From an uncultured Eubacteriales bacterium (GTDB lineage: Bacteria; Bacillota; Clostridia; Oscillospirales; Acutalibacteraceae): a stretch of 58,620 nt of DNA. This document shows positions 1 to 58,620 of this stretch, piece by piece; position 1 is the first letter of the stretch, and the number at the start of each line of letters is the position of its first letter. The stretch spans positions 1 to 58,620 of the forward strand of contig ONCX01000005.1 in NCBI GenBank assembly GCA_900316455.1. Reading direction: 5' to 3'. The notes under the pieces are model-generated. The model was not told where the DNA came from, ran no database searches, and was given only the letters and a program-made list of their open reading frames with translations. The translations under genes and the position numbers were made by a program.

Positions 1-78
1 TCGCTCGGATATTCATTTCTCATTTCTTTCACCGCTTCTCTTTTTCCCTTATTTTACTCCCTTTTTTCTCTTTTGTAA

Positions 79-96
79 AGATTCTAAACAGGCTCT
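79..96 (-). repeat. 18-base interspersed repeat, copy 1
   Basis: On the minus strand this reads AGAGCCTGTTTAGAATCT. The identical 18 bases occur on the plus strand at 39810-39827. Shorter matches beginning AGAGCCTGTT lie at 7178-7188 and 30407-30416. All copies are intergenic and preceded by TTA or TAA, which would fit the terminal repeat of a decayed transposable element. That identity is inference. Confidence 0.6.
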
Positions 97-112
97 AAGA
101 AAATTAATTATA

Positions 113-141
113 TTGACATATGGCGGTATTGCGGGTATAAT
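113..141 (+). promoter_or_regulatory. Consensus promoter for tgt
   Basis: TTGACA at 113-118 and TATAAT at 136-141 are separated by exactly 17 bases, a perfect housekeeping sigma promoter. It lies 65 bases upstream of the tgt start. An 18-base repeat found elsewhere in the window sits just upstream at 79-96. Confidence 0.85.
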
Positions 142-206
142 ATTCTGAGTGAATCAGATTCGCGGGAATGCGGTCTGCGTAATTTTTTATTCTGGGAGGA
201 ACCGCG

Positions 207-1337
207 TTGTACAAGCTTATCAAACAGGAGGGTCACGCACGTCTGGGTGACTTTGAAACCGTTCACGGTACAGTGCATATGCCGGCTTTTATGAACGTCG
301 CTACCACGGGGGCAATCCGAGGCGCTGTGTCGGCATATGATCTCAGGGAGCTTCACTGTCAGGTGCAGCTCTGCAATACTTATCACCTTCATCTTCGCCC
401 CGGCGATGAAAACGTCCGCGCGCTCGGCGGTCTGCAAAGCTTTACCGGCTGGAACGGTCCTATCCTCACCGACAGCGGCGGATTTCAGGTCTTTTCACTT
501 TCCCAGCTTCGCAAAATAACCGAAGAGGGCGTGAATTTCCGCTCGCATATCGACGGACATAAAATTTTTATGGGTCCTGAGGAAAGCATGAGAATTCAGT
601 CCAATCTCGCCTCTACAATCGCTATGGCGTTCGATGAATGCGTCGAGAATCCGTCCCCCCGCGATTACGTCAAAAAAAGCTCCGACCGCACCGTTCGCTG
701 GCTGAAGCGCTGCAAGTCCGAGATGGAACGTCTGAATTCCCTTGAGAATACCTTAAACAGGGCGCAAATGCTTTTTGGCATAAATCAGGGCGGCACATAC
801 GCTGATATCCGCGTTGACAATATGAAACAGATTGCCGGACTTGATCTCAACGGCTACGCTATTGGCGGTCTCGCAGTCGGCGAACCTGCCGAGGTTATGT
901 ATGAGATAATCGAAACCGTTGAGCCGTTCATGCCGCGGGATAAGCCGCGTTACCTGATGGGCGTGGGAACTCCGGTGAATATTCTCGAGGCGGTATTCAG
1001 GGGCGTGGATCTTTTCGACTGCGTAATGCCAAGCCGCAACGCCCGCCACGGTCATATATTCACCTCTGAGGGCGTTATTAATATGAATAACGCAAAGTAC
1101 AGGCTCGACGATCGTCCTCTTGACGCTCACTGCGATTGCCCAACCTGCCGCAGACATTCCAGAGCGTACATTCACCACCTTATTAAGAGCGGCGAAATGC
1201 TCGCTATGCGACTCACAGTTATGCATAATCTTTATTTCTACAATACGCTCATGGAAAAAATACGCGACGCTCTCTCTCAGGGGCGCTATACGGAATTCTA
1301 CCGTGAACAGAGGGAAATTCTCGGCAGAAGATTATAG
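207..1337 (+). CDS. tgt: Queuine tRNA-ribosyltransferase (tRNA-guanine transglycosylase)
   Basis: Tgt swaps guanine 34 of GUN-anticodon tRNAs for preQ1 on the way to queuosine. The 376-residue length is normal for the bacterial enzyme. Recognisable blocks are the N-terminal HMPAFMNVATTGAIRG region, the substrate loop ILTDSGGFQVFSLS, the GGLAVGE segment, LMGVGTP, and FDCVMPSRNARHG with the catalytic Asp in FDCVMPSR. The C-terminal zinc site is visible as CDCPTC followed by a downstream His. The start is TTG at 207, placed 7 bases after GGAGGA (195-200); no in-frame ATG has a comparable ribosome site. It is followed by yajC, the usual neighbour in Clostridia. Family assignment is secure. Confidence 0.97.
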   Translation: MYKLIKQEGHARLGDFETVHGTVHMPAFMNVATTGAIRGAVSAYDLRELHCQVQLCNTYHLHLRPGDENVRALGGLQSFTGWNGPILTDSGGFQVFSLSQLRKITEEGVNFRSHIDGHKIFMGPEESMRIQSNLASTIAMAFDECVENPSPRDYVKKSSDRTVRWLKRCKSEMERLNSLENTLNRAQMLFGINQGGTYADIRVDNMKQIAGLDLNGYAIGGLAVGEPAEVMYEIIETVEPFMPRDKPRYLMGVGTPVNILEAVFRGVDLFDCVMPSRNARHGHIFTSEGVINMNNAKYRLDDRPLDAHCDCPTCRRHSRAYIHHLIKSGEMLAMRLTVMHNLYFYNTLMEKIRDALSQGRYTEFYREQREILGRRL

Positions 1338-1456
1338 CTTTTTTAAGCTGTTTACGGAATATTTACATTTCCCGCTTCTTTATTCAAAATTTCCCTTGCA
1401 CTTTTGATAATTTGCTGATATAATTATTTACATCTTTTATTTTGGAGGAAGAAAAC

Positions 1457-1831
1457 ATGACACTTACAGGATTCAGCGCGAGCGGAGCCGGCAGCGGCGG
1501 CAGTATGATAACAATGATACTCCTCTATGGCGTTATCATTGCCGTTTTTTACTTCATTCTCATAAGACCTCAGTCCAAGCAGAAGAAAAAGGAAGAGGAA
1601 ATGAGAAATACTATCGAGGTCGGCGATACAATTGTGACTATCGGCGGCATTGTCGGCAGAGTTGTCAGCGTTAAGGACGACGATATCGTTATTGAAACCG
1701 GCGCGGACCGCAACAAGCTCAAAATTAAAAAGTGGGCTATCGGCAGCAATGAGACAAAGCGCAACGCTCCTAAGAACGAGGACAAAAAGGACGGAGAGAA
1801 AAAGGGCTTCTTCTCCTTCCTCAAGAAATAA
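1457..1831 (+). CDS. yajC: Preprotein translocase subunit YajC
   Basis: YajC is a small single-span membrane protein that accompanies SecDF at the translocon. The 124-residue product has a glycine/serine-rich N-terminus, one transmembrane helix around residues 15-37 ending in the family signature FYFILIRPQSKQ, then a charged domain with the conserved segment GDTIVTIGGIVGRV, and a lysine-rich tail. The ATG at 1457 was chosen because GGAGG lies at 1444-1448; an in-frame TTG at 1442 would sit inside that ribosome site. It is 120 bases downstream of tgt, with a short AT-rich gap that may hold its own promoter. Confidence 0.95.
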   Translation: MTLTGFSASGAGSGGSMITMILLYGVIIAVFYFILIRPQSKQKKKEEEMRNTIEVGDTIVTIGGIVGRVVSVKDDDIVIETGADRNKLKIKKWAIGSNETKRNAPKNEDKKDGEKKGFFSFLKK

Positions 1832-1927
1832 TTTTTTTTAAACCCCATAAGCTTAATAAGCATATTCTCCCGTATATCCGAGTATGTATTTACAAATCAA
1901 CCATCGGATATTCGGGAGGTTTTATTT

Positions 1928-2356
1928 ATGACTCGTGCTAAATCGGGTAGAAACAGATATCTTCGCCGCGGCGGCTGCGGCAGTCCCGCGCTGCGGATCG
2001 GCAAGCCCTTCATTATCGGACTGATCTCCGCGCTGATTGTGTCTATGGCGTTTGTCATGCTTTTTGCGCTGGTTTTCGTTATCATGAAATCCATTGTCAC
2101 ATCAGCGATTATTCCGCTTTCAGTCGTATCGCTCGTTCTGGGCTGCTTTGCGGGGGGCTGGATTTGCGGCTCTGTTTCCCGCGGCAGGGGATTGTTTTTC
2201 GGATTGGCTATCGGTCTTACCGTCTTTCTGGGCGCGTGGATAATCGGCATTGCTATGGACGAAAAGGCTTTCAGTCTCGCGGTTGCCGTCAAGCTGGCGC
2301 TCCTCACCATCGCGGGCGGCTGCGGCGGCTGGATAGGTTCCGGAAAATCAAAATAA
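1928..2356 (+). CDS. TIGR04086 family membrane protein
   Basis: A 142-residue integral membrane protein with about four hydrophobic spans (roughly residues 25-50, 55-80, 88-108, 115-138) and small glycine-rich turns (CFAGGW, GGCGGW). Proteins of this length and pattern lie next to the SCIFF peptide gene in many Clostridia and are catalogued as TIGR04086; the function is unknown. A ribosome site GGGAGG lies at 1914-1919. Position between yajC and the SCIFF gene is the strongest evidence for the family call. It might assist export of the modified peptide, but nothing in the sequence shows this. Confidence 0.8.
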   Translation: MTRAKSGRNRYLRRGGCGSPALRIGKPFIIGLISALIVSMAFVMLFALVFVIMKSIVTSAIIPLSVVSLVLGCFAGGWICGSVSRGRGLFFGLAIGLTVFLGAWIIGIAMDEKAFSLAVAVKLALLTIAGGCGGWIGSGKSK

Positions 2357-2378
2357 TAAAAATTATGTAATTTATATG

Positions 2379-2407
2379 TTGAAAAATAAAAAAATATTTG
2401 TTATAAT
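2379..2407 (+). promoter_or_regulatory. Promoter for the SCIFF peptide gene
   Basis: TTGAAA at 2379-2384 and TATAAT at 2402-2407 with a 17-base spacer, ending 33 bases before the SCIFF ATG. The peptide gene therefore probably has its own strong promoter, separate from the upstream tgt-yajC unit. Confidence 0.75.
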
Positions 2408-2440
2408 ATAATTATTCGTTATACGATTGGAGGTAAAAAT

Positions 2441-2578
2441 ATGAAGCACATCAAGACTCTCAACAATGCCAATCTCAAGGAAAGCGCTGTGAAGGGCGGC
2501 TGCGGCGAGTGCCAGGCTTCCTGCCAGTCGGCATGCAAAACTTCCTGCACAGTGGCAAATCAGAAGTGTGAGAAGTAA
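2441..2578 (+). CDS. scfA: SCIFF ranthipeptide precursor (six cysteines in forty-five residues)
   Basis: A 45-residue ribosomal peptide that is the substrate of the radical SAM enzyme encoded next door. The N-terminal half is the conserved leader (MKHIKTLNNANLKESAVKGG), and the core carries Cys21, Cys24, Cys28, Cys32, Cys36 and Cys43. That is six cysteines in exactly 45 residues, the defining SCIFF pattern. In the characterised Clostridium thermocellum homologue the maturase joins Cys32 to Thr37 by a thioether; both residues are present here at the same numbers. The ATG follows GGAGG at 2429-2433. The gene is too short for ordinary ORF callers and is often missed. The role of the mature product in the cell is not established. 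Confidence 0.97.
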   Translation: MKHIKTLNNANLKESAVKGGCGECQASCQSACKTSCTVANQKCEK

Positions 2579-2633
2579 TTATTTTTGAACGGCGCGTTTT
2601 ATGATTTTTTATTATAACGTACCGACCGTTTGA

Positions 2634-2680
2634 CAAGGCTGCCGGATTCATCTGATTCGGCGGCTTTGTATTCTTTTTTC
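2634..2680 (+). terminator. Partial terminator between SCIFF peptide and maturase
   Basis: An 11-base stem with G-U pairs (2634-2644 with 2658-2668) is followed by a T-rich stretch (TATTCTTTTTTCCC). It lies between the peptide and its modifying enzyme. Read-through at such a site would give much more peptide mRNA than enzyme mRNA, a common arrangement for RiPP precursors; that consequence is inferred. Confidence 0.6.
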
Positions 2681-2726
2681 CCGAAATCCCCCCCCCTTAG
2701 ATTATACCGGAAGGACATTTAATATA

Positions 2727-4082
2727 ATGATACATAAATTCAGCCTTAACGGCTACAACATAATTCTGGACGTTTACAGCGGAGCGGTGCATGTGGTTGA
2801 CGACCTCACCTTCAGGCTGGTTGACTTCACGGACGAAAATATGACGCCGCAGGTTCCCGCAAAGGCTTACGACGCTCTCAGCGAATACAGCGCCGAGGAT
2901 ATCGACTCCGCTTATGCCGAGCTTTTTGAGATTTTTAATAGGGGACAGCTTCACGCTGCCGACGATTATGAGAAATTTGCCGATATGATGATAAACGCCT
3001 CCGTCAAGTCGATGTGTCTCAATATCAGCCACGACTGCAATCTCGCCTGCGAATACTGCTTTGCGAGCAAGGGCGGCTTCGGCGGCGAACGCTGTCTTAT
3101 GAGCGGGGAAACGGCTCGCAAGGCTATTGATTTCCTCATTGAAAGATCAGTCGGCAGACGTAATCTTGAGGTGGATTTCTTCGGCGGCGAACCTCTGATG
3201 AATTTCGATGTGGTAAGGAAAACAGTTGAATACGCCAGAAGCAAGGAGGCTGAATACGGCAAGAATTTCCGCTTCACCATAACCACAAACGGTCTTCTGC
3301 TCGACGATGACAAGATAGACTTCATCAACCGCGAAATGCACAACTGCGTCCTTTCAATAGACGGACGCAGGGAGGTCAACGACCGTCTGCGTCTCGACTG
3401 GGGCGGCAAGGGCTGTCACGACAGGATTCTGCCTAAATTCAAAAAGCTGGTTGCGCTTCGCGGCGACAAGGATTATTACGCCCGCGCCACCTATACGCGA
3501 TACAATCTTGACTTCACAAACGATATAATGTATCTCTATGAACAGGGCTTCGATCAGCTTTCGGAGGAACCCGTCGTTTCAGACCCGAAGCTGGATTTCT
3601 CCATACAGGAATCCGACCTGCCGAGGATCTTTGAGGAATACGAGACTCTTGCGAAGAAGCTCATCGAAATGAAGAAGGCGGGGGAGAGGATCAATTTCTT
3701 CCACTTCATGATTGATCTCGATCAGGGACCCTGCGCCATTCGCCGCCTGAGAGGGTGCAGCTGCGGCAACGAATACGTTGCGGTAACTCCGCAGGGTGAT
3801 ATTTTCCCCTGTCATCAGTTCGTGGGTCACGACGAATGGAAGATGGGTAACCTCAACGACGGCACGTTCAATACGGATATCAAGAAGAAATTCGCCCGCA
3901 CTACTATTTACAATAAGCGGAAATGCCGCGAATGCTGGGCGAGATTTTATTGCAGCGGCGGCTGCAACGCGATAAACAATGAGAAGAACGGCAGCATTTT
4001 AGAGCCTTACGGTCTTTATTGCGAGATGGAAAAAAAGCGGCTCGAATGTGCCATTATGATGCAGGCGGCTCTCGCCGACTGA
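2727..4082 (+). CDS. scfB: SCIFF maturase, radical SAM/SPASM thioether-forming enzyme
   Basis: This enzyme uses SAM and iron-sulfur clusters to form a Cys-to-Thr thioether in the SCIFF precursor. At 451 residues it is standard length. The N-terminal ~90 residues form a precursor-recognition (RRE-like) region. The radical SAM motif CNLACEYC (CxxxCxxC) lies near residue 104, followed by the FFGGEPLMNF glycine loop. A C-terminal SPASM domain for auxiliary clusters shows cysteines in GPC, GCSCGN, FPCHQF and CRECWARFYCSGGC. The ATG at 2727 follows GGAAGGA. The GNAT gene starts 19 bases after its stop, so the two may be cotranscribed. Confidence 0.96.
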   Translation: MIHKFSLNGYNIILDVYSGAVHVVDDLTFRLVDFTDENMTPQVPAKAYDALSEYSAEDIDSAYAELFEIFNRGQLHAADDYEKFADMMINASVKSMCLNISHDCNLACEYCFASKGGFGGERCLMSGETARKAIDFLIERSVGRRNLEVDFFGGEPLMNFDVVRKTVEYARSKEAEYGKNFRFTITTNGLLLDDDKIDFINREMHNCVLSIDGRREVNDRLRLDWGGKGCHDRILPKFKKLVALRGDKDYYARATYTRYNLDFTNDIMYLYEQGFDQLSEEPVVSDPKLDFSIQESDLPRIFEEYETLAKKLIEMKKAGERINFFHFMIDLDQGPCAIRRLRGCSCGNEYVAVTPQGDIFPCHQFVGHDEWKMGNLNDGTFNTDIKKKFARTTIYNKRKCRECWARFYCSGGCNAINNEKNGSILEPYGLYCEMEKKRLECAIMMQAALAD

Positions 4083-4101
4083 CTGTTATCAAGGAGATAA
4101 A

Positions 4102-4680
4102 ATGAACGGGCTGAAAATAGTGCGTTCCTCGGAAAGATACGTCGAATCCTACTGCGAGACGTTTGACGAGGTGGCGAGGGAAGGCAGATTTCTCTCGATA
4201 TCCCAAGGTTATCCCGTTGAGGAAATGATAAGGTTCATAAAGACGTGCAGACAGTGCGGCTATCCGCAATTCCTGCTTATAGATCCGGAAGGCAGGGCGG
4301 CAGGCTGGTGCGACATAGTCCGCCGCTGCGGGGAGCCGGACGACGTAGGCTTTCTCGGCGTGGGAATCGCGGCAAAATACAGGGGCATGGGCTGGGGTTC
4401 GCGGCTGATGTCGGCGGCGATAAAGGACGCGAAAAAACGCGGCTTCAACGAGATACGCCTTGAAGTCCGCGCCTCGAATTACAACGCCATACGGACATAC
4501 TCAAGGCTCGGTTTTGTCAGAATAGCCTACAAGAGCGAAGGTGTTGTGACTGACGGAGTTGCGGAGGACATATGGGTGATGAGTCTGTATTCACGGGAGA
4601 TAAGTCACGAGGGCTTTGACGGCGACGATTTTTTTGGCATTTTCCCGAATACGGGATTCAGATTTAAAAAACAGCGGTAA
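4102..4680 (+). CDS. GNAT family N-acetyltransferase
   Basis: A 192-residue GNAT-fold acyltransferase that would move an acetyl group from acetyl-CoA to an amine; the substrate cannot be read from sequence. The acetyl-CoA binding loop is clear in VGIAAKYRGMGWGSRLM (R/Q-x-x-G-x-G type), preceded by the β4 strand FLGVGI and followed by EIRLEVRASNYNAIRTYSRLGF, the standard motif-B segment. The start has AAGGAG at 4091-4096. It is 19 bases downstream of the SCIFF maturase. Cotranscription suggests but does not show a link with the peptide, since acetylation of SCIFF products is not known. Confidence 0.9.
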   Translation: MNGLKIVRSSERYVESYCETFDEVAREGRFLSISQGYPVEEMIRFIKTCRQCGYPQFLLIDPEGRAAGWCDIVRRCGEPDDVGFLGVGIAAKYRGMGWGSRLMSAAIKDAKKRGFNEIRLEVRASNYNAIRTYSRLGFVRIAYKSEGVVTDGVAEDIWVMSLYSREISHEGFDGDDFFGIFPNTGFRFKKQR

Positions 4681-4729
4681 ATGAAAAAACATATCTATTT
4701 TTCCTTATTTGGCGTATGGGGTGCTTAGT

Positions 4730-5464
4730 ATGAAGCCTACAGTGCTTGTGACGGGCGGTTCGCGTGGGATAGGTCTTGCGACGGCGCGGCTCTTCGCCGC
4801 CAGCGGATACCCAACTGTGATTAATTACAATCTCAGTGCGGAACCGGCTCTCAGGACGGCGCGTGAGATCAATGCCGCCGGAGGAATGGCAATTGCCGTC
4901 AGAGCGGACGTTTCCCGCCCTGATGATGTTGCGGCAATGTTCGACGCGGCGCGTGAACAGCTCGGAAATGTCGGAATCCTTATTAACAACGCGGCTATAG
5001 CCGGACAGGGATTATTTACGGATACCGGCTATGATGAATGGAAAAGGACATTTGCCGTGAATGTTGACGGAATGTATCTCTGCTGCAAGGCGGCTCTCCC
5101 TTATATGCTTAGGGAACATTGCGGGTGCATAGTCAATCTTTCGTCTATGTGGGGGCAGGTCGGCGCTTCCTGCGAGGTTCTGTATTCGGCTACTAAGGCG
5201 GCTGTCATCGGATTGACTAAGGCGCTGGCGCAGGAGGTCGGTCCGAGCGGTATTAGGGTGAATTGTGTCGCGCCCGGCGTGATTGACACCGGCATGAATT
5301 CCCACCTTAGTCCCGACGATCTGCGGGAGCTTGCCGAATGCACGCCTTTGATGCGTTTGGGAAGTTCCGATGAGGTAGCGCGCACAATTTTTTTCCTCGC
5401 GTCGGACGACGCTTCATTCATAACAGGTCAGGTTATTTGTCCAAACGGCGGATATGTTGTATGA
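4730..5464 (+). CDS. ymfI: SDR oxidoreductase, probable EF-P 5-aminopentanone reductase (YmfI type)
   Basis: A 244-residue short-chain dehydrogenase. The nucleotide loop TGGSRGIG, the structural NNAA motif, and the catalytic Ser, Tyr and Lys in the SSMWGQVGASCEVLYSATK stretch are all present. The WGxVGAxCEVxYS pattern is characteristic of the YmfI subgroup, which reduces the 5-aminopentanone on a lysine of elongation factor P. A generic FabG-like ketoreductase is the alternative. The ATG at 4730 has GGGG about 9 bases upstream; the upstream TTG at 4709 lacks a ribosome site. Known EF-P modification links this gene to translation through polyproline stretches. Confidence 0.75.
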   Translation: MKPTVLVTGGSRGIGLATARLFAASGYPTVINYNLSAEPALRTAREINAAGGMAIAVRADVSRPDDVAAMFDAAREQLGNVGILINNAAIAGQGLFTDTGYDEWKRTFAVNVDGMYLCCKAALPYMLREHCGCIVNLSSMWGQVGASCEVLYSATKAAVIGLTKALAQEVGPSGIRVNCVAPGVIDTGMNSHLSPDDLRELAECTPLMRLGSSDEVARTIFFLASDDASFITGQVICPNGGYVV

Positions 5465-5512
5465 TATTCCGCCTTTTGCGCAGTTGATATTCTATTTGAT
5501 GGGGGATTCGGA

Positions 5513-6487
5513 TTGATTAAGAAAACTACAGGACTTTTGTCACTGACTTTCATAGCGTTGATTTGCTTTACATGCTTCCGGATTTATTTCGCCGGCGGCG
5601 TTTCGGCTGACGGGCTGATTGACACCTCCGCGGCTGTTACGGCTGCCGCTCGAATTGACAGGCTCGCCTGCGGCACTGTCTCCGGTTCGGACGCCGTTTC
5701 TATGGAAAATTCAGCGTTCCGCACCGATTTCGTTCCGCGGGAGCCGGATTATGTCGAGAGATTCAGAGGCTATCAGGGTCCGAAGGCGGACTTTGTGCCG
5801 GTGCTTATGTATCATTTCTTCTATGATATCAATACCGAGAAGCCCACTAAGGGCAGCAACAGCCACGCGATTCAGGCGGTAAGACATCATCTGCAGTTTC
5901 TTTGGGAAAATGGCTACGTCACCCTTACGATGGACGAGCTTTATGAATGGCTTCAGGGAAATATCGAGCTTCCCGCAAAGTGCGTGCTGCTCACTTCCGA
6001 CGACGGACAGGAAAATTTTTTCGATCTCCTTCAGCCGGAGCTTCACAAATACGGCTTTGTGGCTACGTCGTTCGTCATTACGTCGTGGCGCAAGAATATT
6101 CCATACAAGCTGACTCTGCCAAATGTGGAGCTTCATTCCCACACTCACAATATGCACCGCGGAACAGTCGAAAGCGGGGGAATCCCTGACAACCGCGGAA
6201 TGATGCAGGGCGTTTCGGTGGAATACGGCGTTGAGGATCTCAAAAAATCCTCCGAAATTCTCGGCGGTTCTAAATATTTCGCCTATCCCTACGGCACATA
6301 CGGCGGCAATTCCAAGGAAATTCTCCGGCAGGCGGGCTACAGGCTTGCCTTCACAACTACCAGCGGAGTGGTAAAACGGGGCGACGATCCGCTTCAGCTC
6401 AGACGTCTACGTGTGAGCGGTTCTCTTCTGGAAAATGGATTCAGCATTCTCATTAAATATGAAAAGGTTGAGAAAAAATACAACTGA
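5513..6487 (+). CDS. Membrane-anchored polysaccharide deacetylase (NodB-like, CE4)
   Basis: A 324-residue protein with an N-terminal membrane helix (residues ~7-28) and an extracellular NodB/CE4 domain from about residue 95. CE4 enzymes remove N- or O-acetyl groups from peptidoglycan or other glycans. Motif 1 reads TSDDG instead of the usual TFDDG but keeps the catalytic Asp and metal Asp. Motif 2 is HSHTH (metal-binding HSxxH), and motif 3 is FAYPYG. VPVLMYHFF at ~98 is typical of Gram-positive members. The start is TTG at 5513, preceded by GGGGGA at 5501-5506. It ends just before a strong bidirectional terminator. Confidence 0.88.
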   Translation: MIKKTTGLLSLTFIALICFTCFRIYFAGGVSADGLIDTSAAVTAAARIDRLACGTVSGSDAVSMENSAFRTDFVPREPDYVERFRGYQGPKADFVPVLMYHFFYDINTEKPTKGSNSHAIQAVRHHLQFLWENGYVTLTMDELYEWLQGNIELPAKCVLLTSDDGQENFFDLLQPELHKYGFVATSFVITSWRKNIPYKLTLPNVELHSHTHNMHRGTVESGGIPDNRGMMQGVSVEYGVEDLKKSSEILGGSKYFAYPYGTYGGNSKEILRQAGYRLAFTTTSGVVKRGDDPLQLRRLRVSGSLLENGFSILIKYEKVEKKYN

Positions 6488-6500
6488 CAAAATAACATAA

Positions 6501-6550
6501 AAAATCACGGATAATCCTTTGCGTTCAAGGCGTTATCCGTGATTTTTTTT
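6501..6550. terminator. Bidirectional intrinsic terminator
   Basis: A 14-base perfect stem (6501-6514 with 6533-6546) with a run of T downstream on the plus strand and a matching A-rich run upstream. It can stop both the rightward deacetylase transcript and the leftward transcript ending at 6561. Confidence 0.9.
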
Positions 6551-6560
6551 TGTGTGGGAT

Positions 6561-7103
6561 TCATCTGAAAAGCTTATTGAGAAGCGGAACTATCCGCACA
6601 TCGTATATTGTATAGAATCCGAGCAGGGCGCTGTCGTAAAGAGCAAAGCAGACGTTCGCCGCCGCAAGGTATCCCGCCGCGAGAATCCATACCGGCTTGT
6701 CAGAATCGAAAATCGGAACGGCAAATATCAGCTTGGCAAGAACTACCGATAGCAGAGCGCCGCAGTTGAATACCAGCGCCTTTAATATGATACGCGGCGG
6801 CTTTTTGTTTATGCCGTTGAGCCACGGCTGGATTATTGGATAATGCCCGAAGAGCAGCAGGTAAAAGAGCGCCATCTCCTTATCCGGAATAAGGATCATG
6901 CCAAGCAGCGATACCGCCGCGAACATCGTGAACGCCGTACCCTTGCCGTACTGCCTGACGGGAACTATCATCACGCCGCCAGCTATCATCGGCGCGGCGT
7001 AGGTCATTATTCCCATGAATCCGGCTATTATCATTGCAACCACGCTGAACGCCGTTAGTATTCCGCACAGAGCTACCTTTGACGATGTTTTTTCCGGATT
7101 CAT
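6561..7103 (-). CDS. Small integral membrane protein, possibly ECF-transporter S-component-like
   Basis: A 180-residue, highly hydrophobic protein with about five membrane helices and glycine/alanine-rich packing (residues ~9-30, 33-50, 57-75, 110-130, 138-160). The overall size and the opening ALCGILTAFSVVAMI resemble small substrate-binding subunits of ECF vitamin transporters, but I cannot identify a ligand signature. It is last of three leftward genes and is separated from the J-domain gene by a hairpin at 7139-7177. The function is unassigned. Confidence 0.6.
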   Translation of the reverse strand: MNPEKTSSKVALCGILTAFSVVAMIIAGFMGIMTYAAPMIAGGVMIVPVRQYGKGTAFTMFAAVSLLGMILIPDKEMALFYLLLFGHYPIIQPWLNGINKKPPRIILKALVFNCGALLSVVLAKLIFAVPIFDSDKPVWILAAGYLAAANVCFALYDSALLGFYTIYDVRIVPLLNKLFR

Positions 7104-7138
7104 ATTAATACCTTCTTTCAGTTCTTGCGGCTGTTACA

Positions 7139-7177
7139 AAGGCAACACCGGACGAAAGTAACGACGGGTGTTGCCTT
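7139..7177 (-). terminator. Intergenic hairpin downstream of the J-domain gene
   Basis: An 11-base perfect stem (7139-7149 with 7167-7177) with a 17-base loop. The T tract after it on the minus strand is weak, so it could be an attenuator or RNA-processing site rather than a full terminator. The partial interspersed repeat AGAGCCTGTTT begins at 7178, touching the stem. Confidence 0.5.
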
Positions 7178-7188
7178 AGAGCCTGTTT
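7178..7188 (+). repeat. Interspersed repeat, partial copy
   Basis: AGAGCCTGTTT matches the first 11 bases of the 18-base repeat at 39810; the following bases diverge but keep GAAT. Confidence 0.4.
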
Positions 7189-7203
7189 GTGAATATCGGA
7201 ACG

Positions 7204-7878
7204 TCAGCAGCAGGTGATGAGGTCGCCGCCGAAGCATTCGCAGCAGGAATCGGCGCAAAGCAGACCCATGCAGGTCGAACATGGTCCGCAGCCGCTTCCG
7301 CATGAAGAACCGCTGCTGCCGCCCTTGTAATTATATCCTGCCGTTCTGCCGCTGCGCTGCTGGGATACCTGCGTGTACGCGGCGCGGTATTCGGCGTTGT
7401 TGGGAGCCTGATTGACGGCGGTCTGGAAGTAGGCGTATGCCTGATCTATCCAACCTCTGCGGTAGAGAACGCTGCCCTTGAGGAAGTACCATTCGGCGTT
7501 TCTGCGGGAATTCGGAACGCCGTCGAGCACCATCTCAGCGTCGGTTATCCTGCCTGCGCTGAAGAGGTTGCGAACGTCGGCAAAATCCGTGTGCTGCGTG
7601 CCGTGGAATGTGCCGTAGTCCGCGCCGGCAGACGATGAAGCGGAGCTTGTGCCGGGATTTGTCGTGCTGCCTATGGGCGTGCCGTTCTTGCGGGCTGAAA
7701 CTATAGCGTCATACGCCTCGTTGACCTGCGACATCTTCTCCGCCGCGAGACTGGCAACGTCGGGTGCGCTGGCATAATTGTCGGGGTGATATTTCTTGGC
7801 GAGATTTCTGTAGGCTGTCTTTACGTCGTCGTCCGACGCGTTAGGGGAAATGCCGAGTACTGCATACGGATCATTCAT
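7204..7878 (-). CDS. J-domain protein with TPR-like region and cysteine-rich tail
   Basis: A 224-residue protein. Residues ~4-65 are a J domain with the HPD motif (KKYHPDNY) that stimulates Hsp70 (DnaK) ATPase. A Ser/Gly-rich linker and a TPR-like helical section (~110-180) follow. The last ~35 residues are rich in glycine and cysteine, with C-x3-C, C-x2-C and a terminal CC. It lacks the DnaJ zinc-finger and C-terminal substrate domains, so it is a specialised co-chaperone rather than DnaJ itself. The start is ATG at 7878, with AGGAG upstream. Its first 8 bases overlap the stop of the DUF5685 gene, implying coupled translation. Confidence 0.88.
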   Translation of the reverse strand: MNDPYAVLGISPNASDDDVKTAYRNLAKKYHPDNYASAPDVASLAAEKMSQVNEAYDAIVSARKNGTPIGSTTNPGTSSASSSAGADYGTFHGTQHTDFADVRNLFSAGRITDAEMVLDGVPNSRRNAEWYFLKGSVLYRRGWIDQAYAYFQTAVNQAPNNAEYRAAYTQVSQQRSGRTAGYNYKGGSSGSSCGSGCGPCSTCMGLLCADSCCECFGGDLITCC

Positions 7879-8821
7879 TTTGTTCAACTCCTGTATTTAT
7901 CTGATTCTTATCTGAATTTCCATGCCGTTTTTTTTCGGGAGGAAAGAGCGCGCTTCTCTGAGCCTCGGACAGACCGAGGTACATTACGTTGTCCGCAATT
8001 GGCTTGAACTGTCCCAAATCGAGCAGCTCGTAATATTTTACCGCCTCCGACGCTGACATATTCAGGCTGTCGTTGCCGAATATTCTCGCCTGTTCCCAGC
8101 GCTCGGTCTTGTTTGCGGCGTCGTCGGCTGTAAGACCGAATTTCAGCGCGAGGGGATTGAAAGAGCCGTCCCTGAGATCGTCCGCAAGGTCGTCGAGCGC
8201 GTCGATCATGTAGATCCACCGTCCGATAAAATATCCCAAGCGCTTTAATACTATCCTGTCGCTTTCTTTTTGCGAGAGCCTCTGCGCGAATTCCGACAGC
8301 ACTTCGGCTGTTGGCTCGCAAAGCTCGTCGATTATTATTTCGCCGTCCTCCATAGCCTTTTTTTCGGCGGCGAACTGACGCTTTATGTATTCGCTCACCA
8401 GCGCGTCCTCCTGCGGATACATTCGCGCCGCCTTTTTGCGTACATGCGCCGCGTAGGGCTGCAGCGCGCGCCAGAGAATTCTTTTGCCCGCCGTGGAGTC
8501 GGCTATGCTGTCCATGAGCTTGTAATAGAACATTATGCCCGTGAGCGCGGAGGTGTATCTGAACGCATCTTCATTGCCGGAGCATTTGCCGCATTTCTTC
8601 ATGGGATTGACGACGCATCTGCCCGAACCTATACATGGCTTTTCGTCGCTCAGAGCTATCATCAGCATTGCCATGAACGTATAATCATAATTGAGCAGCA
8701 GTCTCGCGGGAATCCCCATCTGTCTGCCGAGCTGTCTGCAAAGCGTGCAGTACACAGCGCGATAGGTTTCGTATTCGCATATTCTCAATTGCGGCTTATA
8801 GATACGTATATATCCGAACAC
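7871..8821 (-). CDS. DUF5685 family protein
   Basis: A 316-residue protein of unknown function. It opens with FGYIRIYKPQLRICEYE, followed by YCTLCRQLG and a later cysteine cluster (CVVNPMKKCGKCSG), the pattern of DUF5685. The cysteines suggest metal binding. The rest is predicted helical and resembles polyprenyl-synthase-like or terpenoid folds only loosely (DALDDLADD), so no reaction is proposed. The start is GTG at 8821, chosen because GAGGGG lies just upstream; a TTG five codons earlier would overlap that site. It is translationally coupled to the J-domain gene, suggesting a dedicated chaperone-client pair. Confidence 0.8.
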   Translation of the reverse strand: MFGYIRIYKPQLRICEYETYRAVYCTLCRQLGRQMGIPARLLLNYDYTFMAMLMIALSDEKPCIGSGRCVVNPMKKCGKCSGNEDAFRYTSALTGIMFYYKLMDSIADSTAGKRILWRALQPYAAHVRKKAARMYPQEDALVSEYIKRQFAAEKKAMEDGEIIIDELCEPTAEVLSEFAQRLSQKESDRIVLKRLGYFIGRWIYMIDALDDLADDLRDGSFNPLALKFGLTADDAANKTERWEQARIFGNDSLNMSASEAVKYYELLDLGQFKPIADNVMYLGLSEAQRSALFPPEKKRHGNSDKNQINTGVEQNE

Positions 8822-9105
8822 GGTTCTGCCCCTCAAATTACATTATATGAGTTATTATCGCACATTTTTTCGACCGCTGTATTACGAATATGTAAACATA
8901 CTACTAATTATTTTGATTACGGGTCTGCTTATATTTCAATGCGTTTAATTTTCCGGCGGTATTGACAAAATAATATCAATAGTGTAAAATGACTAATGTT
9001 AACTTCGTTTAATGAAAAAATTATGTCTGTTGTTTTTAATGTTAAAACGCTGCAATTTGTTTATTTTTCAGGCATGATTTATCTACAATTATTTCAGGTG
9101 ATTTA
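8822..9105. other. Divergent intergenic region
   Basis: 284 bases of AT-rich DNA between the leftward DUF5685 gene and the rightward FkbH operon. It holds the rightward promoter at 8962-8990; the roughly 115-base transcribed leader shows no recognisable riboswitch. Confidence 0.6.
8962..8990 (+). promoter_or_regulatory. Promoter of the FkbH-ACP-MBOAT-SGNH operon
   Basis: TTGACA at 8962-8967, then 17 bases, then TAAAAT at 8985-8990. It is the only consensus promoter found upstream of the four-gene acylation operon. Confidence 0.8.
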
Positions 9106-10836
9106 ATGATAGACTATACCGAATTGAAAAAGCTGTCCAGATCATCGGCAGCCGGTTTAAAAAAGATCAGGCTCGCTATATTGGGCGACTGCTCCACACA
9201 GCATATTACTACCGCCGTGAAGGGCTTCGCCATTACCAGAGGGATTTCGGCTGATGTTTTTGAGGCTGACTACAATCAGATAGACGCTCAGATTATTGAC
9301 GCCGGATCGGAGCTTTACAGGCATTCTCCGGAGTTCGTTCTGTTTGTAATGTGTACCGAAAAGCTCAGGGAATCCTTCTATATGCGCGATAAGGATTCGC
9401 GGGCGGGATTTGCCGCCGATATGACATTGAAAATCACGCGGTACTGGGACAGCGTTTCGGCAGGAATGCCGGCGTCGGTTCTTCAGTTCAGCTTTCCGTA
9501 TATCAATGACGGCGTGTTCGGCAGCTTCGGTCTTAAAGAAAAAAGTTCCTTTGTCTATCAGCTCCAACTGCTCAATTCCATGATTTCCCAAGAGGCTTCA
9601 AAACGTAAAAATGTTTTTATTATAGACATCAACGCCGTGCAGAGCAGACTCGGCGAGGATAAATTTTTTGACAGCAAGCTCTATTACATCGCTAAAATGC
9701 CGTTTTCATTGGAGGCTCTCCCTTATATCGCATTGCGAACCGTCTCCGTTATCGCGGCTGTCGGGGGCAATATAAAAAAGTGCGTGATACTCGACCTTGA
9801 CAATACATTGTGGGGCGGCGTGATCGGCGACGACGGACTGGAGGGAATCCGGATAGGCGAGCTTGGCACGGGCAGGGCGTTCTCGGATTTCCAGAGCTGG
9901 CTCAGGGGGCTCAGGGAAAGGGGCATACTCCTCGCCGTGTGCAGCAAAAACAATCCCGAAACCGCAAGACTGCCTTTTGAAAAGCACCCCGATATGATTC
10001 TCAGGCTTGACGATTTCGCAATGTTCGTCGCCAATTGGGAGGACAAGGCGAGCAATATCGTAAATATTCAGCAGACCTTGAATATCGGTATGGACAGCAT
10101 TGTTTTTATCGACGACAACCCATTTGAACGCGATCAGGTCAGAAGCGCCGTCAGGGATATTACCGTGCCGGAAATGCCGGAGGATCCTTCATATTATGTG
10201 AGCTTCCTCAAGGATCTCTGCCTTTTTGAAACGGCTTCATTCTCCGAGACCGACGCGGGCAGAACCGAAATGTACCGTCAGGAGGCGCAGCGCACGTCGC
10301 TTATGGCTTCATACGGCTCCTATGACGATTATCTCATGGCGCTTGAAATGCGTGCTGTATCCGCGGAATTTGACAGCTTCCATTATCCCCGCATAGCCCA
10401 GCTTACGCAGCGTTCCAATCAGTTCAACCTCAGGACGGTGAGGTATACTGAGGCTCAGATAGAGGCTCTCGCTCACAGCGACGCGCATATTACAAGGTAT
10501 TACTGCCTGCGCGACCGCCTTGGCGATCACGGGCTTATCGCCGTTGTCGTGCTTGACAGAATGCCGGACGGCGCACTGTTTATCAGCGAGCTTCTGATGA
10601 GCTGCCGCGTCCTAAAACGCGGAATGGAGGAATTCATTATTAATGATATTGTTTCAATAGCCCGAAAGGAAGGCTTTGAAACCGTCGTGGGTGAATATAT
10701 CCCTACACCTAAGAATTCTATGGTCGCCGACCTTTATACAAGATTGGGATTTACGGAAGCAGACGGCAGATTCTATGCCAATGTTTCTGAATTCAAAAAC
10801 AACAAAACATTTATTCAGGAGGAATTATTATCATGA
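9106..10836 (+). CDS. FkbH-like HAD-IIIC family protein (predicted glyceryl-ACP synthase)
   Basis: Members of the FkbH family take 1,3-bisphosphoglycerate, dephosphorylate it and load a glyceryl thioester onto an acyl carrier protein. The 576-residue protein has three parts: an SGNH-like N-terminal region (LAILGDCS, ~23-30); a HAD-IIIC core (~225-375) with LDLDNTLWGG carrying the nucleophile Asp230 and Asp232, CSKNN, a WEDKASNI lysine and IDDNPFERDQV; and a GNAT-like C-terminus (~440-570, RLGDHGLIAVV). It overlaps the ACP gene by 4 bases (ATGA), which supports the ACP as partner. Other FkbH-like enzymes may load related three-carbon acids, so the exact acyl group is inferred. Confidence 0.88.
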   Translation: MIDYTELKKLSRSSAAGLKKIRLAILGDCSTQHITTAVKGFAITRGISADVFEADYNQIDAQIIDAGSELYRHSPEFVLFVMCTEKLRESFYMRDKDSRAGFAADMTLKITRYWDSVSAGMPASVLQFSFPYINDGVFGSFGLKEKSSFVYQLQLLNSMISQEASKRKNVFIIDINAVQSRLGEDKFFDSKLYYIAKMPFSLEALPYIALRTVSVIAAVGGNIKKCVILDLDNTLWGGVIGDDGLEGIRIGELGTGRAFSDFQSWLRGLRERGILLAVCSKNNPETARLPFEKHPDMILRLDDFAMFVANWEDKASNIVNIQQTLNIGMDSIVFIDDNPFERDQVRSAVRDITVPEMPEDPSYYVSFLKDLCLFETASFSETDAGRTEMYRQEAQRTSLMASYGSYDDYLMALEMRAVSAEFDSFHYPRIAQLTQRSNQFNLRTVRYTEAQIEALAHSDAHITRYYCLRDRLGDHGLIAVVVLDRMPDGALFISELLMSCRVLKRGMEEFIINDIVSIARKEGFETVVGEYIPTPKNSMVADLYTRLGFTEADGRFYANVSEFKNNKTFIQEELLS

Positions 10837-11072
10837 CACGCGAGGAAATTTTTATGGCGCTGGACGAAATATTTCAGGATGAATTTGACGATGATGCAAT
10901 TCACGTTGACGAAACCACGACCGCCGATGATATAGACGGTTGGGACAGCCTTGAACATATCAATCTCATCGTTGCGGTGGAGAGGCGCTTCGGAATGAAA
11001 TTCAAGATGGCTGAGGTCACTGATATGAAAAATGTGGGAGAGATGGCTGATATCATTGCTGAGAGAATATGA
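10833..11072 (+). CDS. Acyl carrier protein
   Basis: A 79-residue acidic carrier protein. The phosphopantetheine attachment serine is Ser39 in GWDSLEHINLI, the standard DSL motif. Helix 1 and the hydrophobic helix-3 segment ADIIAERI are normal. It overlaps FkbH by 4 bases and precedes the MBOAT gene by about 20, so it is a dedicated carrier, comparable in position to DltC of the D-alanylation operon. The housekeeping fatty-acid ACP normally sits with fab genes, which are absent here. Confidence 0.93.
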   Translation: MTREEIFMALDEIFQDEFDDDAIHVDETTTADDIDGWDSLEHINLIVAVERRFGMKFKMAEVTDMKNVGEMADIIAERI

Positions 11073-11091
11073 GAATTAAGAGGATATGCAA

Positions 11092-12696
11092 ATGGAGTTA
11101 GTAACAGATATCTTACGCCACTCTTTATTCAGACTGACCTCGCCGCCGTTTCTGCTTTTTCTGCTCGTTATGACGGTCGTTTATTATTCCGTCCCTAAAA
11201 AGCACCAGTGGAAGGTTCTTCTTGCGGGCAACGCCTTATTCATAGGTCTTTACGCGGGAATTATGTCTGTATGGCAGTTCGCGCTTCCGCTGGCGGTTTA
11301 TCTTGCCGCGTCGCTTATAATATATTCCGTACCCATTATTATTCAAAGGGCGGGCGCGGAAAGAAAAAAAAGAGCCGCGCTTATTGCCGGTATAGCGTGT
11401 CTTTCACTGCTGTTCGTGCTTTTCAGGCTCGCAAACAGCTTTATTCTGACGATTAACGGCTTTCTTCCGGACGGGTGGCGGCTTTCGCCGATAAGCTTTT
11501 CTTGGATCGCTCCCGTCGGCATAGCGTATTTTCTTTTGTCCGGCATTGGCTACATTGTTGACGTTTACTGGGAGAAATATCCCGCGGAACGCAGCTTTGC
11601 GAGGGTCGCGCTTATTGCCGGATTCTTTCCGGCGCTTGTTTCAGGTCCCATAGTGAGGTATGACAAAATTTCGGAAAGTCTCTTTACCCCTCACAGCTTT
11701 GACTATCAGAAATTCAAGTTCGGCGCGGAAAGAGTGATTTACGGCTTTTTTAAGAAGCTTGTCATCGCTGACCGCGCATCGGCGGTCACGGGCGCTCTTT
11801 TCGGCAATCCGGAGACGACGGCTGTTCCGTATATTTTCGGACTGTTCCTTTTCGCGCTGCAATTGTACTCGGATTTTTCCGGCTGTATGGATATTATGCT
11901 CGGTACTGCCGAAATATTGCAGATAGAGCTTCCCGAAAACTTCCGGAGACCGTTTTTCGCAAGGAATCTTTCGGAATTCTGGCGCAGATGGCACATTACC
12001 CTCGGATTATGGGCTAAGGATTACATAATGTACCCTCTCCTGAAAAGCAAGCCGTTTTTTGAGCTTGGCGTTTGGTGCAGAAAAAAATTCGGCAGGAAGC
12101 TCGGCAAAACTATTCCCTCGTATGTCGCTATGCTCGCTCTCTGGATTATAATTGGTTTATGGCACGGCGGAGCGCCGAAATACGTGTTTTCATCAGGAAT
12201 ACTCCTATGGATTACAATTGTCGGCGGACAGCTGCTTCAGCCCGCTTTTGACAAACTTTCCGGTTTTTTGAGGATTAACCGGAAGAGCGGGGCTTACGGG
12301 ATATTCTGCAATTTTCGCACGCTTTGCCTCATGTGCTTTGCGTGGCTTTTCTTCTCGGCTGATACTCTTACCTCCGGCGCGAAGGCTTTTATCCGCATAA
12401 TCAGGACTTTCCCCGGTGATCTTATCCATATCGGCGCGTCCGCTGGTCATATTATCGCCGCCTTTAAATCGGCAGGTTACAACCTGTACGACATTCTTAT
12501 ACTGATGTTCGGGTTTGCCGTTTTGCTGACGGTCGGAATACTCACTGAAAAAATGGGATTCAACGTTCGTCAGAAGCTGCAGGATACGAATATTGCCGTT
12601 GAATGGTTCGTGCTGTTCTTCTTTATTTTCTTTGTGATTATCTTCGGAATATACGGTCCGGGGTACAACGTCGCGGACTTTATTTACAACCTATAG
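11092..12696 (+). CDS. MBOAT family O-acyltransferase (DltB/AlgI-like)
   Basis: A polytopic membrane O-acyltransferase of about 534 residues with roughly 11-12 helices. It carries the family signatures: a YCxxS-like tract at LYSDFSGCMDIMLGTAEIL, NFRRPFFARNLSEFWRRWHITL, and the catalytic-histidine motif GLWHGGAPKYV. AlgI/DltB proteins pass an acyl group from a cytoplasmic carrier through the membrane to an extracytoplasmic polymer. Two in-frame ATGs lie at 11086 and 11092; the second has the better spacing from AAGAGG (11078-11083). It lies between the ACP and the SGNH protein, matching the DltC-DltB-DltD order in function. The acceptor polymer is unknown. Confidence 0.93.
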   Translation: MELVTDILRHSLFRLTSPPFLLFLLVMTVVYYSVPKKHQWKVLLAGNALFIGLYAGIMSVWQFALPLAVYLAASLIIYSVPIIIQRAGAERKKRAALIAGIACLSLLFVLFRLANSFILTINGFLPDGWRLSPISFSWIAPVGIAYFLLSGIGYIVDVYWEKYPAERSFARVALIAGFFPALVSGPIVRYDKISESLFTPHSFDYQKFKFGAERVIYGFFKKLVIADRASAVTGALFGNPETTAVPYIFGLFLFALQLYSDFSGCMDIMLGTAEILQIELPENFRRPFFARNLSEFWRRWHITLGLWAKDYIMYPLLKSKPFFELGVWCRKKFGRKLGKTIPSYVAMLALWIIIGLWHGGAPKYVFSSGILLWITIVGGQLLQPAFDKLSGFLRINRKSGAYGIFCNFRTLCLMCFAWLFFSADTLTSGAKAFIRIIRTFPGDLIHIGASAGHIIAAFKSAGYNLYDILILMFGFAVLLTVGILTEKMGFNVRQKLQDTNIAVEWFVLFFFIFFVIIFGIYGPGYNVADFIYNL

Positions 12697-12707
12697 GAGA
12701 GGCTTTT

Positions 12708-13814
12708 ATGAAAACAAAAACCGGTTCTTTTAGCGTAAAAGCGAAAAACGCTATTCGATTGACCTGTTTCCTGCTGATATTTTGCGTTCTGTTTTCATTG
12801 CTGACCTTTATTTTCAGACCCAATCTGGCTGAGGGCATACATCTGAAACAGTACGATACCCTTCAGGACAATTCGCTTGATATGATATATATCGGCGGAA
12901 GCGTCTGCATTGTGTCATGGATGCCTTACGAGGCGTGGAATGAATTCGGATTCACAAGCTACGACGTCGGCATAAGCAGTCTGCTTGCCTATAATTTCCA
13001 GCCGCTTCTTGACGAGGCTCTGAAAACTCAGAATCCGGGGCTGATTGTTGTGGACGCAAGACCTTTTTATTACACAACCGGTCATGACTATGAGCATAAA
13101 TACTTTGCGCTTGTCCTTTCGTCCTCTATGAAACAGAATACTTACAACAATTTCAAGGTCAGATACAATACCTATAAGTATTGCTATGAGGGTGAGGACG
13201 TATCTTCATATTTTATTGATATGATGTCGTTTCACGGCAGCTGGAAGAGCTTTGGCGATCAGGTTAAAAAGGCGGATAATTACCGCAAGGCTACCTTAAC
13301 CGATAATCCCGATCTGACTATGGGCTTTTTGTTCGTGAAGGAATGGCAGAAAATCCAGCTCGGCGATTTTTCGTCCGTTACCGACGCGTCGCCGCTTTCG
13401 GAGACCGGAGAACAATCTCTCCTCAGCTTTATCGGTTATCTCAGGGAAAAAAATCTCAAGGCGCTGTTTGTCGTCGCCCCGTATCGGGAAACCGAAGAAG
13501 AACGTATGGGATATAATTCCGTCAAATCCATTGTGGAGGAAAACGGATTCGATTTTCTTAACGCAAACGACTTTGTGCAGGAGATGGGTCTGAGTCAGGA
13601 CGCGGATTTTTATAACGACAATCATCTTAATGTTTTCGGCGCAAAAAAATATACCTCATTCCTCGGAGAATATCTCAGGGAAAAATACAGTCTCGCGGAT
13701 CACCGTTCCGACCCTGATTACAGTTCATGGGACGAGGGCTTCAAAAGGTGGGAAAATCAGCGCGCAGCAGTGGAGGAAAATGTTGACGCGCTTATGAAAT
13801 CAGACGGAGAATGA
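12708..13814 (+). CDS. Membrane-anchored SGNH/DltD-like protein of an acylation system
   Basis: A 368-residue protein with one N-terminal signal anchor (~14-36) and an extracellular domain. IYIGGSVCIVSW carries a G-x-S type motif (Ser65) where SGNH hydrolases have their nucleophile. VVDARPFYY and the C-terminal FYNDNHLNVFGAKKY supply candidate catalytic Asp and His. Proteins of this sort accompany MBOAT enzymes and are thought to complete transfer of the acyl group to its acceptor. ATG 12708 follows AGGAGA; a longer GTG reading from 12603 would overlap the MBOAT gene with no ribosome site. It is the last gene before a strong terminator. Confidence 0.82.
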   Translation: MKTKTGSFSVKAKNAIRLTCFLLIFCVLFSLLTFIFRPNLAEGIHLKQYDTLQDNSLDMIYIGGSVCIVSWMPYEAWNEFGFTSYDVGISSLLAYNFQPLLDEALKTQNPGLIVVDARPFYYTTGHDYEHKYFALVLSSSMKQNTYNNFKVRYNTYKYCYEGEDVSSYFIDMMSFHGSWKSFGDQVKKADNYRKATLTDNPDLTMGFLFVKEWQKIQLGDFSSVTDASPLSETGEQSLLSFIGYLREKNLKALFVVAPYRETEEERMGYNSVKSIVEENGFDFLNANDFVQEMGLSQDADFYNDNHLNVFGAKKYTSFLGEYLREKYSLADHRSDPDYSSWDEGFKRWENQRAAVEENVDALMKSDGE

Positions 13815-13830
13815 TAATATTTCGGCAGAA

Positions 13831-13875
13831 GTATCGGTTGAACCGCTTTAGCGCGGTTCGACCGATACTATTTTA
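13831..13875 (+). terminator. Terminator of the acylation operon
   Basis: A 16-base stem with one G-U pair (13831-13846 with 13853-13868) around a 6-base loop, followed by TATTTTA. It closes the FkbH operon. Confidence 0.85.
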
Positions 13876-13896
13876 GTGAAGCTGAATCGCTTTTAT

Positions 13897-13925
13897 TTGA
13901 CAATTCGCCGAGATAATGCTATTAT
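13897..13925 (+). promoter_or_regulatory. Promoter for holA
   Basis: TTGACA at 13897-13902 and TATTAT at 13920-13925, with a 17-base spacer, 35 bases before the holA start. Confidence 0.75.
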
Positions 13926-13960
13926 ATTGAAGATGAATTATCTACGAAAGGCATGGAAGA

Positions 13961-15016
13961 ATGGCTGAAATAAATTACAGCGGGCTGGGCGGGCATATCG
14001 CCGCGGGAAAGCCATCGCCCGTCTATCTGATATGCGGTGACGACGGTTATCTCCGCCGCCGGTGTCTCGAAATCCTCAAGCTGAAATACGGTCCCGACGC
14101 GCTGCCGGAATTCAATTACAATGAATTCGACGGTTCAGTATGCACTGTGGACGAAATAGCCGCCGCCGCCGACACGCTGCCAATGATGGCAAGCCGCCGT
14201 ATGGTGGTCGTCAAGGATATGGACGCAGCTTCGATAAGCGCCGATCAGTACCGCAAGCTCGAATTATTCTTAGGCTCGGTCGGGGACAATGTGAATTGCG
14301 TGACTGTATTTTTCAATGTGTCGGTTAAGGCGTCGGCAAAGAGCGGCGACAGGCAGGGCGCAATGCGGAACCTTATCAAAAAAGCCGGTACGGTCGTTAA
14401 TTGCAAAACTCCTTCGCCCGCTGAGATAACCGATATTCTTCTTTCCGAGGCGGGAAAAAACGGCACTCAGTTAACCCGCGCCGACGCTGCCTATATGGTG
14501 GAACGCTGCGGCAGCGATATAACCAATCTTCTGAGCGAGCTTGCCAAGCTGCATTCGCTCTGCGGCGGCAAAATTACTCGCGCCGCCATTGATTCAAATA
14601 CTACCCAGAGCATCGACGTAAAGGGCTATATGCTCGCTTCTGACATTATCTCCGGCAAAAGGCGCGACGCTTACCGCATTCTGGAGGAGCTTTTTGACGA
14701 GAGAACCGAGCCTGTCGCTGTGCTTGCCATAATGTCCGGCGCGTTCATAGATCTCTACCGCGCAAAGCTCGCTTCCGGCGAGCGCAGGTCCGCCGACGAT
14801 ATGGCGGCGCTCTTCGGCGATGAGTACAAGGGCAAGGAGAAGCGTCTGGGCTTCTCCTTCCGCGACAGCCGCAGGTATCCGCTCCCGCTGCTCCGCGAAT
14901 GGTGCGGTATGCTCTGCCGTACCGACTCGGCGCTCAAGAGCAGCCGCGTGGACGGTAAGATACTGCTGGAAAAGCTGCTTGCGGAAATGTTCATGGCTGC
15001 GGAGGCTGCGAGATGA
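13961..15016 (+). CDS. holA: DNA polymerase III subunit delta
   Basis: HolA is the clamp-loader subunit that opens the DnaN ring. At 351 residues it has the normal length. The opening YLICGDDGYLRRRCLEILK is the degenerate AAA+ N-terminus; PMMASRRMVVVKDMD and the long central helical section (SDITNLLSELAKLHSLCGGKIT, read here in two pieces as SDITNLLSELAKL and HSLCGGKIT) match the family, and the C-terminal third is the helical collar domain. It ends inside the start of the Toprim gene (ATGA overlap at 15013). Its chromosomal setting is ordinary for Clostridia. Confidence 0.92.
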   Translation: MAEINYSGLGGHIAAGKPSPVYLICGDDGYLRRRCLEILKLKYGPDALPEFNYNEFDGSVCTVDEIAAAADTLPMMASRRMVVVKDMDAASISADQYRKLELFLGSVGDNVNCVTVFFNVSVKASAKSGDRQGAMRNLIKKAGTVVNCKTPSPAEITDILLSEAGKNGTQLTRADAAYMVERCGSDITNLLSELAKLHSLCGGKITRAAIDSNTTQSIDVKGYMLASDIISGKRRDAYRILEELFDERTEPVAVLAIMSGAFIDLYRAKLASGERRSADDMAALFGDEYKGKEKRLGFSFRDSRRYPLPLLREWCGMLCRTDSALKSSRVDGKILLEKLLAEMFMAAEAAR

Positions 15017-15606
15017 TAAGGATAAAGGAGGCTGTGATAGTCGAGGGCAGGTACGATAAAATACGGCTTTCCTCGCTTATAGACGCGCTCATCATAACTA
15101 CCGACGGATTCGGAATATTCAGGGACAGGGAAAAGATGGATATGCTGCGCCGACTCGCCGTGACACGCGGACTGCTGGTTATTACCGACAGCGATTCGGC
15201 GGGGTTCGTTATTCGCAATCACCTGCGCTCCTGCATTCCCGACGGACTTGTGAAGCATGCCTATATTCCGGACGTTTTCGGCAAGGAAAAACGCAAGCAG
15301 TCCCCCTCCAAGGAGGGCAAGTTAGGCGTTGAGGGAATGTCCACCGAAGCCCTTCTGAACGCTCTGCGCCGCGCCGGCGTGGATTGCGGCGAAACCGTCC
15401 CCGCTGCGCGTCAGGAACCCGCGGGGCTTATCTCGCGGACGGACTTTTACCGCTGCGGACTCTCCGGCGGTCAGAACAGCGCCGCGCTTCGCTCGGCTCT
15501 GATCGCTCATCTTGGTCTTCCCGAACGCATGACATCCAAGGCGCTTCTTGGTGTGATTAACGACTATATGACGTTGGAAGAATTCTATGAGTATTTCGGC
15601 AAGTGA
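15013..15606 (+). CDS. rnmV: Toprim domain protein, ribonuclease M5-like (DUF4093)
   Basis: A 197-residue protein with an N-terminal Toprim domain: KEAVIVEGRYDKIRL (catalytic Glu) and the DSD pair in LLVITDSDSAGFVIRN. The C-terminal half contains KLGVEGMSTEALLNAL and a DUF4093-like helical end. RNase M5 trims the 5S rRNA precursor and usually sits by ksgA; here it is coupled to holA by a 4-base overlap instead. Length and architecture fit RnmV. A different Toprim nuclease or primase-like role cannot be excluded, as no substrate evidence is present. Confidence 0.75.
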   Translation: MIRIKEAVIVEGRYDKIRLSSLIDALIITTDGFGIFRDREKMDMLRRLAVTRGLLVITDSDSAGFVIRNHLRSCIPDGLVKHAYIPDVFGKEKRKQSPSKEGKLGVEGMSTEALLNALRRAGVDCGETVPAARQEPAGLISRTDFYRCGLSGGQNSAALRSALIAHLGLPERMTSKALLGVINDYMTLEEFYEYFGK

Positions 15607-15754
15607 TTCTGAATCTAAATCTAATAAAATTAACTGAATATTTAAAAAATGTTTACAAATTTATGTTGCGTAATTACAATGCTTTAATTACTCTTTACAT
15701 TAGATGTTTTTTGGTATAAAATATCATTGGAGATAAATAAAATGTATTCGTGAG

Positions 15755-16687
15755 GTGACAGTTATCAAAGCGGGAAATTTTAAACTGAAAATCGCTGCGC
15801 TCTGTTTAGCGGCGGCGCTTCTTTCGATGACGGGCTGCTCGGATTTAATTCGGCATGCTGTCGGCGGTCCGGATAAGAAGATTTCCGATTCGGACTCAGG
15901 CGGTGATTCCGTCCCTGAAAATTATCAATCCCCATATGACGGCGCTCAGGGCTCGGCTGGTTCTCTCAGCGGACGCACCCTCATTGTTTCGATCTTTACC
16001 GACGACGCGGGAACGTCATGGGACTGGGATTTGTCTGAGGACAACGAAATGATTTATGACACTCTCGATAATCTGCGTATCAGTACGGATTATCTATCCG
16101 AACAGGCCGCGAATTTCGGCGCTTCGGCTGAATTCATCTACGATTGGGAGATGAATCCCGATATCTGCTTTAAGGCTGAATTCGACGAGTCGCTTGTAAC
16201 TGAATTCGGCGATATGTACGACGTCCAGAAAAATTGGATTGATAATAACGTCGATACGCAGGCGCTCCGCAATAAATACCTCGCGGATAACGTGATTTAT
16301 CTTTTCTTCTTCAACACCGATTTTTCCAATCAGGTCAATCCGTGGTATCTCGGTTATTCCTGCTCGCCGGATTACTACGTCGAATTCTGCAACATTTACG
16401 TGAGATTTGACGATATTTATGTAACCAAGCCCACGTCATATGCCCACGAGATGATGCATTGCTTCGGCGCTCACGACCTTTATTACGCAAATGAATTCAT
16501 ACCCCAGAAGTACGTCGATCACCTCGGTAAGATTTGTTCAAACGATATCATGTATACCGTGTATGATTCAAAGGATATCTCAAACGAATTCACTGAGCTT
16601 GACGCGTATTATGTCGGGATTCTGGACGAATGCGACGAGGTCGGCAAATGGGGACTTGCTTTGAGCGAGCATTTTTCAGACAATTGA
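15755..16687 (+). CDS. Lipoprotein with metzincin-like zinc protease motif
   Basis: A 310-residue secreted protein. Residues ~8-27 form a lipoprotein signal ending at the lipobox SMTGC. The mature part carries AHEMMHCFGAHD, matching HExxHxxGxxD, the zinc site of metzincin-type metalloproteases. Just before it lies a region rich in Asp, Tyr and Trp. No characterised family is recognised beyond that motif. The start is uncertain: the only in-frame start codon, GTG 15755, lies inside a perfect GAGGTGA ribosome site (15752-15758), whereas ATC 15764 has ideal spacing from it. It heads a run of surface protein genes. Confidence 0.72.
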   Translation: MTVIKAGNFKLKIAALCLAAALLSMTGCSDLIRHAVGGPDKKISDSDSGGDSVPENYQSPYDGAQGSAGSLSGRTLIVSIFTDDAGTSWDWDLSEDNEMIYDTLDNLRISTDYLSEQAANFGASAEFIYDWEMNPDICFKAEFDESLVTEFGDMYDVQKNWIDNNVDTQALRNKYLADNVIYLFFFNTDFSNQVNPWYLGYSCSPDYYVEFCNIYVRFDDIYVTKPTSYAHEMMHCFGAHDLYYANEFIPQKYVDHLGKICSNDIMYTVYDSKDISNEFTELDAYYVGILDECDEVGKWGLALSEHFSDN

Positions 16688-16705
16688 TCAGGAGGAATGA
16701 TTTTA

Positions 16706-17713
16706 ATGTCAGCAAACAAAAATTTTGTTAAAAGGGCAATCGCGCTTATCATTGCGGCTGGTATTATCGGCGGAACCCTTGCTTCATGCGGAGACGACGA
16801 CAACGGCTCCAAAAATACCAAGAAATCCAACGGCAGCGTCTCTCAGGCGACTCGCGCCGCCGACAATCCCAATATTATCGAATTTGACGACAGCGAGGAC
16901 GAGGATACCGGCGGTACAACCCGTTCTGCGGACGATGACGTGGTAACTACCACTACTACCACCGCTCCCTCAAGAACCAAGAAAACCACAACCACAACGA
17001 CTACCACAACAACTACTACAACCAAAAAAACAACCACTACCACTACCAAGGCTACAACCGCTACAACCGCTGCGACGCAGCCCGCGTCTCAGCTTAACAA
17101 CAAGTACAAGGTTAAATATAAGACCTACGCCTCCGAGAACGGTAAGATTAAATACAAGTACCCGCAGATTACTGGTCTTTACGATGAAGCCATGCAGAAC
17201 TTCTACAACGGATTTATCAAAAAGACCTGCACCATGTATCTCGGCGACCCGGGACTTGATACATTCAATGGTACATACGATGTAAAATACAAGACCAAGG
17301 ATACCCTCAGCATTGTTTTCCGCGAGTACTGTTTATTCAGCGGAGCCGCGCACGGTTATGCAAACGCTTCCGCGATTACAATTGACCTTGCGACGGGCAA
17401 CACGATAATTCCTTCCGAATCGGTGGATATGGACAAGGCGGCTGACGCGATAACCAACGATACATGGACGCTTACCAGAGCTTCCGACGGTGTGACAAAA
17501 AAAGATATTATTGACTACTTCAATCAGTATGATGAAGATACAATCAGATCTATCCTTTCATTTGACGATATGATTCAGGTAAAGAATTCCGGCGGCAATT
17601 ACACCTCCACCGGCAAGACGGGCTGTAATTCTTATCTTGACGCAAATGGCGAGCCAGTGCTTATTCTGGAAGTAAATCACGCGCTCGGAGATTATGTCGA
17701 GGTTCAGTTCTGA
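16706..17713 (+). CDS. Lipoprotein with threonine-rich linker and DUF3298/PdaC-like domain
   Basis: A 335-residue protein with a signal peptide and lipobox (TLASC near residue 27), an acidic low-complexity section, a threonine/lysine linker (~75-120) typical of surface-exposed stalks, and a C-terminal domain of about 200 residues. That domain contains VFREYCLFSGAAHGYAN and IDLATGNTI, resembling DUF3298/DUF4163 domains found beside PdaC polysaccharide deacetylases, where the role is probably carbohydrate binding. ATG 16706 was chosen over ATG 16697, which is only one base from GGAGG. It lies 18 bases after the protease gene. Confidence 0.75.
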   Translation: MSANKNFVKRAIALIIAAGIIGGTLASCGDDDNGSKNTKKSNGSVSQATRAADNPNIIEFDDSEDEDTGGTTRSADDDVVTTTTTTAPSRTKKTTTTTTTTTTTTTKKTTTTTTKATTATTAATQPASQLNNKYKVKYKTYASENGKIKYKYPQITGLYDEAMQNFYNGFIKKTCTMYLGDPGLDTFNGTYDVKYKTKDTLSIVFREYCLFSGAAHGYANASAITIDLATGNTIIPSESVDMDKAADAITNDTWTLTRASDGVTKKDIIDYFNQYDEDTIRSILSFDDMIQVKNSGGNYTSTGKTGCNSYLDANGEPVLILEVNHALGDYVEVQF

Positions 17714-17714
17714 G

Positions 17715-19724
17715 ATGAGTCCTTTTAATTCATTAAAAGCGGCAGCCGCAGCGACAGCCATCGCGCTGACTCTCTGCGGTTGCCTTTTCGCGAGCGAATA
17801 TCATAATTTGCCGCCGGTCGTCACATTGCAGCCCGCAGATATTCATACGAAAGCGGGTGAAGGCGTGACATTTGAAACACGCGCCGAGGGCGACGGGTTG
17901 ACATTCCAGTGGTATTACAAAAAGCCTGATTCGCCGAACTGGACGGTCTGGAAAGGTCACGAATCCGCCGTTACGTCAGCCGAGGCGAATTCCACTTGGA
18001 ACGGAATGCGGGTCTATTGCAGAGTGACTGACAGCCGTGGGAATTCTGTTGCCACACGTCCGGCGCTGATTTCGCTCTGCGCTCCGGCGGTTATCCTGGC
18101 GCAGCCGCGGGACGTTACCGTGAATCTTGGCGAAACGGCGTATTTCCGCGTGAGCGCGAGGGGAGAGGGGAAGCTCAGATATCAGTGGTATTACCGCAAG
18201 GGGAATACGGATCTCTGGACAAAATGGAAGGGTCATACGTCAAGCCAAACCGAGGCAGTCGCAAACGATTCCTGGAACGGTATGCGGCTTTTCTGCCTTG
18301 TCACCGACAGTGCGGGAAGCTCCGTCGGTTCGGATCCCGCAACCGTTACGGTTGTTGACTCTCCCACCTTTATTTCCCAGCCCGGAAGCGTTCACCTTAA
18401 TGTCGGCGGTTCTTCTGAATTCAGCGTGACCGGCGGCACGGAGGGGCTTCTCTGTCAGTGGTTCGTTATTCCGTGCGGCTTTCGCTTCGGCGTGAAGATG
18501 AAAAACAGGAACGACCTCTCTTTTTCGGTTGACGACAATGAAAGTCTGGACGGCGCAAAGGTTTTTTGCAGGCTCAAAAGCCCCGGCGGCAGCATGGTCT
18601 ATTCGGAACGCGCTGAAATTACCGCGGCGGACAAGCCTTTTTTCATTTCGCACCCGCAGCCTGTCGCCGCGAGGACGGGCGGGAATATGTATTTCTCGGC
18701 AAAGGCTGACGGCGATGGGATTAATTACAAATGGTATTTCAGATACGCGGATTCGCATATCTGGCGGCGGCTCGCGGGATATTCGGGGAGCTGTGTTTCT
18801 CTGACGGCGATGAATTCTCTCTCCGGCGGCGAAATACGATGCGAAGTAACCGATTCCAGAGGGAACAGGGCTGTGTCAGCCCCCGCGTCCGTCAGCGTGT
18901 GCAGCGGCGTAAACATTACCCGTCAGCCCGACGACGTGACCGCTTTATCAGGCGGACAATTTGCTTTATGCGCTGCGGCTGACTCCGAGGGCGCGGAATA
19001 TCAGTGGTACGCCAGAAAAGACGGCTCCGGCTGGACAGCACTTGTCGGTCACGTCGGCAGCATTTTCACGGCGACGGCTGATCCGTCTATGCACGGAATG
19101 AGGCTGAAATGCAAAATAACGGCTCCCGACGGAAGCAGCGCTTTTTCGCGGGAGGCGTGCGTGACCATAAATGACGTCTTTACTCTGCGTTCATCGCCGG
19201 AGAATATCGTCGCTCATTCGGGCGAGAACGTTGAATTCTCAGTGAATGCATCAGGAAGCGGGCTGAAGTACCAATGGCTGATGAAAACGGGTAATTCCGG
19301 CGGCTGGAAAAACTGGCAGGGGCAGACCTCCGCTAAGGTCAGACTGCCCGCCGAGCTTTCGTGGCACAAAACGCAGGTGCGCTGCGATGTGACCGACCGC
19401 ACGGGAAAGCTCCTCTCATCAGGCAGCGCGGACGTCTGGATAACCGATGCGCTCGACATTCTCAGGCAGCCGCGAAGCATTTCGCTCAAGGCTGACGAGC
19501 CTGCCGTATTCTCCGTCAGGGCGCAGGGCGAGGGACTGCGTTACCAGTGGTACTACAAAAAGCGCGGCATGAGAAGCTGGCATATATGGAAAAACCATAC
19601 GTCGCCTGTCACAAACGCGGTTGCCAATCCCTCATGGAACGGAATGAAAGTTTTCTGCAAGGTGTCCGATTCACGCGGCAAAACGATAAATTCAAAATAC
19701 GCCGTTGTGAAATTGGTTAAGTGA
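17715..19724 (+). CDS. Lipoprotein built of seven Ig-like repeats
   Basis: A 669-residue secreted lipoprotein (lipobox LTLCGC). The mature chain is seven tandem ~90-residue Ig-like domains. Each starts with a QPxDV-like strand, has xYQWYYKK near the first third, WxxWKGHTS in the middle, then a WNGMRVxCxVTDSxG strand carrying the likely disulfide cysteine. The third and sixth repeats are the most diverged. The same module occurs in the proteins at 42273 and 45182 and in the fragment at 30411. Such stalks usually carry binding functions at the cell surface; no catalytic domain is present. The start codon overlaps the preceding stop region, indicating one operon. Confidence 0.85.
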   Translation: MSPFNSLKAAAAATAIALTLCGCLFASEYHNLPPVVTLQPADIHTKAGEGVTFETRAEGDGLTFQWYYKKPDSPNWTVWKGHESAVTSAEANSTWNGMRVYCRVTDSRGNSVATRPALISLCAPAVILAQPRDVTVNLGETAYFRVSARGEGKLRYQWYYRKGNTDLWTKWKGHTSSQTEAVANDSWNGMRLFCLVTDSAGSSVGSDPATVTVVDSPTFISQPGSVHLNVGGSSEFSVTGGTEGLLCQWFVIPCGFRFGVKMKNRNDLSFSVDDNESLDGAKVFCRLKSPGGSMVYSERAEITAADKPFFISHPQPVAARTGGNMYFSAKADGDGINYKWYFRYADSHIWRRLAGYSGSCVSLTAMNSLSGGEIRCEVTDSRGNRAVSAPASVSVCSGVNITRQPDDVTALSGGQFALCAAADSEGAEYQWYARKDGSGWTALVGHVGSIFTATADPSMHGMRLKCKITAPDGSSAFSREACVTINDVFTLRSSPENIVAHSGENVEFSVNASGSGLKYQWLMKTGNSGGWKNWQGQTSAKVRLPAELSWHKTQVRCDVTDRTGKLLSSGSADVWITDALDILRQPRSISLKADEPAVFSVRAQGEGLRYQWYYKKRGMRSWHIWKNHTSPVTNAVANPSWNGMKVFCKVSDSRGKTINSKYAVVKLVK

Positions 19725-19743
19725 AAAGGAAAAATATAAAAAT

Positions 19744-19797
19744 GTCGCGTGAATTGCCATTCCGGAATCAGCATGGCAGTTCACGCGACTTGTTTTT
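19744..19797. terminator. Bidirectional terminator between convergent genes
   Basis: A 17-base stem with one G-U pair (19744-19760 with 19773-19789), followed by TTGTTTTTTTATTT on the plus strand. It separates the Ig lipoprotein from the leftward zinc-ribbon gene. Confidence 0.9.
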
Positions 19798-19813
19798 TTA
19801 TTTGGGTATTATG

Positions 19814-21259
19814 CTATTTGGTTATTTTTACGGACGCTGCTCCAATCACGTTTCCTTCCTCGTCATAGAGCGTCAGGGTGAATGTTCCGGTTTTGCCTTT
19901 TTGGGGATTTACGTAGATACCGTCGCTCCAGCCCCACCAGAATGTGCCGTCGCGGTACATCGGAACCGCGGATTTCTGCTTGTTCATTGAGGAGCCGTCC
20001 GGCCAGACCGCCTTGGCGTATGGATAGAATGTGCCGTCGGGCGTTCCTCCCGAAATTGTGAAGTGACAGTACAGAGGTGAGCTTTTGCTTATGGAATCGA
20101 CGCTTTCTGTGGAATCGGGGTCTGTATTGAAGTAGAAGTCTGTCGCTTTCCACGCGTACAGTTCCTTAAAGATTTTCTTGCAATCTTTGTAATTGACATT
20201 TTTCAGTTCCTTCAGGAATTCATATGTAGCCGCGTCGTCATTGTCCATGCTGGTGATGATGTAGCAGTATTTTGTCTCTTTGATCATCGCTTTGCTGTCT
20301 TTGTAGTTCCCAAGCGATTTGAATATGTCAAGTGCTTCAAAGAATTCGTCGTCGCGCAACAATTGTACGGCGTTGTTATAACGGGCTAATTTGTATTTCT
20401 CCGCGCTGTCCTCATAATCTCCGAGAGCCTCGAATACGTCCGCGGCTTCCTTGTATTCCTTTTGTTCCAGAAGCTCATTGCCGTAGCCGTAGTCAGCCGC
20501 GATGAATTTTTCCGCGCTGTCCTTGTAATCGCCTAATATCTCAAACGCGGTCATAGCCTCGATGAAGTTACCTTGGGCAAGCATAGCGTCCGCTTTACGG
20601 TAGAGCGCTTCGGTCGCCATTTTGCTGCTGTCCCTGTAGTCGCCGAGCGCGGTGAATTTTTCGTATGCCTCGTCATAATTTCCCGCGTTCAGTGCCTTGC
20701 TTGCCCCGCTGTAATTGATTGACGGCAGAGCGAGGAATATAAACGCAAGAGACGCGAAGATGAGAACGGCTATTCCGCCGAGAACCGACGAAACAATTAT
20801 CAGCGTTTTTTTGTTTGAGCCTTTTTTCGCTTTATTCTGTGGATAGTATGACGGCATTCCGCTTGATCCGAATGTCTGCGGAGCGGGATTCTGCACGGGG
20901 AACGGCTTCGCGCCAGTCTGCGCGGGTGCGGAGTTTATGACGGGATAATTCGGTGTGGGGAAATTTGTCGGGGCTTGCGCGGGAGCCGGATTCGGCTTGG
21001 GGAAATTTGTCGGGGCTTGCGCGGGAGCCGGATTCGGCTTGGGGAAATTCGCCGTCGTTTGAGCGGGAGCCGGATTCGGTGCGGGGAAATTTGTCGGGGC
21101 TTGTGCGGGAGCCGGATTCGGTGCGGGGAAATTTGTCGGGGCTTGCGCGGGAGCCGGATTCGGTGTGGGAATCCGAATTATCTTATTGCCGCACATGTTG
21201 CAGAATTTTGCGGTATCAGGAAGCTGATATCCGCATTCCGGACAATAGATTTTTCCCAT
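19814..21259 (-). CDS. Zinc-ribbon membrane protein with proline-rich repeats and TPR-like domain
   Basis: A 481-residue protein. Residues 5-24 are a CPxCG zinc ribbon (CPECG and CNMCG). Next come five copies of a 14-residue repeat close to PNPAPAQAPTNFPx (~33-100), one membrane helix (~150-172), and an extracytoplasmic part with about six LGDYxDS TPR-like units (~180-330). The end is a β-rich domain. Zinc-ribbon/TM/GDYxDS proteins are common in Clostridia, but no function is known. The proline-rich section would be a natural target for EF-P-dependent translation, which fits the ymfI gene nearby; that link is inference. Confidence 0.78.
   Translation of the reverse strand: MGKIYCPECGYQLPDTAKFCNMCGNKIIRIPTPNPAPAQAPTNFPAPNPAPAQAPTNFPAPNPAPAQTTANFPKPNPAPAQAPTNFPKPNPAPAQAPTNFPTPNYPVINSAPAQTGAKPFPVQNPAPQTFGSSGMPSYYPQNKAKKGSNKKTLIIVSSVLGGIAVLIFASLAFIFLALPSINYSGASKALNAGNYDEAYEKFTALGDYRDSSKMATEALYRKADAMLAQGNFIEAMTAFEILGDYKDSAEKFIAADYGYGNELLEQKEYKEAADVFEALGDYEDSAEKYKLARYNNAVQLLRDDEFFEALDIFKSLGNYKDSKAMIKETKYCYIITSMDNDDAATYEFLKELKNVNYKDCKKIFKELYAWKATDFYFNTDPDSTESVDSISKSSPLYCHFTISGGTPDGTFYPYAKAVWPDGSSMNKQKSAVPMYRDGTFWWGWSDGIYVNPQKGKTGTFTLTLYDEEGNVIGAASVKITK
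20957..21166 (-). repeat. Tandem 42-base repeat (5 units)
   Basis: Five units of 42 bases within the zinc-ribbon gene encode the 14-residue proline/alanine/glutamine repeat. Units differ at few positions, so copy number is likely to vary between strains. Confidence 0.85.
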
Positions 21260-21289
21260 TGAAATGCCTCCTTGTTATTGTTTGTTTTT

Positions 21290-22225
21290 TTATTGTGATG
21301 ATGTTTCATTACTTCCAGTGTCAGCCGGTGTGAGCTTTGCGAAATTGGCTATATTCATGAAGTCCTCCCTGAGCTGGTCGCCGGCGGGTTCTTTGGTGAA
21401 GAAGAAAATGTATATCAGACTTTTATTGTCTGTCTTTGCGTAATGATAGGAATAGAGATTGTTTATATAGCATTCAAAATAGGAGATGCCGCTGTCGGTG
21501 GTTTGCACCTCGGTTATGTCCTTGCCGTCTACGGTCTTGTAGCCGCCCTGTTCGGCTGCTGAGAGACAGAACGCCTGTGACGAATAATTCTTTGGTACGG
21601 TATAGACGGAAACGCTGGTAAGATATCTTTCACAGGAATAAAAGCGGCTCCCTGTGAAGGTTGAATCTCCGTCAATCGTCATATCAACGCCGCCTATTGT
21701 CACATCGGTGACAGCCTTTGTTTCCTTGATAACCTTCGCGGTGGAAATTATGGATTGATATTGCTTCATATTTTTTTCGGAGTCTTCCGGTTTTGAGTAG
21801 AATTCGAGAATATAGAATTCGTTCCCTCCGTCCAGCAAAAATGACGTGAACCGGTAATTTTCGCCTTCCTGCGGCGCGGAGTATTCCAAATAGCTGACCT
21901 CGCCGGATTTCTGAATGGCAGTGGGATTGCTTTTTCCCTCAAGCATTTCATTCAGCTTGTCGTCAGACGTCTTTCCGCTGAGAATTGCGCTTGTGGCGTT
22001 TATTATGTAAATATTCATGCCGTAGTCGCCGCATGAATAAGTGGCAAAGATTTTTCCGTCGCCTGCCGCGGGGGAGGGGCTTTCCGCCATGTCGTCACGT
22101 ATGGAAATTTCCATATTACCGACTGTTATCTTTTTATTGAATTTTGTAAAAAGCGAGCAAGATGACATGGAAATTATTATGGAAATAACCGCTGCCGTTA
22201 TAATGATTTTTCTTGTGGATTTCAA
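21290..22225 (-). CDS. Lipoprotein, third member of a tandem paralogous family
   Basis: A 311-residue lipoprotein (lipobox near SMSSC). After the signal it reads ITVGNMEISIRDDM, the same opening as the two upstream genes (ITAxNIxVTIRDDM). The chain then has two related halves, each with a YGMN or YLEYSA-type strand and an FYSKPEDxEK segment. This is the most diverged of the three. The neighbouring copies indicate gene duplication in place. No characterised family is recognised. A serine/threonine-rich end follows. Confidence 0.7.
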   Translation of the reverse strand: MKSTRKIIITAAVISIIISMSSCSLFTKFNKKITVGNMEISIRDDMAESPSPAAGDGKIFATYSCGDYGMNIYIINATSAILSGKTSDDKLNEMLEGKSNPTAIQKSGEVSYLEYSAPQEGENYRFTSFLLDGGNEFYILEFYSKPEDSEKNMKQYQSIISTAKVIKETKAVTDVTIGGVDMTIDGDSTFTGSRFYSCERYLTSVSVYTVPKNYSSQAFCLSAAEQGGYKTVDGKDITEVQTTDSGISYFECYINNLYSYHYAKTDNKSLIYIFFFTKEPAGDQLREDFMNIANFAKLTPADTGSNETSSQ

Positions 22226-22274
22226 TTATGTTTTCCTCCGTTTATACTGTACCATATGGTTTTATGTTTTTTTT

Positions 22275-23183
22275 TTACGCCGTGTGCGATTTGTCGATAA
22301 TTTCATTAAGGTCGGCTTTCAGTGCGTCGTCGTCTGGGATTTTCGTGTGAAAGATTACATAATAGATTGAGTTGTCTATGTCCATTACGTAATATGTCGA
22401 GTAGGATTCATCGGACGATGTTTCAAAATAGGGAATACCTCCCGGAGTGGTCTTCAGCTCGCCGGCGTTATTGATGGTATCGCTTACCCTGAACTTTTCG
22501 GCGAATTCCTCCGGCGTCATTTTATCTGCTCTGATATTGCTATTTGTTACCTGTAATAAATACCTGCCGCACTGATATGAGCTGCTTGACAGTTCATATG
22601 CGTCGCCGTCCAGCTCAAAGATTACGCCATGAATATTTACGTCGATAGTCGCTGGCGGCTCTTCCAATATTTTTACGCTGGAAATTATTTTCTCATATTC
22701 TTCGCGGTACTTGTCATTATTCTTTGCCTTAGTGTGGAATTCAAAGAAATAATCCTCGTAGCCCTCTTTCATAATGTAAACCGTGTAAAGGAAATCCGTT
22801 TCGCCCGACGTCCGCACGCATTCTATGTAGCTTATATCGCCGAATTTTTTGATTTCAGTGGCGTTCTTGCCCTTTTCGGCTATGCTTTTTAAAAATTCGT
22901 CGCCGGTTTTGCCGTTGTATGTCCGTAATGTGACGGTTCTTGCGTCTATGCTGCCGACATTCATACCGTAGCCGTCCCAGCGGAAGCCGGTGATGTAGCT
23001 TTCGCTGTTTTTGATTTTTTCCTGTTCCGTCATGTCGTCGCGGATAGTTACCCTGATATTTCCGGCTGTGATTTCCTGTGTGAAATCCGCATTGTTCTGC
23101 AGCGAGCATGACGTAAGGGGGAGAATCATTGCAAGCGTTGCGGTCATTGTGATGACAGCTATGAGTTTTTTGATTGCGTTCAT
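22275..23183 (-). CDS. Lipoprotein, second member of the tandem family
   Basis: A 302-residue lipoprotein (lipobox LTSC). It shares FTQEITAxNIxVTIRDDM, the YGMNxG strand, GDISYIxxxxSxxTDF and YYFFEFxTKxxNxxKYxxEYEKIIxSVxIxEEP with the gene at 23347, so the two are close paralogues along their whole length. The second half repeats the first half's strand order (DVxIxGVxxxxDGDAxExSS). The ribosome site GGAGG lies upstream of the ATG. The function is unknown; the repeated fold and lipid anchor suggest a surface-binding role. Confidence 0.72.
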   Translation of the reverse strand: MNAIKKLIAVITMTATLAMILPLTSCSLQNNADFTQEITAGNIRVTIRDDMTEQEKIKNSESYITGFRWDGYGMNVGSIDARTVTLRTYNGKTGDEFLKSIAEKGKNATEIKKFGDISYIECVRTSGETDFLYTVYIMKEGYEDYFFEFHTKAKNNDKYREEYEKIISSVKILEEPPATIDVNIHGVIFELDGDAYELSSSSYQCGRYLLQVTNSNIRADKMTPEEFAEKFRVSDTINNAGELKTTPGGIPYFETSSDESYSTYYVMDIDNSIYYVIFHTKIPDDDALKADLNEIIDKSHTA

Positions 23184-23271
23184 ATGCGGAAGCCTCCGTT
23201 CAGTTTGTTTTACAATATTATTCTAACAATTATCATTATTTTTGTCAAGACGCACTTTAACATATTACAAG

Positions 23272-23308
23272 AGCCGCACATCAGAATTTTGGAATCTGAT
23301 GTGCGGCT
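23272..23308 (-). terminator. Hairpin between paralogous lipoprotein genes
   Basis: A 14-base perfect stem (23272-23285 with 23295-23308) and a 9-base loop. The T tract is poor on both strands, so it may be a weak terminator or an mRNA-stabilising end for the upstream gene. Confidence 0.55.
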
Positions 23309-23346
23309 GTGATGTTATGACCGCAAGTTTATTATGTTTTATGGAT

Positions 23347-24258
23347 TCATGCCGCGTGCGCGCCGTCAACTATATTGTTGAATTCAGCTTTGAGCTGATC
23401 GTCGGCTGGAACCATCGTGGATAGCATGATATAATAGATCTTGCCGTCTATTTCCTTGACATAATGCGTTCCGTAAAGCTCGTCAGCCATCGCTTCAAAG
23501 TAAGGCACGCCTCCGTCTGTCGTCTTGTATTCGGTTACGTCCTGACCGTCGGCTGTCTTATAGCCGCTCTTGAGAAGAATGTTTACAAAGTTCTCAGGCG
23601 AGGAAAGGCTTGAGCTAAGTCCTGAATTGTAAACTGTTACGGAATATCTGCTGCAAAACCATGTGCCGCTTGACTGCTCAAAGGCGTCGCCGTCCATTGT
23701 CAGCGCAACTCCTTCTATAGTCACATCGGCTGTCTTTGCGGGTTCTTCAATAATGCTCACGCTGTCTATGATTTTTTCGTATTCATTCTGATATTTTCCC
23801 GCGTTATCAGGTTTTGTGTAGAACTCGAAGAAATAGTATTCATAGCCGACTTCCATAATGTAAACGTCAGAGAAGAAATCGGTTCCGTCTGAGCTTTCGG
23901 TGTACTGGATATAGCTTATATCGCCGTATTTCTTGATTTCGGAGGGATTCTTGCCGCTTTCTCCGACCTTTTTGAGAATATCGTCGCCGGTCTGACCCGA
24001 CAGCTTTACTGTGCTTGTGTCGTTTGCGCTGACGTTTCCGATATTCATGCCGTAGCCGTTCCAGAGATAGCCGGTGATATAATCGTCGTCATTCTTGATC
24101 TCGTCCTGCTCTTTCATATCGTCGCGGATAGTGACCTTGATATTTTCGGCGGTGATTTCCTGTGTGAAATTTGCCTTGTTCAGCAGCGAGCATGACGCGG
24201 CGGAGAGAAGCATCGCAAGCACCGCTGTCAGGGTGATGAGTCTTTTGATTGTTTTCAT
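23347..24258 (-). CDS. Lipoprotein, first member of the tandem family
   Basis: A 303-residue lipoprotein (lipobox SAASC) from ATG 24258, chosen because GGAGG lies 9 bases upstream; 15 extra codons upstream lack a site. It has the same two-half layout as its paralogues at 22275 and 21290, with FTQEITAENIKVTIRDDM at the mature N-terminus, GDISYIQYTES centrally and YYFFEFYTKPDNAGKY. The family is not recognised. Divergence is least between this copy and the one at 22275. Confidence 0.72.
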   Translation of the reverse strand: MKTIKRLITLTAVLAMLLSAASCSLLNKANFTQEITAENIKVTIRDDMKEQDEIKNDDDYITGYLWNGYGMNIGNVSANDTSTVKLSGQTGDDILKKVGESGKNPSEIKKYGDISYIQYTESSDGTDFFSDVYIMEVGYEYYFFEFYTKPDNAGKYQNEYEKIIDSVSIIEEPAKTADVTIEGVALTMDGDAFEQSSGTWFCSRYSVTVYNSGLSSSLSSPENFVNILLKSGYKTADGQDVTEYKTTDGGVPYFEAMADELYGTHYVKEIDGKIYYIMLSTMVPADDQLKAEFNNIVDGAHAA

Positions 24259-24332
24259 TTGTGGAAGCCTCCGTTTCTTATGTTTGTGATTACATTGTAA
24301 CAAACCGACGCTATTTTGTCAAGTATTATTTA

Positions 24333-25553
24333 TCAGTCCTGTCTGTAATCAGCAAGGAAATCGCGGAGTCCGTCGGCTGCCTGTCTGAGTTCGTCAAGAC
24401 ACGGCAGGTAGACCACGCGGAAGTGATCCGGCTTCTCCCAGTGAAAGCCGCCGCCGTGGGTGAGGAGTATCTTCTTCTGCTTGAGAAAATCGAGAACGAA
24501 TTTCTCGTCGTCGGTTATATTGAACCGTTCCGTGTCGATCTTTGGGAATATATAGAATGCCGCTCTGGGTCTTACCACGCTCATTCCGGGAATTGAATTT
24601 ATCGCGTCGCAGATGAACCTGCGCTGCTCGTATATCCTTCCCCCGGGAATCAGCATTTCCCTTGCGGTATAGGCGTTTTTGAGCGCCACGGGTATCAGCG
24701 ACTGTGCGGGAACGTTGGAGCAGAGTCTCATTGAGGAGAGAAGATTTATTCCCTCGATATAGCCCTTTACGTTCGTTTTGTTTCCGCAGAGAGTCATCCA
24801 GCCGCAGCGGTAACCGGCGATGAGATGCGATTTGGAGAGTCCGTTGAATGTCACGGAGAAGATGTCAGGTGCTATCGACGAAATCGAGATATGCTCCAGC
24901 CCGTCCATCACAAGGCGGTCGTATATCTCGTCGGAGAATACTATGAGTTCATTCTCGCGCGCGATATCGGCAATCTCTTCGAGCAGCTCGCGGGAATACA
25001 GCGCGCCGGTGGGGTTATTCGGATTTATTATTACTATGCCCTTTGTGCGGGACGTGACCTTGGAGCGGATATCGCTTATATCGGGGAACCAGTCGGATTG
25101 CTCGTCGCATATGTAATGCACCGCCTTGCCGCCTGCGAGAGTGACGGAGGCTGTCCAGAGCGGATAGTCGGGAGCCGGAACAAGAACCTCGTCGCCGTTG
25201 TCGAGAAGACCCTGCATGGACATCGTGATAAGCTCGCTCGCGCCGTTGCCCGTGTATACATCATCGGGAGTCACTCCCTCTATATGCTTGACGTTGACGC
25301 AGTAGTCGGCTATGGCGTTGCGAGCCGCGAAAAGTCCCTTGGAATCCGAATATCCCTCGGTCGAAATAAGATTCGACTGCATTGCCTCTATTACCTCGTC
25401 GGGGGCGCGGAATCCGAATGGCGCGGGGTTGCCTATATTCAGCTTGAGTATTTTCTCACCGCGTGCGATCATGCGGTTTGCCTCGTCCATGACCGGTCCG
25501 CGTATATCATAGCACACATTGTCTAACTTGTGCGATTTGTTAAATATTCTCAT
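24333..25553 (-). CDS. alaA: PLP-dependent aminotransferase, alanine transaminase type (AlaA-like)
   Basis: A 406-residue class I aminotransferase. Features are GNPAPFGFRAPDEV near the N-terminus, NPNNPTGALYS (Asn contacting PLP), FSDEIYDRL, the PLP lysine in NGLSKSHLIAGYRCGWM, and RVVYLP near the C-terminus (substrate-carboxylate Arg). This combination is that of the AlaA/YugH group, which interconverts pyruvate and alanine with glutamate. Length and gap-free motifs indicate an active enzyme. It lies 43 bases after the aldo/keto reductase and may be cotranscribed. It is unlikely to be a phosphonate transaminase, lying some 26 kb from that cluster. Confidence 0.88.
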   Translation of the reverse strand: MRIFNKSHKLDNVCYDIRGPVMDEANRMIARGEKILKLNIGNPAPFGFRAPDEVIEAMQSNLISTEGYSDSKGLFAARNAIADYCVNVKHIEGVTPDDVYTGNGASELITMSMQGLLDNGDEVLVPAPDYPLWTASVTLAGGKAVHYICDEQSDWFPDISDIRSKVTSRTKGIVIINPNNPTGALYSRELLEEIADIARENELIVFSDEIYDRLVMDGLEHISISSIAPDIFSVTFNGLSKSHLIAGYRCGWMTLCGNKTNVKGYIEGINLLSSMRLCSNVPAQSLIPVALKNAYTAREMLIPGGRIYEQRRFICDAINSIPGMSVVRPRAAFYIFPKIDTERFNITDDEKFVLDFLKQKKILLTHGGGFHWEKPDHFRVVYLPCLDELRQAADGLRDFLADYRQD

Positions 25554-25596
25554 AGCGCATACCTTCTATAAAATTTTAATAAAAAGACTGCGGCGT

Positions 25597-26535
25597 TCAT
25601 TCCCAGACGCCCTTGCATTTTACGCCGGAATTCAGCGCGAGTCTTTCAAGCTCCGCCGATTCCTCCGCCGAAAGGCTGAGATTCAGCCCGTCGTTCAGCG
25701 AAATTGCGTGGCTCGGCTTCGTAAGACCCACTATGGGGATAACGCCCTTTGAAACAGCCCACGCTATCGGAATCTGCGAGCTGTCCACACCGTGAATTTT
25801 TCCAAGCTCACGGATATATTCGATTAGACCCTGCACGCGCCTGAATTTTCCCCTGCCGAAGGACATTCCACGCAGCGAGAGAGTCCTGAAACGGCGCTTT
25901 GAGTCGTAATGCCCGGAAAGTGCGCCCTGTTCAAGTATCATATAGCCGAAGAAGAGAATGCCGTTTCCGGCGCAGTACCGCAGCGCGTCGGCTTCGCGCT
26001 CCATTGCGAGCAGACTGTAGTGATTTTGGGCGGCGGCAAGGCGGCAGCCGTTTTCACGGAGAACCTCGTCGGCGAGCCTGATCTGTTCCGCCGTGCCGTT
26101 GGAAAGCCCGACGCTTCTTATCAATCCGTCGTGAACGCAGGCGGCAAGGTCGGTCATATGTTCCCTGATGTGCCTCGGCGAATGCAGCCAGTAGAGATCC
26201 ACGCTGTCAACACCCAGACGCGAAAGGCTGCCTTCGAGTGCGCGGCGGCACTCGCCTTCGGAGTACTTCCTGTCGGGGAAGTGCTTGGTGGAGAGCGTGA
26301 CGGGTCTGTTTTTTATCAGTTCGCCAAGCAGACGTTCAGAGCTGCCCTGACCGTATATTTCGGCAGTATCCCAGAATGTAAAGCCAGCGTCATAGGCGGC
26401 GTTGAAAGTATCGGAAAGCTGCCGCTTGTCGTAATTCTTTCCGAAGATAAGTTTTCCGCCGCCGAATCCCGTGCCCCAAGCCCATGTGCCGATCATACAT
26501 GTATTTAATTTTTCGCCGTTAAGAATATATTCCAT
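25597..26535 (-). CDS. Aldo/keto reductase
   Basis: A 312-residue NADPH-dependent reductase with the AKR barrel. The catalytic tetrad is visible as Asp and Tyr in FWDTAEIYGQGSSE, Lys in LSTKHFPD and His in LYWLHSPRH. The C-terminal PIVGLTKPSH binds the cofactor phosphate. The substrate is not evident. ATG 26535, preceded by AGGGGA, was preferred over a reading extending 39 codons upstream whose translation resembles no part of the family. Confidence 0.9.
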   Translation of the reverse strand: MEYILNGEKLNTCMIGTWAWGTGFGGGKLIFGKNYDKRQLSDTFNAAYDAGFTFWDTAEIYGQGSSERLLGELIKNRPVTLSTKHFPDRKYSEGECRRALEGSLSRLGVDSVDLYWLHSPRHIREHMTDLAACVHDGLIRSVGLSNGTAEQIRLADEVLRENGCRLAAAQNHYSLLAMEREADALRYCAGNGILFFGYMILEQGALSGHYDSKRRFRTLSLRGMSFGRGKFRRVQGLIEYIRELGKIHGVDSSQIPIAWAVSKGVIPIVGLTKPSHAISLNDGLNLSLSAEESAELERLALNSGVKCKGVWE

Positions 26536-26816
26536 AATACAAAATCCCCTGAGAATAATAATTGAGCGCGGTAAAGCATAACGCGGCGTTCCATAAGAAT
26601 TACAACCGAGGGAGCAGGTGCGCGGGTCGCCTTTGGCGATATTCAGCTCCACGACGCGGGAAACGAGCCAAAAGCGCGGACGCGGGCAAGGAAGTTCCCG
26701 AAAATTCGGTGTAAAATTCGTCGGATTAACCCGTTCATATCCAGCCGCGCCCCGCGCCGCACCCGATTTTTCGGGGCATTAAGATAAGAAAAGCGCGTTC
26801 GCTGCTTTTATAAGCC
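26536..26816. other. Gene-free GC-rich spacer
   Basis: About 280 bases between the aldo/keto reductase and the Mbeg1-like gene. It contains several CGCG-rich short repeats (CGCGGG/GCGCGG) but no convincing gene, promoter or terminator. Confidence 0.5.
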
Positions 26817-27947
26817 CTATTGAATTGCCGCCGCGGTTTCCGGATCAAATCGTCCGAAGGCTTTCTTTGCCTCGTCCCAGAGAACGTCCTTTCCGGCTGA
26901 GGCGAGTTTTACGAGGGAGTTGAATATCTCGCCCTGAACGTCGGAGCCTATATTTGAGGCGGCTTTGAGGATGGCGTTGTAGGATACCCATTTATTTGTG
27001 TTGAGTTCGGTGAGAGTGGTCGCGCCGGACGCCTCCAGCGAATCGAACACCGCGGAAATGACCGACTGCTTCTGTTCGTCCTCAAGTGAATTCAGCCAGC
27101 GCTTCACGGTTTCGTCCATGAACGCGCTTACGGGCGACAGTCTGCCTGCCTCTTCAAAGCGGTCGCGGCGCACACGCCATGTGTAGAAGCCGTGTTGAGT
27201 GATTCCCTTGGCGTTGCTCCTGATAACCTTAGTCTTTACGCTGCCGGACATAAGTATTCCCACGATTGATTCCTCAGGAATAATTTTCAGCGTCCTGTCC
27301 ATAATTGCGGCGTACTGCTCCGAACCGGAAACGGCGTTATTGAATCCCGGACCGTCGTTGGAATATATTCCGATAATGCGGCTGTCCCTGAATTTTTCGT
27401 CGCAGAACGCCGCGCCGTATTCGGCAAAGTTTCCGCCCTTGGAGTGACCGCCTATTCTCAGAGGACAGGCGGTGCATTCGCAAAGACGGTTGATGTATTC
27501 CGCCGCGCCGTCCTGTCCGGGAGTGCTGCTCATGAAGGTTATATTGAAGTCCTCGCGCCAGCCGGCTATGTTGTCGTCGGTTCCGCTGAATCCGACGTAA
27601 GCCGTTCCGTCGCCGATCATGAAGGTCGCGCAGGAAAACTGCACCTGTTCGTCCTGTGAGACATAATGACGGTAGCCGCCGACTCTTACACGTTCATAAC
27701 GCTTGCAGGAAACGATTTTTTTCAGAAGCGTCTTTGGATTGTTGACGATATACGACTGATCATAGCCCAATTCAAGATATCTTTTGCAGAGCTTTTTCAG
27801 CGACACGTCGAACACAAATTCGTCCGTAACGATCTCGTTCATATCCAGATACGCAAGCACGGAGAATACCAGATTATCTATCTCGTTGAACGGTCTTTCG
27901 GAGAATGTCAGATCCCCGCGCATTTCAAGATAATCGAATATATTCAT
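26817..27947 (-). CDS. Mbeg1-like (DUF2974) predicted α/β-hydrolase
   Basis: A 376-residue protein of the DUF2974/Mbeg1 group. The nucleophile elbow GGHSKGG carries the expected GxSxG serine, preceded by GFSGTDDNIAGWREDFNI and followed by a Tyr-rich segment, as in lipase-like proteins. The end of the protein is helical. The physiological substrate is unknown; family members are described as lipase-like. Its ATG shares one base with the NfnB stop codon (TAATG), so translation is coupled. Confidence 0.85.
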   Translation of the reverse strand: MNIFDYLEMRGDLTFSERPFNEIDNLVFSVLAYLDMNEIVTDEFVFDVSLKKLCKRYLELGYDQSYIVNNPKTLLKKIVSCKRYERVRVGGYRHYVSQDEQVQFSCATFMIGDGTAYVGFSGTDDNIAGWREDFNITFMSSTPGQDGAAEYINRLCECTACPLRIGGHSKGGNFAEYGAAFCDEKFRDSRIIGIYSNDGPGFNNAVSGSEQYAAIMDRTLKIIPEESIVGILMSGSVKTKVIRSNAKGITQHGFYTWRVRRDRFEEAGRLSPVSAFMDETVKRWLNSLEDEQKQSVISAVFDSLEASGATTLTELNTNKWVSYNAILKAASNIGSDVQGEIFNSLVKLASAGKDVLWDEAKKAFGRFDPETAAAIQ

Positions 27948-29365
27948 TATTGTTTACCGGAAAGATATTCGTCGATTGCCTTTGCAGCGGTCTTGCCCGC
28001 GCCCATCGCGAGAATTACTGTCGCCGCGCCGGTAACCGCGTCGCCGCCGGCGTACACGCCCTCACGCGAGGTAAGTCCTGTGGCTTCCTCTACCACAATG
28101 CCGCCCTTTCTGTTGACTTCAAGACCATCGGTCGTGGACTTGATAAGGGGATTGGGCGACGTGCCGATGGCAATGATAACGCAGTCCACGTCAAGCACGA
28201 ATTCGGAATCCGGAACCTCGACGGGACTTCTTCTGCCGGAAGCGTCCGGTTCGCCAAGCTCCATCTTCACGCATTCCATACCGGTCACGAAGCCGTTTCT
28301 CGGGTCGCGGCGGTCGTCGGGATTCTCGAAGCCGAGGATTCTCTTAGGATTGTTGAGGAGTCTGAATTCAATGCCCTCCTCCATAGCGTGTTCGACTTCT
28401 TCCTTACGTGCGGGAAGCTCTTCCAAACTGCGGCGGTAGACGATATAGACCTTTTCCGCGCCCATTCTGAGCGCCGTTCTCGCGGCGTCCATAGCGACGT
28501 TGCCGCCGCCTACGACCGCGACTCTCTTCGCGTGCATTATCGGCGTTGACGAGTCGTCGCGGTAGGCTTTCATGAGATTGCTTCGGGTGAGGAATTCGTT
28601 GGCTGAGTAGACTCCCTTGAGGCTTTCGCCGGGAATGCCCATGAATCGCGGCAGACCTGCCCCCGAACCGATGAATACAGCTTCATAGCCCATTTCAAAA
28701 AGCTCGTCAACAGTCAGCGTCTTGCCTATGACGACGTTGGTTTCCACGTCCACGCCCAAAGCCTTGAGCGTATCCACTTCCTTCTGCACTATGCTCTTTG
28801 GCAGACGGAATTCGGGAATTCCATAGACCAGAACGCCCCCGGCAAGGTGAAGCGCTTCATAGACCGTAACCTTGTAACCCAGCTTTGCCAGATCTCCGGC
28901 GCAGGTGAGTCCGGAGGGTCCCGAACCGACGATTGCCACCCTGTGACCGTTTGCCTGAGGAATCTCAGGAGCCTTGGTAGAATGCTCGTTGTGCCAGTCG
29001 GCGACGAATCTCTCCAGACGTCCTATGCCGACGGCTTCGCCCTTGATACCCCTGACGCATTTGCTCTCGCACTGAGTTTCCTGAGGACATACTCTGCCGC
29101 AGACCGCGGGCAGGGAAGAGGACTTGTTGATCACCTGATAAGCGCCCTCGAAATCAAGCTCCCTGACCTTCGCTATGAATTCCGGAATATATACGTTTAC
29201 CGGACAGCCGCTTACGCAGGGCATATTTTTGCAGTTGAGACATCTTGCCGCTTCGTCGAGCGCAGTCGCCTCGTCGTAGCCGAGAGCTACCTCATTGAAA
29301 TTGCGTCCTCTTTCCACAGGATCCTGCACAGGCATGGGATTCTTTTTGAGTGACATGTTAGGCAT
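27947..29365 (-). CDS. nfnB: NfnB, large subunit of NADH-dependent ferredoxin:NADP oxidoreductase
   Basis: A 472-residue flavoprotein with two N-terminal [4Fe-4S] motifs (CLNCKNMPCVSGC and CGRVCPQETQCESKC), two Rossmann nucleotide folds (VAIVGSGPSGLTCAG; VAVVGGGNVAMDAA) and a terminal GGDAVTGAATVI. With NfnA next door it forms the complex that couples ferredoxin and NADH oxidation to NADP reduction by flavin-based electron bifurcation. It could be misnamed as the glutamate synthase small subunit, since no large glutamate synthase gene is near. It lies 63 bases after NfnA. Confidence 0.92.
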   Translation of the reverse strand: MPNMSLKKNPMPVQDPVERGRNFNEVALGYDEATALDEAARCLNCKNMPCVSGCPVNVYIPEFIAKVRELDFEGAYQVINKSSSLPAVCGRVCPQETQCESKCVRGIKGEAVGIGRLERFVADWHNEHSTKAPEIPQANGHRVAIVGSGPSGLTCAGDLAKLGYKVTVYEALHLAGGVLVYGIPEFRLPKSIVQKEVDTLKALGVDVETNVVIGKTLTVDELFEMGYEAVFIGSGAGLPRFMGIPGESLKGVYSANEFLTRSNLMKAYRDDSSTPIMHAKRVAVVGGGNVAMDAARTALRMGAEKVYIVYRRSLEELPARKEEVEHAMEEGIEFRLLNNPKRILGFENPDDRRDPRNGFVTGMECVKMELGEPDASGRRSPVEVPDSEFVLDVDCVIIAIGTSPNPLIKSTTDGLEVNRKGGIVVEEATGLTSREGVYAGGDAVTGAATVILAMGAGKTAAKAIDEYLSGKQ

Positions 29366-29428
29366 ATTTAATTACATTCCTTTCGGTAATAATGTTCTGT
29401 ATAAATTTATATTTAACTCTGCTTCCTA

Positions 29429-30271
29429 TTATTTAACTTCCTTTTTGAAAAGGTTGCAGACATGCTCCCTCTGTTCCTGTTCAAACGGGCGGTACATTGC
29501 GCCGCGGCTCATTGCCTCGTCGAAGTCAACCTCGAACCCGTCGAATTCCGGTCCGTCCACGCAGGCGAATTTGGTCTTTCCGCCGACAGTCAGACGGCAG
29601 CCGCCGCACATTCCCGTGCCGTCGATCATGATTGGATTCATGGAAACTATGGTCTTGATATTGTAGGGCTTTGTGGTGAGAGTGACGAATTTCATCATAA
29701 TCAGCGGTCCTATCGCGATTACCTCGTCGTACTGCTCACCGCTTTCGATAAGGCGCTTGAGCGGTTCGGTGACAACGCCCTTTTCGCCGTAGCTGCCGTC
29801 GTCGGTCATGATGACGAGCTTATCAGAAGCCGCCTTGAATTCGTCCTCGAGAATAAGGAGATCCTTGCTGCGGAAGCCGATGATTGAATGAACCTCGCAG
29901 CCCAGCTCGTGAAGCTTCTGGGCTACAGGCAGCGCAATGGCACAGCCTACGCCGCCGCCGACAATGGCTACCTTCTTCAGTCCGTCCGTATGCGTGGCTC
30001 TGCCGAGCGGTCCCACAAAATCCTGAATATAGTCGCCCTCATTCTTGTGATTAAGCAGCTCGGTTGAAGCGCCTACTATCTGGAATATAATTTTTACGGT
30101 TCCCTTTTCGCTGTCGCAGCCCGCGACGGTAAGGGGAATTCTCTCGCCGTTTTCATCGACGCGCAGAATGATAAACTGCCCCGGCTGTGCTTTTTTTGCG
30201 ACGAGCGGAGCCTCTATGTCCATCATGGTGACGGTGGGATTGAGTTCCCTCTTTGAGATTATTTTGTACAT
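29429..30271 (-). CDS. nfnA: NfnA, small subunit (FAD and [2Fe-2S]) of the Nfn complex
   Basis: A 280-residue protein of the ferredoxin-NADP reductase superfamily. It has an FAD-binding barrel (QPGQFIILRVDENGERIPLT), an NAD fold (VAIVGGGVGCAIALP) and the Nfn-type cluster loop DGTGMCGGCRLTVGGKTKFACVDGPEFDG read as one Asp and three Cys ligands. Ribosome site GGAGGAAAATGAAATG. It is encoded directly upstream of NfnB, as in other Clostridia. Dihydroorotate dehydrogenase electron-transfer subunits are similar, but no pyrD lies nearby, so Nfn is favoured. Confidence 0.92.
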   Translation of the reverse strand: MYKIISKRELNPTVTMMDIEAPLVAKKAQPGQFIILRVDENGERIPLTVAGCDSEKGTVKIIFQIVGASTELLNHKNEGDYIQDFVGPLGRATHTDGLKKVAIVGGGVGCAIALPVAQKLHELGCEVHSIIGFRSKDLLILEDEFKAASDKLVIMTDDGSYGEKGVVTEPLKRLIESGEQYDEVIAIGPLIMMKFVTLTTKPYNIKTIVSMNPIMIDGTGMCGGCRLTVGGKTKFACVDGPEFDGFEVDFDEAMSRGAMYRPFEQEQREHVCNLFKKEVK

Positions 30272-30406
30272 TTCATTTTCCTCCTCAAAAAAATAAGAGT
30301 GTTTTTTTCCCTGAAAAAGTTTGTAAATTTAATTATATCATATCTTTGCAGGAAATGGAATAAAAAATTGCAATAAATCAGGTGAAATATTTTGTCACTT
30401 TATATT

Positions 30407-30416
30407 AGAGCCTGTT
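30407..30416 (+). repeat. Interspersed repeat, partial copy at a gene breakpoint
   Basis: AGAGCCTGTT, preceded by ATT, matches the first 10 bases of the 18-base repeat. The homology to Ig-repeat genes begins directly after it, so this is the edge of a deletion or insertion. Confidence 0.5.
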
Positions 30417-30542
30417 AAGACCTCCGCTTCCGTTTCCGAGAATCTCGGCGACGTCTGGAACGGACGCAGGGTTCGCTGCCGCGTTACCGATTCCCTCGGC
30501 AAGTCGGTCTATTCCGATACCGTTACCGTAACGGTGAAGTGA
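30411..30542 (+). pseudogene. C-terminal fragment of an Ig-repeat protein gene
   Basis: The frame ending at TGA 30540-30542 encodes about 40 residues matching the second half of the window's Ig-like repeats. It reads through VSENLGDVWNGRRVRCRVTD and SLGKSVYSDTVTVTVK, then the stop. There is no start, no ribosome site and no first half of the domain (no YQWYYKK). It is a stranded gene end, cut at the AGAGCCTGTT repeat. The reading frame is intact and codon use is normal, which suggests the loss is fairly recent. Confidence 0.82.
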
Positions 30543-30599
30543 TGTCTATATTGCATAGAATTATCTAAAAATCACGCGGGAATATGTGCTGAATGCGAC

Positions 30600-30628
30600 T
30601 TGCATTTGAACCGTTGTTATATTATAAT
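30600..30628 (+). promoter_or_regulatory. Promoter for the purine permease gene
   Basis: TTGCAT at 30600-30605 and TATAAT at 30623-30628, 17 bases apart. The leader to the start at 30700 is about 65 bases, too short for a purine riboswitch, and none is recognisable. Confidence 0.7.
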
Positions 30629-30699
30629 TTTTGTGTGCCGCTGAGGCTTTCTGAGTAAATCCAAGGCGGCAACATTATTTTTCTTAGGAGGACGTTCTT

Positions 30700-32058
30700 T
30701 TGGAAAAGCTCTTTCATCTCAAGGAACACAACACCAACATAAGAACGGAGATTATTGCCGGACTGACGACATTCTTCACGATGGCATACATCATCTTTCT
30801 TAACCCCACCATTCTCGGCGAGGGGACTCCCGCCGGAATGAAGAACACCGCAGTTATCACCGCTACCTGTATCGCTGCCGCTATCGGCACTTGGCTCATA
30901 GGCTGGCTCTCTAACTATCCTATGGCTCAGGCTCCCGGTCTCGGTCTCAACGCCGTTTTCTCATTCACCCTCTGCGGCGTGTTCGGTCTTTCCGCCGGAG
31001 CCGCTCTTTCGGCTGTCTTTATCGCCGGTATTATCTTTATTATTCTTACCGTTACCGGCGCGAGAACGGCTATCGTCAAGGCTATCCCGCTCAGTCTCAA
31101 AAAGGCTCTCGGCGCGGGCATCGGTCTCTTTATCGCGCTTATCGGCTTTGTCAACGCCGGTATTGTCGTAGGTGAAAAGTCCGCCGCTACCACAGTCGGC
31201 ATGGGCAGCTTCGCAAGCCCCGTCGTTCTGCTCGCTATCGTCGGTCTTATCATCACAATAGTTCTGGTCGTCGCAAAGGTTCCCGCCGCGCTCTTCATCT
31301 CGATGATTGCAACCTCCGTTATCGGCTGTGTCATGCAGTTTGTATTCGGTATTGATGTCGGCGTTTCCGCGCCGACAAGCTGGGTTCCCTATCTCGACTT
31401 CTCCATGTTCGGCAAGTGCTTCACGAGCTTCGGCGATCTGCTCAAGGCTCCTGTCGCTTCGCTTATCGCTACAATGATTACCCTCGTGCTTGTCGATATG
31501 TTCGACACAATCGGCACTCTTATCGGCGCTGCCGACAAGGCTGGCTACCTCGATGAGAACGGCGATCTCCCCAAGATCGAAAGAGCTATGCTCGCTGACG
31601 CTATTGCAACTTCAACGGGCGCTGTCGTGGGTACTTCCACCGTTACCACCTATGTCGAGTCCACCTCCGGTATCTCCGCTGGCGGCAGAACCGGTCTGAC
31701 CTCCACCGTCACCGGTCTTTGCTTCCTGCTCGGTCTGTTCCTTTCGCCCGTCGTGGGTCTTGTTCCCAGCGCAGCCACCGCTCCGATTCTCATTGTAGTC
31801 GGCGTTATGATGTGCGCTTCTCTCAAGGACATCGACTGGAGCGATATCGAGGTTGCTATTCCCTGCTTCCTCACCGTTGTTGGAATGCCCTTCTTCTATT
31901 CCATCACCGACGGTCTTGCTCTCGGCTTCATCGCTTATGTCGTTGTGAAGATCGCGAGACTCAAGTTCAAGGAAATCCACCCGCTGATGTACGTTATCGT
32001 TGCGCTCTTTGTGCTTAAATACGTTCTCTCGGCACTTTCTGCTCTCGGTGTGCTGTAA
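30700..32058 (+). CDS. AzgA-type NCS2 purine (guanine/hypoxanthine) permease
   Basis: A 452-residue transporter with about 13-14 membrane segments. The opening NIRTEIIAGLTTFFTMAYIIFLNPTIL, read as two motifs (EIIAGLTTFFTMAYI, LNP), is the AzgA/PbuG hallmark. QAPGLGLNAVFSFTLC and VDMFDTIGTLIGAADKAG are the substrate- and ion-binding segments, with the conserved TSTGAVVGTSTVTTYVEST nearby. The start is TTG at 30700, 7 bases after AGGAGGA. Family knowledge gives proton-coupled uptake of guanine, hypoxanthine or adenine. It is monocistronic between its promoter and terminator. Confidence 0.93.
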   Translation: MEKLFHLKEHNTNIRTEIIAGLTTFFTMAYIIFLNPTILGEGTPAGMKNTAVITATCIAAAIGTWLIGWLSNYPMAQAPGLGLNAVFSFTLCGVFGLSAGAALSAVFIAGIIFIILTVTGARTAIVKAIPLSLKKALGAGIGLFIALIGFVNAGIVVGEKSAATTVGMGSFASPVVLLAIVGLIITIVLVVAKVPAALFISMIATSVIGCVMQFVFGIDVGVSAPTSWVPYLDFSMFGKCFTSFGDLLKAPVASLIATMITLVLVDMFDTIGTLIGAADKAGYLDENGDLPKIERAMLADAIATSTGAVVGTSTVTTYVESTSGISAGGRTGLTSTVTGLCFLLGLFLSPVVGLVPSAATAPILIVVGVMMCASLKDIDWSDIEVAIPCFLTVVGMPFFYSITDGLALGFIAYVVVKIARLKFKEIHPLMYVIVALFVLKYVLSALSALGVL

Positions 32059-32112
32059 TTCCACATGCGGACATGCCCGCCGCGGCAATAATTCAATAAT
32101 TCAATAATTTCC

Positions 32113-32165
32113 GCCTGTCGGCTGACGTTCTTATCACGAACGGAAACCGGCGGGCTTTTTTTTGT
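32113..32165 (+). terminator. Terminator after the purine permease
   Basis: A 9-base stem with G-U pairs (32113-32121 with 32147-32155), with an inner GTTC/GAAC helix, followed by TTTTTTTTGTTTTTTT. Confidence 0.88.
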
Positions 32166-32330
32166 TTTTTTACATACATAATTCCGCAAATGGCATCTGA
32201 AAATTAAAAAAGTCTCATTTTCCTATTGACAAGGATAAATTATTGTGTTATTATATTCCTTGAAAGGGTTTTATGTACACAATAAAATTCTTCAAAAGAA
32301 TATCACTCGACAAAAAAGGAGAGATTATCA

Positions 32331-33677
32331 ATGTCAAGACCGAAAAAGGCAGGACTCGATTTCTATTACAAGGACGTGGACGAAACGGACGATTACCGCA
32401 GAATGCTTCTTATGGACAAATTCGGGCCTAAAGGCTGGACTGTGATGGATTACATTACAGGTCGCGTTTACAAAAACGGTTATTATCTCGAAATCCCCGT
32501 CAATTATCTTGCGGCTCAGATAAAGAGGAGCATAGGCGACAAATGGATAGATATGGATACGGTAATCGAAATAATTGATTTTTGCGCCGAAATAGGCTTA
32601 TTGGACAAGCGGCTTCTCGCTCAGTCGGTCATTACCTCCGAGGAATTGCAGCGCAATTATTCATATGTGTCCGCACGCCGCAAGGCTGACAGGTCAAAGT
32701 ACTGGCTGCTTCCGGATGAAAACGAAAATTCCGATGAGATTTCCTCCGAGACGGAAACCGCATCAAGCGCGGCGTATATTCCTGACGTTAAGCAGAATCA
32801 AACCGTTAACGGAATTAACTCCACGGAAATTCCAAAGGCTCAGAATTGTCAATCCGATAACGGAATTAATGCAGCAGTAATTCCACTAAAGGAAGATATT
32901 AAATCCGATAACGGAATTAATGCGGCGGTAATCACACAAAGCAGAGAAGAGAATAGCAGAGAAGATAATAGCAAAGCAGAGCAGAAAAAAGAATATGAGT
33001 TGAAAGCAGAGCAAAGCAAAGCAGAGCAGAAAAAAGAATATGAGTTGAAAGCAGAGCAAAGCAAAGCAGAGCAGAAAAAAGAATATGAGTTGAAAGCAGA
33101 GCATAGCAAAGCAGAGCAAAGCAGTACTTTCAAATCCGCACGGAAAAGCGCTGACGAAATTTTCTTATCTGATGACTGCGCGGACGATTACTGCCGCAGC
33201 CATGCCGCCGCCACAGATGGGGGAGAGGATTTGCCTGCCGCTGACGACGATGATTACAGCTGGGTTATCACTCCTCCGGGCTGGAGCTTTAACGACCAAT
33301 TACCGATTGTAGATATGACTTCCGTTGCCGCCGCTTCGCCTGCCGCCGCAAACGCGGATAATGTTAATGCTCATGCCGCTGCCGCTGCCGCTGATTACGA
33401 AAAAATAGACAAGGCTTTTTTTGCCGCTGTCGGTACGCACCTCTCTCCGGCTGACAGGGAAAATATTGACGCGCTTTTTCGTGAGGGCGCGGATAATTAT
33501 ATGATTATATATGCCCTGAATAAAGTCGCTTCACGGCACGATCAGAAGAAGATTTTCTCTTTCAGCTACTTTATTCCCATGATTCGCGAGATGATTGGCG
33601 AGCTTAATTCCTCGTTATCCAACGGGAAAAAGAAAAAATTACCCGCTGATTACGGCTTTATTCATAATGATATGTGA
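32331..33677 (+). CDS. DnaD-like replisome-organiser protein (DUF4373 N-terminus)
   Basis: A 448-residue protein. Residues ~1-125 match the Lin1244/Lin1753-like DUF4373 N-terminal domain (GLDFYYKDVD, YITGRVYKNGYYLEIP). The middle ~135-330 is low-complexity and includes a 15-residue tandem repeat (KAEQKKEYELKAEQS, three copies), with an acidic and alanine-rich part. Residues ~355-430 are helical and resemble the C-terminal domain of DnaD (YMIIYALNKVASRHDQKKIFS). Proteins like this are frequent in phages and integrative elements, but no other mobile genes surround it. The start has GGAGAG. It could act in replication initiation, but that is inference. Confidence 0.72.
   Translation: MSRPKKAGLDFYYKDVDETDDYRRMLLMDKFGPKGWTVMDYITGRVYKNGYYLEIPVNYLAAQIKRSIGDKWIDMDTVIEIIDFCAEIGLLDKRLLAQSVITSEELQRNYSYVSARRKADRSKYWLLPDENENSDEISSETETASSAAYIPDVKQNQTVNGINSTEIPKAQNCQSDNGINAAVIPLKEDIKSDNGINAAVITQSREENSREDNSKAEQKKEYELKAEQSKAEQKKEYELKAEQSKAEQKKEYELKAEHSKAEQSSTFKSARKSADEIFLSDDCADDYCRSHAAATDGGEDLPAADDDDYSWVITPPGWSFNDQLPIVDMTSVAAASPAAANADNVNAHAAAAAADYEKIDKAFFAAVGTHLSPADRENIDALFREGADNYMIIYALNKVASRHDQKKIFSFSYFIPMIREMIGELNSSLSNGKKKKLPADYGFIHNDM
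32970..33104 (+). repeat. Tandem 45-base repeat (3 units)
   Basis: Three nearly identical 45-base units within the DnaD-like gene; adjacent GCAGAG/GCAAAG hexamers extend the low complexity to about 33125. The unit is a multiple of three, so copy-number change keeps the frame. Confidence 0.9.
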
Positions 33678-33694
33678 TTTTTGGAACTATAGGC

Positions 33695-33749
33695 TCCTTC
33701 AAAAAATTAAAACCCCGCGGACGGCTGGATTCTTCCGTGTCCGCGGGGT
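33695..33749 (-). terminator. Terminator of the VanW gene
   Basis: An 11-base perfect stem (33712-33722 with 33739-33749) followed on the minus strand by TTTTAATTTTTT. It ends the leftward vanW transcript. Confidence 0.85.
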
Positions 33750-33770
33750 GGGAATTGTGCTGTTTTGCTA

Positions 33771-36065
33771 TTATACGTATTTTACCGTGGCAAGCGGCTG
33801 GTATACGCTCGTCCACATCAGATCCTTGCTGATCTTCTTGTCGTCCTTATAGCGCACACGCCATATCTCTATGGTGAGTCCGGGGTCGCCCCATTCTATC
33901 TTGCCGCGTGGCTTGCCGGTCGTCGCTTTCTTTTCAACTACCGTCGTCTTTACCATCTTGATGGTCTTGTTGTCGAATTCACAGCGGTAGCCGTCATTCG
34001 TGCCCCATATCTGGCAGGTTATGGACGCTTTCCCTTCAAAACGTTTATCCGAGCTTTTATAAATCATCTTTACCTTCACGGGATAGCTCTTGCTGTTCTG
34101 GAATTTGAAGTCCAGCGTTCCCCAGTTTACTGTCGCGTCTTCGCCCGGCGTTGTCCAGTAATGCACTTTGTACATGTGGTTCGTGCGCTGCGTTATCTCC
34201 AGATCCGCTTTGAATGCCGCTGAGAATATCGCTGACGATACCTGACAGATTCCGCCGCCTACGTCGTTGGTAGTACCGGTGTTCGTGTAGACTGTCGCTA
34301 CAGAAAAGCCGTTCGCTTCCGTGCGTTCGCCTACAACGTCGTTATATGAGAATATCTCGCCGGGCTGGAGAATGTAGCCGTCCTCAAAGCTGCCATACGT
34401 GTTTATACGCTTCGAGGCGTTCCTGATGTTGGCGGCGCGGGTCTTGTTCTCCGCGCTGAACGCCGTCGTCGTCTCCGACAGAAGCTCCGGACAGTACGGC
34501 GCTTTCAGCTCTACAAGCGATACCTTGGGCTGGGTCAGCTTCAGCTTTATCGTCCATGTGTTACCCTCGCCCGCTACGGTCGCCCGCGCCGATTCCAGAT
34601 CGAATTTCTTGCCTACAACGTCCGGATTGAATATCGTCGTGCCGTTTTCATCTACGTATGAGGACGCGTCCTTTACTTCGCACACCACTTCCTTATATAT
34701 TTTGTCGATATTCACGTCCGGCGCCTTTGTCGTGACAAGATCCTCTACAAGATTATCCTCGTAATTGCCGCTCTTTATGCGCTCCAATATCTCTCCCATA
34801 AGGCTGTTTTCGTCGATTCCAACGCCGTCCGAGCCTGCCTTGATTATCAGCTGGTCGCCGTCTATCGTGTAGGAGGGCTTTACCATCGTGGTTCCGTATT
34901 TATCCGATATGCTGTTGAGAAGCGATTCCATCTTGGTCTGGTTATACAGAATGTTCTTGAATGTGACAATTGTGTTCTTTACGTCCTTGCCGTCAAGGTC
35001 CTTCTTGGTGACCTCCTTCTCCGTGCCGTCCGCGTCCGAGGAATAGTTGAAGCCGTATTCCCCTAAGTTCAGGGTGAATGTCTCGCCCTTGACCACTATC
35101 TTCAGCGTCTTGTCGCTGAGTCTGCCCCCTATTACGCTCTGAAGCATCTTTGTCGTTTCCGAGCCTTGGATATTCACTATGGAATTCTCTACCTTGACGG
35201 GGTTGAAGATATGCACTGATGTGAAATAATACACTGCAAGTCCGACCACCGCCATGCATGCCGCCACTATTCCGAGCGCTCTCAGCCGCTTCATTGTACG
35301 GTGACGGCGCAGACTGACCGAGTTGTTCTTCTTGGCGGTCTTGCCGTATTGCTCCTCGTAGAACGAGCCTTCGCCCGTGCCAAGATATTTGGCGTATATG
35401 GGCGGTATCGGCTCCGGCGTGCGGTCGGCTGGTCCGCGGTCCCTGCCGTAATATCCGTCGGAGTCGTCATAGTCGTCGCCGTAGTCCGCTGATGTGTCGT
35501 AGTCGTAGAAGTCGCCTGTCTGACCTGTGGGCGCGCCCATGCGCTTCCTCTTTTTCCGCGCTTCCTCGGCGTAGCGGTCGTACCTCTCGGACTGCGTTTC
35601 GCGCTTTGGTCTGTCCGGAACAACGTTCCGCGCCGCCGAACGGCTTCGCGATTCGCCGCTGTAATAGCCCCTGTCCTCAAAGTCGTCGTAATTTATTTTC
35701 CCGTATCCGCCGCGCCCGCGCGGGGGTTCGTTATACCCGCCGTAGCTGTCGTCAAAATCGTCGTCAAAGTCGTCGCTCATGCCGTCACCCAAGCCGTCAT
35801 TATAGCCGCCGCGTGACTGATTCCCGCCGCGCCCGCGTGGGGGTTCGTTGTAATCGCCGTAGCTGTCGTTGAAATCGTCGTTGAAATCATCGTTGAGGTC
35901 ATCGTTGAGGTCATCGTTGAGGTCATCGTTGAAGTCATCGCTCATGCCGTCGTTGAAGTCGTCGTTCATGCCGCCGTCGTAGTCCGTCCCCGCGAAATCC
36001 CTGCTTAAATTTTTCCGCTCGTCGCCGTCAAAGCGGTATCCGCCGCTTCCGAAGCTGCCGCCCAT
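33771..36065 (-). CDS. VanW family protein with acidic repeat tail and YoaR-like domain
   Basis: A 764-residue membrane protein. Residues ~1-230 are cytoplasmic, acidic and Arg/Gly/Tyr-rich, including five-residue DDFND/DDLND tandem repeats. One membrane helix lies at ~265-290, followed by YoaR-like peptidoglycan-binding domains (~300-530) and a VanW domain (~540-690) with INTYGSFEDGYILQPGEIFSYNDVVG and GGGICQVSS. VanW proteins are found in glycopeptide-resistance clusters and many ordinary genomes; the function is not settled. It is divergent from the VanY-like gene. An intergenic region of about 400 bases separates them. Confidence 0.85.
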   Translation of the reverse strand: MGGSFGSGGYRFDGDERKNLSRDFAGTDYDGGMNDDFNDGMSDDFNDDLNDDLNDDLNDDFNDDFNDSYGDYNEPPRGRGGNQSRGGYNDGLGDGMSDDFDDDFDDSYGGYNEPPRGRGGYGKINYDDFEDRGYYSGESRSRSAARNVVPDRPKRETQSERYDRYAEEARKKRKRMGAPTGQTGDFYDYDTSADYGDDYDDSDGYYGRDRGPADRTPEPIPPIYAKYLGTGEGSFYEEQYGKTAKKNNSVSLRRHRTMKRLRALGIVAACMAVVGLAVYYFTSVHIFNPVKVENSIVNIQGSETTKMLQSVIGGRLSDKTLKIVVKGETFTLNLGEYGFNYSSDADGTEKEVTKKDLDGKDVKNTIVTFKNILYNQTKMESLLNSISDKYGTTMVKPSYTIDGDQLIIKAGSDGVGIDENSLMGEILERIKSGNYEDNLVEDLVTTKAPDVNIDKIYKEVVCEVKDASSYVDENGTTIFNPDVVGKKFDLESARATVAGEGNTWTIKLKLTQPKVSLVELKAPYCPELLSETTTAFSAENKTRAANIRNASKRINTYGSFEDGYILQPGEIFSYNDVVGERTEANGFSVATVYTNTGTTNDVGGGICQVSSAIFSAAFKADLEITQRTNHMYKVHYWTTPGEDATVNWGTLDFKFQNSKSYPVKVKMIYKSSDKRFEGKASITCQIWGTNDGYRCEFDNKTIKMVKTTVVEKKATTGKPRGKIEWGDPGLTIEIWRVRYKDDKKISKDLMWTSVYQPLATVKYV
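35868..35968 (-). repeat. 15-base tandem repeat (DDFND/DDLND) in the VanW gene
   Basis: Six or more units of GTCATCGTTGAGGTC-like 15-mers encode repeated Asp-Asp-Phe/Leu-Asn-Asp. The array sits in the cytoplasmic tail. Confidence 0.8.
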
Positions 36066-36468
36066 CGTTATCCGTCCCCTTTCATCGACTTAATTTGCGT
36101 GTAAAAAAACATGTGAATTTGTCAGAGGTTAACAATTTCACATTCCACACGCAGCACCGCTTATTTCTTTACTTCATATTTCCTAATTGATAATAGCATT
36201 TTTTTCGCCGTTTTTCAAGCCTTCCGAAAACTTTTTACATAAATTTCAGGTTTGGTTTTTATATTTTTAACCGTCAGCTCTTTTTTTCATTCGCTTGAAA
36301 TTTATAATAATTTACAAAGCTGTAACAATTAATTAGAAATTGCTTAACTCTCGTTTAATCATATCAATTATAATTGTTATTGGTAATTAAATTCGGTTAT
36401 TTGCGTGTGATCCTTTCTTTTGTGAAAAGTACGGAATCAAGTTTATTGTGAAAACAGGTGAGGCTTCA
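36066..36468. other. Divergent AT-rich intergenic region
   Basis: About 400 gene-free bases between vanW and the vanY-like gene. A TATAAT at 36369-36374 could serve the rightward gene, but no -35 at correct spacing is clear. Runs of A/T suggest bent DNA. Nothing else is recognisable. Confidence 0.45.
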
Positions 36469-37287
36469 ATGGCAGGCAAGAGTACGGGTAAGTATTATGC
36501 GCCGGTTTACCGCGCCAGAAAATCCCCCGTTAAAATGAGATATTCAAGGATTATCAGACGCTCTATCATTATCGCTGCGGCTGTCGCTTTCGCCGCCGTC
36601 TCTATTGCGGCTGTGCAGATAAGCAGGGGGGAAAGCGATTCTTTTGTAAAGGTCGCCGCTTCAAGACAGTCTCTCGCCAACGTCCAGTCATATCCCCGCG
36701 TTGTCTCCAGCTCCGCTCCGCTTCCGGACGGCTTCGCTCCCGAAAACCTCATGTCGCTCGGTATGCTCCCAAACGGCGAGGATATCCTGCTACGTGCCGA
36801 CGCTGCCGAGGCGTTCCTCAGTATGTGCGCCGCTATGTCCGAGGACGGTCTTGGCATTGTTCCTATCAGCGGCTATGTCTCTTTCGACGAGCAGAGGGCG
36901 CTCCTTGATTCGACTGCCGACAGACTCGTGGCTGAGGGCGTTTCCACTGAGGAGGCAAGACAACGCGCCTCTCAGGAGGTTTCCGCTCCGGGTCAGGACG
37001 AGGCTCAGCTCGGAACCTCTATCGACGTTTCCACCGATATCTCCTCTCCTTCGGGCTTTTCGCTCACCGAGCAGTATCAGTGGATCTGCCGCAATGCTCA
37101 CAAGTATGGCTTCATAATAAGATATACCGCTTCAAAAAGAAAAGTTACCGGCGTCGCTGAAAAACCGTGGCGGCTGAGATATGTAGGCGTTCAGGCGGCG
37201 GAATGTATGGTTTCGTCGAATATGTGCCTTGAAGAATATGCCGGCGCGGTCAGAAGCGACAATCCTGACGCAACCGAGGAATTCTAA
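36469..37287 (+). CDS. VanY-fold D,D-carboxypeptidase homologue lacking zinc ligands (pseudoenzyme)
   Basis: A 272-residue protein with a signal anchor (~30-50) and a VanY domain (~88-260). The usual SxHxxGxxxD zinc motif reads 177-DEAQLGTSID-186, so the zinc His is Ala179 while Asp186 remains. The usual EPWHxRYVG reads 232-KPWRLRYVG-240, so the catalytic Glu is Lys232 and the second zinc His is Arg235. An inactive carboxypeptidase fold is the simplest reading; it may bind stem peptides without cutting. ATG 36469 follows GGTGAGG. The solute-binding-like lipoprotein starts 22 bases downstream, so the two form one operon. Confidence 0.82.
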   Translation: MAGKSTGKYYAPVYRARKSPVKMRYSRIIRRSIIIAAAVAFAAVSIAAVQISRGESDSFVKVAASRQSLANVQSYPRVVSSSAPLPDGFAPENLMSLGMLPNGEDILLRADAAEAFLSMCAAMSEDGLGIVPISGYVSFDEQRALLDSTADRLVAEGVSTEEARQRASQEVSAPGQDEAQLGTSIDVSTDISSPSGFSLTEQYQWICRNAHKYGFIIRYTASKRKVTGVAEKPWRLRYVGVQAAECMVSSNMCLEEYAGAVRSDNPDATEEF

Positions 37288-37309
37288 GTGTTTTTTTAAG
37301 GAGAACAAA

Positions 37310-38188
37310 ATGAGTGCATTCAAAAGAATAATCGCCCTTTCCGCCGCGGCTCTCGCCGTATGCTTTGCCCTTTCCTCCTGCTCCGCGCAGAAAGAGGATA
37401 ACGGCGTCGCCGATGAAAAGAATATGAAAATTTCTTCCGCTGCCGATCTCAACGGCAAGGCGGTCGCCGTTCAGCTCCGTTCCGCCGCTGATAATTACAT
37501 TGTGGAAAATAATCTCACCAATTATCCCAAGCGCTACAGCGATATGTCCAAGGCTGTGCAGGACCTTATCGACAAGAAGGTAGCCGCCGTTGTGGTTGAC
37601 TCCAATTACGCTAAAAAGCTTACCGACGGCGTTGAGGGCGTGAAAATCCTTGACGCTGTAGTTGGCACGGTCGATTACAGATTCCTCCTCAATAAGTCCG
37701 ACGCGAAGCTCGCTGATAAGCTCAACGAACAGATCGCCGCTTTCAGGGAATCGGAGGATTATGCCGCCATGATTAAGTCCGAGCTTGCCGAGGGCGGAAG
37801 TTATCGCGTGGCTAAGGACTCCGACAAGGAGCTTAAAAAGACCCTTACTTTCGTAACTGAACCCGCCTTTGAGCCTTTTGTCTACATTAACGAAAAGGAC
37901 GAGGTCTCCGGTCTTTTCGTGGCTGCCGCCGACGGTATCGCTTACGGCTGCGGCTTTAAATCCGACGCAAAGACCGTCGATCCACTTGAGAGAAACGACG
38001 CCGCAAGCGGTGAGGAAAGCAGTCTTGACCCCGCCTTCACTACCAATGAGGCTCAGACCGTCTCCGGCGTTAAGAATTCCTTCTGTGTCGTCTCCGTTCA
38101 GGCTCCTGAGGACAGCGAAGCCTTTATCACTACCGACAGCTTCTATACCTCTGAACTGGTTATGATTATTCGTACCGAGAAAAAATAA
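37310..38188 (+). CDS. Lipoprotein resembling a circularly permuted amino-acid-binding protein
   Basis: A 292-residue lipoprotein (lipobox LSSC24). Ordinary amino-acid-binding proteins start with lobe 1 and continue with a DLxGKxVAVQxGT strand in lobe 2. Here the order is reversed. Lobe-2-like sequence comes first (46-DLNGKAVAVQLRSAADNY, AAVVVDSNYA, LNEQIAAFRESEDYAAMIK), then 180-TFVTEPAFEPFVYINEKDEV (lobe-1 start), and the C-terminus TTDSFYTSELVMII (residues 274-287) looks like lobe-1 end. This is pattern recognition, not alignment. No transporter genes are adjacent, so a sensory or binding role is more likely than uptake. Confidence 0.72.
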   Translation: MSAFKRIIALSAAALAVCFALSSCSAQKEDNGVADEKNMKISSAADLNGKAVAVQLRSAADNYIVENNLTNYPKRYSDMSKAVQDLIDKKVAAVVVDSNYAKKLTDGVEGVKILDAVVGTVDYRFLLNKSDAKLADKLNEQIAAFRESEDYAAMIKSELAEGGSYRVAKDSDKELKKTLTFVTEPAFEPFVYINEKDEVSGLFVAAADGIAYGCGFKSDAKTVDPLERNDAASGEESSLDPAFTTNEAQTVSGVKNSFCVVSVQAPEDSEAFITTDSFYTSELVMIIRTEKK

Positions 38189-38200
38189 GCTTGAAATAAT

Positions 38201-38266
38201 TACCGTCGGCGCTGTCGTTTGTTGTGCTTATTTCACATCTATCACAATGCGCCGGCGGTATTTTTT
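38201..38266 (+). terminator. Terminator of the VanY-like/solute-binding operon
   Basis: A 12-base stem with one G-U pair (38201-38212 with 38249-38260) followed by TTTTTT. Confidence 0.85.
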
Positions 38267-38303
38267 GACATTTTGCAGATTTTTTTTATTTTAAAAAAAA
38301 CTC

Positions 38304-38332
38304 TTGACAAATCAATTCAGGGAGTGTATAAT
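38304..38332 (+). promoter_or_regulatory. Promoter of the five-tRNA cluster
   Basis: TTGACA (38304-38309), 17 bases, TATAAT (38327-38332): a perfect consensus 20 bases before the first tRNA, as expected for a strongly expressed stable-RNA operon. Confidence 0.92.
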
Positions 38333-38351
38333 GTAACACGCTGTTAAGCAC

Positions 38352-38425
38352 GCGGGTGTAGTTCAATGGCAGAACCCCAGCCTTCCAAGCTGGTCGTGTG
38401 GGTTCGATTCCCATCACCCGCTCCA
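38352..38425 (+). tRNA. tRNA-Gly (anticodon TCC)
   Basis: A 74-base cloverleaf with GCGGGTG/CACCCGC acceptor stem, TTCGATT T-loop and anticodon loop CTTCCAA. The 3' CCA is encoded (38423-38425). Confidence 0.97.
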
Positions 38426-38470
38426 TGAAGTCCTGCGGGACTTCTTTATATATATCGTTTCTTACGGTAT

Positions 38471-38547
<77 letters not shown>

Positions 38548-38570
38548 GCTTCTTTCCATCTTTCATATTT

Positions 38571-38648
38571 GGTGGTATTGGCGCAGTTGGTTAGCGCGCC
38601 AGATTGTGGCTCTGGAGGTCATCGGTTCGACTCCGATATACCACCCCA
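38571..38648 (+). tRNA. tRNA-His (anticodon GTG)
   Basis: The anticodon loop is TTGTGGC. G38571 supplies the extra G-1 that pairs with C73 (38645), the identity element of tRNA-His. CCA is encoded at 38646-38648. Confidence 0.97.
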
Positions 38649-38649
38649 T

Positions 38650-38774
38650 GACGACCGGTGCGGGTTGAAGTGTGGTGCGGCGTAGTGGTGCGGCTATATT
38701 TTTCATACGGCGTGGTGGTGCGGCTGTATTTATAGTCTATGCTTTCTTCCAAGTGGTGCGCCGCACCGGTTGTC
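38650..38774 (+). other. Repeat-rich spacer with 14-base long-range stem between tRNA-His and tRNA-Gln
   Basis: 38650-38663 can pair with 38761-38774 over 14 bases with one G-U pair. The right arm is followed by CCTTTTTTTG, so it may terminate or pause transcription. Three exact GTGGTGCGGC direct repeats (38672, 38685, 38715) and a fourth partial copy (38753) lie within the loop or at its right arm. Possibly a processing signal or a remnant of slippage. Confidence 0.5.
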
Positions 38775-38804
38775 CCTTTTTTTGAATTCTCGCTTACCCT
38801 GTAT

Positions 38805-38880
38805 TGGGGTGTCGCCAAGCGGTAAGGCAACGGATTTTGATTCCGTCATCACGCTGGTTCGATCCCAGCCACCCCAGCCA
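38805..38880 (+). tRNA. tRNA-Gln (anticodon TTG)
   Basis: A 76-base cloverleaf with acceptor TGGGGTG/CACCCCA, anticodon loop TTTTGAT and encoded CCA at 38878-38880. Confidence 0.97.
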
Positions 38881-38948
38881 GCATTTCTGCTTGCTGTCTG
38901 AGGTTTGATTTTTTCTTCTTACTTCCCTCCGGCGGCAGGCAGTTATAT

Positions 38949-39024
38949 GACCCATTAGCTCAGTTGGCAGAGCACTTGACTTTTAATCAAGGTGTCCGGA
39001 GTTCGAATCTCCGATGGGTCACCA
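38949..39024 (+). tRNA. tRNA-Lys (anticodon TTT)
   Basis: A 76-base cloverleaf with acceptor GACCCAT/ATGGGTC, anticodon loop CTTTTAA and encoded CCA at 39022-39024. It is the last gene of the cluster. Confidence 0.97.
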
Positions 39025-39192
39025 TCTCAGCCGCGCTTTGCTTGCGCGGCGTTGTCGTGGACAGAGAACGGTTTCGCTTTGAACTGTTCTCTGTCTTTTT
39101 CTTTTTTTCTGGCAGCTCTTCATTGATTTGCATTCCTCCATGTAGTAAAATGTTAGTATGAAGAGCGGGGCGCGGGGGAGTAGTATCAAATT

Positions 39193-39250
39193 AAAAACAC
39201 GGCGGTGTTCCGGAAATTCTTCCGGTTGTCCACAGCCGTGTTTTTTTTCA
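39193..39250. terminator. Bidirectional terminator
   Basis: An outer stem AACACGGC/GCCGTGTT with an inner CCGGAA/TTCCGG helix, flanked by AAAA on the left and TTTTTTTT on the right. It serves the tRNA operon on the plus strand and the BspA-like remnant on the minus strand. Confidence 0.88.
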
Positions 39251-39280
39251 GGTTAATTCATTTTTCTGCTTTGCGATTGG

Positions 39281-39769
39281 CTATTCTACGACCGCATCAA
39301 GCCTTCTTCTCACCGTGAAGACTATGCAGTACGATGCCAGAAGCATCAGCGCAGCCGCTGCCGCCGTTGGCGCGCCGCTTTCGCCTGTGCCGGATATTGT
39401 CAATGTGCCGTCGTCCGACAGACTCCATGTCGCGTTGGTTCCGCAGGTTCCGCTGTTACCCTGTTTTTCGTTAGGCTCGGTTTCGCCGCGTATTACGGTA
39501 TTGTCGCTGTCGCTGACTTCCTCGCCGTTCTGAGAGGGATTTTCAATGTCCTGAGCCGGATTTTCAATGTCCTGAGAGGAAATGTCAGATCCGGAGAGAA
39601 TCTCGCCCTCCGCCGCGAAGCCGCGCAGGAACGGAACCGCCCCCACTGCCAGCACAACCGCCAGCGACGCGCAGCCAAGCCGCACAAGCTGCTTCTGCTG
39701 CGGTTTCAACGGTTTGATACTATGAAAGCGCTGAATGAAATGTTCTTTGAACACGTTTTGAAGCTTCAT
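39281..39769 (-). CDS. Short BspA-like surface protein, apparent internal-deletion derivative
   Basis: A 162-residue protein. A signal anchor (~30-52) is followed by a Ser/Asp/Glu-rich repeat (QDIENPxQDIENPSQ) and then GTCGTNATWSLSDDGTLTISGTG. That stretch (read as GTCGTNATWSL and DGTLTISGTG) normally opens the leucine-rich body of BspA-type proteins. Here it runs straight into a C-terminal membrane helix and RRR tail (SGAPTAAAAALMLLAS...VRRRLD), the usual far end of such surface proteins. The leucine-rich body is missing. The ribosome site AAGGAG is intact, so the short form is probably made. Confidence 0.65.
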   Translation of the reverse strand: MKLQNVFKEHFIQRFHSIKPLKPQQKQLVRLGCASLAVVLAVGAVPFLRGFAAEGEILSGSDISSQDIENPAQDIENPSQNGEEVSDSDNTVIRGETEPNEKQGNSGTCGTNATWSLSDDGTLTISGTGESGAPTAAAAALMLLASYCIVFTVRRRLDAVVE

Positions 39770-39809
39770 ATCTATAAGCTCCTTTCAATTATTTATTAAA
39801 TTCATTATA

Positions 39810-39827
39810 AGAGCCTGTTTAGAATCT
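39810..39827 (+). repeat. 18-base interspersed repeat, copy 2
   Basis: AGAGCCTGTTTAGAATCT, identical to the minus-strand copy at 79-96 and preceded by TAA. The next ~75 bases are unassigned sequence with no ORF. Confidence 0.65.
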
Positions 39828-39931
39828 CTCCACACGCGTCCTGCTTGCATCTTTTCCGCCATATTTTGCCAAAATCCTCGTTAATACACAAAGTATTGCC
39901 TGCGGTTTTAAAAAAAAATGTAAACAAGCCC

Positions 39932-39960
39932 TTGCTTTTTTTATTGAAATTTGGTATAAT
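39932..39960 (+). promoter_or_regulatory. Promoter for the HD-GYP gene
   Basis: TTGCTT at 39932-39937, a 17-base spacer and TATAAT at 39955-39960, 34 bases before the start codon. Confidence 0.75.
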
Positions 39961-39993
39961 TGATATATATTTTTTTTATCAGGGGGATCAGCT

Positions 39994-42180
39994 ATGTCAG
40001 ATATGAATTCCGTTCAGACCTTGCCTCAAAAGAAAATCAGCGCTTTTCAGATGCTTCTCCTTTGCGCTGTCGGCATTATGATTAATATTGCCGGCGTGCG
40101 TATCGCGTCTGAATTTGACGTGCCGCTTTATCTCGATACCGCTGGCACGATGCTTACCGCCGTAGCCGCGGGCGGCTTACCCGGTATTATCGTCGGCTTT
40201 ATAACAAATATGTTAAAGGGCTTGTTTATTACTGAGGGTATGTATTACGGCGTTCTCAATATGTTTACCGCGATTATGGCTTCATTCTTCGCCAAAAAGG
40301 GCGCTTTCAGGAATTTTTTCCTTCCGCTGCTCACTATTCCCGCGTTCGCGATTGTTACCGGCGTTCTGAGCGCCGTGCTGACGTGGTTCCTGAACGGCTG
40401 CCAGATGGGCGGCATCGCTCTGGTCTTTGCTCAGTATTTTTACGACAACACCCCTCTCGATTATTTCCTCTCACAGCTCTGCGGCGATATCTCGCTTGAG
40501 CTTATCGACAAGAGCTTAATCGTCGTTCTTGTCGCGCTGCTGCTCCTGCTCGTTCCCAAGTCCATGCGCGGCAACTTCAGACCCGACGCCCAGGACAGCG
40601 AACGCGCCGCCGCTCAACAGAATCGGGAAAAAACCGCCTGCCGCCTTATTTCTCTCAGGACTAAGATTATCCTGATTCTCACCGCCGCTTCGCTGCTTAT
40701 CGCCGTAACCTCCACCGCAATCAGCTTCGTGCTTTTCAAGAATTCCACCAGGGAGGAGCATATCAAGCTCGCCAACGGCATTACCGAGCTTGCCGCCAGC
40801 GTTATCGACGGCAACCGCGTCAATGAATTCATTGAAAAGGGCGACTCCTTCAAGGATTACAGCGATACAGAAAAAATGCTCTACAAGCTCAGAAACAGTT
40901 CGCCTGATATCGAGTACCTCTATGCGTACAAGATTGAAAAGGACGGCTGCCACGTCGTATTCGACCTTGATACCAATGAACTCAAGGGCGAGGATCCGGG
41001 CACTGTCGTGCCGTTTGACGAGACATTCCTGCCCTATGTGCCTACGCTGCTCGAAGGCGGCGAAATTGAGCCTATTATCTCCGACGACGCTTACGGCTGG
41101 CTGCTTACGGTTTACAAACCGGTATATGACGATCTCGGCATCTGCAGGTGCTATGTGGCGGCTGACGTCTCCATGAACCTGCTCTCACAGTACGGCTACG
41201 GCTTTATTACAAGAATGCTCTCGCTCTTTGTCAGCTTCTTCATTCTCTCGCTCGTATGCTGCGCCGCGCTGGTGAACCGCAGCGTTATCCGTCCCATAAA
41301 CAAAATGGCGTATTCAGCCGGAGCCTTCGTCTATGGCGGCGACAGCGCCGAAGCCGAAAACGTCGGGCGAATCAAGGCTCTCAATATCCGCACCGGCGAT
41401 GAAATCGAAAATCTATACAACGCTTTCGTGAGCATGACTCAGCAGAGCGTTGAGTATGTAGAGGAAATAGAGCGGCATAACGAGACTATTTCCCAGATGC
41501 AGAACGGTCTTATTATGGTGCTTGCGGATATCGTCGAAAGCCGCGACAAGTGTACCGGCGACCACGTTCGCAAGACCGCCGCTTATGTCAGGATTATTGT
41601 CAATAAAATGAAGGAAATGGGTCTTTACGCCGATCAGCTCACCGACAGGTTCATTAAGGACGTCATAAATTCCGCCCCGCTTCACGACATTGGCAAGATA
41701 CACGTTCCCGACAATATCCTCAACAAGCCCGGCAAGCTCACCGACGAGGAATTTGAAATAATGAAGGAACATACCACCGTCGGCTCCAGCATTATTCAGC
41801 AGGCAATTGACATGGTTCCTGAATCCGGTTATCTTGAGGAGGCTAAGAATTTAGCCGAATATCATCATGAAAAGTGGAACGGCAAGGGCTATCCCAACGG
41901 CATTCAGGGCGAACAGATTCCTCTCTCCGCCAGAATTATGGCTGTCGCGGACGTTTTTGACGCGCTTGTTTCCCGCAGAAGCTACAAGAAGCCATTCAGC
42001 TTTGAAAAGGCTATGAGCATTATTCAGGAGGACGCGGGAACTCACTTTGATCCTCTCGTCGCTAAGGCATTCGTCGCTTCCGCCGACGAGGTAAAGAAGG
42101 TTATGGAGGAATTTGACCGCATCAGCAATCCATACGGCGAGGAAATCGACGTTGACGGCTCCTCCGATCAGAAAAGATAA
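39994..42180 (+). CDS. HD-GYP c-di-GMP phosphodiesterase with membrane sensor and HAMP
   Basis: A 728-residue signalling protein. About six N-terminal helices (~18-190) form an ECF/LytS-like membrane unit (LYLDTAGTMLTAVAAGGLPGIIVGF, here LDTAGTML and GGLPGIIVG). A seventh helix at ~220 precedes an extracellular sensor (~245-400). A helix and HAMP-like segment (~410-490) lead into the HD-GYP domain (~515-700) with HDIGKIHVPD, HHEKWNGKGYPNG and the ARIMAVADVFDAL helix. HD-GYP enzymes hydrolyse cyclic di-GMP. All signature residues are intact, so activity is expected. The signal sensed is not evident. The start follows GGGGGA. Confidence 0.92.
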   Translation: MSDMNSVQTLPQKKISAFQMLLLCAVGIMINIAGVRIASEFDVPLYLDTAGTMLTAVAAGGLPGIIVGFITNMLKGLFITEGMYYGVLNMFTAIMASFFAKKGAFRNFFLPLLTIPAFAIVTGVLSAVLTWFLNGCQMGGIALVFAQYFYDNTPLDYFLSQLCGDISLELIDKSLIVVLVALLLLLVPKSMRGNFRPDAQDSERAAAQQNREKTACRLISLRTKIILILTAASLLIAVTSTAISFVLFKNSTREEHIKLANGITELAASVIDGNRVNEFIEKGDSFKDYSDTEKMLYKLRNSSPDIEYLYAYKIEKDGCHVVFDLDTNELKGEDPGTVVPFDETFLPYVPTLLEGGEIEPIISDDAYGWLLTVYKPVYDDLGICRCYVAADVSMNLLSQYGYGFITRMLSLFVSFFILSLVCCAALVNRSVIRPINKMAYSAGAFVYGGDSAEAENVGRIKALNIRTGDEIENLYNAFVSMTQQSVEYVEEIERHNETISQMQNGLIMVLADIVESRDKCTGDHVRKTAAYVRIIVNKMKEMGLYADQLTDRFIKDVINSAPLHDIGKIHVPDNILNKPGKLTDEEFEIMKEHTTVGSSIIQQAIDMVPESGYLEEAKNLAEYHHEKWNGKGYPNGIQGEQIPLSARIMAVADVFDALVSRRSYKKPFSFEKAMSIIQEDAGTHFDPLVAKAFVASADEVKKVMEEFDRISNPYGEEIDVDGSSDQKR

Positions 42181-42204
42181 TTGCAAAAGATAATTAATGA
42201 AAAA

Positions 42205-42260
42205 CACGACTGTGTTAATTCCCTTATGAATTCAGGAACACAGTCGTGCTTTTTATTCTT
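42205..42260. terminator. Bidirectional terminator
   Basis: A perfect 12-base stem (42205-42216 with 42237-42248) followed by CTTTTTATT on the plus strand and, on the minus strand, by TTTTCATT. It separates the HD-GYP gene from the leftward amidase gene. Confidence 0.88.
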
Positions 42261-42272
42261 TTATTTATTTTA

Positions 42273-44948
42273 TTATGCCCTTTTTTGTATCTGGAATGTC
42301 TTTTCAAGCGCGTTGGCAAGCGCACGGGCTATTTTGTCGGGATTCCGGATTATCCAATTTGCCGAGTCCGCGTTGTCATGGTATTCCACCTCCGCGAGAA
42401 GGCTTACCATTCCGAAATACGCCGGATCCCTTACTTCGCCGTAGCCGATGTTGTCAAAGGCTGACATGCCGTTTGTCGTGCTGCTCGCCACTGTAGGTGT
42501 GAACGGCGAGATTTTACCCATTTCTTCAGCCATGTTCTGTCCGAGAGCCTTGCTCTGCGAACACCCCGGGAAGTAGTAGCCTACCGCGCCGTACATTCTC
42601 TTGGTTGTGTGGGCGTTGCTGTGTATGGCAAGGTAGATGTCCGCTTCCTTATTATACGCGTCCTGTGGACGGCCGTTCAGATTTATCTCAAGGCTCACAG
42701 GCGGCATATATACTACGCAGATGTATTCGTCCTCCAGAATCTTTTTGAGCGCTTCGCCTACGCGGTACATCTGCTTCTGCTCCGTCGTGGAACCGACGGC
42801 GTATTCGTTGTGAACCTGCCGCGAGGGGGAGAGGTATATGATCGGAACGCCTCCGTCTTTGAAGCTCCGGTCGGGTATCGTTACGAACTGGTCGCTCACG
42901 TTTGTCTTTTTTCGCGAAATCCACGCGCTCTTGCCGTTCCAGTTGAACCGGAACCATGTCACGTCGTTTGAATCGCTGCCCCATTCGAGCGCGGTGTATA
43001 TCTCGCCTGCTTTAAGAGTGCCGAGCGCGGTGTAATTCGTGCCGGGACCGCTGTAGATTTTAGTGCCGTTGCTCTTGACCTTGAATGTGCGTATGATGTA
43101 GCGCTGGTTGCTCTTCTTGGTTATCATGGCAAAGGCGGTTTTGCTGTCGGCAATCTCGCCGGTCTCGTCGGTGACGCGGCAGAATACCTGCATGACGTGC
43201 CATGTGCAGTCGGCTTTTCCGGATGCCGTCTTTCCGGTCATTCCTTTCCAGAGCGTCCATTCGCTCTTGCCTGCTTTCTTGTAGTACCACTGGTATTTCA
43301 GCCCGCTGCCCGTGGCGTTTACCGTGAATGAAGCCGTCTCGCCCGAATGAACCGTCGCCTGCGCGGGCTGCGAGGTTATTTTGATTGCCGGAACGGCTGT
43401 CAGCGTCGCCGGTTCCGTATCCAGATATGTCCCCGACTCGTCCTGCACGCGGCAGCGCACCTGCGTTCCGTTTAAATTCTCCTCCGCCATTAATGTCAGT
43501 GTACGGGCGGTCTGACCCTCAATTTCAATCCACTGCGCCTCGGCGTTTTCGCGGCTGTACCATCTGTAGGTATATTCGCCGGTTCCCTGCGGCTTTACGC
43601 TGAATTGAGCTGTCCTGCCGACTTTAACTGTGACGCTCTTGGGCTGCGTCACTATTTTCAATGGCTGGGTCACCTTCACGACCGCCCGCTCCGAATCAAG
43701 CTTTCCGCCGGATTCGTCGGTCACGGTGCAGTAGACCTCCATGAGATTCCATGTGCCGTTGGCGGAGGCGAATGTCGTCGCCGTTGTGTGACCCTTCCAA
43801 AGACTCCATTCCTCCGCGCCGTATTTCCTGTAATACCACTGATAATTCAGCCTGCCTGTGCCTTGCGCGGCAACTCTGAAATATACGGTGTCGCCCGATT
43901 TCACGCCCGCGTTCTCAGGCTGGCTGAGAATTATGAGCGGTCGGCTCAGTATTAATTTCGCCACTCCGGACTTCACGCTCGCGCCGGAGCCGTCGCTTAC
44001 AACGCACCACACCTTCATTTCGCCGTATTCGCCAGCCGTGGCTGTGAACGTTGACGAGGTTTCGCCCTCCATCAGCATGTCGCTTGCTGTGCCGGAAGGG
44101 CGCGTGTACCACTGATAGCTGATGTTTCCCGTTCCCCTTGCCTTCAGCGAGAATACCGCCTGTTCGCCAGCCGCCGCGGTCACGTTCTCCGGCTGCAGGG
44201 TGATTTCGAGCGGCTGGTCAAGAATGACCGTCGCGGGCTGAGTTTCGGCTGTTTCGCCCGACTCGTCCGTTATTACGCAGTAGACCCGCATGAGATTCCA
44301 CGTTGTATTTGCCGAAGCAAAAGTCGTCGCCGTCGTGTGACCCTTCCATTTGGAGAATCCGGAAGCGCCGGCTTTTTTGTAGTACCACTGATATTGCAGC
44401 CTGCCGGTTCCCCGCGCCGTCACTCTGAAATAGGCAGTCCCGCCTGTTTTCACGGTAACGTCCTCAGGCTGGGCGAGAATTTCAAGCGGCTGGCGCAGCG
44501 AAACCGTCGCCGCCCGCGACATGACGCTCTCGCCGTCAGCGTCGGTTATCAGGCAGCGCACCTTCATCAGATTCCATGTGGAATTGGCGACGGCGCGTGC
44601 GTCCGCGTCGGTGTGCCCTTTCCAGACCGACCACGCGGAGCTGCCCTCCTTGCGGTAGTACCACTGGTAGCTGAGTCCGTCGCCTTCAGCCCTCACGCTG
44701 AATGAAACCGCTTCGCCGCCGGAAAGCGTCACGTCCTCAGGCTGCGACGTTATGGCGAGAGGCGTTTTTTCCTGCTCCTGCTGCTCCTGCACGGCTTCTG
44801 GCGTATCGTCAACTCCTGAGGCAAATGCCCGCGAAGCTTCCCAATCCGGCGAAGCGGAAATCGTCAATGTAAGCGACGCGGCGGCTATCAGCGCCGTTAT
44901 TCTCTTTAAGCCGCACCGACACGCGGCGGATTTTAAGGATAATTTCAT
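42273..44948 (-). CDS. N-acetylmuramoyl-L-alanine amidase with six Ig-like repeats
   Basis: An 891-residue secreted cell-wall hydrolase. A signal peptide (~1-35) is followed by six Ig-like domains (~60-600) with the WxxWKGHTxA module also found at 17715 and 45182, an SH3-like domain (~610-675, GPGTNYTALGTLKAGE), and an amidase_3-like domain (~690-890). The amidase has YLAIHSNA and LLAEVEYHDN, the His and Glu typical of the zinc/catalytic site. The position of the first zinc His is occupied by YLSPSRQVHNEY. It would cleave the MurNAc-Ala bond. ATG 44948 follows AGGAG; the 55 upstream codons are noncoding. It is paralogous to the gene at 55130. Confidence 0.88.
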   Translation of the reverse strand: MKLSLKSAACRCGLKRITALIAAASLTLTISASPDWEASRAFASGVDDTPEAVQEQQEQEKTPLAITSQPEDVTLSGGEAVSFSVRAEGDGLSYQWYYRKEGSSAWSVWKGHTDADARAVANSTWNLMKVRCLITDADGESVMSRAATVSLRQPLEILAQPEDVTVKTGGTAYFRVTARGTGRLQYQWYYKKAGASGFSKWKGHTTATTFASANTTWNLMRVYCVITDESGETAETQPATVILDQPLEITLQPENVTAAAGEQAVFSLKARGTGNISYQWYTRPSGTASDMLMEGETSSTFTATAGEYGEMKVWCVVSDGSGASVKSGVAKLILSRPLIILSQPENAGVKSGDTVYFRVAAQGTGRLNYQWYYRKYGAEEWSLWKGHTTATTFASANGTWNLMEVYCTVTDESGGKLDSERAVVKVTQPLKIVTQPKSVTVKVGRTAQFSVKPQGTGEYTYRWYSRENAEAQWIEIEGQTARTLTLMAEENLNGTQVRCRVQDESGTYLDTEPATLTAVPAIKITSQPAQATVHSGETASFTVNATGSGLKYQWYYKKAGKSEWTLWKGMTGKTASGKADCTWHVMQVFCRVTDETGEIADSKTAFAMITKKSNQRYIIRTFKVKSNGTKIYSGPGTNYTALGTLKAGEIYTALEWGSDSNDVTWFRFNWNGKSAWISRKKTNVSDQFVTIPDRSFKDGGVPIIYLSPSRQVHNEYAVGSTTEQKQMYRVGEALKKILEDEYICVVYMPPVSLEINLNGRPQDAYNKEADIYLAIHSNAHTTKRMYGAVGYYFPGCSQSKALGQNMAEEMGKISPFTPTVASSTTNGMSAFDNIGYGEVRDPAYFGMVSLLAEVEYHDNADSANWIIRNPDKIARALANALEKTFQIQKRA

Positions 44949-45100
44949 CTGATGCTCTCCTGTCGTATTTTTATTTTTACATACTATTTTATTATACCAC
45001 CCCCGCGGATTTATTTTTTGACGGAGTTGTAAATTTAACTTGATGCAATTAACAAGAATATTCAACTTATAAATTTGCTTTTTTATTGAATTTATCTTTA

Positions 45101-45129
45101 TTGACACGTTCAACGCTGTGGTGTATAAT
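45101..45129 (+). promoter_or_regulatory. Promoter for the BspA/Ig surface protein
   Basis: TTGACA at 45101-45106 and TATAAT at 45124-45129 with a 17-base spacer, 52 bases before the start. Confidence 0.85.
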
Positions 45130-45181
45130 TATCGAGGAATTGTTTGTTCTGTGATAATATTCGTGAAACGAGGTAATTCGT

Positions 45182-48100
45182 ATGAAACGCAAAGAGCTGC
45201 GGGGCTTGATTCTCATTCCGCTTTTTACGCTTCTCGCCGCGCTGGTTCCGGCGATTTCCGGCTCAAACGCCGCGTATGCCGCGGGGGATTTTGAAATATC
45301 CGACGGCGTTCTCACCAATTACAGCGGGAAAGGCGGCGCTGTCGCCATTCCCTCCGGCAAGGTCACGGCGATTGCCGATTATGCCTTCTACGGCTGCTCC
45401 AACATAACCTCCCTCACTGTTCCGGAGGGCGTTAAGTCCATCGGCAAGCAGGCTTTTTTCAATTGCTCCGGCATGACTTCCCTTTCGCTTCCGGCTTCCG
45501 TCCGGTCGATTGGCGAGCTTTGCTTCAACGGCTGTCAGAAGCTCCAAAGCATATCCGTTCCGGCAAGCAGCGGCTATTTCTCGTCCGAGGACGGCGTGCT
45601 TTTCAATTACGGCGCAACCACGCTCATACGCTGTCCGGAGGGCTTTACGGATACGGAATACACTGTTCCTGAATCAGTTACTACAATTGACAGCTCGGCT
45701 TTTTCGCGCTGTCTTTCCCTCAAAAGGGTAAATCTCCCGTCCGGACTCAATCTGATACGCGACAGGGCATTCTATGAGGACGTTAATCTCAGATCTATGA
45801 TAATTCCCGCTTCTGTCGCCGCTGTAGGCAGCGAGGCGTTCCGCACAACCGGCGGAATCAAAACGCTGTCGCTCGAAGCGGTGAGTCCGTCCTTCGGCAG
45901 CGACGCTTTCAAAAGCACGGGTGTTTCCCGCGTGCTTTACGCCGGAACCGGCTCTCAGTGGGGCGACGCCGATCTGAGCGATGTTTTCGGCGGCTCGGTC
46001 AAGGTGTATTACGGAATGTCCGGTATGGACGTTGAGGACGACGTCCTTCTTTCGTATTCCGGCGCGGCGGAAAGCGTCTCCGTTCCGGGATTCATCGTGA
46101 AAATAGGCGAAAGCGCGTTCTATGGCTGCGATTCGGTCAGAAGCCTGACGCTGCCCACTTCGCTTAAATACATATGCCAGTCGGCATTCGACGGCTGTTC
46201 CTCCCTCGAACGCGTCACCATTCCTTCGTCCGTTGTATCAATCGGAGAATGGGCGTTCGACGGCTGTTACTCGCTTGCGAAAATATCGGTCGTTTCGGAC
46301 AACGCGTATTATTCCTCCTCCGGCGGCGCGCTTTATGACAGGGACAGGACCACTCTGCTCCGCTGCCCGCCCGCTCTGTCAGTCGAAAGCTTCACGGTCC
46401 CTTCGACGGTCACGAAAATCGGGGATTCCGCTTTTTCACTCTGCGACGGAATTAAAAATGTCGTGATTCCCTCCGGCGTCACCGAAATCGATCATTATGC
46501 CTTTGACCAGTGTTCCTCGCTCACGGAAATCAGCATTCCCGCGTCGGTGAAATCGGTCGGGCGCTGCGCCTTCCGCATGAATGGCAGTCTGACCTGCGTC
46601 AGGCTCGGTTCCGTTTCCACATCGTTCGGCAACGGCGCGTTCTCCGGTTCGCCCGTCGCCAGAGTGCTGTATCCCGGGACGGAGGCGCAATGGAATTCCG
46701 CCGGTCTCGGCAGCGTTTTCGGCTCGGCAAGGGTTTATTATTCTATCTCGGATTTTGAAATCGACGGCTCTTCCCTCGTATCCTACAAAGGCAGCGCGGA
46801 TTCCGTCACAATTCCCGATTTCATCGAAAAAATAGCAAACCGCGCCTTCTACGGCAATTCAAAGATAAGGAGCGTCACAATTCCGTCCGGAGTAACGTCC
46901 ATAGGCGAATCCGCCTTCGCTCAGTGCGGCTCGCTCACGGGAATTTCCATACCCGCGTCGGTCACTTCGGTTGGAAAATGGGCGTTCGACGGCTGCGGAA
47001 AGCTCTCGTCCATCACCGTGCCGTCAGCCAGCGCGAATTACTCATCGTCGGACGGTGTGCTTTACAATAAGGACAAGTCCTCGCTGCTGCGCTATCCTCC
47101 AAATAAAGCCGGCGGCAGCTTCGCAATTCCGTCATCCGTCAGGACAATCGGCGATTCCGCCTTTGCCTCCTGCCGCAATCTGACGGAAATATCCGTTCCC
47201 TCCGGAGTACGGAATATCGAGCAGTACGCCTTTGACCAGTGCGTGTCATTAAAGTCGGTCAGACTTGCCGCTACCGTCACCTCCGTGGGACAGTACGCCT
47301 TCCGCTCGAATTACGGTCTGAAAACCGTGGTTATTATGGCAAAGTCGCCCTCTGTGAGCGGCAGCGCGTTCCATTCCGACAGCGTGGCGGCGGTATGCTT
47401 TGCCGGAAGCGCGGCTCAGTGGGATTCGGCGGGGCTTTCCGGAGCATTCGGCGGCGGTGCGGCTGTTTACTGCGATTACAGATATCCCGCGATAACTCTC
47501 CAGCCCGAAAGCGTAAGCTCCGTTGCCGGAAAGAGCGTTACATTCTCCGTTGGCGCTGACGGCAGCGGTCTGAAATACCAGTGGTACTTCAAAAAGGCGG
47601 GTCAGGATTCGTTCAGCCTGTGGAAAGGACACACCGCGGCTTCCGAAACCGTCGCTCCGAACGACACTTGGAACGGAATCAGACTGCGCTGCTTGCTGAC
47701 CGACGCCGCCGGAATTACGGTCACGTCCTCCGAGGCAACCGTAACGCTTTCTTCCGCAATAGTCATAACCACGCAGCCTAAGGATATTTCAGCCGAAAAG
47801 GGCAGCTCTGTCACACTTTCGGTAGGCGCGTCGGGCAGCGGATTGAAATATCAGTGGTACTTCAAAAAGTCCGGACAGGATTCATTCTCCCTCTGGAAGA
47901 ACCGCACCCATTCCTCCGAGACAGTTACACCCAACGACACATGGGACGGAATTCAGCTCTACTGCGTGATTAAGGATTCATACGGCAATTCGCTGAAATC
48001 CGGTTCGGCGACTGTCACGCTCAGGGAACCGCTCAGAATTACCTCACAGCCGCGCAGCGCGACTGTTCAGAAGGGCGGCTCCGTAACGCTTTCGGTAAGC

Positions 48101-48301
48101 GCGTCGGGCAGCGGATTGAAATATCAGTGGTACTTCAAAAAGTCCGGTCAGAATTCATTCTCCCTCTGGAAGAACCGCACCCATTCCTCCGAGACCGTCA
48201 CCCCCAACGACACATGGGACGGAATTCAGCTCTACTGCATTGTGACCGACGGCGCGGGCGCGTATCTGAAATCCGAAACCGTTACAGTCCGGATTAATTG
48301 A
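45182..48301 (+). CDS. BspA-type leucine-rich repeat surface protein with three Ig-like repeats
   Basis: A 1039-residue secreted protein with a signal peptide (~1-34). Residues ~35-760 contain three ~240-residue super-repeats. Each starts with a DFEISDGVLTNYSGK-like strand, runs through BspA leucine-rich units (AFYGCSNITSLTVPEGVKSIG pattern), and ends in AQW...L..VFG..xVYY. Residues ~765-1039 are three Ig-like domains of the window's common type; the last two are almost identical in DNA. No transmembrane or sorting signal is seen at the C-terminus, so attachment is unclear. Adhesion or glycan binding is typical for BspA proteins but untested here. Confidence 0.88.
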   Translation: MKRKELRGLILIPLFTLLAALVPAISGSNAAYAAGDFEISDGVLTNYSGKGGAVAIPSGKVTAIADYAFYGCSNITSLTVPEGVKSIGKQAFFNCSGMTSLSLPASVRSIGELCFNGCQKLQSISVPASSGYFSSEDGVLFNYGATTLIRCPEGFTDTEYTVPESVTTIDSSAFSRCLSLKRVNLPSGLNLIRDRAFYEDVNLRSMIIPASVAAVGSEAFRTTGGIKTLSLEAVSPSFGSDAFKSTGVSRVLYAGTGSQWGDADLSDVFGGSVKVYYGMSGMDVEDDVLLSYSGAAESVSVPGFIVKIGESAFYGCDSVRSLTLPTSLKYICQSAFDGCSSLERVTIPSSVVSIGEWAFDGCYSLAKISVVSDNAYYSSSGGALYDRDRTTLLRCPPALSVESFTVPSTVTKIGDSAFSLCDGIKNVVIPSGVTEIDHYAFDQCSSLTEISIPASVKSVGRCAFRMNGSLTCVRLGSVSTSFGNGAFSGSPVARVLYPGTEAQWNSAGLGSVFGSARVYYSISDFEIDGSSLVSYKGSADSVTIPDFIEKIANRAFYGNSKIRSVTIPSGVTSIGESAFAQCGSLTGISIPASVTSVGKWAFDGCGKLSSITVPSASANYSSSDGVLYNKDKSSLLRYPPNKAGGSFAIPSSVRTIGDSAFASCRNLTEISVPSGVRNIEQYAFDQCVSLKSVRLAATVTSVGQYAFRSNYGLKTVVIMAKSPSVSGSAFHSDSVAAVCFAGSAAQWDSAGLSGAFGGGAAVYCDYRYPAITLQPESVSSVAGKSVTFSVGADGSGLKYQWYFKKAGQDSFSLWKGHTAASETVAPNDTWNGIRLRCLLTDAAGITVTSSEATVTLSSAIVITTQPKDISAEKGSSVTLSVGASGSGLKYQWYFKKSGQDSFSLWKNRTHSSETVTPNDTWDGIQLYCVIKDSYGNSLKSGSATVTLREPLRITSQPRSATVQKGGSVTLSVSASGSGLKYQWYFKKSGQNSFSLWKNRTHSSETVTPNDTWDGIQLYCIVTDGAGAYLKSETVTVRIN
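47821..48239 (+). repeat. Near-identical 146-base direct repeats 273 bases apart
   Basis: 47821-47966 and 48094-48239 differ at only a few positions. They are the central parts of Ig domains 2 and 3 of the surface protein. The near-identity at silent sites points to recent duplication or gene conversion. Confidence 0.85.
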
Positions 48302-48383
48302 TATAATTTATGAAAAAAAGGTTGATTTTTCCCTTTTTTTCAATTAAAATTATTATTGGAAATCAAATCAGGGAGGAATTGCA

Positions 48384-49448
48384 ATGGCGTTTGCATCTAT
48401 GGTATTTGTATTTATTATTCTTGAGGTCATTGTCCTGGCGATATTGTTCATAGTTGGTATAATACTTCTGGTTCGCGGCTTCATGAACAAGCATCTCGCC
48501 GAATACGCCGGAAAAAAATCGCCTAAGATCATGATGATTACCGGAGGCGTGTTTGTATCGCTGCCGCTGGTGCTGTTTGTCTGTCTCGCGGTATGGAGCA
48601 TTACATCGTCGGTCAGCACGATATTCAACCGTTCGCGCTACGAATGCATTCCGGATATCTGGCGGCACGAGAGCGTCTCGGATTCGCAGGCGAAAAGCGA
48701 TATCATAAACGCCTTGCTTGTGTCAGCCGACAAAGGCAACCGCGAGGCGTTCGCACGCAACTTCACGCCGGAAATCCAGCGTAAAAGCGGCTTTGACGCG
48801 GCTGTGGACAGATTCTTTGAGTCCTACCCTGTCGGGCTTTCAAAATGCGATAAGAAGGACGAGTCGGGCGGCGGCACGGGTTCTTACGACTACGGACACA
48901 AGGTCCTCAACGACAGCCTGAATTATTACTGCATTCTCGACGGCGATTGGTACTGCGTGAATCTCGAATACTGCTATTGCAACACCGATGAGCCGGACAA
49001 GGTTGGCGTTACGGGCTTCTGGATAAGAAACCTCGAAGCTTCCGCCGTGTTTGAGGGTGAGGGCGGTAAGACCGACGAATATCTCGTCTGCGATATAAAA
49101 AGCAGCAGCGAGGTTCAGGCAAGGCTCATAGGCGGCAGGGCGTATGTCTGGAGGACAACCGGCGAGCCGCGTGTCACGGCGGAGCAGCTCCGCGCCGCGC
49201 TGACCAAGATAGACCGGCTGGATTCTCCCGCACTCAATCTGATGCTCGGCGAGCCGAACGTCGGCATAAAGAACGACGGCAGCTCGGATTACGCTTATTT
49301 CTACGAGCTGAAGCCGGAAAACGGCGAGCCGCGCTACGCCTATTTCCAGACCGATTCCGAATTCGGCAGGATCCTCTGGGCATTCCTCTGCACTCCATAT
49401 GAGGTTGATTACGACTTCGAGCTTTTCAAGGAAAAAACAGACGACTGA
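48384..49448 (+). CDS. Membrane protein with DUF5104-like extracellular domain
   Basis: A 354-residue protein with two membrane helices near the N-terminus (~8-32, ~47-73), then a soluble domain. Segments such as IINALLVSADKGNREAFARNF and DGDWYCVNLEYCYCNTDEPDKVGVTGFWI resemble DUF5104 (mostly a lipoprotein family of unknown function; similarity judged by eye). The C-terminal ~100 residues (SSEVQARLIGG onward) are of a different, unrecognised type. The ribosome site GGGAGGA lies 8 bases ahead of ATG 48384. It is followed by a strong terminator, so it is probably monocistronic. Confidence 0.65.
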   Translation: MAFASMVFVFIILEVIVLAILFIVGIILLVRGFMNKHLAEYAGKKSPKIMMITGGVFVSLPLVLFVCLAVWSITSSVSTIFNRSRYECIPDIWRHESVSDSQAKSDIINALLVSADKGNREAFARNFTPEIQRKSGFDAAVDRFFESYPVGLSKCDKKDESGGGTGSYDYGHKVLNDSLNYYCILDGDWYCVNLEYCYCNTDEPDKVGVTGFWIRNLEASAVFEGEGGKTDEYLVCDIKSSSEVQARLIGGRAYVWRTTGEPRVTAEQLRAALTKIDRLDSPALNLMLGEPNVGIKNDGSSDYAYFYELKPENGEPRYAYFQTDSEFGRILWAFLCTPYEVDYDFELFKEKTDD

Positions 49449-49461
49449 CAATAATAAATTC

Positions 49462-49507
49462 ATAAGCCTTTCCGCGTAGTTAAACGCGGGAGGGCTTATT
49501 TTTTCAT
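49462..49507 (+). terminator. Terminator after the DUF5104-like gene
   Basis: A two-part stem (49462-49468 with 49493-49499; inner CCGCG/CGCGG) followed by TTTTTTC. Confidence 0.85.
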
Positions 49508-49574
49508 TTTAATTTATGGAATATTCAGGCTTTTTCCGGCAAAAATATTAGCAAAGGGAAGTGAATCAAAAAAA

Positions 49575-50249
49575 ATGTTTGTCTCGCTGATACGCACGGT
49601 TATTCTCTATGCCGTGGTAATATTCGCCGTTCGGGTGATGGGGAAACGTCAGATAAAGGAAATGCAGGCGTCTGAGATAGTTGTGACGCTGATGATCTCA
49701 AACATTGCCGCTATGCCTATGCAGGAGGTTGGAATTTCCATATTTACCGGCATAGTGCCGATACTGACGCTTGTGATAACCGAAATGGCTATGTCGTATA
49801 TCATGCTGAAATCCCGTTCATTCCGCCAGCTTATTTCCGGAATGCCCGTCGTCGTCATTGAAAAGGGCGAGGTGAATCAGGCGGCAATGCGTTCCCTGCG
49901 CCTGAGCAACGAGGATCTCTTTGAGGAGCTGCGGAAGAAGGATATTTTTGACCCGGGCGCTGTGGAATACGCGATAATCGAGACGGACGGAGTGCTGAGT
50001 GTGCTGCTCAAAGGCGGGGAACTGCCGCTGACGGTTTCGCAGGCGGGTAAGGAAGTAGGGGAGGGGGGTTCGCTCAACGCGCTTATCGTAAGCGACGGCG
50101 AGATTGAAAAGGAAGCCGCGAAGGTCGTTGGCTGGACCCCGCAGAAAATAAAAAAGACGCTCAGATCACAAAGCACCGATCTGAGCGACGTATTCATAAT
50201 GTACGGCGACAGCGCCGGAAAATTCAGAATAATAAAGAAGGCTCCCTAA
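49575..50249 (+). CDS. DUF421 (YetF-like) membrane protein
   Basis: A 224-residue protein. Three membrane helices (~7-25, 38-55, 60-80) are followed by the DUF421 cytoplasmic domain. Signatures are RVMGKRQIKEMQASEIVVTLMIS at the N-terminus (RxxGKRQ) and GMPVVVIEKGEVN plus LRLSNEDLFEELRKKDIFD. DUF421 proteins are widespread in Firmicutes, often linked to sporulation or spore membranes; the molecular role is not established. Its stop shares one base with the ATG of the DUF4363 gene (TAATG), so the two are translationally coupled, a conserved pairing in Clostridia. Confidence 0.9.
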   Translation: MFVSLIRTVILYAVVIFAVRVMGKRQIKEMQASEIVVTLMISNIAAMPMQEVGISIFTGIVPILTLVITEMAMSYIMLKSRSFRQLISGMPVVVIEKGEVNQAAMRSLRLSNEDLFEELRKKDIFDPGAVEYAIIETDGVLSVLLKGGELPLTVSQAGKEVGEGGSLNALIVSDGEIEKEAAKVVGWTPQKIKKTLRSQSTDLSDVFIMYGDSAGKFRIIKKAP

Positions 50250-50650
50250 TGAAAATGAACCGCGAAAGAATTACTATAGTCCTGCTCCTTGCGCTGCTGG
50301 CGTTCTGCGGCTGGGCGCTCTACAATACCGTGACCGTAAGCCGCGAGATGTCCACTCTCACGGACGAGGCAATTTCTATGACGGACATGGGAAGAGCGGA
50401 TCCGGATAGCTTTGACGCTCTGGGGCAAAAGCTCGGAGAAATATCCCGACGCTGGGAGGAATGCGAGCCGGTTGTCTCCACCTATTCACGGCACGACGAG
50501 CTGGAGCGGGTGTCGTCGGCAGTGCGGAAGCTCCGCCCGCTTTACGAGAGCAAAAAGCCCCGCGAGCTGTATCTCACTCTCAACGAGACACGCGCAGCCC
50601 TTGACCATCTCAAAAAAACCGAACTTCCCACAATTGCCAATATTCTGTGA
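50249..50650 (+). CDS. DUF4363 family membrane-anchored protein
   Basis: A 133-residue protein with a single N-terminal helix (~8-25) and a helical extracytoplasmic part, partly coiled coil (LGEISRRWEECEPVVSTYSRH, LERVSSAVRKLRPL). The WxxCxxxxxxYxxHxEL pattern is the DUF4363 mark. It is paired with the DUF421 gene through a one-base stop/start overlap. The function is unknown. Confidence 0.85.
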   Translation: MKMNRERITIVLLLALLAFCGWALYNTVTVSREMSTLTDEAISMTDMGRADPDSFDALGQKLGEISRRWEECEPVVSTYSRHDELERVSSAVRKLRPLYESKKPRELYLTLNETRAALDHLKKTELPTIANIL

Positions 50651-50778
50651 ATCCCCGACAGGGAAAAAATCGCCGGACGCGTTCAACTCAATTTATGAGT
50701 ATCACAAATCCGGCGAGAAGTATTTATTGATTAATCAACATGAAAAACAGGTCTTGTTTTAACTGCAGCTTTTGTCTG

Positions 50779-51900
50779 TCAGAGTGTTTTGAGATAATTC
50801 ATGAAGTTCCGCTTGTTTTCGATAGCGGTAGTTGTGGGTCTTCCGAGGTCGTCGCGAGCGCCGATGGAGCATTTCACCTCGATGAGGGAGAGCGCGTTTC
50901 TGTTCTTTGCGGCTTCCAGCTCACTGTCGAGCGCCTCAAAGCTGTCCACGCTCACGGCATACGGATAGCCGCACGCTTTTGCGATTGATACGAGGTCAAT
51001 TTTGGCAGCGACCGTGGGCATACCGCCGACGGTTTCATGCGCGCCGTTGTTGATAACCACATGTATGAGATTCTCCGGCGCATTAGCTCCAAGCACTGCC
51101 ATTGCGCCCATATGCATAAGCACCGCGCCGTCGCCGTCAACGCACCAGATTCTCTGCTCCGGCTTCTGAAGTGCGACTCCCAGCGCAATTGAGGAGGAAT
51201 GTCCCATAGAGCCGACGGTCAGGAAGTCAAACTGATGTCCCTGTCCATTGGCTTCACGAATTTCAAATAGCTCGCGGCTTGCCTTGCCTGTAGTGGAAAC
51301 AATGGGATCGCTGCCGCTTGCCGCGACAATATGGCGGATAATATCCTCGCGTACCATTGTGTTGTCATTTTTGTATGTAACTTTGCCGTCATAGCTCAGT
51401 GCGCCCTTGCCGATGACGAACGCCACGTCCTTGCCTGTGGCGAGAATCTCACGGAATTTCGCCATTGCGTCTGCGACTTCCTCGTCCGCGGTGTCCTTGG
51501 TAATTACGAAAGGCGCAATGTCCATATCCTCCAGCAGCTTAACGGTTACTTCGCCCTGATAGATGTGCTGCGGTTCGTCGTGCGTACCGGGCTGACCGCG
51601 CCAGCCGACGACAAACACGGTGGGGATAGCATACACCTTATCATTTAGCAGCGACGCGACGGGATTGATTATGTTGCCTTCGCCGCTGTTCTGCATGTAG
51701 ACTACCGGAACCTTGCCTGTGGCGAGATGATAACCCGCCGCAAGCGCGGCGCAGTTGCCCTCGTTGGCAGCGATGATATGATGCTGCGGATCAATGCCAT
51801 AGGTATTCATCAGGTAGTTGCAAAGAGCCTTGAGCTGACTGTCCGGAACGCCGGTGTAAAAGTCCGCTCCGATAATTTCAATTAATTTTTCGACTTTCAT
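50779..51900 (-). CDS. aepY: Phosphonopyruvate decarboxylase (ThDP-dependent)
   Basis: A 373-residue enzyme that decarboxylates phosphonopyruvate to phosphonoacetaldehyde, making the unfavourable PEP mutase step irreversible. Features are FYTGVPDSQL at the N-terminus, the catalytic Glu in AANEGNCAALAAGYHLATG, and the thiamine-diphosphate motif GDGAVLMHMGAMAVLG...VVINN (GDG to NN). The ATG overlaps the reductase stop by 4 bases (ATGA). Substrate choice is set by the adjacent PEP mutase gene. Sulfopyruvate decarboxylases are related but improbable in this context. Confidence 0.93.
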   Translation of the reverse strand: MKVEKLIEIIGADFYTGVPDSQLKALCNYLMNTYGIDPQHHIIAANEGNCAALAAGYHLATGKVPVVYMQNSGEGNIINPVASLLNDKVYAIPTVFVVGWRGQPGTHDEPQHIYQGEVTVKLLEDMDIAPFVITKDTADEEVADAMAKFREILATGKDVAFVIGKGALSYDGKVTYKNDNTMVREDIIRHIVAASGSDPIVSTTGKASRELFEIREANGQGHQFDFLTVGSMGHSSSIALGVALQKPEQRIWCVDGDGAVLMHMGAMAVLGANAPENLIHVVINNGAHETVGGMPTVAAKIDLVSIAKACGYPYAVSVDSFEALDSELEAAKNRNALSLIEVKCSIGARDDLGRPTTTAIENKRNFMNYLKTL

Positions 51901-53021
51901 TTATTTTCTCCCAATATTTCGCGGTACAGTTGATTGATTGTCTCCAAATCCAGTGCGATAGGATGATTCTTCAAGCGGGTGGGATTGACTGAATTTCTTA
52001 ATATCTCATAATCCGATTCGCTTGCGACCGGCACGGACAACTCCATGGAATCCACCAAATCGCGGAATTTCCGGCTTGCTTCTTCCGGCGTGTCGCATTT
52101 GAATACAGCTGCAATTTCTCCGAACGTGCGGCAGAGATAATCCTCGCCCCTTGTGTCAATGCACTTATCTGTATGCCGAAGCATCCACGGAAAGAGCGTC
52201 CTGTCGCAGAGCGCGGCGGCGTGTCCGTGCGCGATTCCGAAAAGGCTGGTGAGCTTGTAGCACATAGCGTGTCCGGCTGTGGTCTGGGTGATATTGATTG
52301 CCTTGCCCGCGAGATTGGCGGCGTGCAGCATGTCTTCACACGCGGCGGCGTCGCCCGAAAGATAAGCTTCTTGGCTGGCAAGTATCAGCTCAATTGCCTT
52401 GCGTGAATAGCCCTTGCTCTCGTCAGTGCTGTTGACCGACCAGAAAGACTCCAGCGCGTGACACAGTGCGTCGAGCATTGTGGATTTTTTCTGATAAGGC
52501 GGCAGCGTTTGCAAAGCGCCTGCGTCAAACATTACCGCCGATGGAATACAGCTTTCATGAGTAACCGACTGCTTGACCCCGTTGTAATAAATCACAGCGT
52601 AACGCGTCGCCTCCGAGCCTGTTCCCGCCGTTGTCGGCATGGCAAGAAGCGGTACGTCGTTCGGCACGACGGTTTGTTCCAGGTAGTTCCTGCCGGAATC
52701 CATATTGCAGTAGAGTTTTACGCACTTGGCAACGTCAATGGCTGAACCGCCGCCTATAGCGGCTATAGCTTCGCAGCCGTTTGCTTTGAATACCGACACG
52801 CCGTCCTCAACCGATTCATACAGCGGATTGGGTCTGAAACGGTCGAATTTTACTACCCGCACGCCGGTACGGCTTTGGAGCGTATCAAAATAATCATTTA
52901 TTTTAAGAAATTGAATTGAATCGTCGCACACAAGCAGCAGTGTACGTATATGATTATCTTTCAGCCAGCGGTCGAATGATTCGTAATTATTGGCAGCAGT
53001 GAGAATGGTTTGCCGTGCCAT
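51897..53021 (-). CDS. Iron-type alcohol dehydrogenase, probable phosphonoacetaldehyde reductase (PhpC-like)
   Basis: A 374-residue member of the iron-dependent alcohol dehydrogenases. The NAD(P) motif AIGGGSAIDVAK, the MPTTAGTGSEATRYAV segment and the metal-binding Asp/His residues (LDALCHALESF, TAGHAMCYKLTSLFGIAHGHA) are all visible. Between PEP mutase and phosphonopyruvate decarboxylase, the natural substrate is phosphonoacetaldehyde, giving 2-hydroxyethylphosphonate. An AEP transaminase is absent from the operon, supporting the hydroxyethyl branch. It starts 12 bases after the mutase stop. Confidence 0.85.
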   Translation of the reverse strand: MARQTILTAANNYESFDRWLKDNHIRTLLLVCDDSIQFLKINDYFDTLQSRTGVRVVKFDRFRPNPLYESVEDGVSVFKANGCEAIAAIGGGSAIDVAKCVKLYCNMDSGRNYLEQTVVPNDVPLLAMPTTAGTGSEATRYAVIYYNGVKQSVTHESCIPSAVMFDAGALQTLPPYQKKSTMLDALCHALESFWSVNSTDESKGYSRKAIELILASQEAYLSGDAAACEDMLHAANLAGKAINITQTTAGHAMCYKLTSLFGIAHGHAAALCDRTLFPWMLRHTDKCIDTRGEDYLCRTFGEIAAVFKCDTPEEASRKFRDLVDSMELSVPVASESDYEILRNSVNPTRLKNHPIALDLETINQLYREILGENK

Positions 53022-53033
53022 TCCACTCCCTCC

Positions 53034-54950
53034 TTATTCCTCTGGAATGGCGGGGAATCCGGTGCGTGTGAGTTGATTGGCATAAATGATGATATTAGCG
53101 CCGCGCTCCTTGAATTCCTCCTCATATACCGTATTGAAGGAGGTGGGAACCAATACAATAGGAGTGGTCTTGTCCTTCTCGCGGAATTTTGCGATAAATT
53201 CAAAGATTTCGTCCGGCTCCTTGCGCCTGCTGTGAATCATGATTGCGTCAGCGCCCGCTCCGGCAAAAGCGAAGGCGCGTTCCAGCGCGTCGTCCATGCC
53301 GCGTTCGAGGATCAGCGATTCAATGCGCGCGCAGATCATGAAATCGGCTGTCTTCTGAGCGTTTTTGCCGGCGCGTATTTTCTCACAGAAATTCTCAATG
53401 GAATCCTGCGTTTGTTTGACCTCTGTGCCAAAGAGCGAATTTTTCTTTAGTCCGGTCTTATCCTCGATAATTACCATTGAAACGCCCATGCGTTCCAGCG
53501 TGCGGACGGTGTAGACAAAATGCTCGGTGAGTCCGCCGGTGTCGCCATCGAAGATTATAGGCTTGGTAGTGACCTCCATAATGTCGTCGATCGTGCGGAA
53601 ACGGCTTGTCATATCCACCAATTCTATGTCAGGCTTGCCCTTGGCGGTGGAATCGCAGAGTGAGCTGATCCACATAGCGTCGAACTGATGTGTGCCGCCG
53701 TCCTGATAGACGACCGTTTTTTCCACAATCAGACCTGTGATACCGCTGTGGGCTTCCATGGCGGTAATAAGTCCTTTCATTTCAAGTGTTTTCCTCAGGC
53801 GTGCGCGGCGCACGTCGGGGAGGGACAGTTCGGCTCTCGCCCTGTCCTCAAGCAGCTTGTACTTAGGATTGTCGGAGTAGGGAAATTCCACCAGTTTGCC
53901 GCCGTATGAGGCAAGCACCGAAACGACTTCATCGCGCACCGGCTTCTGGAATCCCGTTGCCCAATCGTCGCCATGTACTACGACGTCCGGCTTGTATTTT
54001 TCGAGATTTTCCTTGTAGGAAAGAGCGTTCTGATCAACAACCTTGTAGACTCCTGCGATATTGGCAAACATGATCTTGCGTTCCTCGGCTGGAACAAGAG
54101 GAAAGCGTTTGTAGCCAGTCACAGCTTCGTCCGAAAGCACGCCGATTATAAGCCTGCCCAGCCGCTGCGCTTTTTTGATTATAGCGATGTGACCCCCGTG
54201 TATAATGTCAGTGGAAAAGCACATATATACCGTGCGGCGTTCGACTTCATTGAGCTTCGCGGAGACAACCGCCAGATCTTCGGGATTGTCGATTTCTGAG
54301 CAGAGCAGATTACCCACGTCAAGCGCGTCGATATCCGCCTTTCCGTCCAGCTCATTGAGGGCGTTTTCGGCGTAAACCTTGCGGTTGTCCGCCTCGCAGA
54401 ATGCGACGATTCTGTCGAGCCACTTCCGCCATGCTTCACGGGTCAGCTTGTAGAGCGGCTGTGCTGCCATAGCGTCGTTGAAGAAGCCGATGCCGACCTT
54501 AGTCACCTTACCGTTTTTTACTACCGCCTTAAAATCCTTATCCGGCAGCGGGAGGGAAGAGCTGACTGTCATGCAGGAACCGTTATGATTCATCACACGG
54601 TCAAAGACCTCGTTTTCAAAGACCAGATCTCCGTGCATAAGCAGAATGTCGTCGTCGAGATAATCTCTCGCGCAGTAAATACTGTAAATGTAATTTGTCT
54701 CAGCGTATACCGGATTCTTGACGAATGTAATGTGAATTGGAAGTTCAAGACTCTGGCAGTAATTCACCAGCACGCTGTCAAAAGCTCCCGTGGTCATGAC
54801 GACCTCTTCAATTCCCGCCTCGGCTATCTGCCGCAGCTGGCGTGAGAGAATGGTTTCATTCCCGCTGATTTCTGTCATACACTTAGGGTGTTCCGACGTC
54901 AATACGCCCATTCGTGATCCAAGTCCGGAATTTAATATTAGTGCTTTCAT
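53034..54950 (-). CDS. PEP mutase fused to two nucleotidyltransferase-type domains
   Basis: A 638-residue three-domain enzyme. Domain 1 (~1-235) is a sugar/choline-phosphate-type nucleotidyltransferase: LILNSGLGSRMG, PKCMTEI, DDILLMHGDLVF. Domain 2 (~243-360) is a Rossmann cytidylyltransferase fold: CFSTDIIHGGHIAIIKKA (HxGH) and VLSDEAVTGYKR. Domain 3 (~375-638) is PEP mutase: MEAHSGITGLIVEKT, FDGDTGG and the diagnostic EDKTGLKKNS loop. The mutase forms the C-P bond; domain 1 would CMP-activate the phosphonate for transfer to a glycan or lipid. Where fused cytidylyltransferases have an ISSTxL-type motif, domain 2 here reads YSDNPKYKLLED, so it may be inactive. ATG 54950 has better spacing from AAGGA than ATG 54956. 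Confidence 0.88.
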   Translation of the reverse strand: MKALILNSGLGSRMGVLTSEHPKCMTEISGNETILSRQLRQIAEAGIEEVVMTTGAFDSVLVNYCQSLELPIHITFVKNPVYAETNYIYSIYCARDYLDDDILLMHGDLVFENEVFDRVMNHNGSCMTVSSSLPLPDKDFKAVVKNGKVTKVGIGFFNDAMAAQPLYKLTREAWRKWLDRIVAFCEADNRKVYAENALNELDGKADIDALDVGNLLCSEIDNPEDLAVVSAKLNEVERRTVYMCFSTDIIHGGHIAIIKKAQRLGRLIIGVLSDEAVTGYKRFPLVPAEERKIMFANIAGVYKVVDQNALSYKENLEKYKPDVVVHGDDWATGFQKPVRDEVVSVLASYGGKLVEFPYSDNPKYKLLEDRARAELSLPDVRRARLRKTLEMKGLITAMEAHSGITGLIVEKTVVYQDGGTHQFDAMWISSLCDSTAKGKPDIELVDMTSRFRTIDDIMEVTTKPIIFDGDTGGLTEHFVYTVRTLERMGVSMVIIEDKTGLKKNSLFGTEVKQTQDSIENFCEKIRAGKNAQKTADFMICARIESLILERGMDDALERAFAFAGAGADAIMIHSRRKEPDEIFEFIAKFREKDKTTPIVLVPTSFNTVYEEEFKERGANIIIYANQLTRTGFPAIPEE

Positions 54951-55005
54951 AATCATTATCCTTAATATATTGTATTGATTAAAAACTGATTTAAAATTGA
55001 TTTAT

Positions 55006-55034
55006 ATTTTATCACATTCATCAGATATTGTCAA
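55006..55034 (-). promoter_or_regulatory. Promoter of the phosphonate operon
   Basis: On the minus strand TTGACA (55034-55029) and TAAAAT (55011-55006) are 17 bases apart, about 50 bases before the first gene of the operon. Confidence 0.85.
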
Positions 55035-55046
55035 TAGAATAAATTA

Positions 55047-55124
55047 ATGGATCCGGTTCCCTCAGGACGTTTCGACGCCGAAATTGCCACTATCAAAAGA
55101 TATTATAATTCACAAAAAAATTAA
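55047..55124 (+). other. Possible 25-codon ORF or coding remnant
   Basis: The plus-strand frame from ATG 55047 reads MDPVPSGRFDAEIATIKRYY and continues a few residues to TAA 55124. Composition resembles a normal protein end, unlike the surrounding AT-rich spacer, and no ribosome site precedes it. It could be a leftover gene fragment; support is thin. Confidence 0.25.
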
Positions 55125-55129
55125 GTCGA

Positions 55130-56830
55130 TTACCTGCGCTGGAGCCGGAAGGTGGCTTCAAGTGAATTGGCAAGTGCGCGGGCGATTTTTTTGGGATTGT
55201 TGATGATCCATTTGGCGCTGTCGGCGTTGTCGTGATATTCAACCTCCGCCAGAATACTTGTGATACCATAGTAGACAGGTTCACGCACATCGGCATATCC
55301 TGTTCCGTCAAATGCTTTCATGCCGTTGACCGTTTTGGGTGAGACATTGCTTTTGCGGGGAGCGATTTTTCCCATTTCCTTCACCATGTTTTCCGCTAAC
55401 TTTTTGCTCTGCGGGTTCTGGGGCTGGTAATAGCCTACAGCGCCGTAGCTCTTCTTTGACCTGCTGTCGTCGGAATTGCTGTGGATTGCCAGATAGACGT
55501 CCGCGTGGCGGTTATAGGCGTCCAGTGCGCGTCCGTCAGGCGACAGGAAAAGGTCTGTCGGAGCCGTGTATACCGCGCAGATATATTCTTCCTCCAGAAT
55601 TTTTTTCAGCTCCGCGGCAACCCTGTACATTTGCTTCTGTTCATTGGTATTGCCTGCGGCGTAGTCGTTTTCGGGCTGCTTGGAAGGGGAGAGGTAGATC
55701 ATCGGAACGCTGCCGTCTGAAAAATCCTTTGTGGGGATACTCTTGAATTGATCGCTGACAGTTACATTATTGCGTGAAATCCACACCTTTTTGCCCTTTA
55801 GTTTGAAGGCGTACCAAGTTGTTTTTCCGTTGTCGCCCCATTCGATAACGGTGTATTTCTTACCGCCTGATACCTTGCCCATACGTTTGCTCTCCGAATC
55901 GGGTTCTGAGTAAACGGGCTTGCTGCCTTTTTTGATAGTAATGGTGCGTGTGAGATAAGGTGAAAAAGAATCGTCGTTGTTGGCACGTTTTGCGTAGCTG
56001 CTTGAAACCCATGCCTTCTTGGAAGACGTGTACTGAACCTGATACCAGAGCTTGTCGTCCTTTGCCTTTTTGCTCGACAGATAAACGAATTTTTCCCCTT
56101 TTTTGGCAGTTCCGGCTTTCGCGTATGAAGTGCCCGCTCCGGTGCGTAGATTCACTTCGCCTCCGTTGATTATCACATATTGCTTTGACGGATTGCATTC
56201 AATCCTTGCGTAAGAACCGATAACCCATGCCGTTTCTGTGGAAGAATACTGTATCTGATACCAGACCTTGCCGTCTTTTCCCTTTTCGCTTGACAGAAAA
56301 ACGAATTTTGAGCCATTTTTGGCTGTTCCGGCTTTGGCAAAGGAAGTACCCGCGCCGATGCGGAGGTTGACATTGCTTCCGGTGATAACCACCGTTTTTT
56401 GCGAGGAGGTATTTTCCGTGTTTTTGGAGGGCGTTTTTTCGATACGTGAATAGGAACTGATAACCCATGCCGTTTTTGAAGACGAATATTGTATCTGATA
56501 CCAGATTTTGCCGTCCTTCGCCTTTTTGCTGGAGAGATAAGCGAAGCGGCTGCCCTTTTTGGTTTTGCCGACTTTGGCAAAGGAAGTACCCGCGCCGGAA
56601 CGGAGATTGACACTGCTGCCGGTGATAACAACATATTTTTCCGCGTTAGAACCGGCTTTTGTCGTTGTAGTCGTTGAAGCGGTCGTTGTAGTCGTCGAAG
56701 CGGCTGTTGTAGTCGTCGATAATGTCGTATCAGAAGCCGATTCCGCCAGAACGGGCTGTGCAAACCCTAACGAAAGAGCCGTTATCAATGAAGCGGCAGC
56801 CACCTTTTGAAATGATTTTTTTAAGCGCAT
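55130..56830 (-). CDS. N-acetylmuramoyl-L-alanine amidase with SH3-like repeats
   Basis: A 566-residue secreted wall hydrolase. A signal peptide (~1-29) precedes a Thr-rich stalk (~35-60), three strong SH3b repeats (~65-270, each with VNLRxGAGTSFAKxGxxKKG and WYQIQYSSxKTAW), one diverged SH3-like domain (~280-350) and an amidase domain (~365-566). Its catalytic region shares YLSPSKQPENDYAAG, YLAIHSNS and LAEVEYHDNADSA with the Ig-repeat amidase at 42273. The two amidases are thus paralogous catalytic domains on different repeat scaffolds. A TTTT-rich linker of similar type occurs at 16706. Confidence 0.9.
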   Translation of the reverse strand: MRLKKSFQKVAAASLITALSLGFAQPVLAESASDTTLSTTTTAASTTTTTASTTTTTKAGSNAEKYVVITGSSVNLRSGAGTSFAKVGKTKKGSRFAYLSSKKAKDGKIWYQIQYSSSKTAWVISSYSRIEKTPSKNTENTSSQKTVVITGSNVNLRIGAGTSFAKAGTAKNGSKFVFLSSEKGKDGKVWYQIQYSSTETAWVIGSYARIECNPSKQYVIINGGEVNLRTGAGTSYAKAGTAKKGEKFVYLSSKKAKDDKLWYQVQYTSSKKAWVSSSYAKRANNDDSFSPYLTRTITIKKGSKPVYSEPDSESKRMGKVSGGKKYTVIEWGDNGKTTWYAFKLKGKKVWISRNNVTVSDQFKSIPTKDFSDGSVPMIYLSPSKQPENDYAAGNTNEQKQMYRVAAELKKILEEEYICAVYTAPTDLFLSPDGRALDAYNRHADVYLAIHSNSDDSRSKKSYGAVGYYQPQNPQSKKLAENMVKEMGKIAPRKSNVSPKTVNGMKAFDGTGYADVREPVYYGITSILAEVEYHDNADSAKWIINNPKKIARALANSLEATFRLQRR

Positions 56831-56912
56831 TAGTCTGCATCTCCTTTATTTGAACCTGTTGGTGTAATTAAAAAATGCCGGCAGCGGCATATAAACATAT
56901 TTCAGATCCTTC

Positions 56913-56930
56913 TATATATATATATATATT
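56913..56930. repeat. (TA)n microsatellite
   Basis: A run of about nine TA units in the AT-rich leader upstream of the amidase gene. Its position at 80-100 bases upstream of the start could affect promoter spacing if it slips. Confidence 0.7.
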
Positions 56931-56987
56931 CGGAATATTATCCCTGATTGTGACAGATCCGACATTTTTTTTTGACAGAATATACGG

Positions 56988-57032
56988 CAAAAAAAGACAC
57001 ACCGTTTTTACTTTCAGTAAACGCAGTGTGTA
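56988..57032 (-). terminator. Terminator of the leftward toxin-antitoxin transcripts
   Basis: On the minus strand an ACACAC.../...GTGTGT stem with an inner helix (57032-56997) is followed by CTTTTTTT. It lies between the amidase promoter region and the ParE-like toxin stop. Confidence 0.8.
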
Positions 57033-57162
57033 TTTTTCATAGCTGAAAGATTCAATGCTCAGGTACAGATATTTTGAAAATGGTGTAAGGGACTAAGACA
57101 GATTTCAATGTAGTAAAGCGTTAGTAATTGCCCTTCTTTAATGATGAATCAGCGGTCAATAC
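57033..57162. other. Gene-free spacer
   Basis: 130 bases between the terminator and the toxin gene, no ORF. Contains TGTAGTAAAGCGTTAGTA near 57111, which resembles a sequence near 39141. Confidence 0.4.
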
Positions 57163-57492
57163 TCAATCCAGCAATTGCACGATGTTCCGACCGCCATAAA
57201 TCATTCTTGCGATGGTTAAAAGATGTTTTTCTTCGTTCACCCAATAGAATACAAGATAATTCCTGACGACCATTTTTCTGTGTTCTGACTTTAACGGCTT
57301 AACAGAAAAAGCCGCAAGGGGAAAATAAACATGGTATCTGTATGGCATTTCAGCGAGTTTTTCGATCGTTGAAACAATATTCTCAGAGAGTCGGTCAGCT
57401 GCTTCGGGATTATTCAGTTTGACGCCGATATAATCCGCAATCTCTGTCAAGTCCCGAAGAGCGGAAGGCAGATATTCAATCTGATACGTCAT
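57163..57492 (-). CDS. ParE/RelE-type toxin
   Basis: A 109-residue protein of the RelE/ParE superfamily, which includes mRNA interferases (RelE) and gyrase inhibitors (ParE). YQIEYLPSALRDLTEIADYIG at the N-terminus, IEKLAEMPYR in the middle and VVRNYLVFYWVNEEKHLLTIARMIYGGRNI at the end are the typical blocks, the last with the conserved Arg. The ATG at 57492 overlaps the end of the antitoxin gene by 17 bases, the usual antitoxin-first order. A member-specific target cannot be assigned. Confidence 0.9.
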   Translation of the reverse strand: MTYQIEYLPSALRDLTEIADYIGVKLNNPEAADRLSENIVSTIEKLAEMPYRYHVYFPLAAFSVKPLKSEHRKMVVRNYLVFYWVNEEKHLLTIARMIYGGRNIVQLLD

Positions 57493-57646
57493 GGAAGGAT
57501 TCACATCTCGCGGCTTTTCGCATAGCGGCTAAAACGTCCTTCGAGGAAAATCTTTCGTCGGTCATTTCGGCTTCTCTTTCCGCTTCGGCGAGCTTGGAAT
57601 ATACCTCGCTTTCAAACCGCAAGTTTTCGTAAGCTTCCATACTCAT
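57476..57646 (-). CDS. Antitoxin of the ParE/RelE-type pair
   Basis: A 56-residue acidic protein, too short for standard ORF lists, encoded directly upstream of the toxin. It reads MSMEAYENLRFESEVYSKL, then AEAEREAEMTDERFSSKDV, LAAMRKAARCESFHDVSD and stops at 57476. The N-terminal half is predicted helical and may be the part that binds the toxin; no clear ribbon-helix-helix is seen, so DNA binding is uncertain. A 17-base overlap with the toxin start suggests coupled translation. Confidence 0.8.
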   Translation of the reverse strand: MSMEAYENLRFESEVYSKLAEAEREAEMTDERFSSKDVLAAMRKAARCESFHDVSD

Positions 57647-57684
57647 GACAACTTATACTAAGTCTTATCATCACACAAAAAAGA

Positions 57685-58023
57685 TTATTCCATAAGATTC
57701 TCAATAGAATTGATGAATTCGCCCATCTCGTCAAAAACGACTTCAACAATAATAGACCAGTTTATTCCTTCGTAATCATGAACCAATCGGTGTCTTAATC
57801 CGGAAACGACGCTCCACGGAATATCGGAATGAACTTTTTTAAATTCAGGGCTTAACAGATACACTTGTTCACCAATATTGTACAATGGTGTAGTAACAGC
57901 CCATTGAAGAAAGGTATCAGTCAAAAGCCGTTCTTTTGTGATATTGTGTGCATTGATTTGATCTTGCAGGGAATTCCATGTCCGTATGATTTTCTTGATT
58001 CGTTCTTTATCAGAAATCTTCAT
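57685..58023 (-). CDS. HepT-like HEPN (DUF86) toxin
   Basis: A 112-residue HEPN protein. The RNase motif RX4HXY is present as RHRLVHDY. It is paired with a MNT-type nucleotidyltransferase gene whose stop overlaps its start by 4 bases (ATGA). In characterised HepT-MntA pairs the nucleotidyltransferase inactivates HepT by adding AMP to the Tyr in this motif, and both required residues are present. Intact motifs suggest a functional system. Confidence 0.88.
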   Translation of the reverse strand: MKISDKERIKKIIRTWNSLQDQINAHNITKERLLTDTFLQWAVTTPLYNIGEQVYLLSPEFKKVHSDIPWSVVSGLRHRLVHDYEGINWSIIVEVVFDEMGEFINSIENLME

Positions 58024-58310
58024 GCAATTTTGACCCCCTCTTTCATCAGGTTTTCGTAAAATGGTGTGTCCTTATTCACTTCGCTGATTTCAAATACGTC
58101 AGCGTCTTTTCCAAGCATTTCCCTTAATTCTTCGGCAAAGGCAAATATATTTGATTTTTTGAAGTGAGTACCTCCAAAAACAACCACATCAATATCCGAA
58201 TTGATGGTTTCTTCTCCTCTGGCATAGGAACCAAAAAGCAGCGCATAATCGGCATGATAGCGAACAAGCAAAAATCTGATGCAGTTTTCAATATCCGTTC
58301 TCGTTGGCAT
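58020..58310 (-). CDS. MntA-like minimal nucleotidyltransferase antitoxin
   Basis: A 96-residue MNT-fold protein with LLFGSYARGEETINSDIDVVVFG, the GSx10DxD motif of the polβ nucleotidyltransferase superfamily. It is the expected antitoxin to the adjacent HEPN gene and lies first in the pair. GGAGGA precedes the ATG. No ATP-binding residue is missing that I can see. Confidence 0.88.
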   Translation of the reverse strand: MPTRTDIENCIRFLLVRYHADYALLFGSYARGEETINSDIDVVVFGGTHFKKSNIFAFAEELREMLGKDADVFEISEVNKDTPFYENLMKEGVKIA

Positions 58311-58620
58311 TACGGTTCCTCCTTTTTACGATGACAAATTACCTGTTTTTATTATACTACAATCATTGCATAAATAGCAAGAACAATTTTTGGAACATCA
58401 TTTACATACATGAAAATGGTGAGCGGCAAAAAAATATGAGAAAAAGCTACATTTTTCGTGAAATAATCGCTAAAAATGTAGCTTACAACTTGGCAGGGTT
58501 GAATGAAAAAGATGCAGGTGGGTTATATCTTCCCAATCTGTCATCCTGCTCATTTTTTCAAGCAATATGCGAAATACAGATCGAGAAGATAAATGGAGCT
58601 TTCCTTCCAGATTTCCGTAT
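58311..58620. other. Unassigned window end with a perfect 13-base hairpin
   Basis: No gene is confidently seen. AAGCTACATTTTT (58444-58456) and its exact reverse complement (58472-58484) form a 13-base stem with a 15-base loop. The last ~120 bases have reading frames open to the window edge on both strands, so part of a neighbouring gene may begin or end here. Confidence 0.5.

Follow-up and report, generated by a model that had tools for sequence, protein, structure and literature searches.

Parts of a 2025 paper on PatA/PatB (PMC12148441) divide the MBOAT-SGNH systems into Dlt, which works with a carrier protein and DltX, and the others, which work without a carrier, draw on acyl-CoA, and have the motif fused; the same parts describe the FxYxxF motif and a Tyr-shuttle mechanism, the Tyr shuttle being known from PatA and DltX. 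Enzymes of the FkbH type load glyceryl groups from 1,3-bisphosphoglycerate, as stated in sections of PMC8949500, PMC7489565, and PMC4979870, the last two of which also place FkbH-ACP pairs in polyketide pathways. Here we analyze a locus that combines an FkbH-type enzyme with an MBOAT-SGNH pair, found in a 58,620-nucleotide stretch of contig ONCX01000005.1 (the window) from an uncultured Eubacteriales bacterium of the Acutalibacteraceae (GCA_900316455.1). An earlier note on this DNA knew of no characterized system with this exact gene set, and our literature search, partly among the matches listed, did not contradict it.

Gene content and layout of the operon

Four tightly packed genes occupy positions 9106 to 13814 of the plus strand and encode an FkbH-type enzyme, an ACP, an MBOAT, and an anchored protein of the SGNH fold; the gaps between consecutive genes are -4, +13, and +11 bp. 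All four are present where the earlier note had placed them. A sigma-70-like promoter (TTGACA-17-TAAAAT, positions 8962 to 8990, plus strand, 11 of 12 matches) lies 115 bp before the first ATG, and an intrinsic-terminator-like hairpin with a 17-bp stem follows the last gene (positions 13830 to 13869, plus strand). The hairpin is exceptional (z of -5.94, none of 200 shuffles equally stable), with a short T tract, and this part of the claim of one strong promoter and a terminator stood; the strong promoter is only plausible, because promoter-like sites in the region are no more numerous than in shuffles (11 versus a mean of 9.7, standard deviation of 3.7). The neighboring genes inspected include no glycan or teichoic gene next to the operon and none of synthase size. 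An SDR gene (positions 4709 to 5464) was dropped as a part of the system, because three genes on the opposite strand and one for a deacetylase intervene; it enters the window's row of the 6-kb neighbor counts solely through being within 6 kb.

The loading enzyme (positions 9106 to 10836, plus strand, 576 amino acids) consists of FkbH_N, HAD, and a C-terminal part with Cys500, and matches FkbH_N with 196.1 bits (cut-off of 27) and TIGR01686 (FkbH domain) with 289.7 bits (cut-off of 146.65). Its HAD motif DLDNT stands at residues 230 to 234 and Cys500 lies within MSCRVLKR; among 117 FkbH proteins, each of the two motifs is found in 115. Residues 4 to 381 match Protein Data Bank (PDB) entry 3slr (BF1531) with an E value of 9.9e-112, and the window holds the only FkbH_N match of its genome. 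The ACP (positions 10833 to 11072, plus strand, 79 amino acids) has the phosphopantetheine Ser39 proposed earlier (codon at positions 10947 to 10949) in WDSL, and its PF00550 match of 25.8 bits exceeds the cut-off of 20.8. That it is dedicated to this enzyme agrees with its identity of 49 to 68% to six FkbH-linked ACPs and of 14 to 25% to three DltC-like carriers.

The MBOAT and its C-terminal motif

The MBOAT (positions 11086 to 12696, plus strand, 536 amino acids) matches PF03062 with 37.3 bits (cut-off of 27), and its sole NCBIfam match is DltB, at 129.2 bits far under the cut-off of 375. The AlphaFold model (mean pLDDT of 90.2, with residues 533 to 536 below 50) has DltB 8jem as its best PDB match, with an E value of 2.5e-11. 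Tyr534, His303, and His360 are invariant across 44 MBOATs (alignment A5); the protein retains the catalytic His of the family, in which a second His is conserved as well. A search of plasmids with the protein gave 72 records, all below 60% identity, with the best rows at about 27 to 32%.

The protein ends in FIYNL (positions 12679 to 12693, plus strand, Tyr534 codon at positions 12685 to 12687), an acyl-shuttle-like motif that keeps Phe532 and Tyr534 but is imperfect: it lacks the last residue of FxYxxF, the consensus, and the protein ends with Leu. The exact consensus terminates 78 of the 84 FkbH-linked MBOATs longer than 420 amino acids, a count that includes two split open reading frames (ORFs) with ends outside the motif (L142 and L146) and omits the ORFs of 420 amino acids or fewer, namely L081 (391 amino acids, no terminal motif) and L132 (a short ORF). 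The comparison with Dlt drawn in the earlier note needs correction at one point: the operon has no DltX, for which the gaps between the genes leave no room, and the MBOAT itself carries the shuttle-like motif at its C terminus, where PatA has its own.

The anchored SGNH-type protein

The fourth gene (positions 12708 to 13814, plus strand) starts at the ATG at position 12708, not at the 12603 of the longer ORF, and encodes a predicted membrane-anchored SGNH-type acyltransferase of 368 amino acids. It falls into no family of Pfam or NCBIfam, and no match to Pfam DltD was found up to an E value of 1. The earlier description as an anchored SGNH-like protein is borne out by a model with an N-terminal helix (residues 10 to 43) and an SGNH-type fold, together with Ser65 and His306; the best PDB match of this model in Foldseek is DltD 6pfx, a weak one (E value of 2.7e-4, TM score of only 0.38). 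Calling the protein SGNH-like by eye alone was rejected, the predicted fold and the structure match being what supports the SGNH type. Ser65 and His306 are invariant in 46 SGNH proteins (alignment A6), and in alignment A4 Cys replaces Ser65 in 2 of 43 (L044 and L064). An Asp is expected three residues before the His of SGNH proteins; the window has Asn303 where many relatives have Asp, and Asn is also found in L039, L051, L126, L130, and others. When nine SGNH-labeled proteins were scanned against Pfam, one scored over the cut-off (L156, AlgX), three had sub-threshold SGNH-type matches (L141 to DUF1574, L122 and L054 to GDSL), and five had no match (the window, L039, L104, L126, and L130).

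Recurrence of the gene set across genomes

Gene calls were the longest ORFs, labeled by HMMs built from the same loci. Same-strand neighbors within 6 kb of FkbH were counted in the best 80 of 570 confirmed FkbH loci (GTDB species), a choice by which the sample leans toward the FkbH of the window. An MBOAT is among these neighbors at 54 loci, and at 46 it is accompanied by an SGNH-type gene, the SGNH count being partly circular because its HMM was iterated on the locus pool. These 46 belong to Bacteroidota (33), Bacillota (9), and Verrucomicrobiota, Omnitrophota, and Spirochaetota (1 each), with one lacking a phylum. The exact order FkbH-ACP-MBOAT-SGNH is found in 17 of 161 examined loci, window included; a cultured strain with the minimal operon is Pseudoflavitalea sp. 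G-6-1-2 (locus L139). In 398 genomes of the family, 26 of 42 FkbH places have a same-strand MBOAT within 6 kb. By arithmetic, a density as high as 8 MBOATs per 2.19 Mb would give about 3% by chance. The remaining 26 of the best 80 of 570 loci have no same-strand MBOAT within 6 kb; some of the loci without an MBOAT are at contig ends or have one on the other strand, and in another genome of the window's genus (G158, locus L101) no MBOAT lies near FkbH-ACP. Because the linkage recurs in many genomes, it is more than chance, and a set confined to the window genome was rejected. The earlier note had named a lack of co-conservation of the four genes as a possible refuter, to be examined by a neighborhood search; the co-conservation is found in other genomes.

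Exchange of the loading enzyme on the MBOAT tree

In quick tree searches without bootstraps, the window MBOAT falls into a starred clade (98) of 12 rows, 11 of them labeled FkbH-linked and the other being L129, where FkbH is 6.5 kb away. This clade is nested in a starred set of 46 MBOATs, 26 of which are linked to DltA-like/DltC-like genes, and 26 of the 28 family MBOATs most like that of the window sit with such genes. The FkbH and DltA labels change at least 3 times on the tree, and the genus of the window contains both kinds. On this tree, the loader has been exchanged between FkbH and DltA types on one MBOAT-SGNH chassis, even within the genus of the window. The tree bears out the earlier view of a Dlt-like system with FkbH in place of DltA, and the window MBOAT as an ordinary stand-alone type was rejected by it. 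The window genome (88.6% complete) has no DltA above the cut-off, the best match scoring 92.5 bits against 559.85.

Proposed mechanism and alternative explanations

The gene set, its order, the conserved residues, the predicted folds, the recurrence, and the exchange of loaders are the basis on which we regard the operon as probably encoding a carrier-protein-dependent MBOAT-SGNH acylation of the cell envelope, in which glyceryl passes from FkbH to the ACP, Tyr534 of the MBOAT, Ser65 of the SGNH protein, and a polymer. Judged by its family, FkbH would load the phosphopantetheine of Ser39 with a glyceryl group drawn from 1,3-bisphosphoglycerate. The MBOAT, to go by its conserved residues, would carry the group through the membrane onto its own Tyr534, doing the job of DltX, and the anchored SGNH protein would accept it on Ser65 and esterify hydroxyls of an extracytoplasmic polymer. 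One candidate acceptor would be a polyol-phosphate (teichoic-type) polymer, which the six Glyphos_transf matches in the genome make possible. Glyceryl as the acyl group and a surface polymer as the acceptor are unproven, and the earlier note had itself marked both as inferred.

Glyceroyl is the best guess for the window because its operon lacks tailoring genes. The same route may serve another acyl group, a fairly unlikely alternative in which enzymes encoded elsewhere convert the ACP-bound glyceryl to lactyl by dehydration and reduction, methylate it, or tailor it in another way, or FkbH uses another acyl phosphate, and lactoyl or another 2-hydroxyacyl group is exported. Same-strand MaoC and SDR genes within 6 kb occur together at 21 of the best 80 of 570 FkbH loci, and other relatives have a methyltransferase (L145), a 2-hydroxyacyl-dehydratase component (L129), or a split transketolase (L121, L126, and L130, the first two also with an aldo/keto reductase); these genes suggest tailored acyl groups in the relatives. 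Against its application to the window stand the lack of any MaoC match in the genome at 88.6% completeness and the genes that part the SDR gene from the operon. Bryostatin is a precedent for lactyl loading. It was not found among the literature matches listed, which hold only a table line of a pathway tool, in the part of PMC7901079 concerned, taking FkbH from 1,3-bpg to D-lactate-ACP; the matches listed on gellan include no glyceryl transferase gene.

We consider it improbable that the target of the MBOAT-SGNH pair is a membrane lipid, a glycolipid, or a secreted small molecule instead of a wall polymer. The polyketide FkbH-ACP pairs cited above (parts of PMC7489565 and PMC4979870), a cyanobacterial peptide cluster with a proposed sugar-acylating MBOAT (in part of PMC13122637), and the lack of obvious polymer genes adjoining the operon speak for such a target, but no synthase-sized gene lies beside it, the cited parts of PMC12148441 associate an SGNH partner and a Tyr motif at the C terminus with acylation of envelope polymers, and relatives within the same MBOAT group carry DltA-like loaders. 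It is more improbable still that the operon joins two separate functions, with the MBOAT-SGNH pair using acetyl-CoA and FkbH-ACP feeding another pathway. The genome has seven other MBOATs, presumably acetyl-CoA users, and a single FkbH_N, and therefore MBOATs in this genome need no FkbH; yet the four genes overlap or nearly abut, the linkage to an MBOAT (54 of the best 80 of 570 loci and 26 of 42 places in the family) far exceeds the 3% or so expected, and the MBOAT subclades track the loader type.

Beyond the window, we lean slightly toward the view that envelope glyceryl transfer represents a further donor class, neither acyl-CoA nor aminoacyl-adenylate, in which the glyceryl comes directly from glycolysis (1,3-bisphosphoglycerate) and is exported as a bare glyceroyl ester by minimal operons such as that of the window and after tailoring on the carrier (to lactyl, O-methylglyceryl, and others) by extended ones, with FkbH-ACP and DltA-DltC swapped as loaders on one chassis, spread over Bacteroidota and Clostridia. 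If this is true, surface chemistry would be tied to a glycolytic intermediate, and the surface polymers of gut and environmental bacteria would carry an unrecognized family of base-labile esters, of glyceroyl and related groups, which alkaline work-ups could miss. With only four genes, the minimal set lends itself to clean reconstitution.

Comparison with known systems

Like Dlt (DltA, DltB, DltC, DltD, and DltX; D-alanylation of teichoic acids), the operon combines a carrier-protein donor, an MBOAT of the DltB fold, and an SGNH partner whose best PDB match is DltD, and sister MBOAT groups in the family adjoin DltA-like and DltC-like genes. Unlike Dlt, it has no AMP-forming ligase, its ACP scores 13.5 bits against the DltC model NF003464 (cut-off of 68), its MBOAT stays below the DltB cut-off, and its SGNH protein is unmatched by Pfam DltD (PF04914). 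With PatA-PatB and AlgI-AlgJ/AlgX O-acetylation, it shares an MBOAT with a C-terminal Tyr motif, imperfect in the window, and a separate anchored SGNH protein; those systems have no carrier and an acyl-CoA donor, according to the parts of PMC12148441 used here, whereas the window has a dedicated FkbH-ACP pair. As in the modules that load glyceryl in tetronate and methoxymalonyl pathways, an FkbH-type enzyme adjoins a stand-alone ACP, but the operon lacks a ketosynthase or FabH-like gene, and on the acceptor side it has an MBOAT-SGNH export pair. The FkbH-ACP-MBOAT-SGNH operons thus straddle the division drawn in those parts of PMC12148441, combining a dedicated carrier and no DltX with a fused motif.

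Gene content and predicted folds

All four genes that the earlier note had placed at 9106-13814 (+), for an FkbH enzyme, an ACP, an MBOAT and an SGNH-type protein, are present at that position. The end of the FkbH gene overlaps the ACP gene by 4 bp, the ACP and MBOAT genes are separated by 13 bp, and the fourth gene starts with the ATG at 12708, 11 bp after the MBOAT gene. The operon stands alone, flanked on one side by three minus-strand genes and on the other by the gene for DNA polymerase III delta. Its terminator-like hairpin proved exceptional; the promoter, described in the note as strong, is plausible only.

FkbH and ACP exceeded the curated cut-offs in profile matches, and the MBOAT scored above its Pfam cut-off and below the DltB equivalog cut-off. 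The MBOAT model (pLDDT 90.2) has DltB as its closest structural match; its last four C-terminal residues, including the shuttle Tyr, have pLDDT below 50. The fourth protein matched no family in Pfam or NCBIfam. Its AlphaFold model (mean pLDDT 76.7, with blocks between 121 and 220 below 70) gives a predicted N-terminal helix and SGNH-type fold. Foldseek placed DltD (6pfx) first among PDB matches to this model (E 2.7e-4, TM 0.38); esterases of the GDSL/SGNH type and designed proteins came next, and PatB ranked 47th. A profile of the protein's relatives matched SGNH hydrolases (best E, 3.9e-10), DltD (3.7e-5) and AlgX (4.2e-4) in the PDB, and weakly AlgJ (0.019) and PatB (0.066).

Elsewhere in the window, three adjacent lipoprotein-like genes at 21290-24303 (-) (311, 302 and 318 aa), whose N-terminal parts are alike by eye, are apparently paralogues. 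Near the window end, at 57163-58310 (-), lie the gene for a ParE-type toxin and a pair encoding HepT and a nucleotidyltransferase.

Conservation of the gene set

Across 398 genomes of the window's family (Acutalibacteraceae), an MBOAT gene lies within 6 kb and on the same strand at 26 of 42 FkbH places (25 of 41 tabulated rows, plus locus L039), several of the remaining places being interrupted by contig ends. Among the best 80 of 570 FkbH loci from GTDB, this range holds an ACP at 71, an MBOAT at 54, and an MBOAT together with an SGNH-type gene at 46; MBOAT is absent from it at 26. Those 46 of the best 80 belong to Bacteroidota (33), Bacillota (9), and Verrucomicrobiota, Omnitrophota and Spirochaetota (1 each), with one record lacking a phylum. 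Over all loci, the gene after MBOAT is SGNH-type or DHHW by label in 110 of the 112 cases with a gene of fitting length at most 150 bp downstream; in L121, one of the two unlabelled exceptions, it is AlgX-type by Pfam. Genes in precisely the order FkbH-ACP-MBOAT-SGNH are present at 17 of 161 loci (window counted); 40 of the 161 had been fetched for MBOAT instead of FkbH. Two Bacteroidota loci (L165 and L174, titled Candidatus Symbiothrix and Bacteroidales) carry DltA-like, DltC-like, FkbH and ACP genes together, with MBOAT absent within 6 kb.

Exchange of the loading module

Among 120 family genomes, 28 MBOATs besides the window's own scored above 240 bits against it, and all 28 were fetched. 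DltA-like and/or DltC-like genes lie beside 26 of them (a DltC-like gene alone in L049 and L063); L053 has neither loader, and the best-scoring relative, L039, is the one linked to FkbH. Within the window's genus, 7 of 18 genomes, including the window's own, have a strong match, and the other six comprise three with DltA-DltC-MBOAT-SGNH, one with ACP-MBOAT-SGNH-FkbH, one truncated at a contig end and one with neither. Another genome of the genus (G158, locus L101) has FkbH-ACP, with MBOAT absent nearby. In an MBOAT tree of 129 rows (quick search, support as SH-aLRT only), the window's MBOAT falls in a starred clade (98) of 12 rows, 11 FkbH-linked by label and the twelfth (L129) with FkbH 6.5 kb off; the enclosing starred set (99) of 46 MBOATs contains 26 DltA-linked, 18 FkbH-linked and 2 unlabelled members. 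At least three changes on this tree are required to explain the FkbH and DltA labels, and starred branches force two for the DltA label. Identity of the window's ACP to six FkbH-linked carriers is 49-68%, against 14-25% to three DltC-like proteins. The carrier type follows the loader type, and the loader is swapped on one common MBOAT-SGNH chassis.

The FkbH enzymes of L121 and L122 share 55-56% identity with the window's, whereas seven from the window's own family share only 33-36%. In a tree of 117 rows the window's FkbH clusters with nine further sequences, every one from an MBOAT-bearing locus (support 94, not starred), apart from the family FkbHs. The MBOATs of family loci L039, L093, L103, L104 and L112 fall in the window's MBOAT clade. 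FkbHs of the family lineage also occur, in 18 of 41 rows, together with MBOATs of another group and an SGNH protein of the DHHW type. FkbH, too, has thus moved, and the loading module appears to have joined MBOAT-SGNH chassis more than once. The second architecture, that with the DHHW-type protein (L083-L087, L089, L092, L094, L095, L099, L100, L105, L107-L111 and L113) includes an ACP in 16 of its 18 rows.

The amino acid of the DltA-like operons need not be D-alanine, since the one such ligase scanned (L054) scored 309.5, below the DltA cut-off of 559.85, and some of these operons have an added PLP-dependent decarboxylase gene. This gene, of the ornithine/DAP/arginine type (one of nine scanned), lies inside nine DltA-like/MBOAT/SGNH operons (L046, L048, L050, L051, L055-L057, L059 and L062), which points to an amine or to some amino acid that is not D-alanine.

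Catalytic residues and proposed route

All 44 MBOATs chosen for alignment, whether FkbH-linked, DltA-linked or linked to neither, keep the two histidines and Tyr534 without exception. In PatA, the Tyr of a C-terminal FxYxxF motif is reported to become acylated, and DltX to bear the same motif (PMC12148441). The FkbH-linked MBOATs over 420 aa end in exact FxYxxF in 78 of 84 cases and in a close form in 3; the remaining 3 are two split ORFs (L142 and L146) and the window's protein (FIYNL, one residue short). SGNH residues Ser65 and His306 are invariant across 46 aligned rows; in another alignment, of 43 rows, the Ser65 position is Cys in two, both DltA-type proteins. Asn303 replaces the usual SGNH Asp in the window, as in L039, L051, L126 and L130, among others. 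We infer a route in which 1,3-bisphosphoglycerate would yield glyceryl-ACP, the glyceryl group would pass from the ACP to Tyr534 of the MBOAT, on the outside, and then to Ser65 of the SGNH protein, and Ser65 would transfer it to a hydroxyl of a polymer.

Acyl group and acceptor

In the literature, FkbH enzymes are described as taking glyceryl groups from 1,3-bisphosphoglycerate (PMC8949500, PMC7489565 and PMC4979870), and enzymes encoded beside the relatives could act on the ACP-bound 2,3-dihydroxypropionyl group. Same-strand neighbours at the best 80 of 570 loci include MaoC with SDR (21/80) and MaoC alone (7/80). On the same strand, L145 has a methyltransferase gene nearby, and L129 one for a 2-hydroxyacyl-dehydratase component. 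Glyoxalase-fold genes lie between ACP and MBOAT in L128, L145 and L175. In L121, L126 and L130 (titled Desulfovibrio, Verrucomicrobiota and Clostridia), split transketolase genes stand on the same strand beside FkbH-ACP-MBOAT with MaoC; an aldo/keto reductase gene is also there in L121 and L126, the two loci scanned at that place. These three loci form an extended variant of the set, perhaps with a tailored acyl group. From the chemistry and the lactyl-loading precedent of bryostatin, we read MaoC plus SDR as a pair that may turn glyceryl into lactyl. In the literature covered, the one supporting entry is a table line that takes FkbH from 1,3-bpg to D-lactate-ACP (PMC7901079).

The window operon has no MaoC, SDR, methyltransferase, dehydratase component, transketolase or aldo/keto reductase gene, and a MaoC search of the window genome (88.6% complete) gave no match; our best guess is therefore that the exported group is bare glyceroyl. 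Six Glyphos_transf matches in this genome make a polyol-phosphate polymer a possible acceptor.

In its 2.19 Mb the genome carries eight MBOAT genes, the majority of them next to a partner of SGNH or DHHW type, a rich set of envelope acylation systems. A three-gene phosphonate-type operon of the window, at 50779-54956 (-), encodes a nucleotidyltransferase-PEP mutase fusion (640 aa), a TPP enzyme and an iron-containing alcohol dehydrogenase, for which the names phosphonopyruvate decarboxylase and hydroxyethylphosphonate pathway would be apt; the operon's product may serve as the head group of a glycan or lipid at the cell surface.

Relation to known systems

In the literature covered, which includes few subscription journals, FkbH and MBOAT occur together in two papers, both on cyanobacterial peptides, and neither describes such a set; HAD-IIIC with O-acyltransferase gave no match within the same coverage, and broader queries yielded no description among the matches listed. 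The window operon differs from the Dlt system in five tested features and is not a Dlt operon, although it likely works like Dlt. We place FkbH-ACP-MBOAT-SGNH within MBOAT-SGNH envelope acylation, as a further variant of that kind of system.
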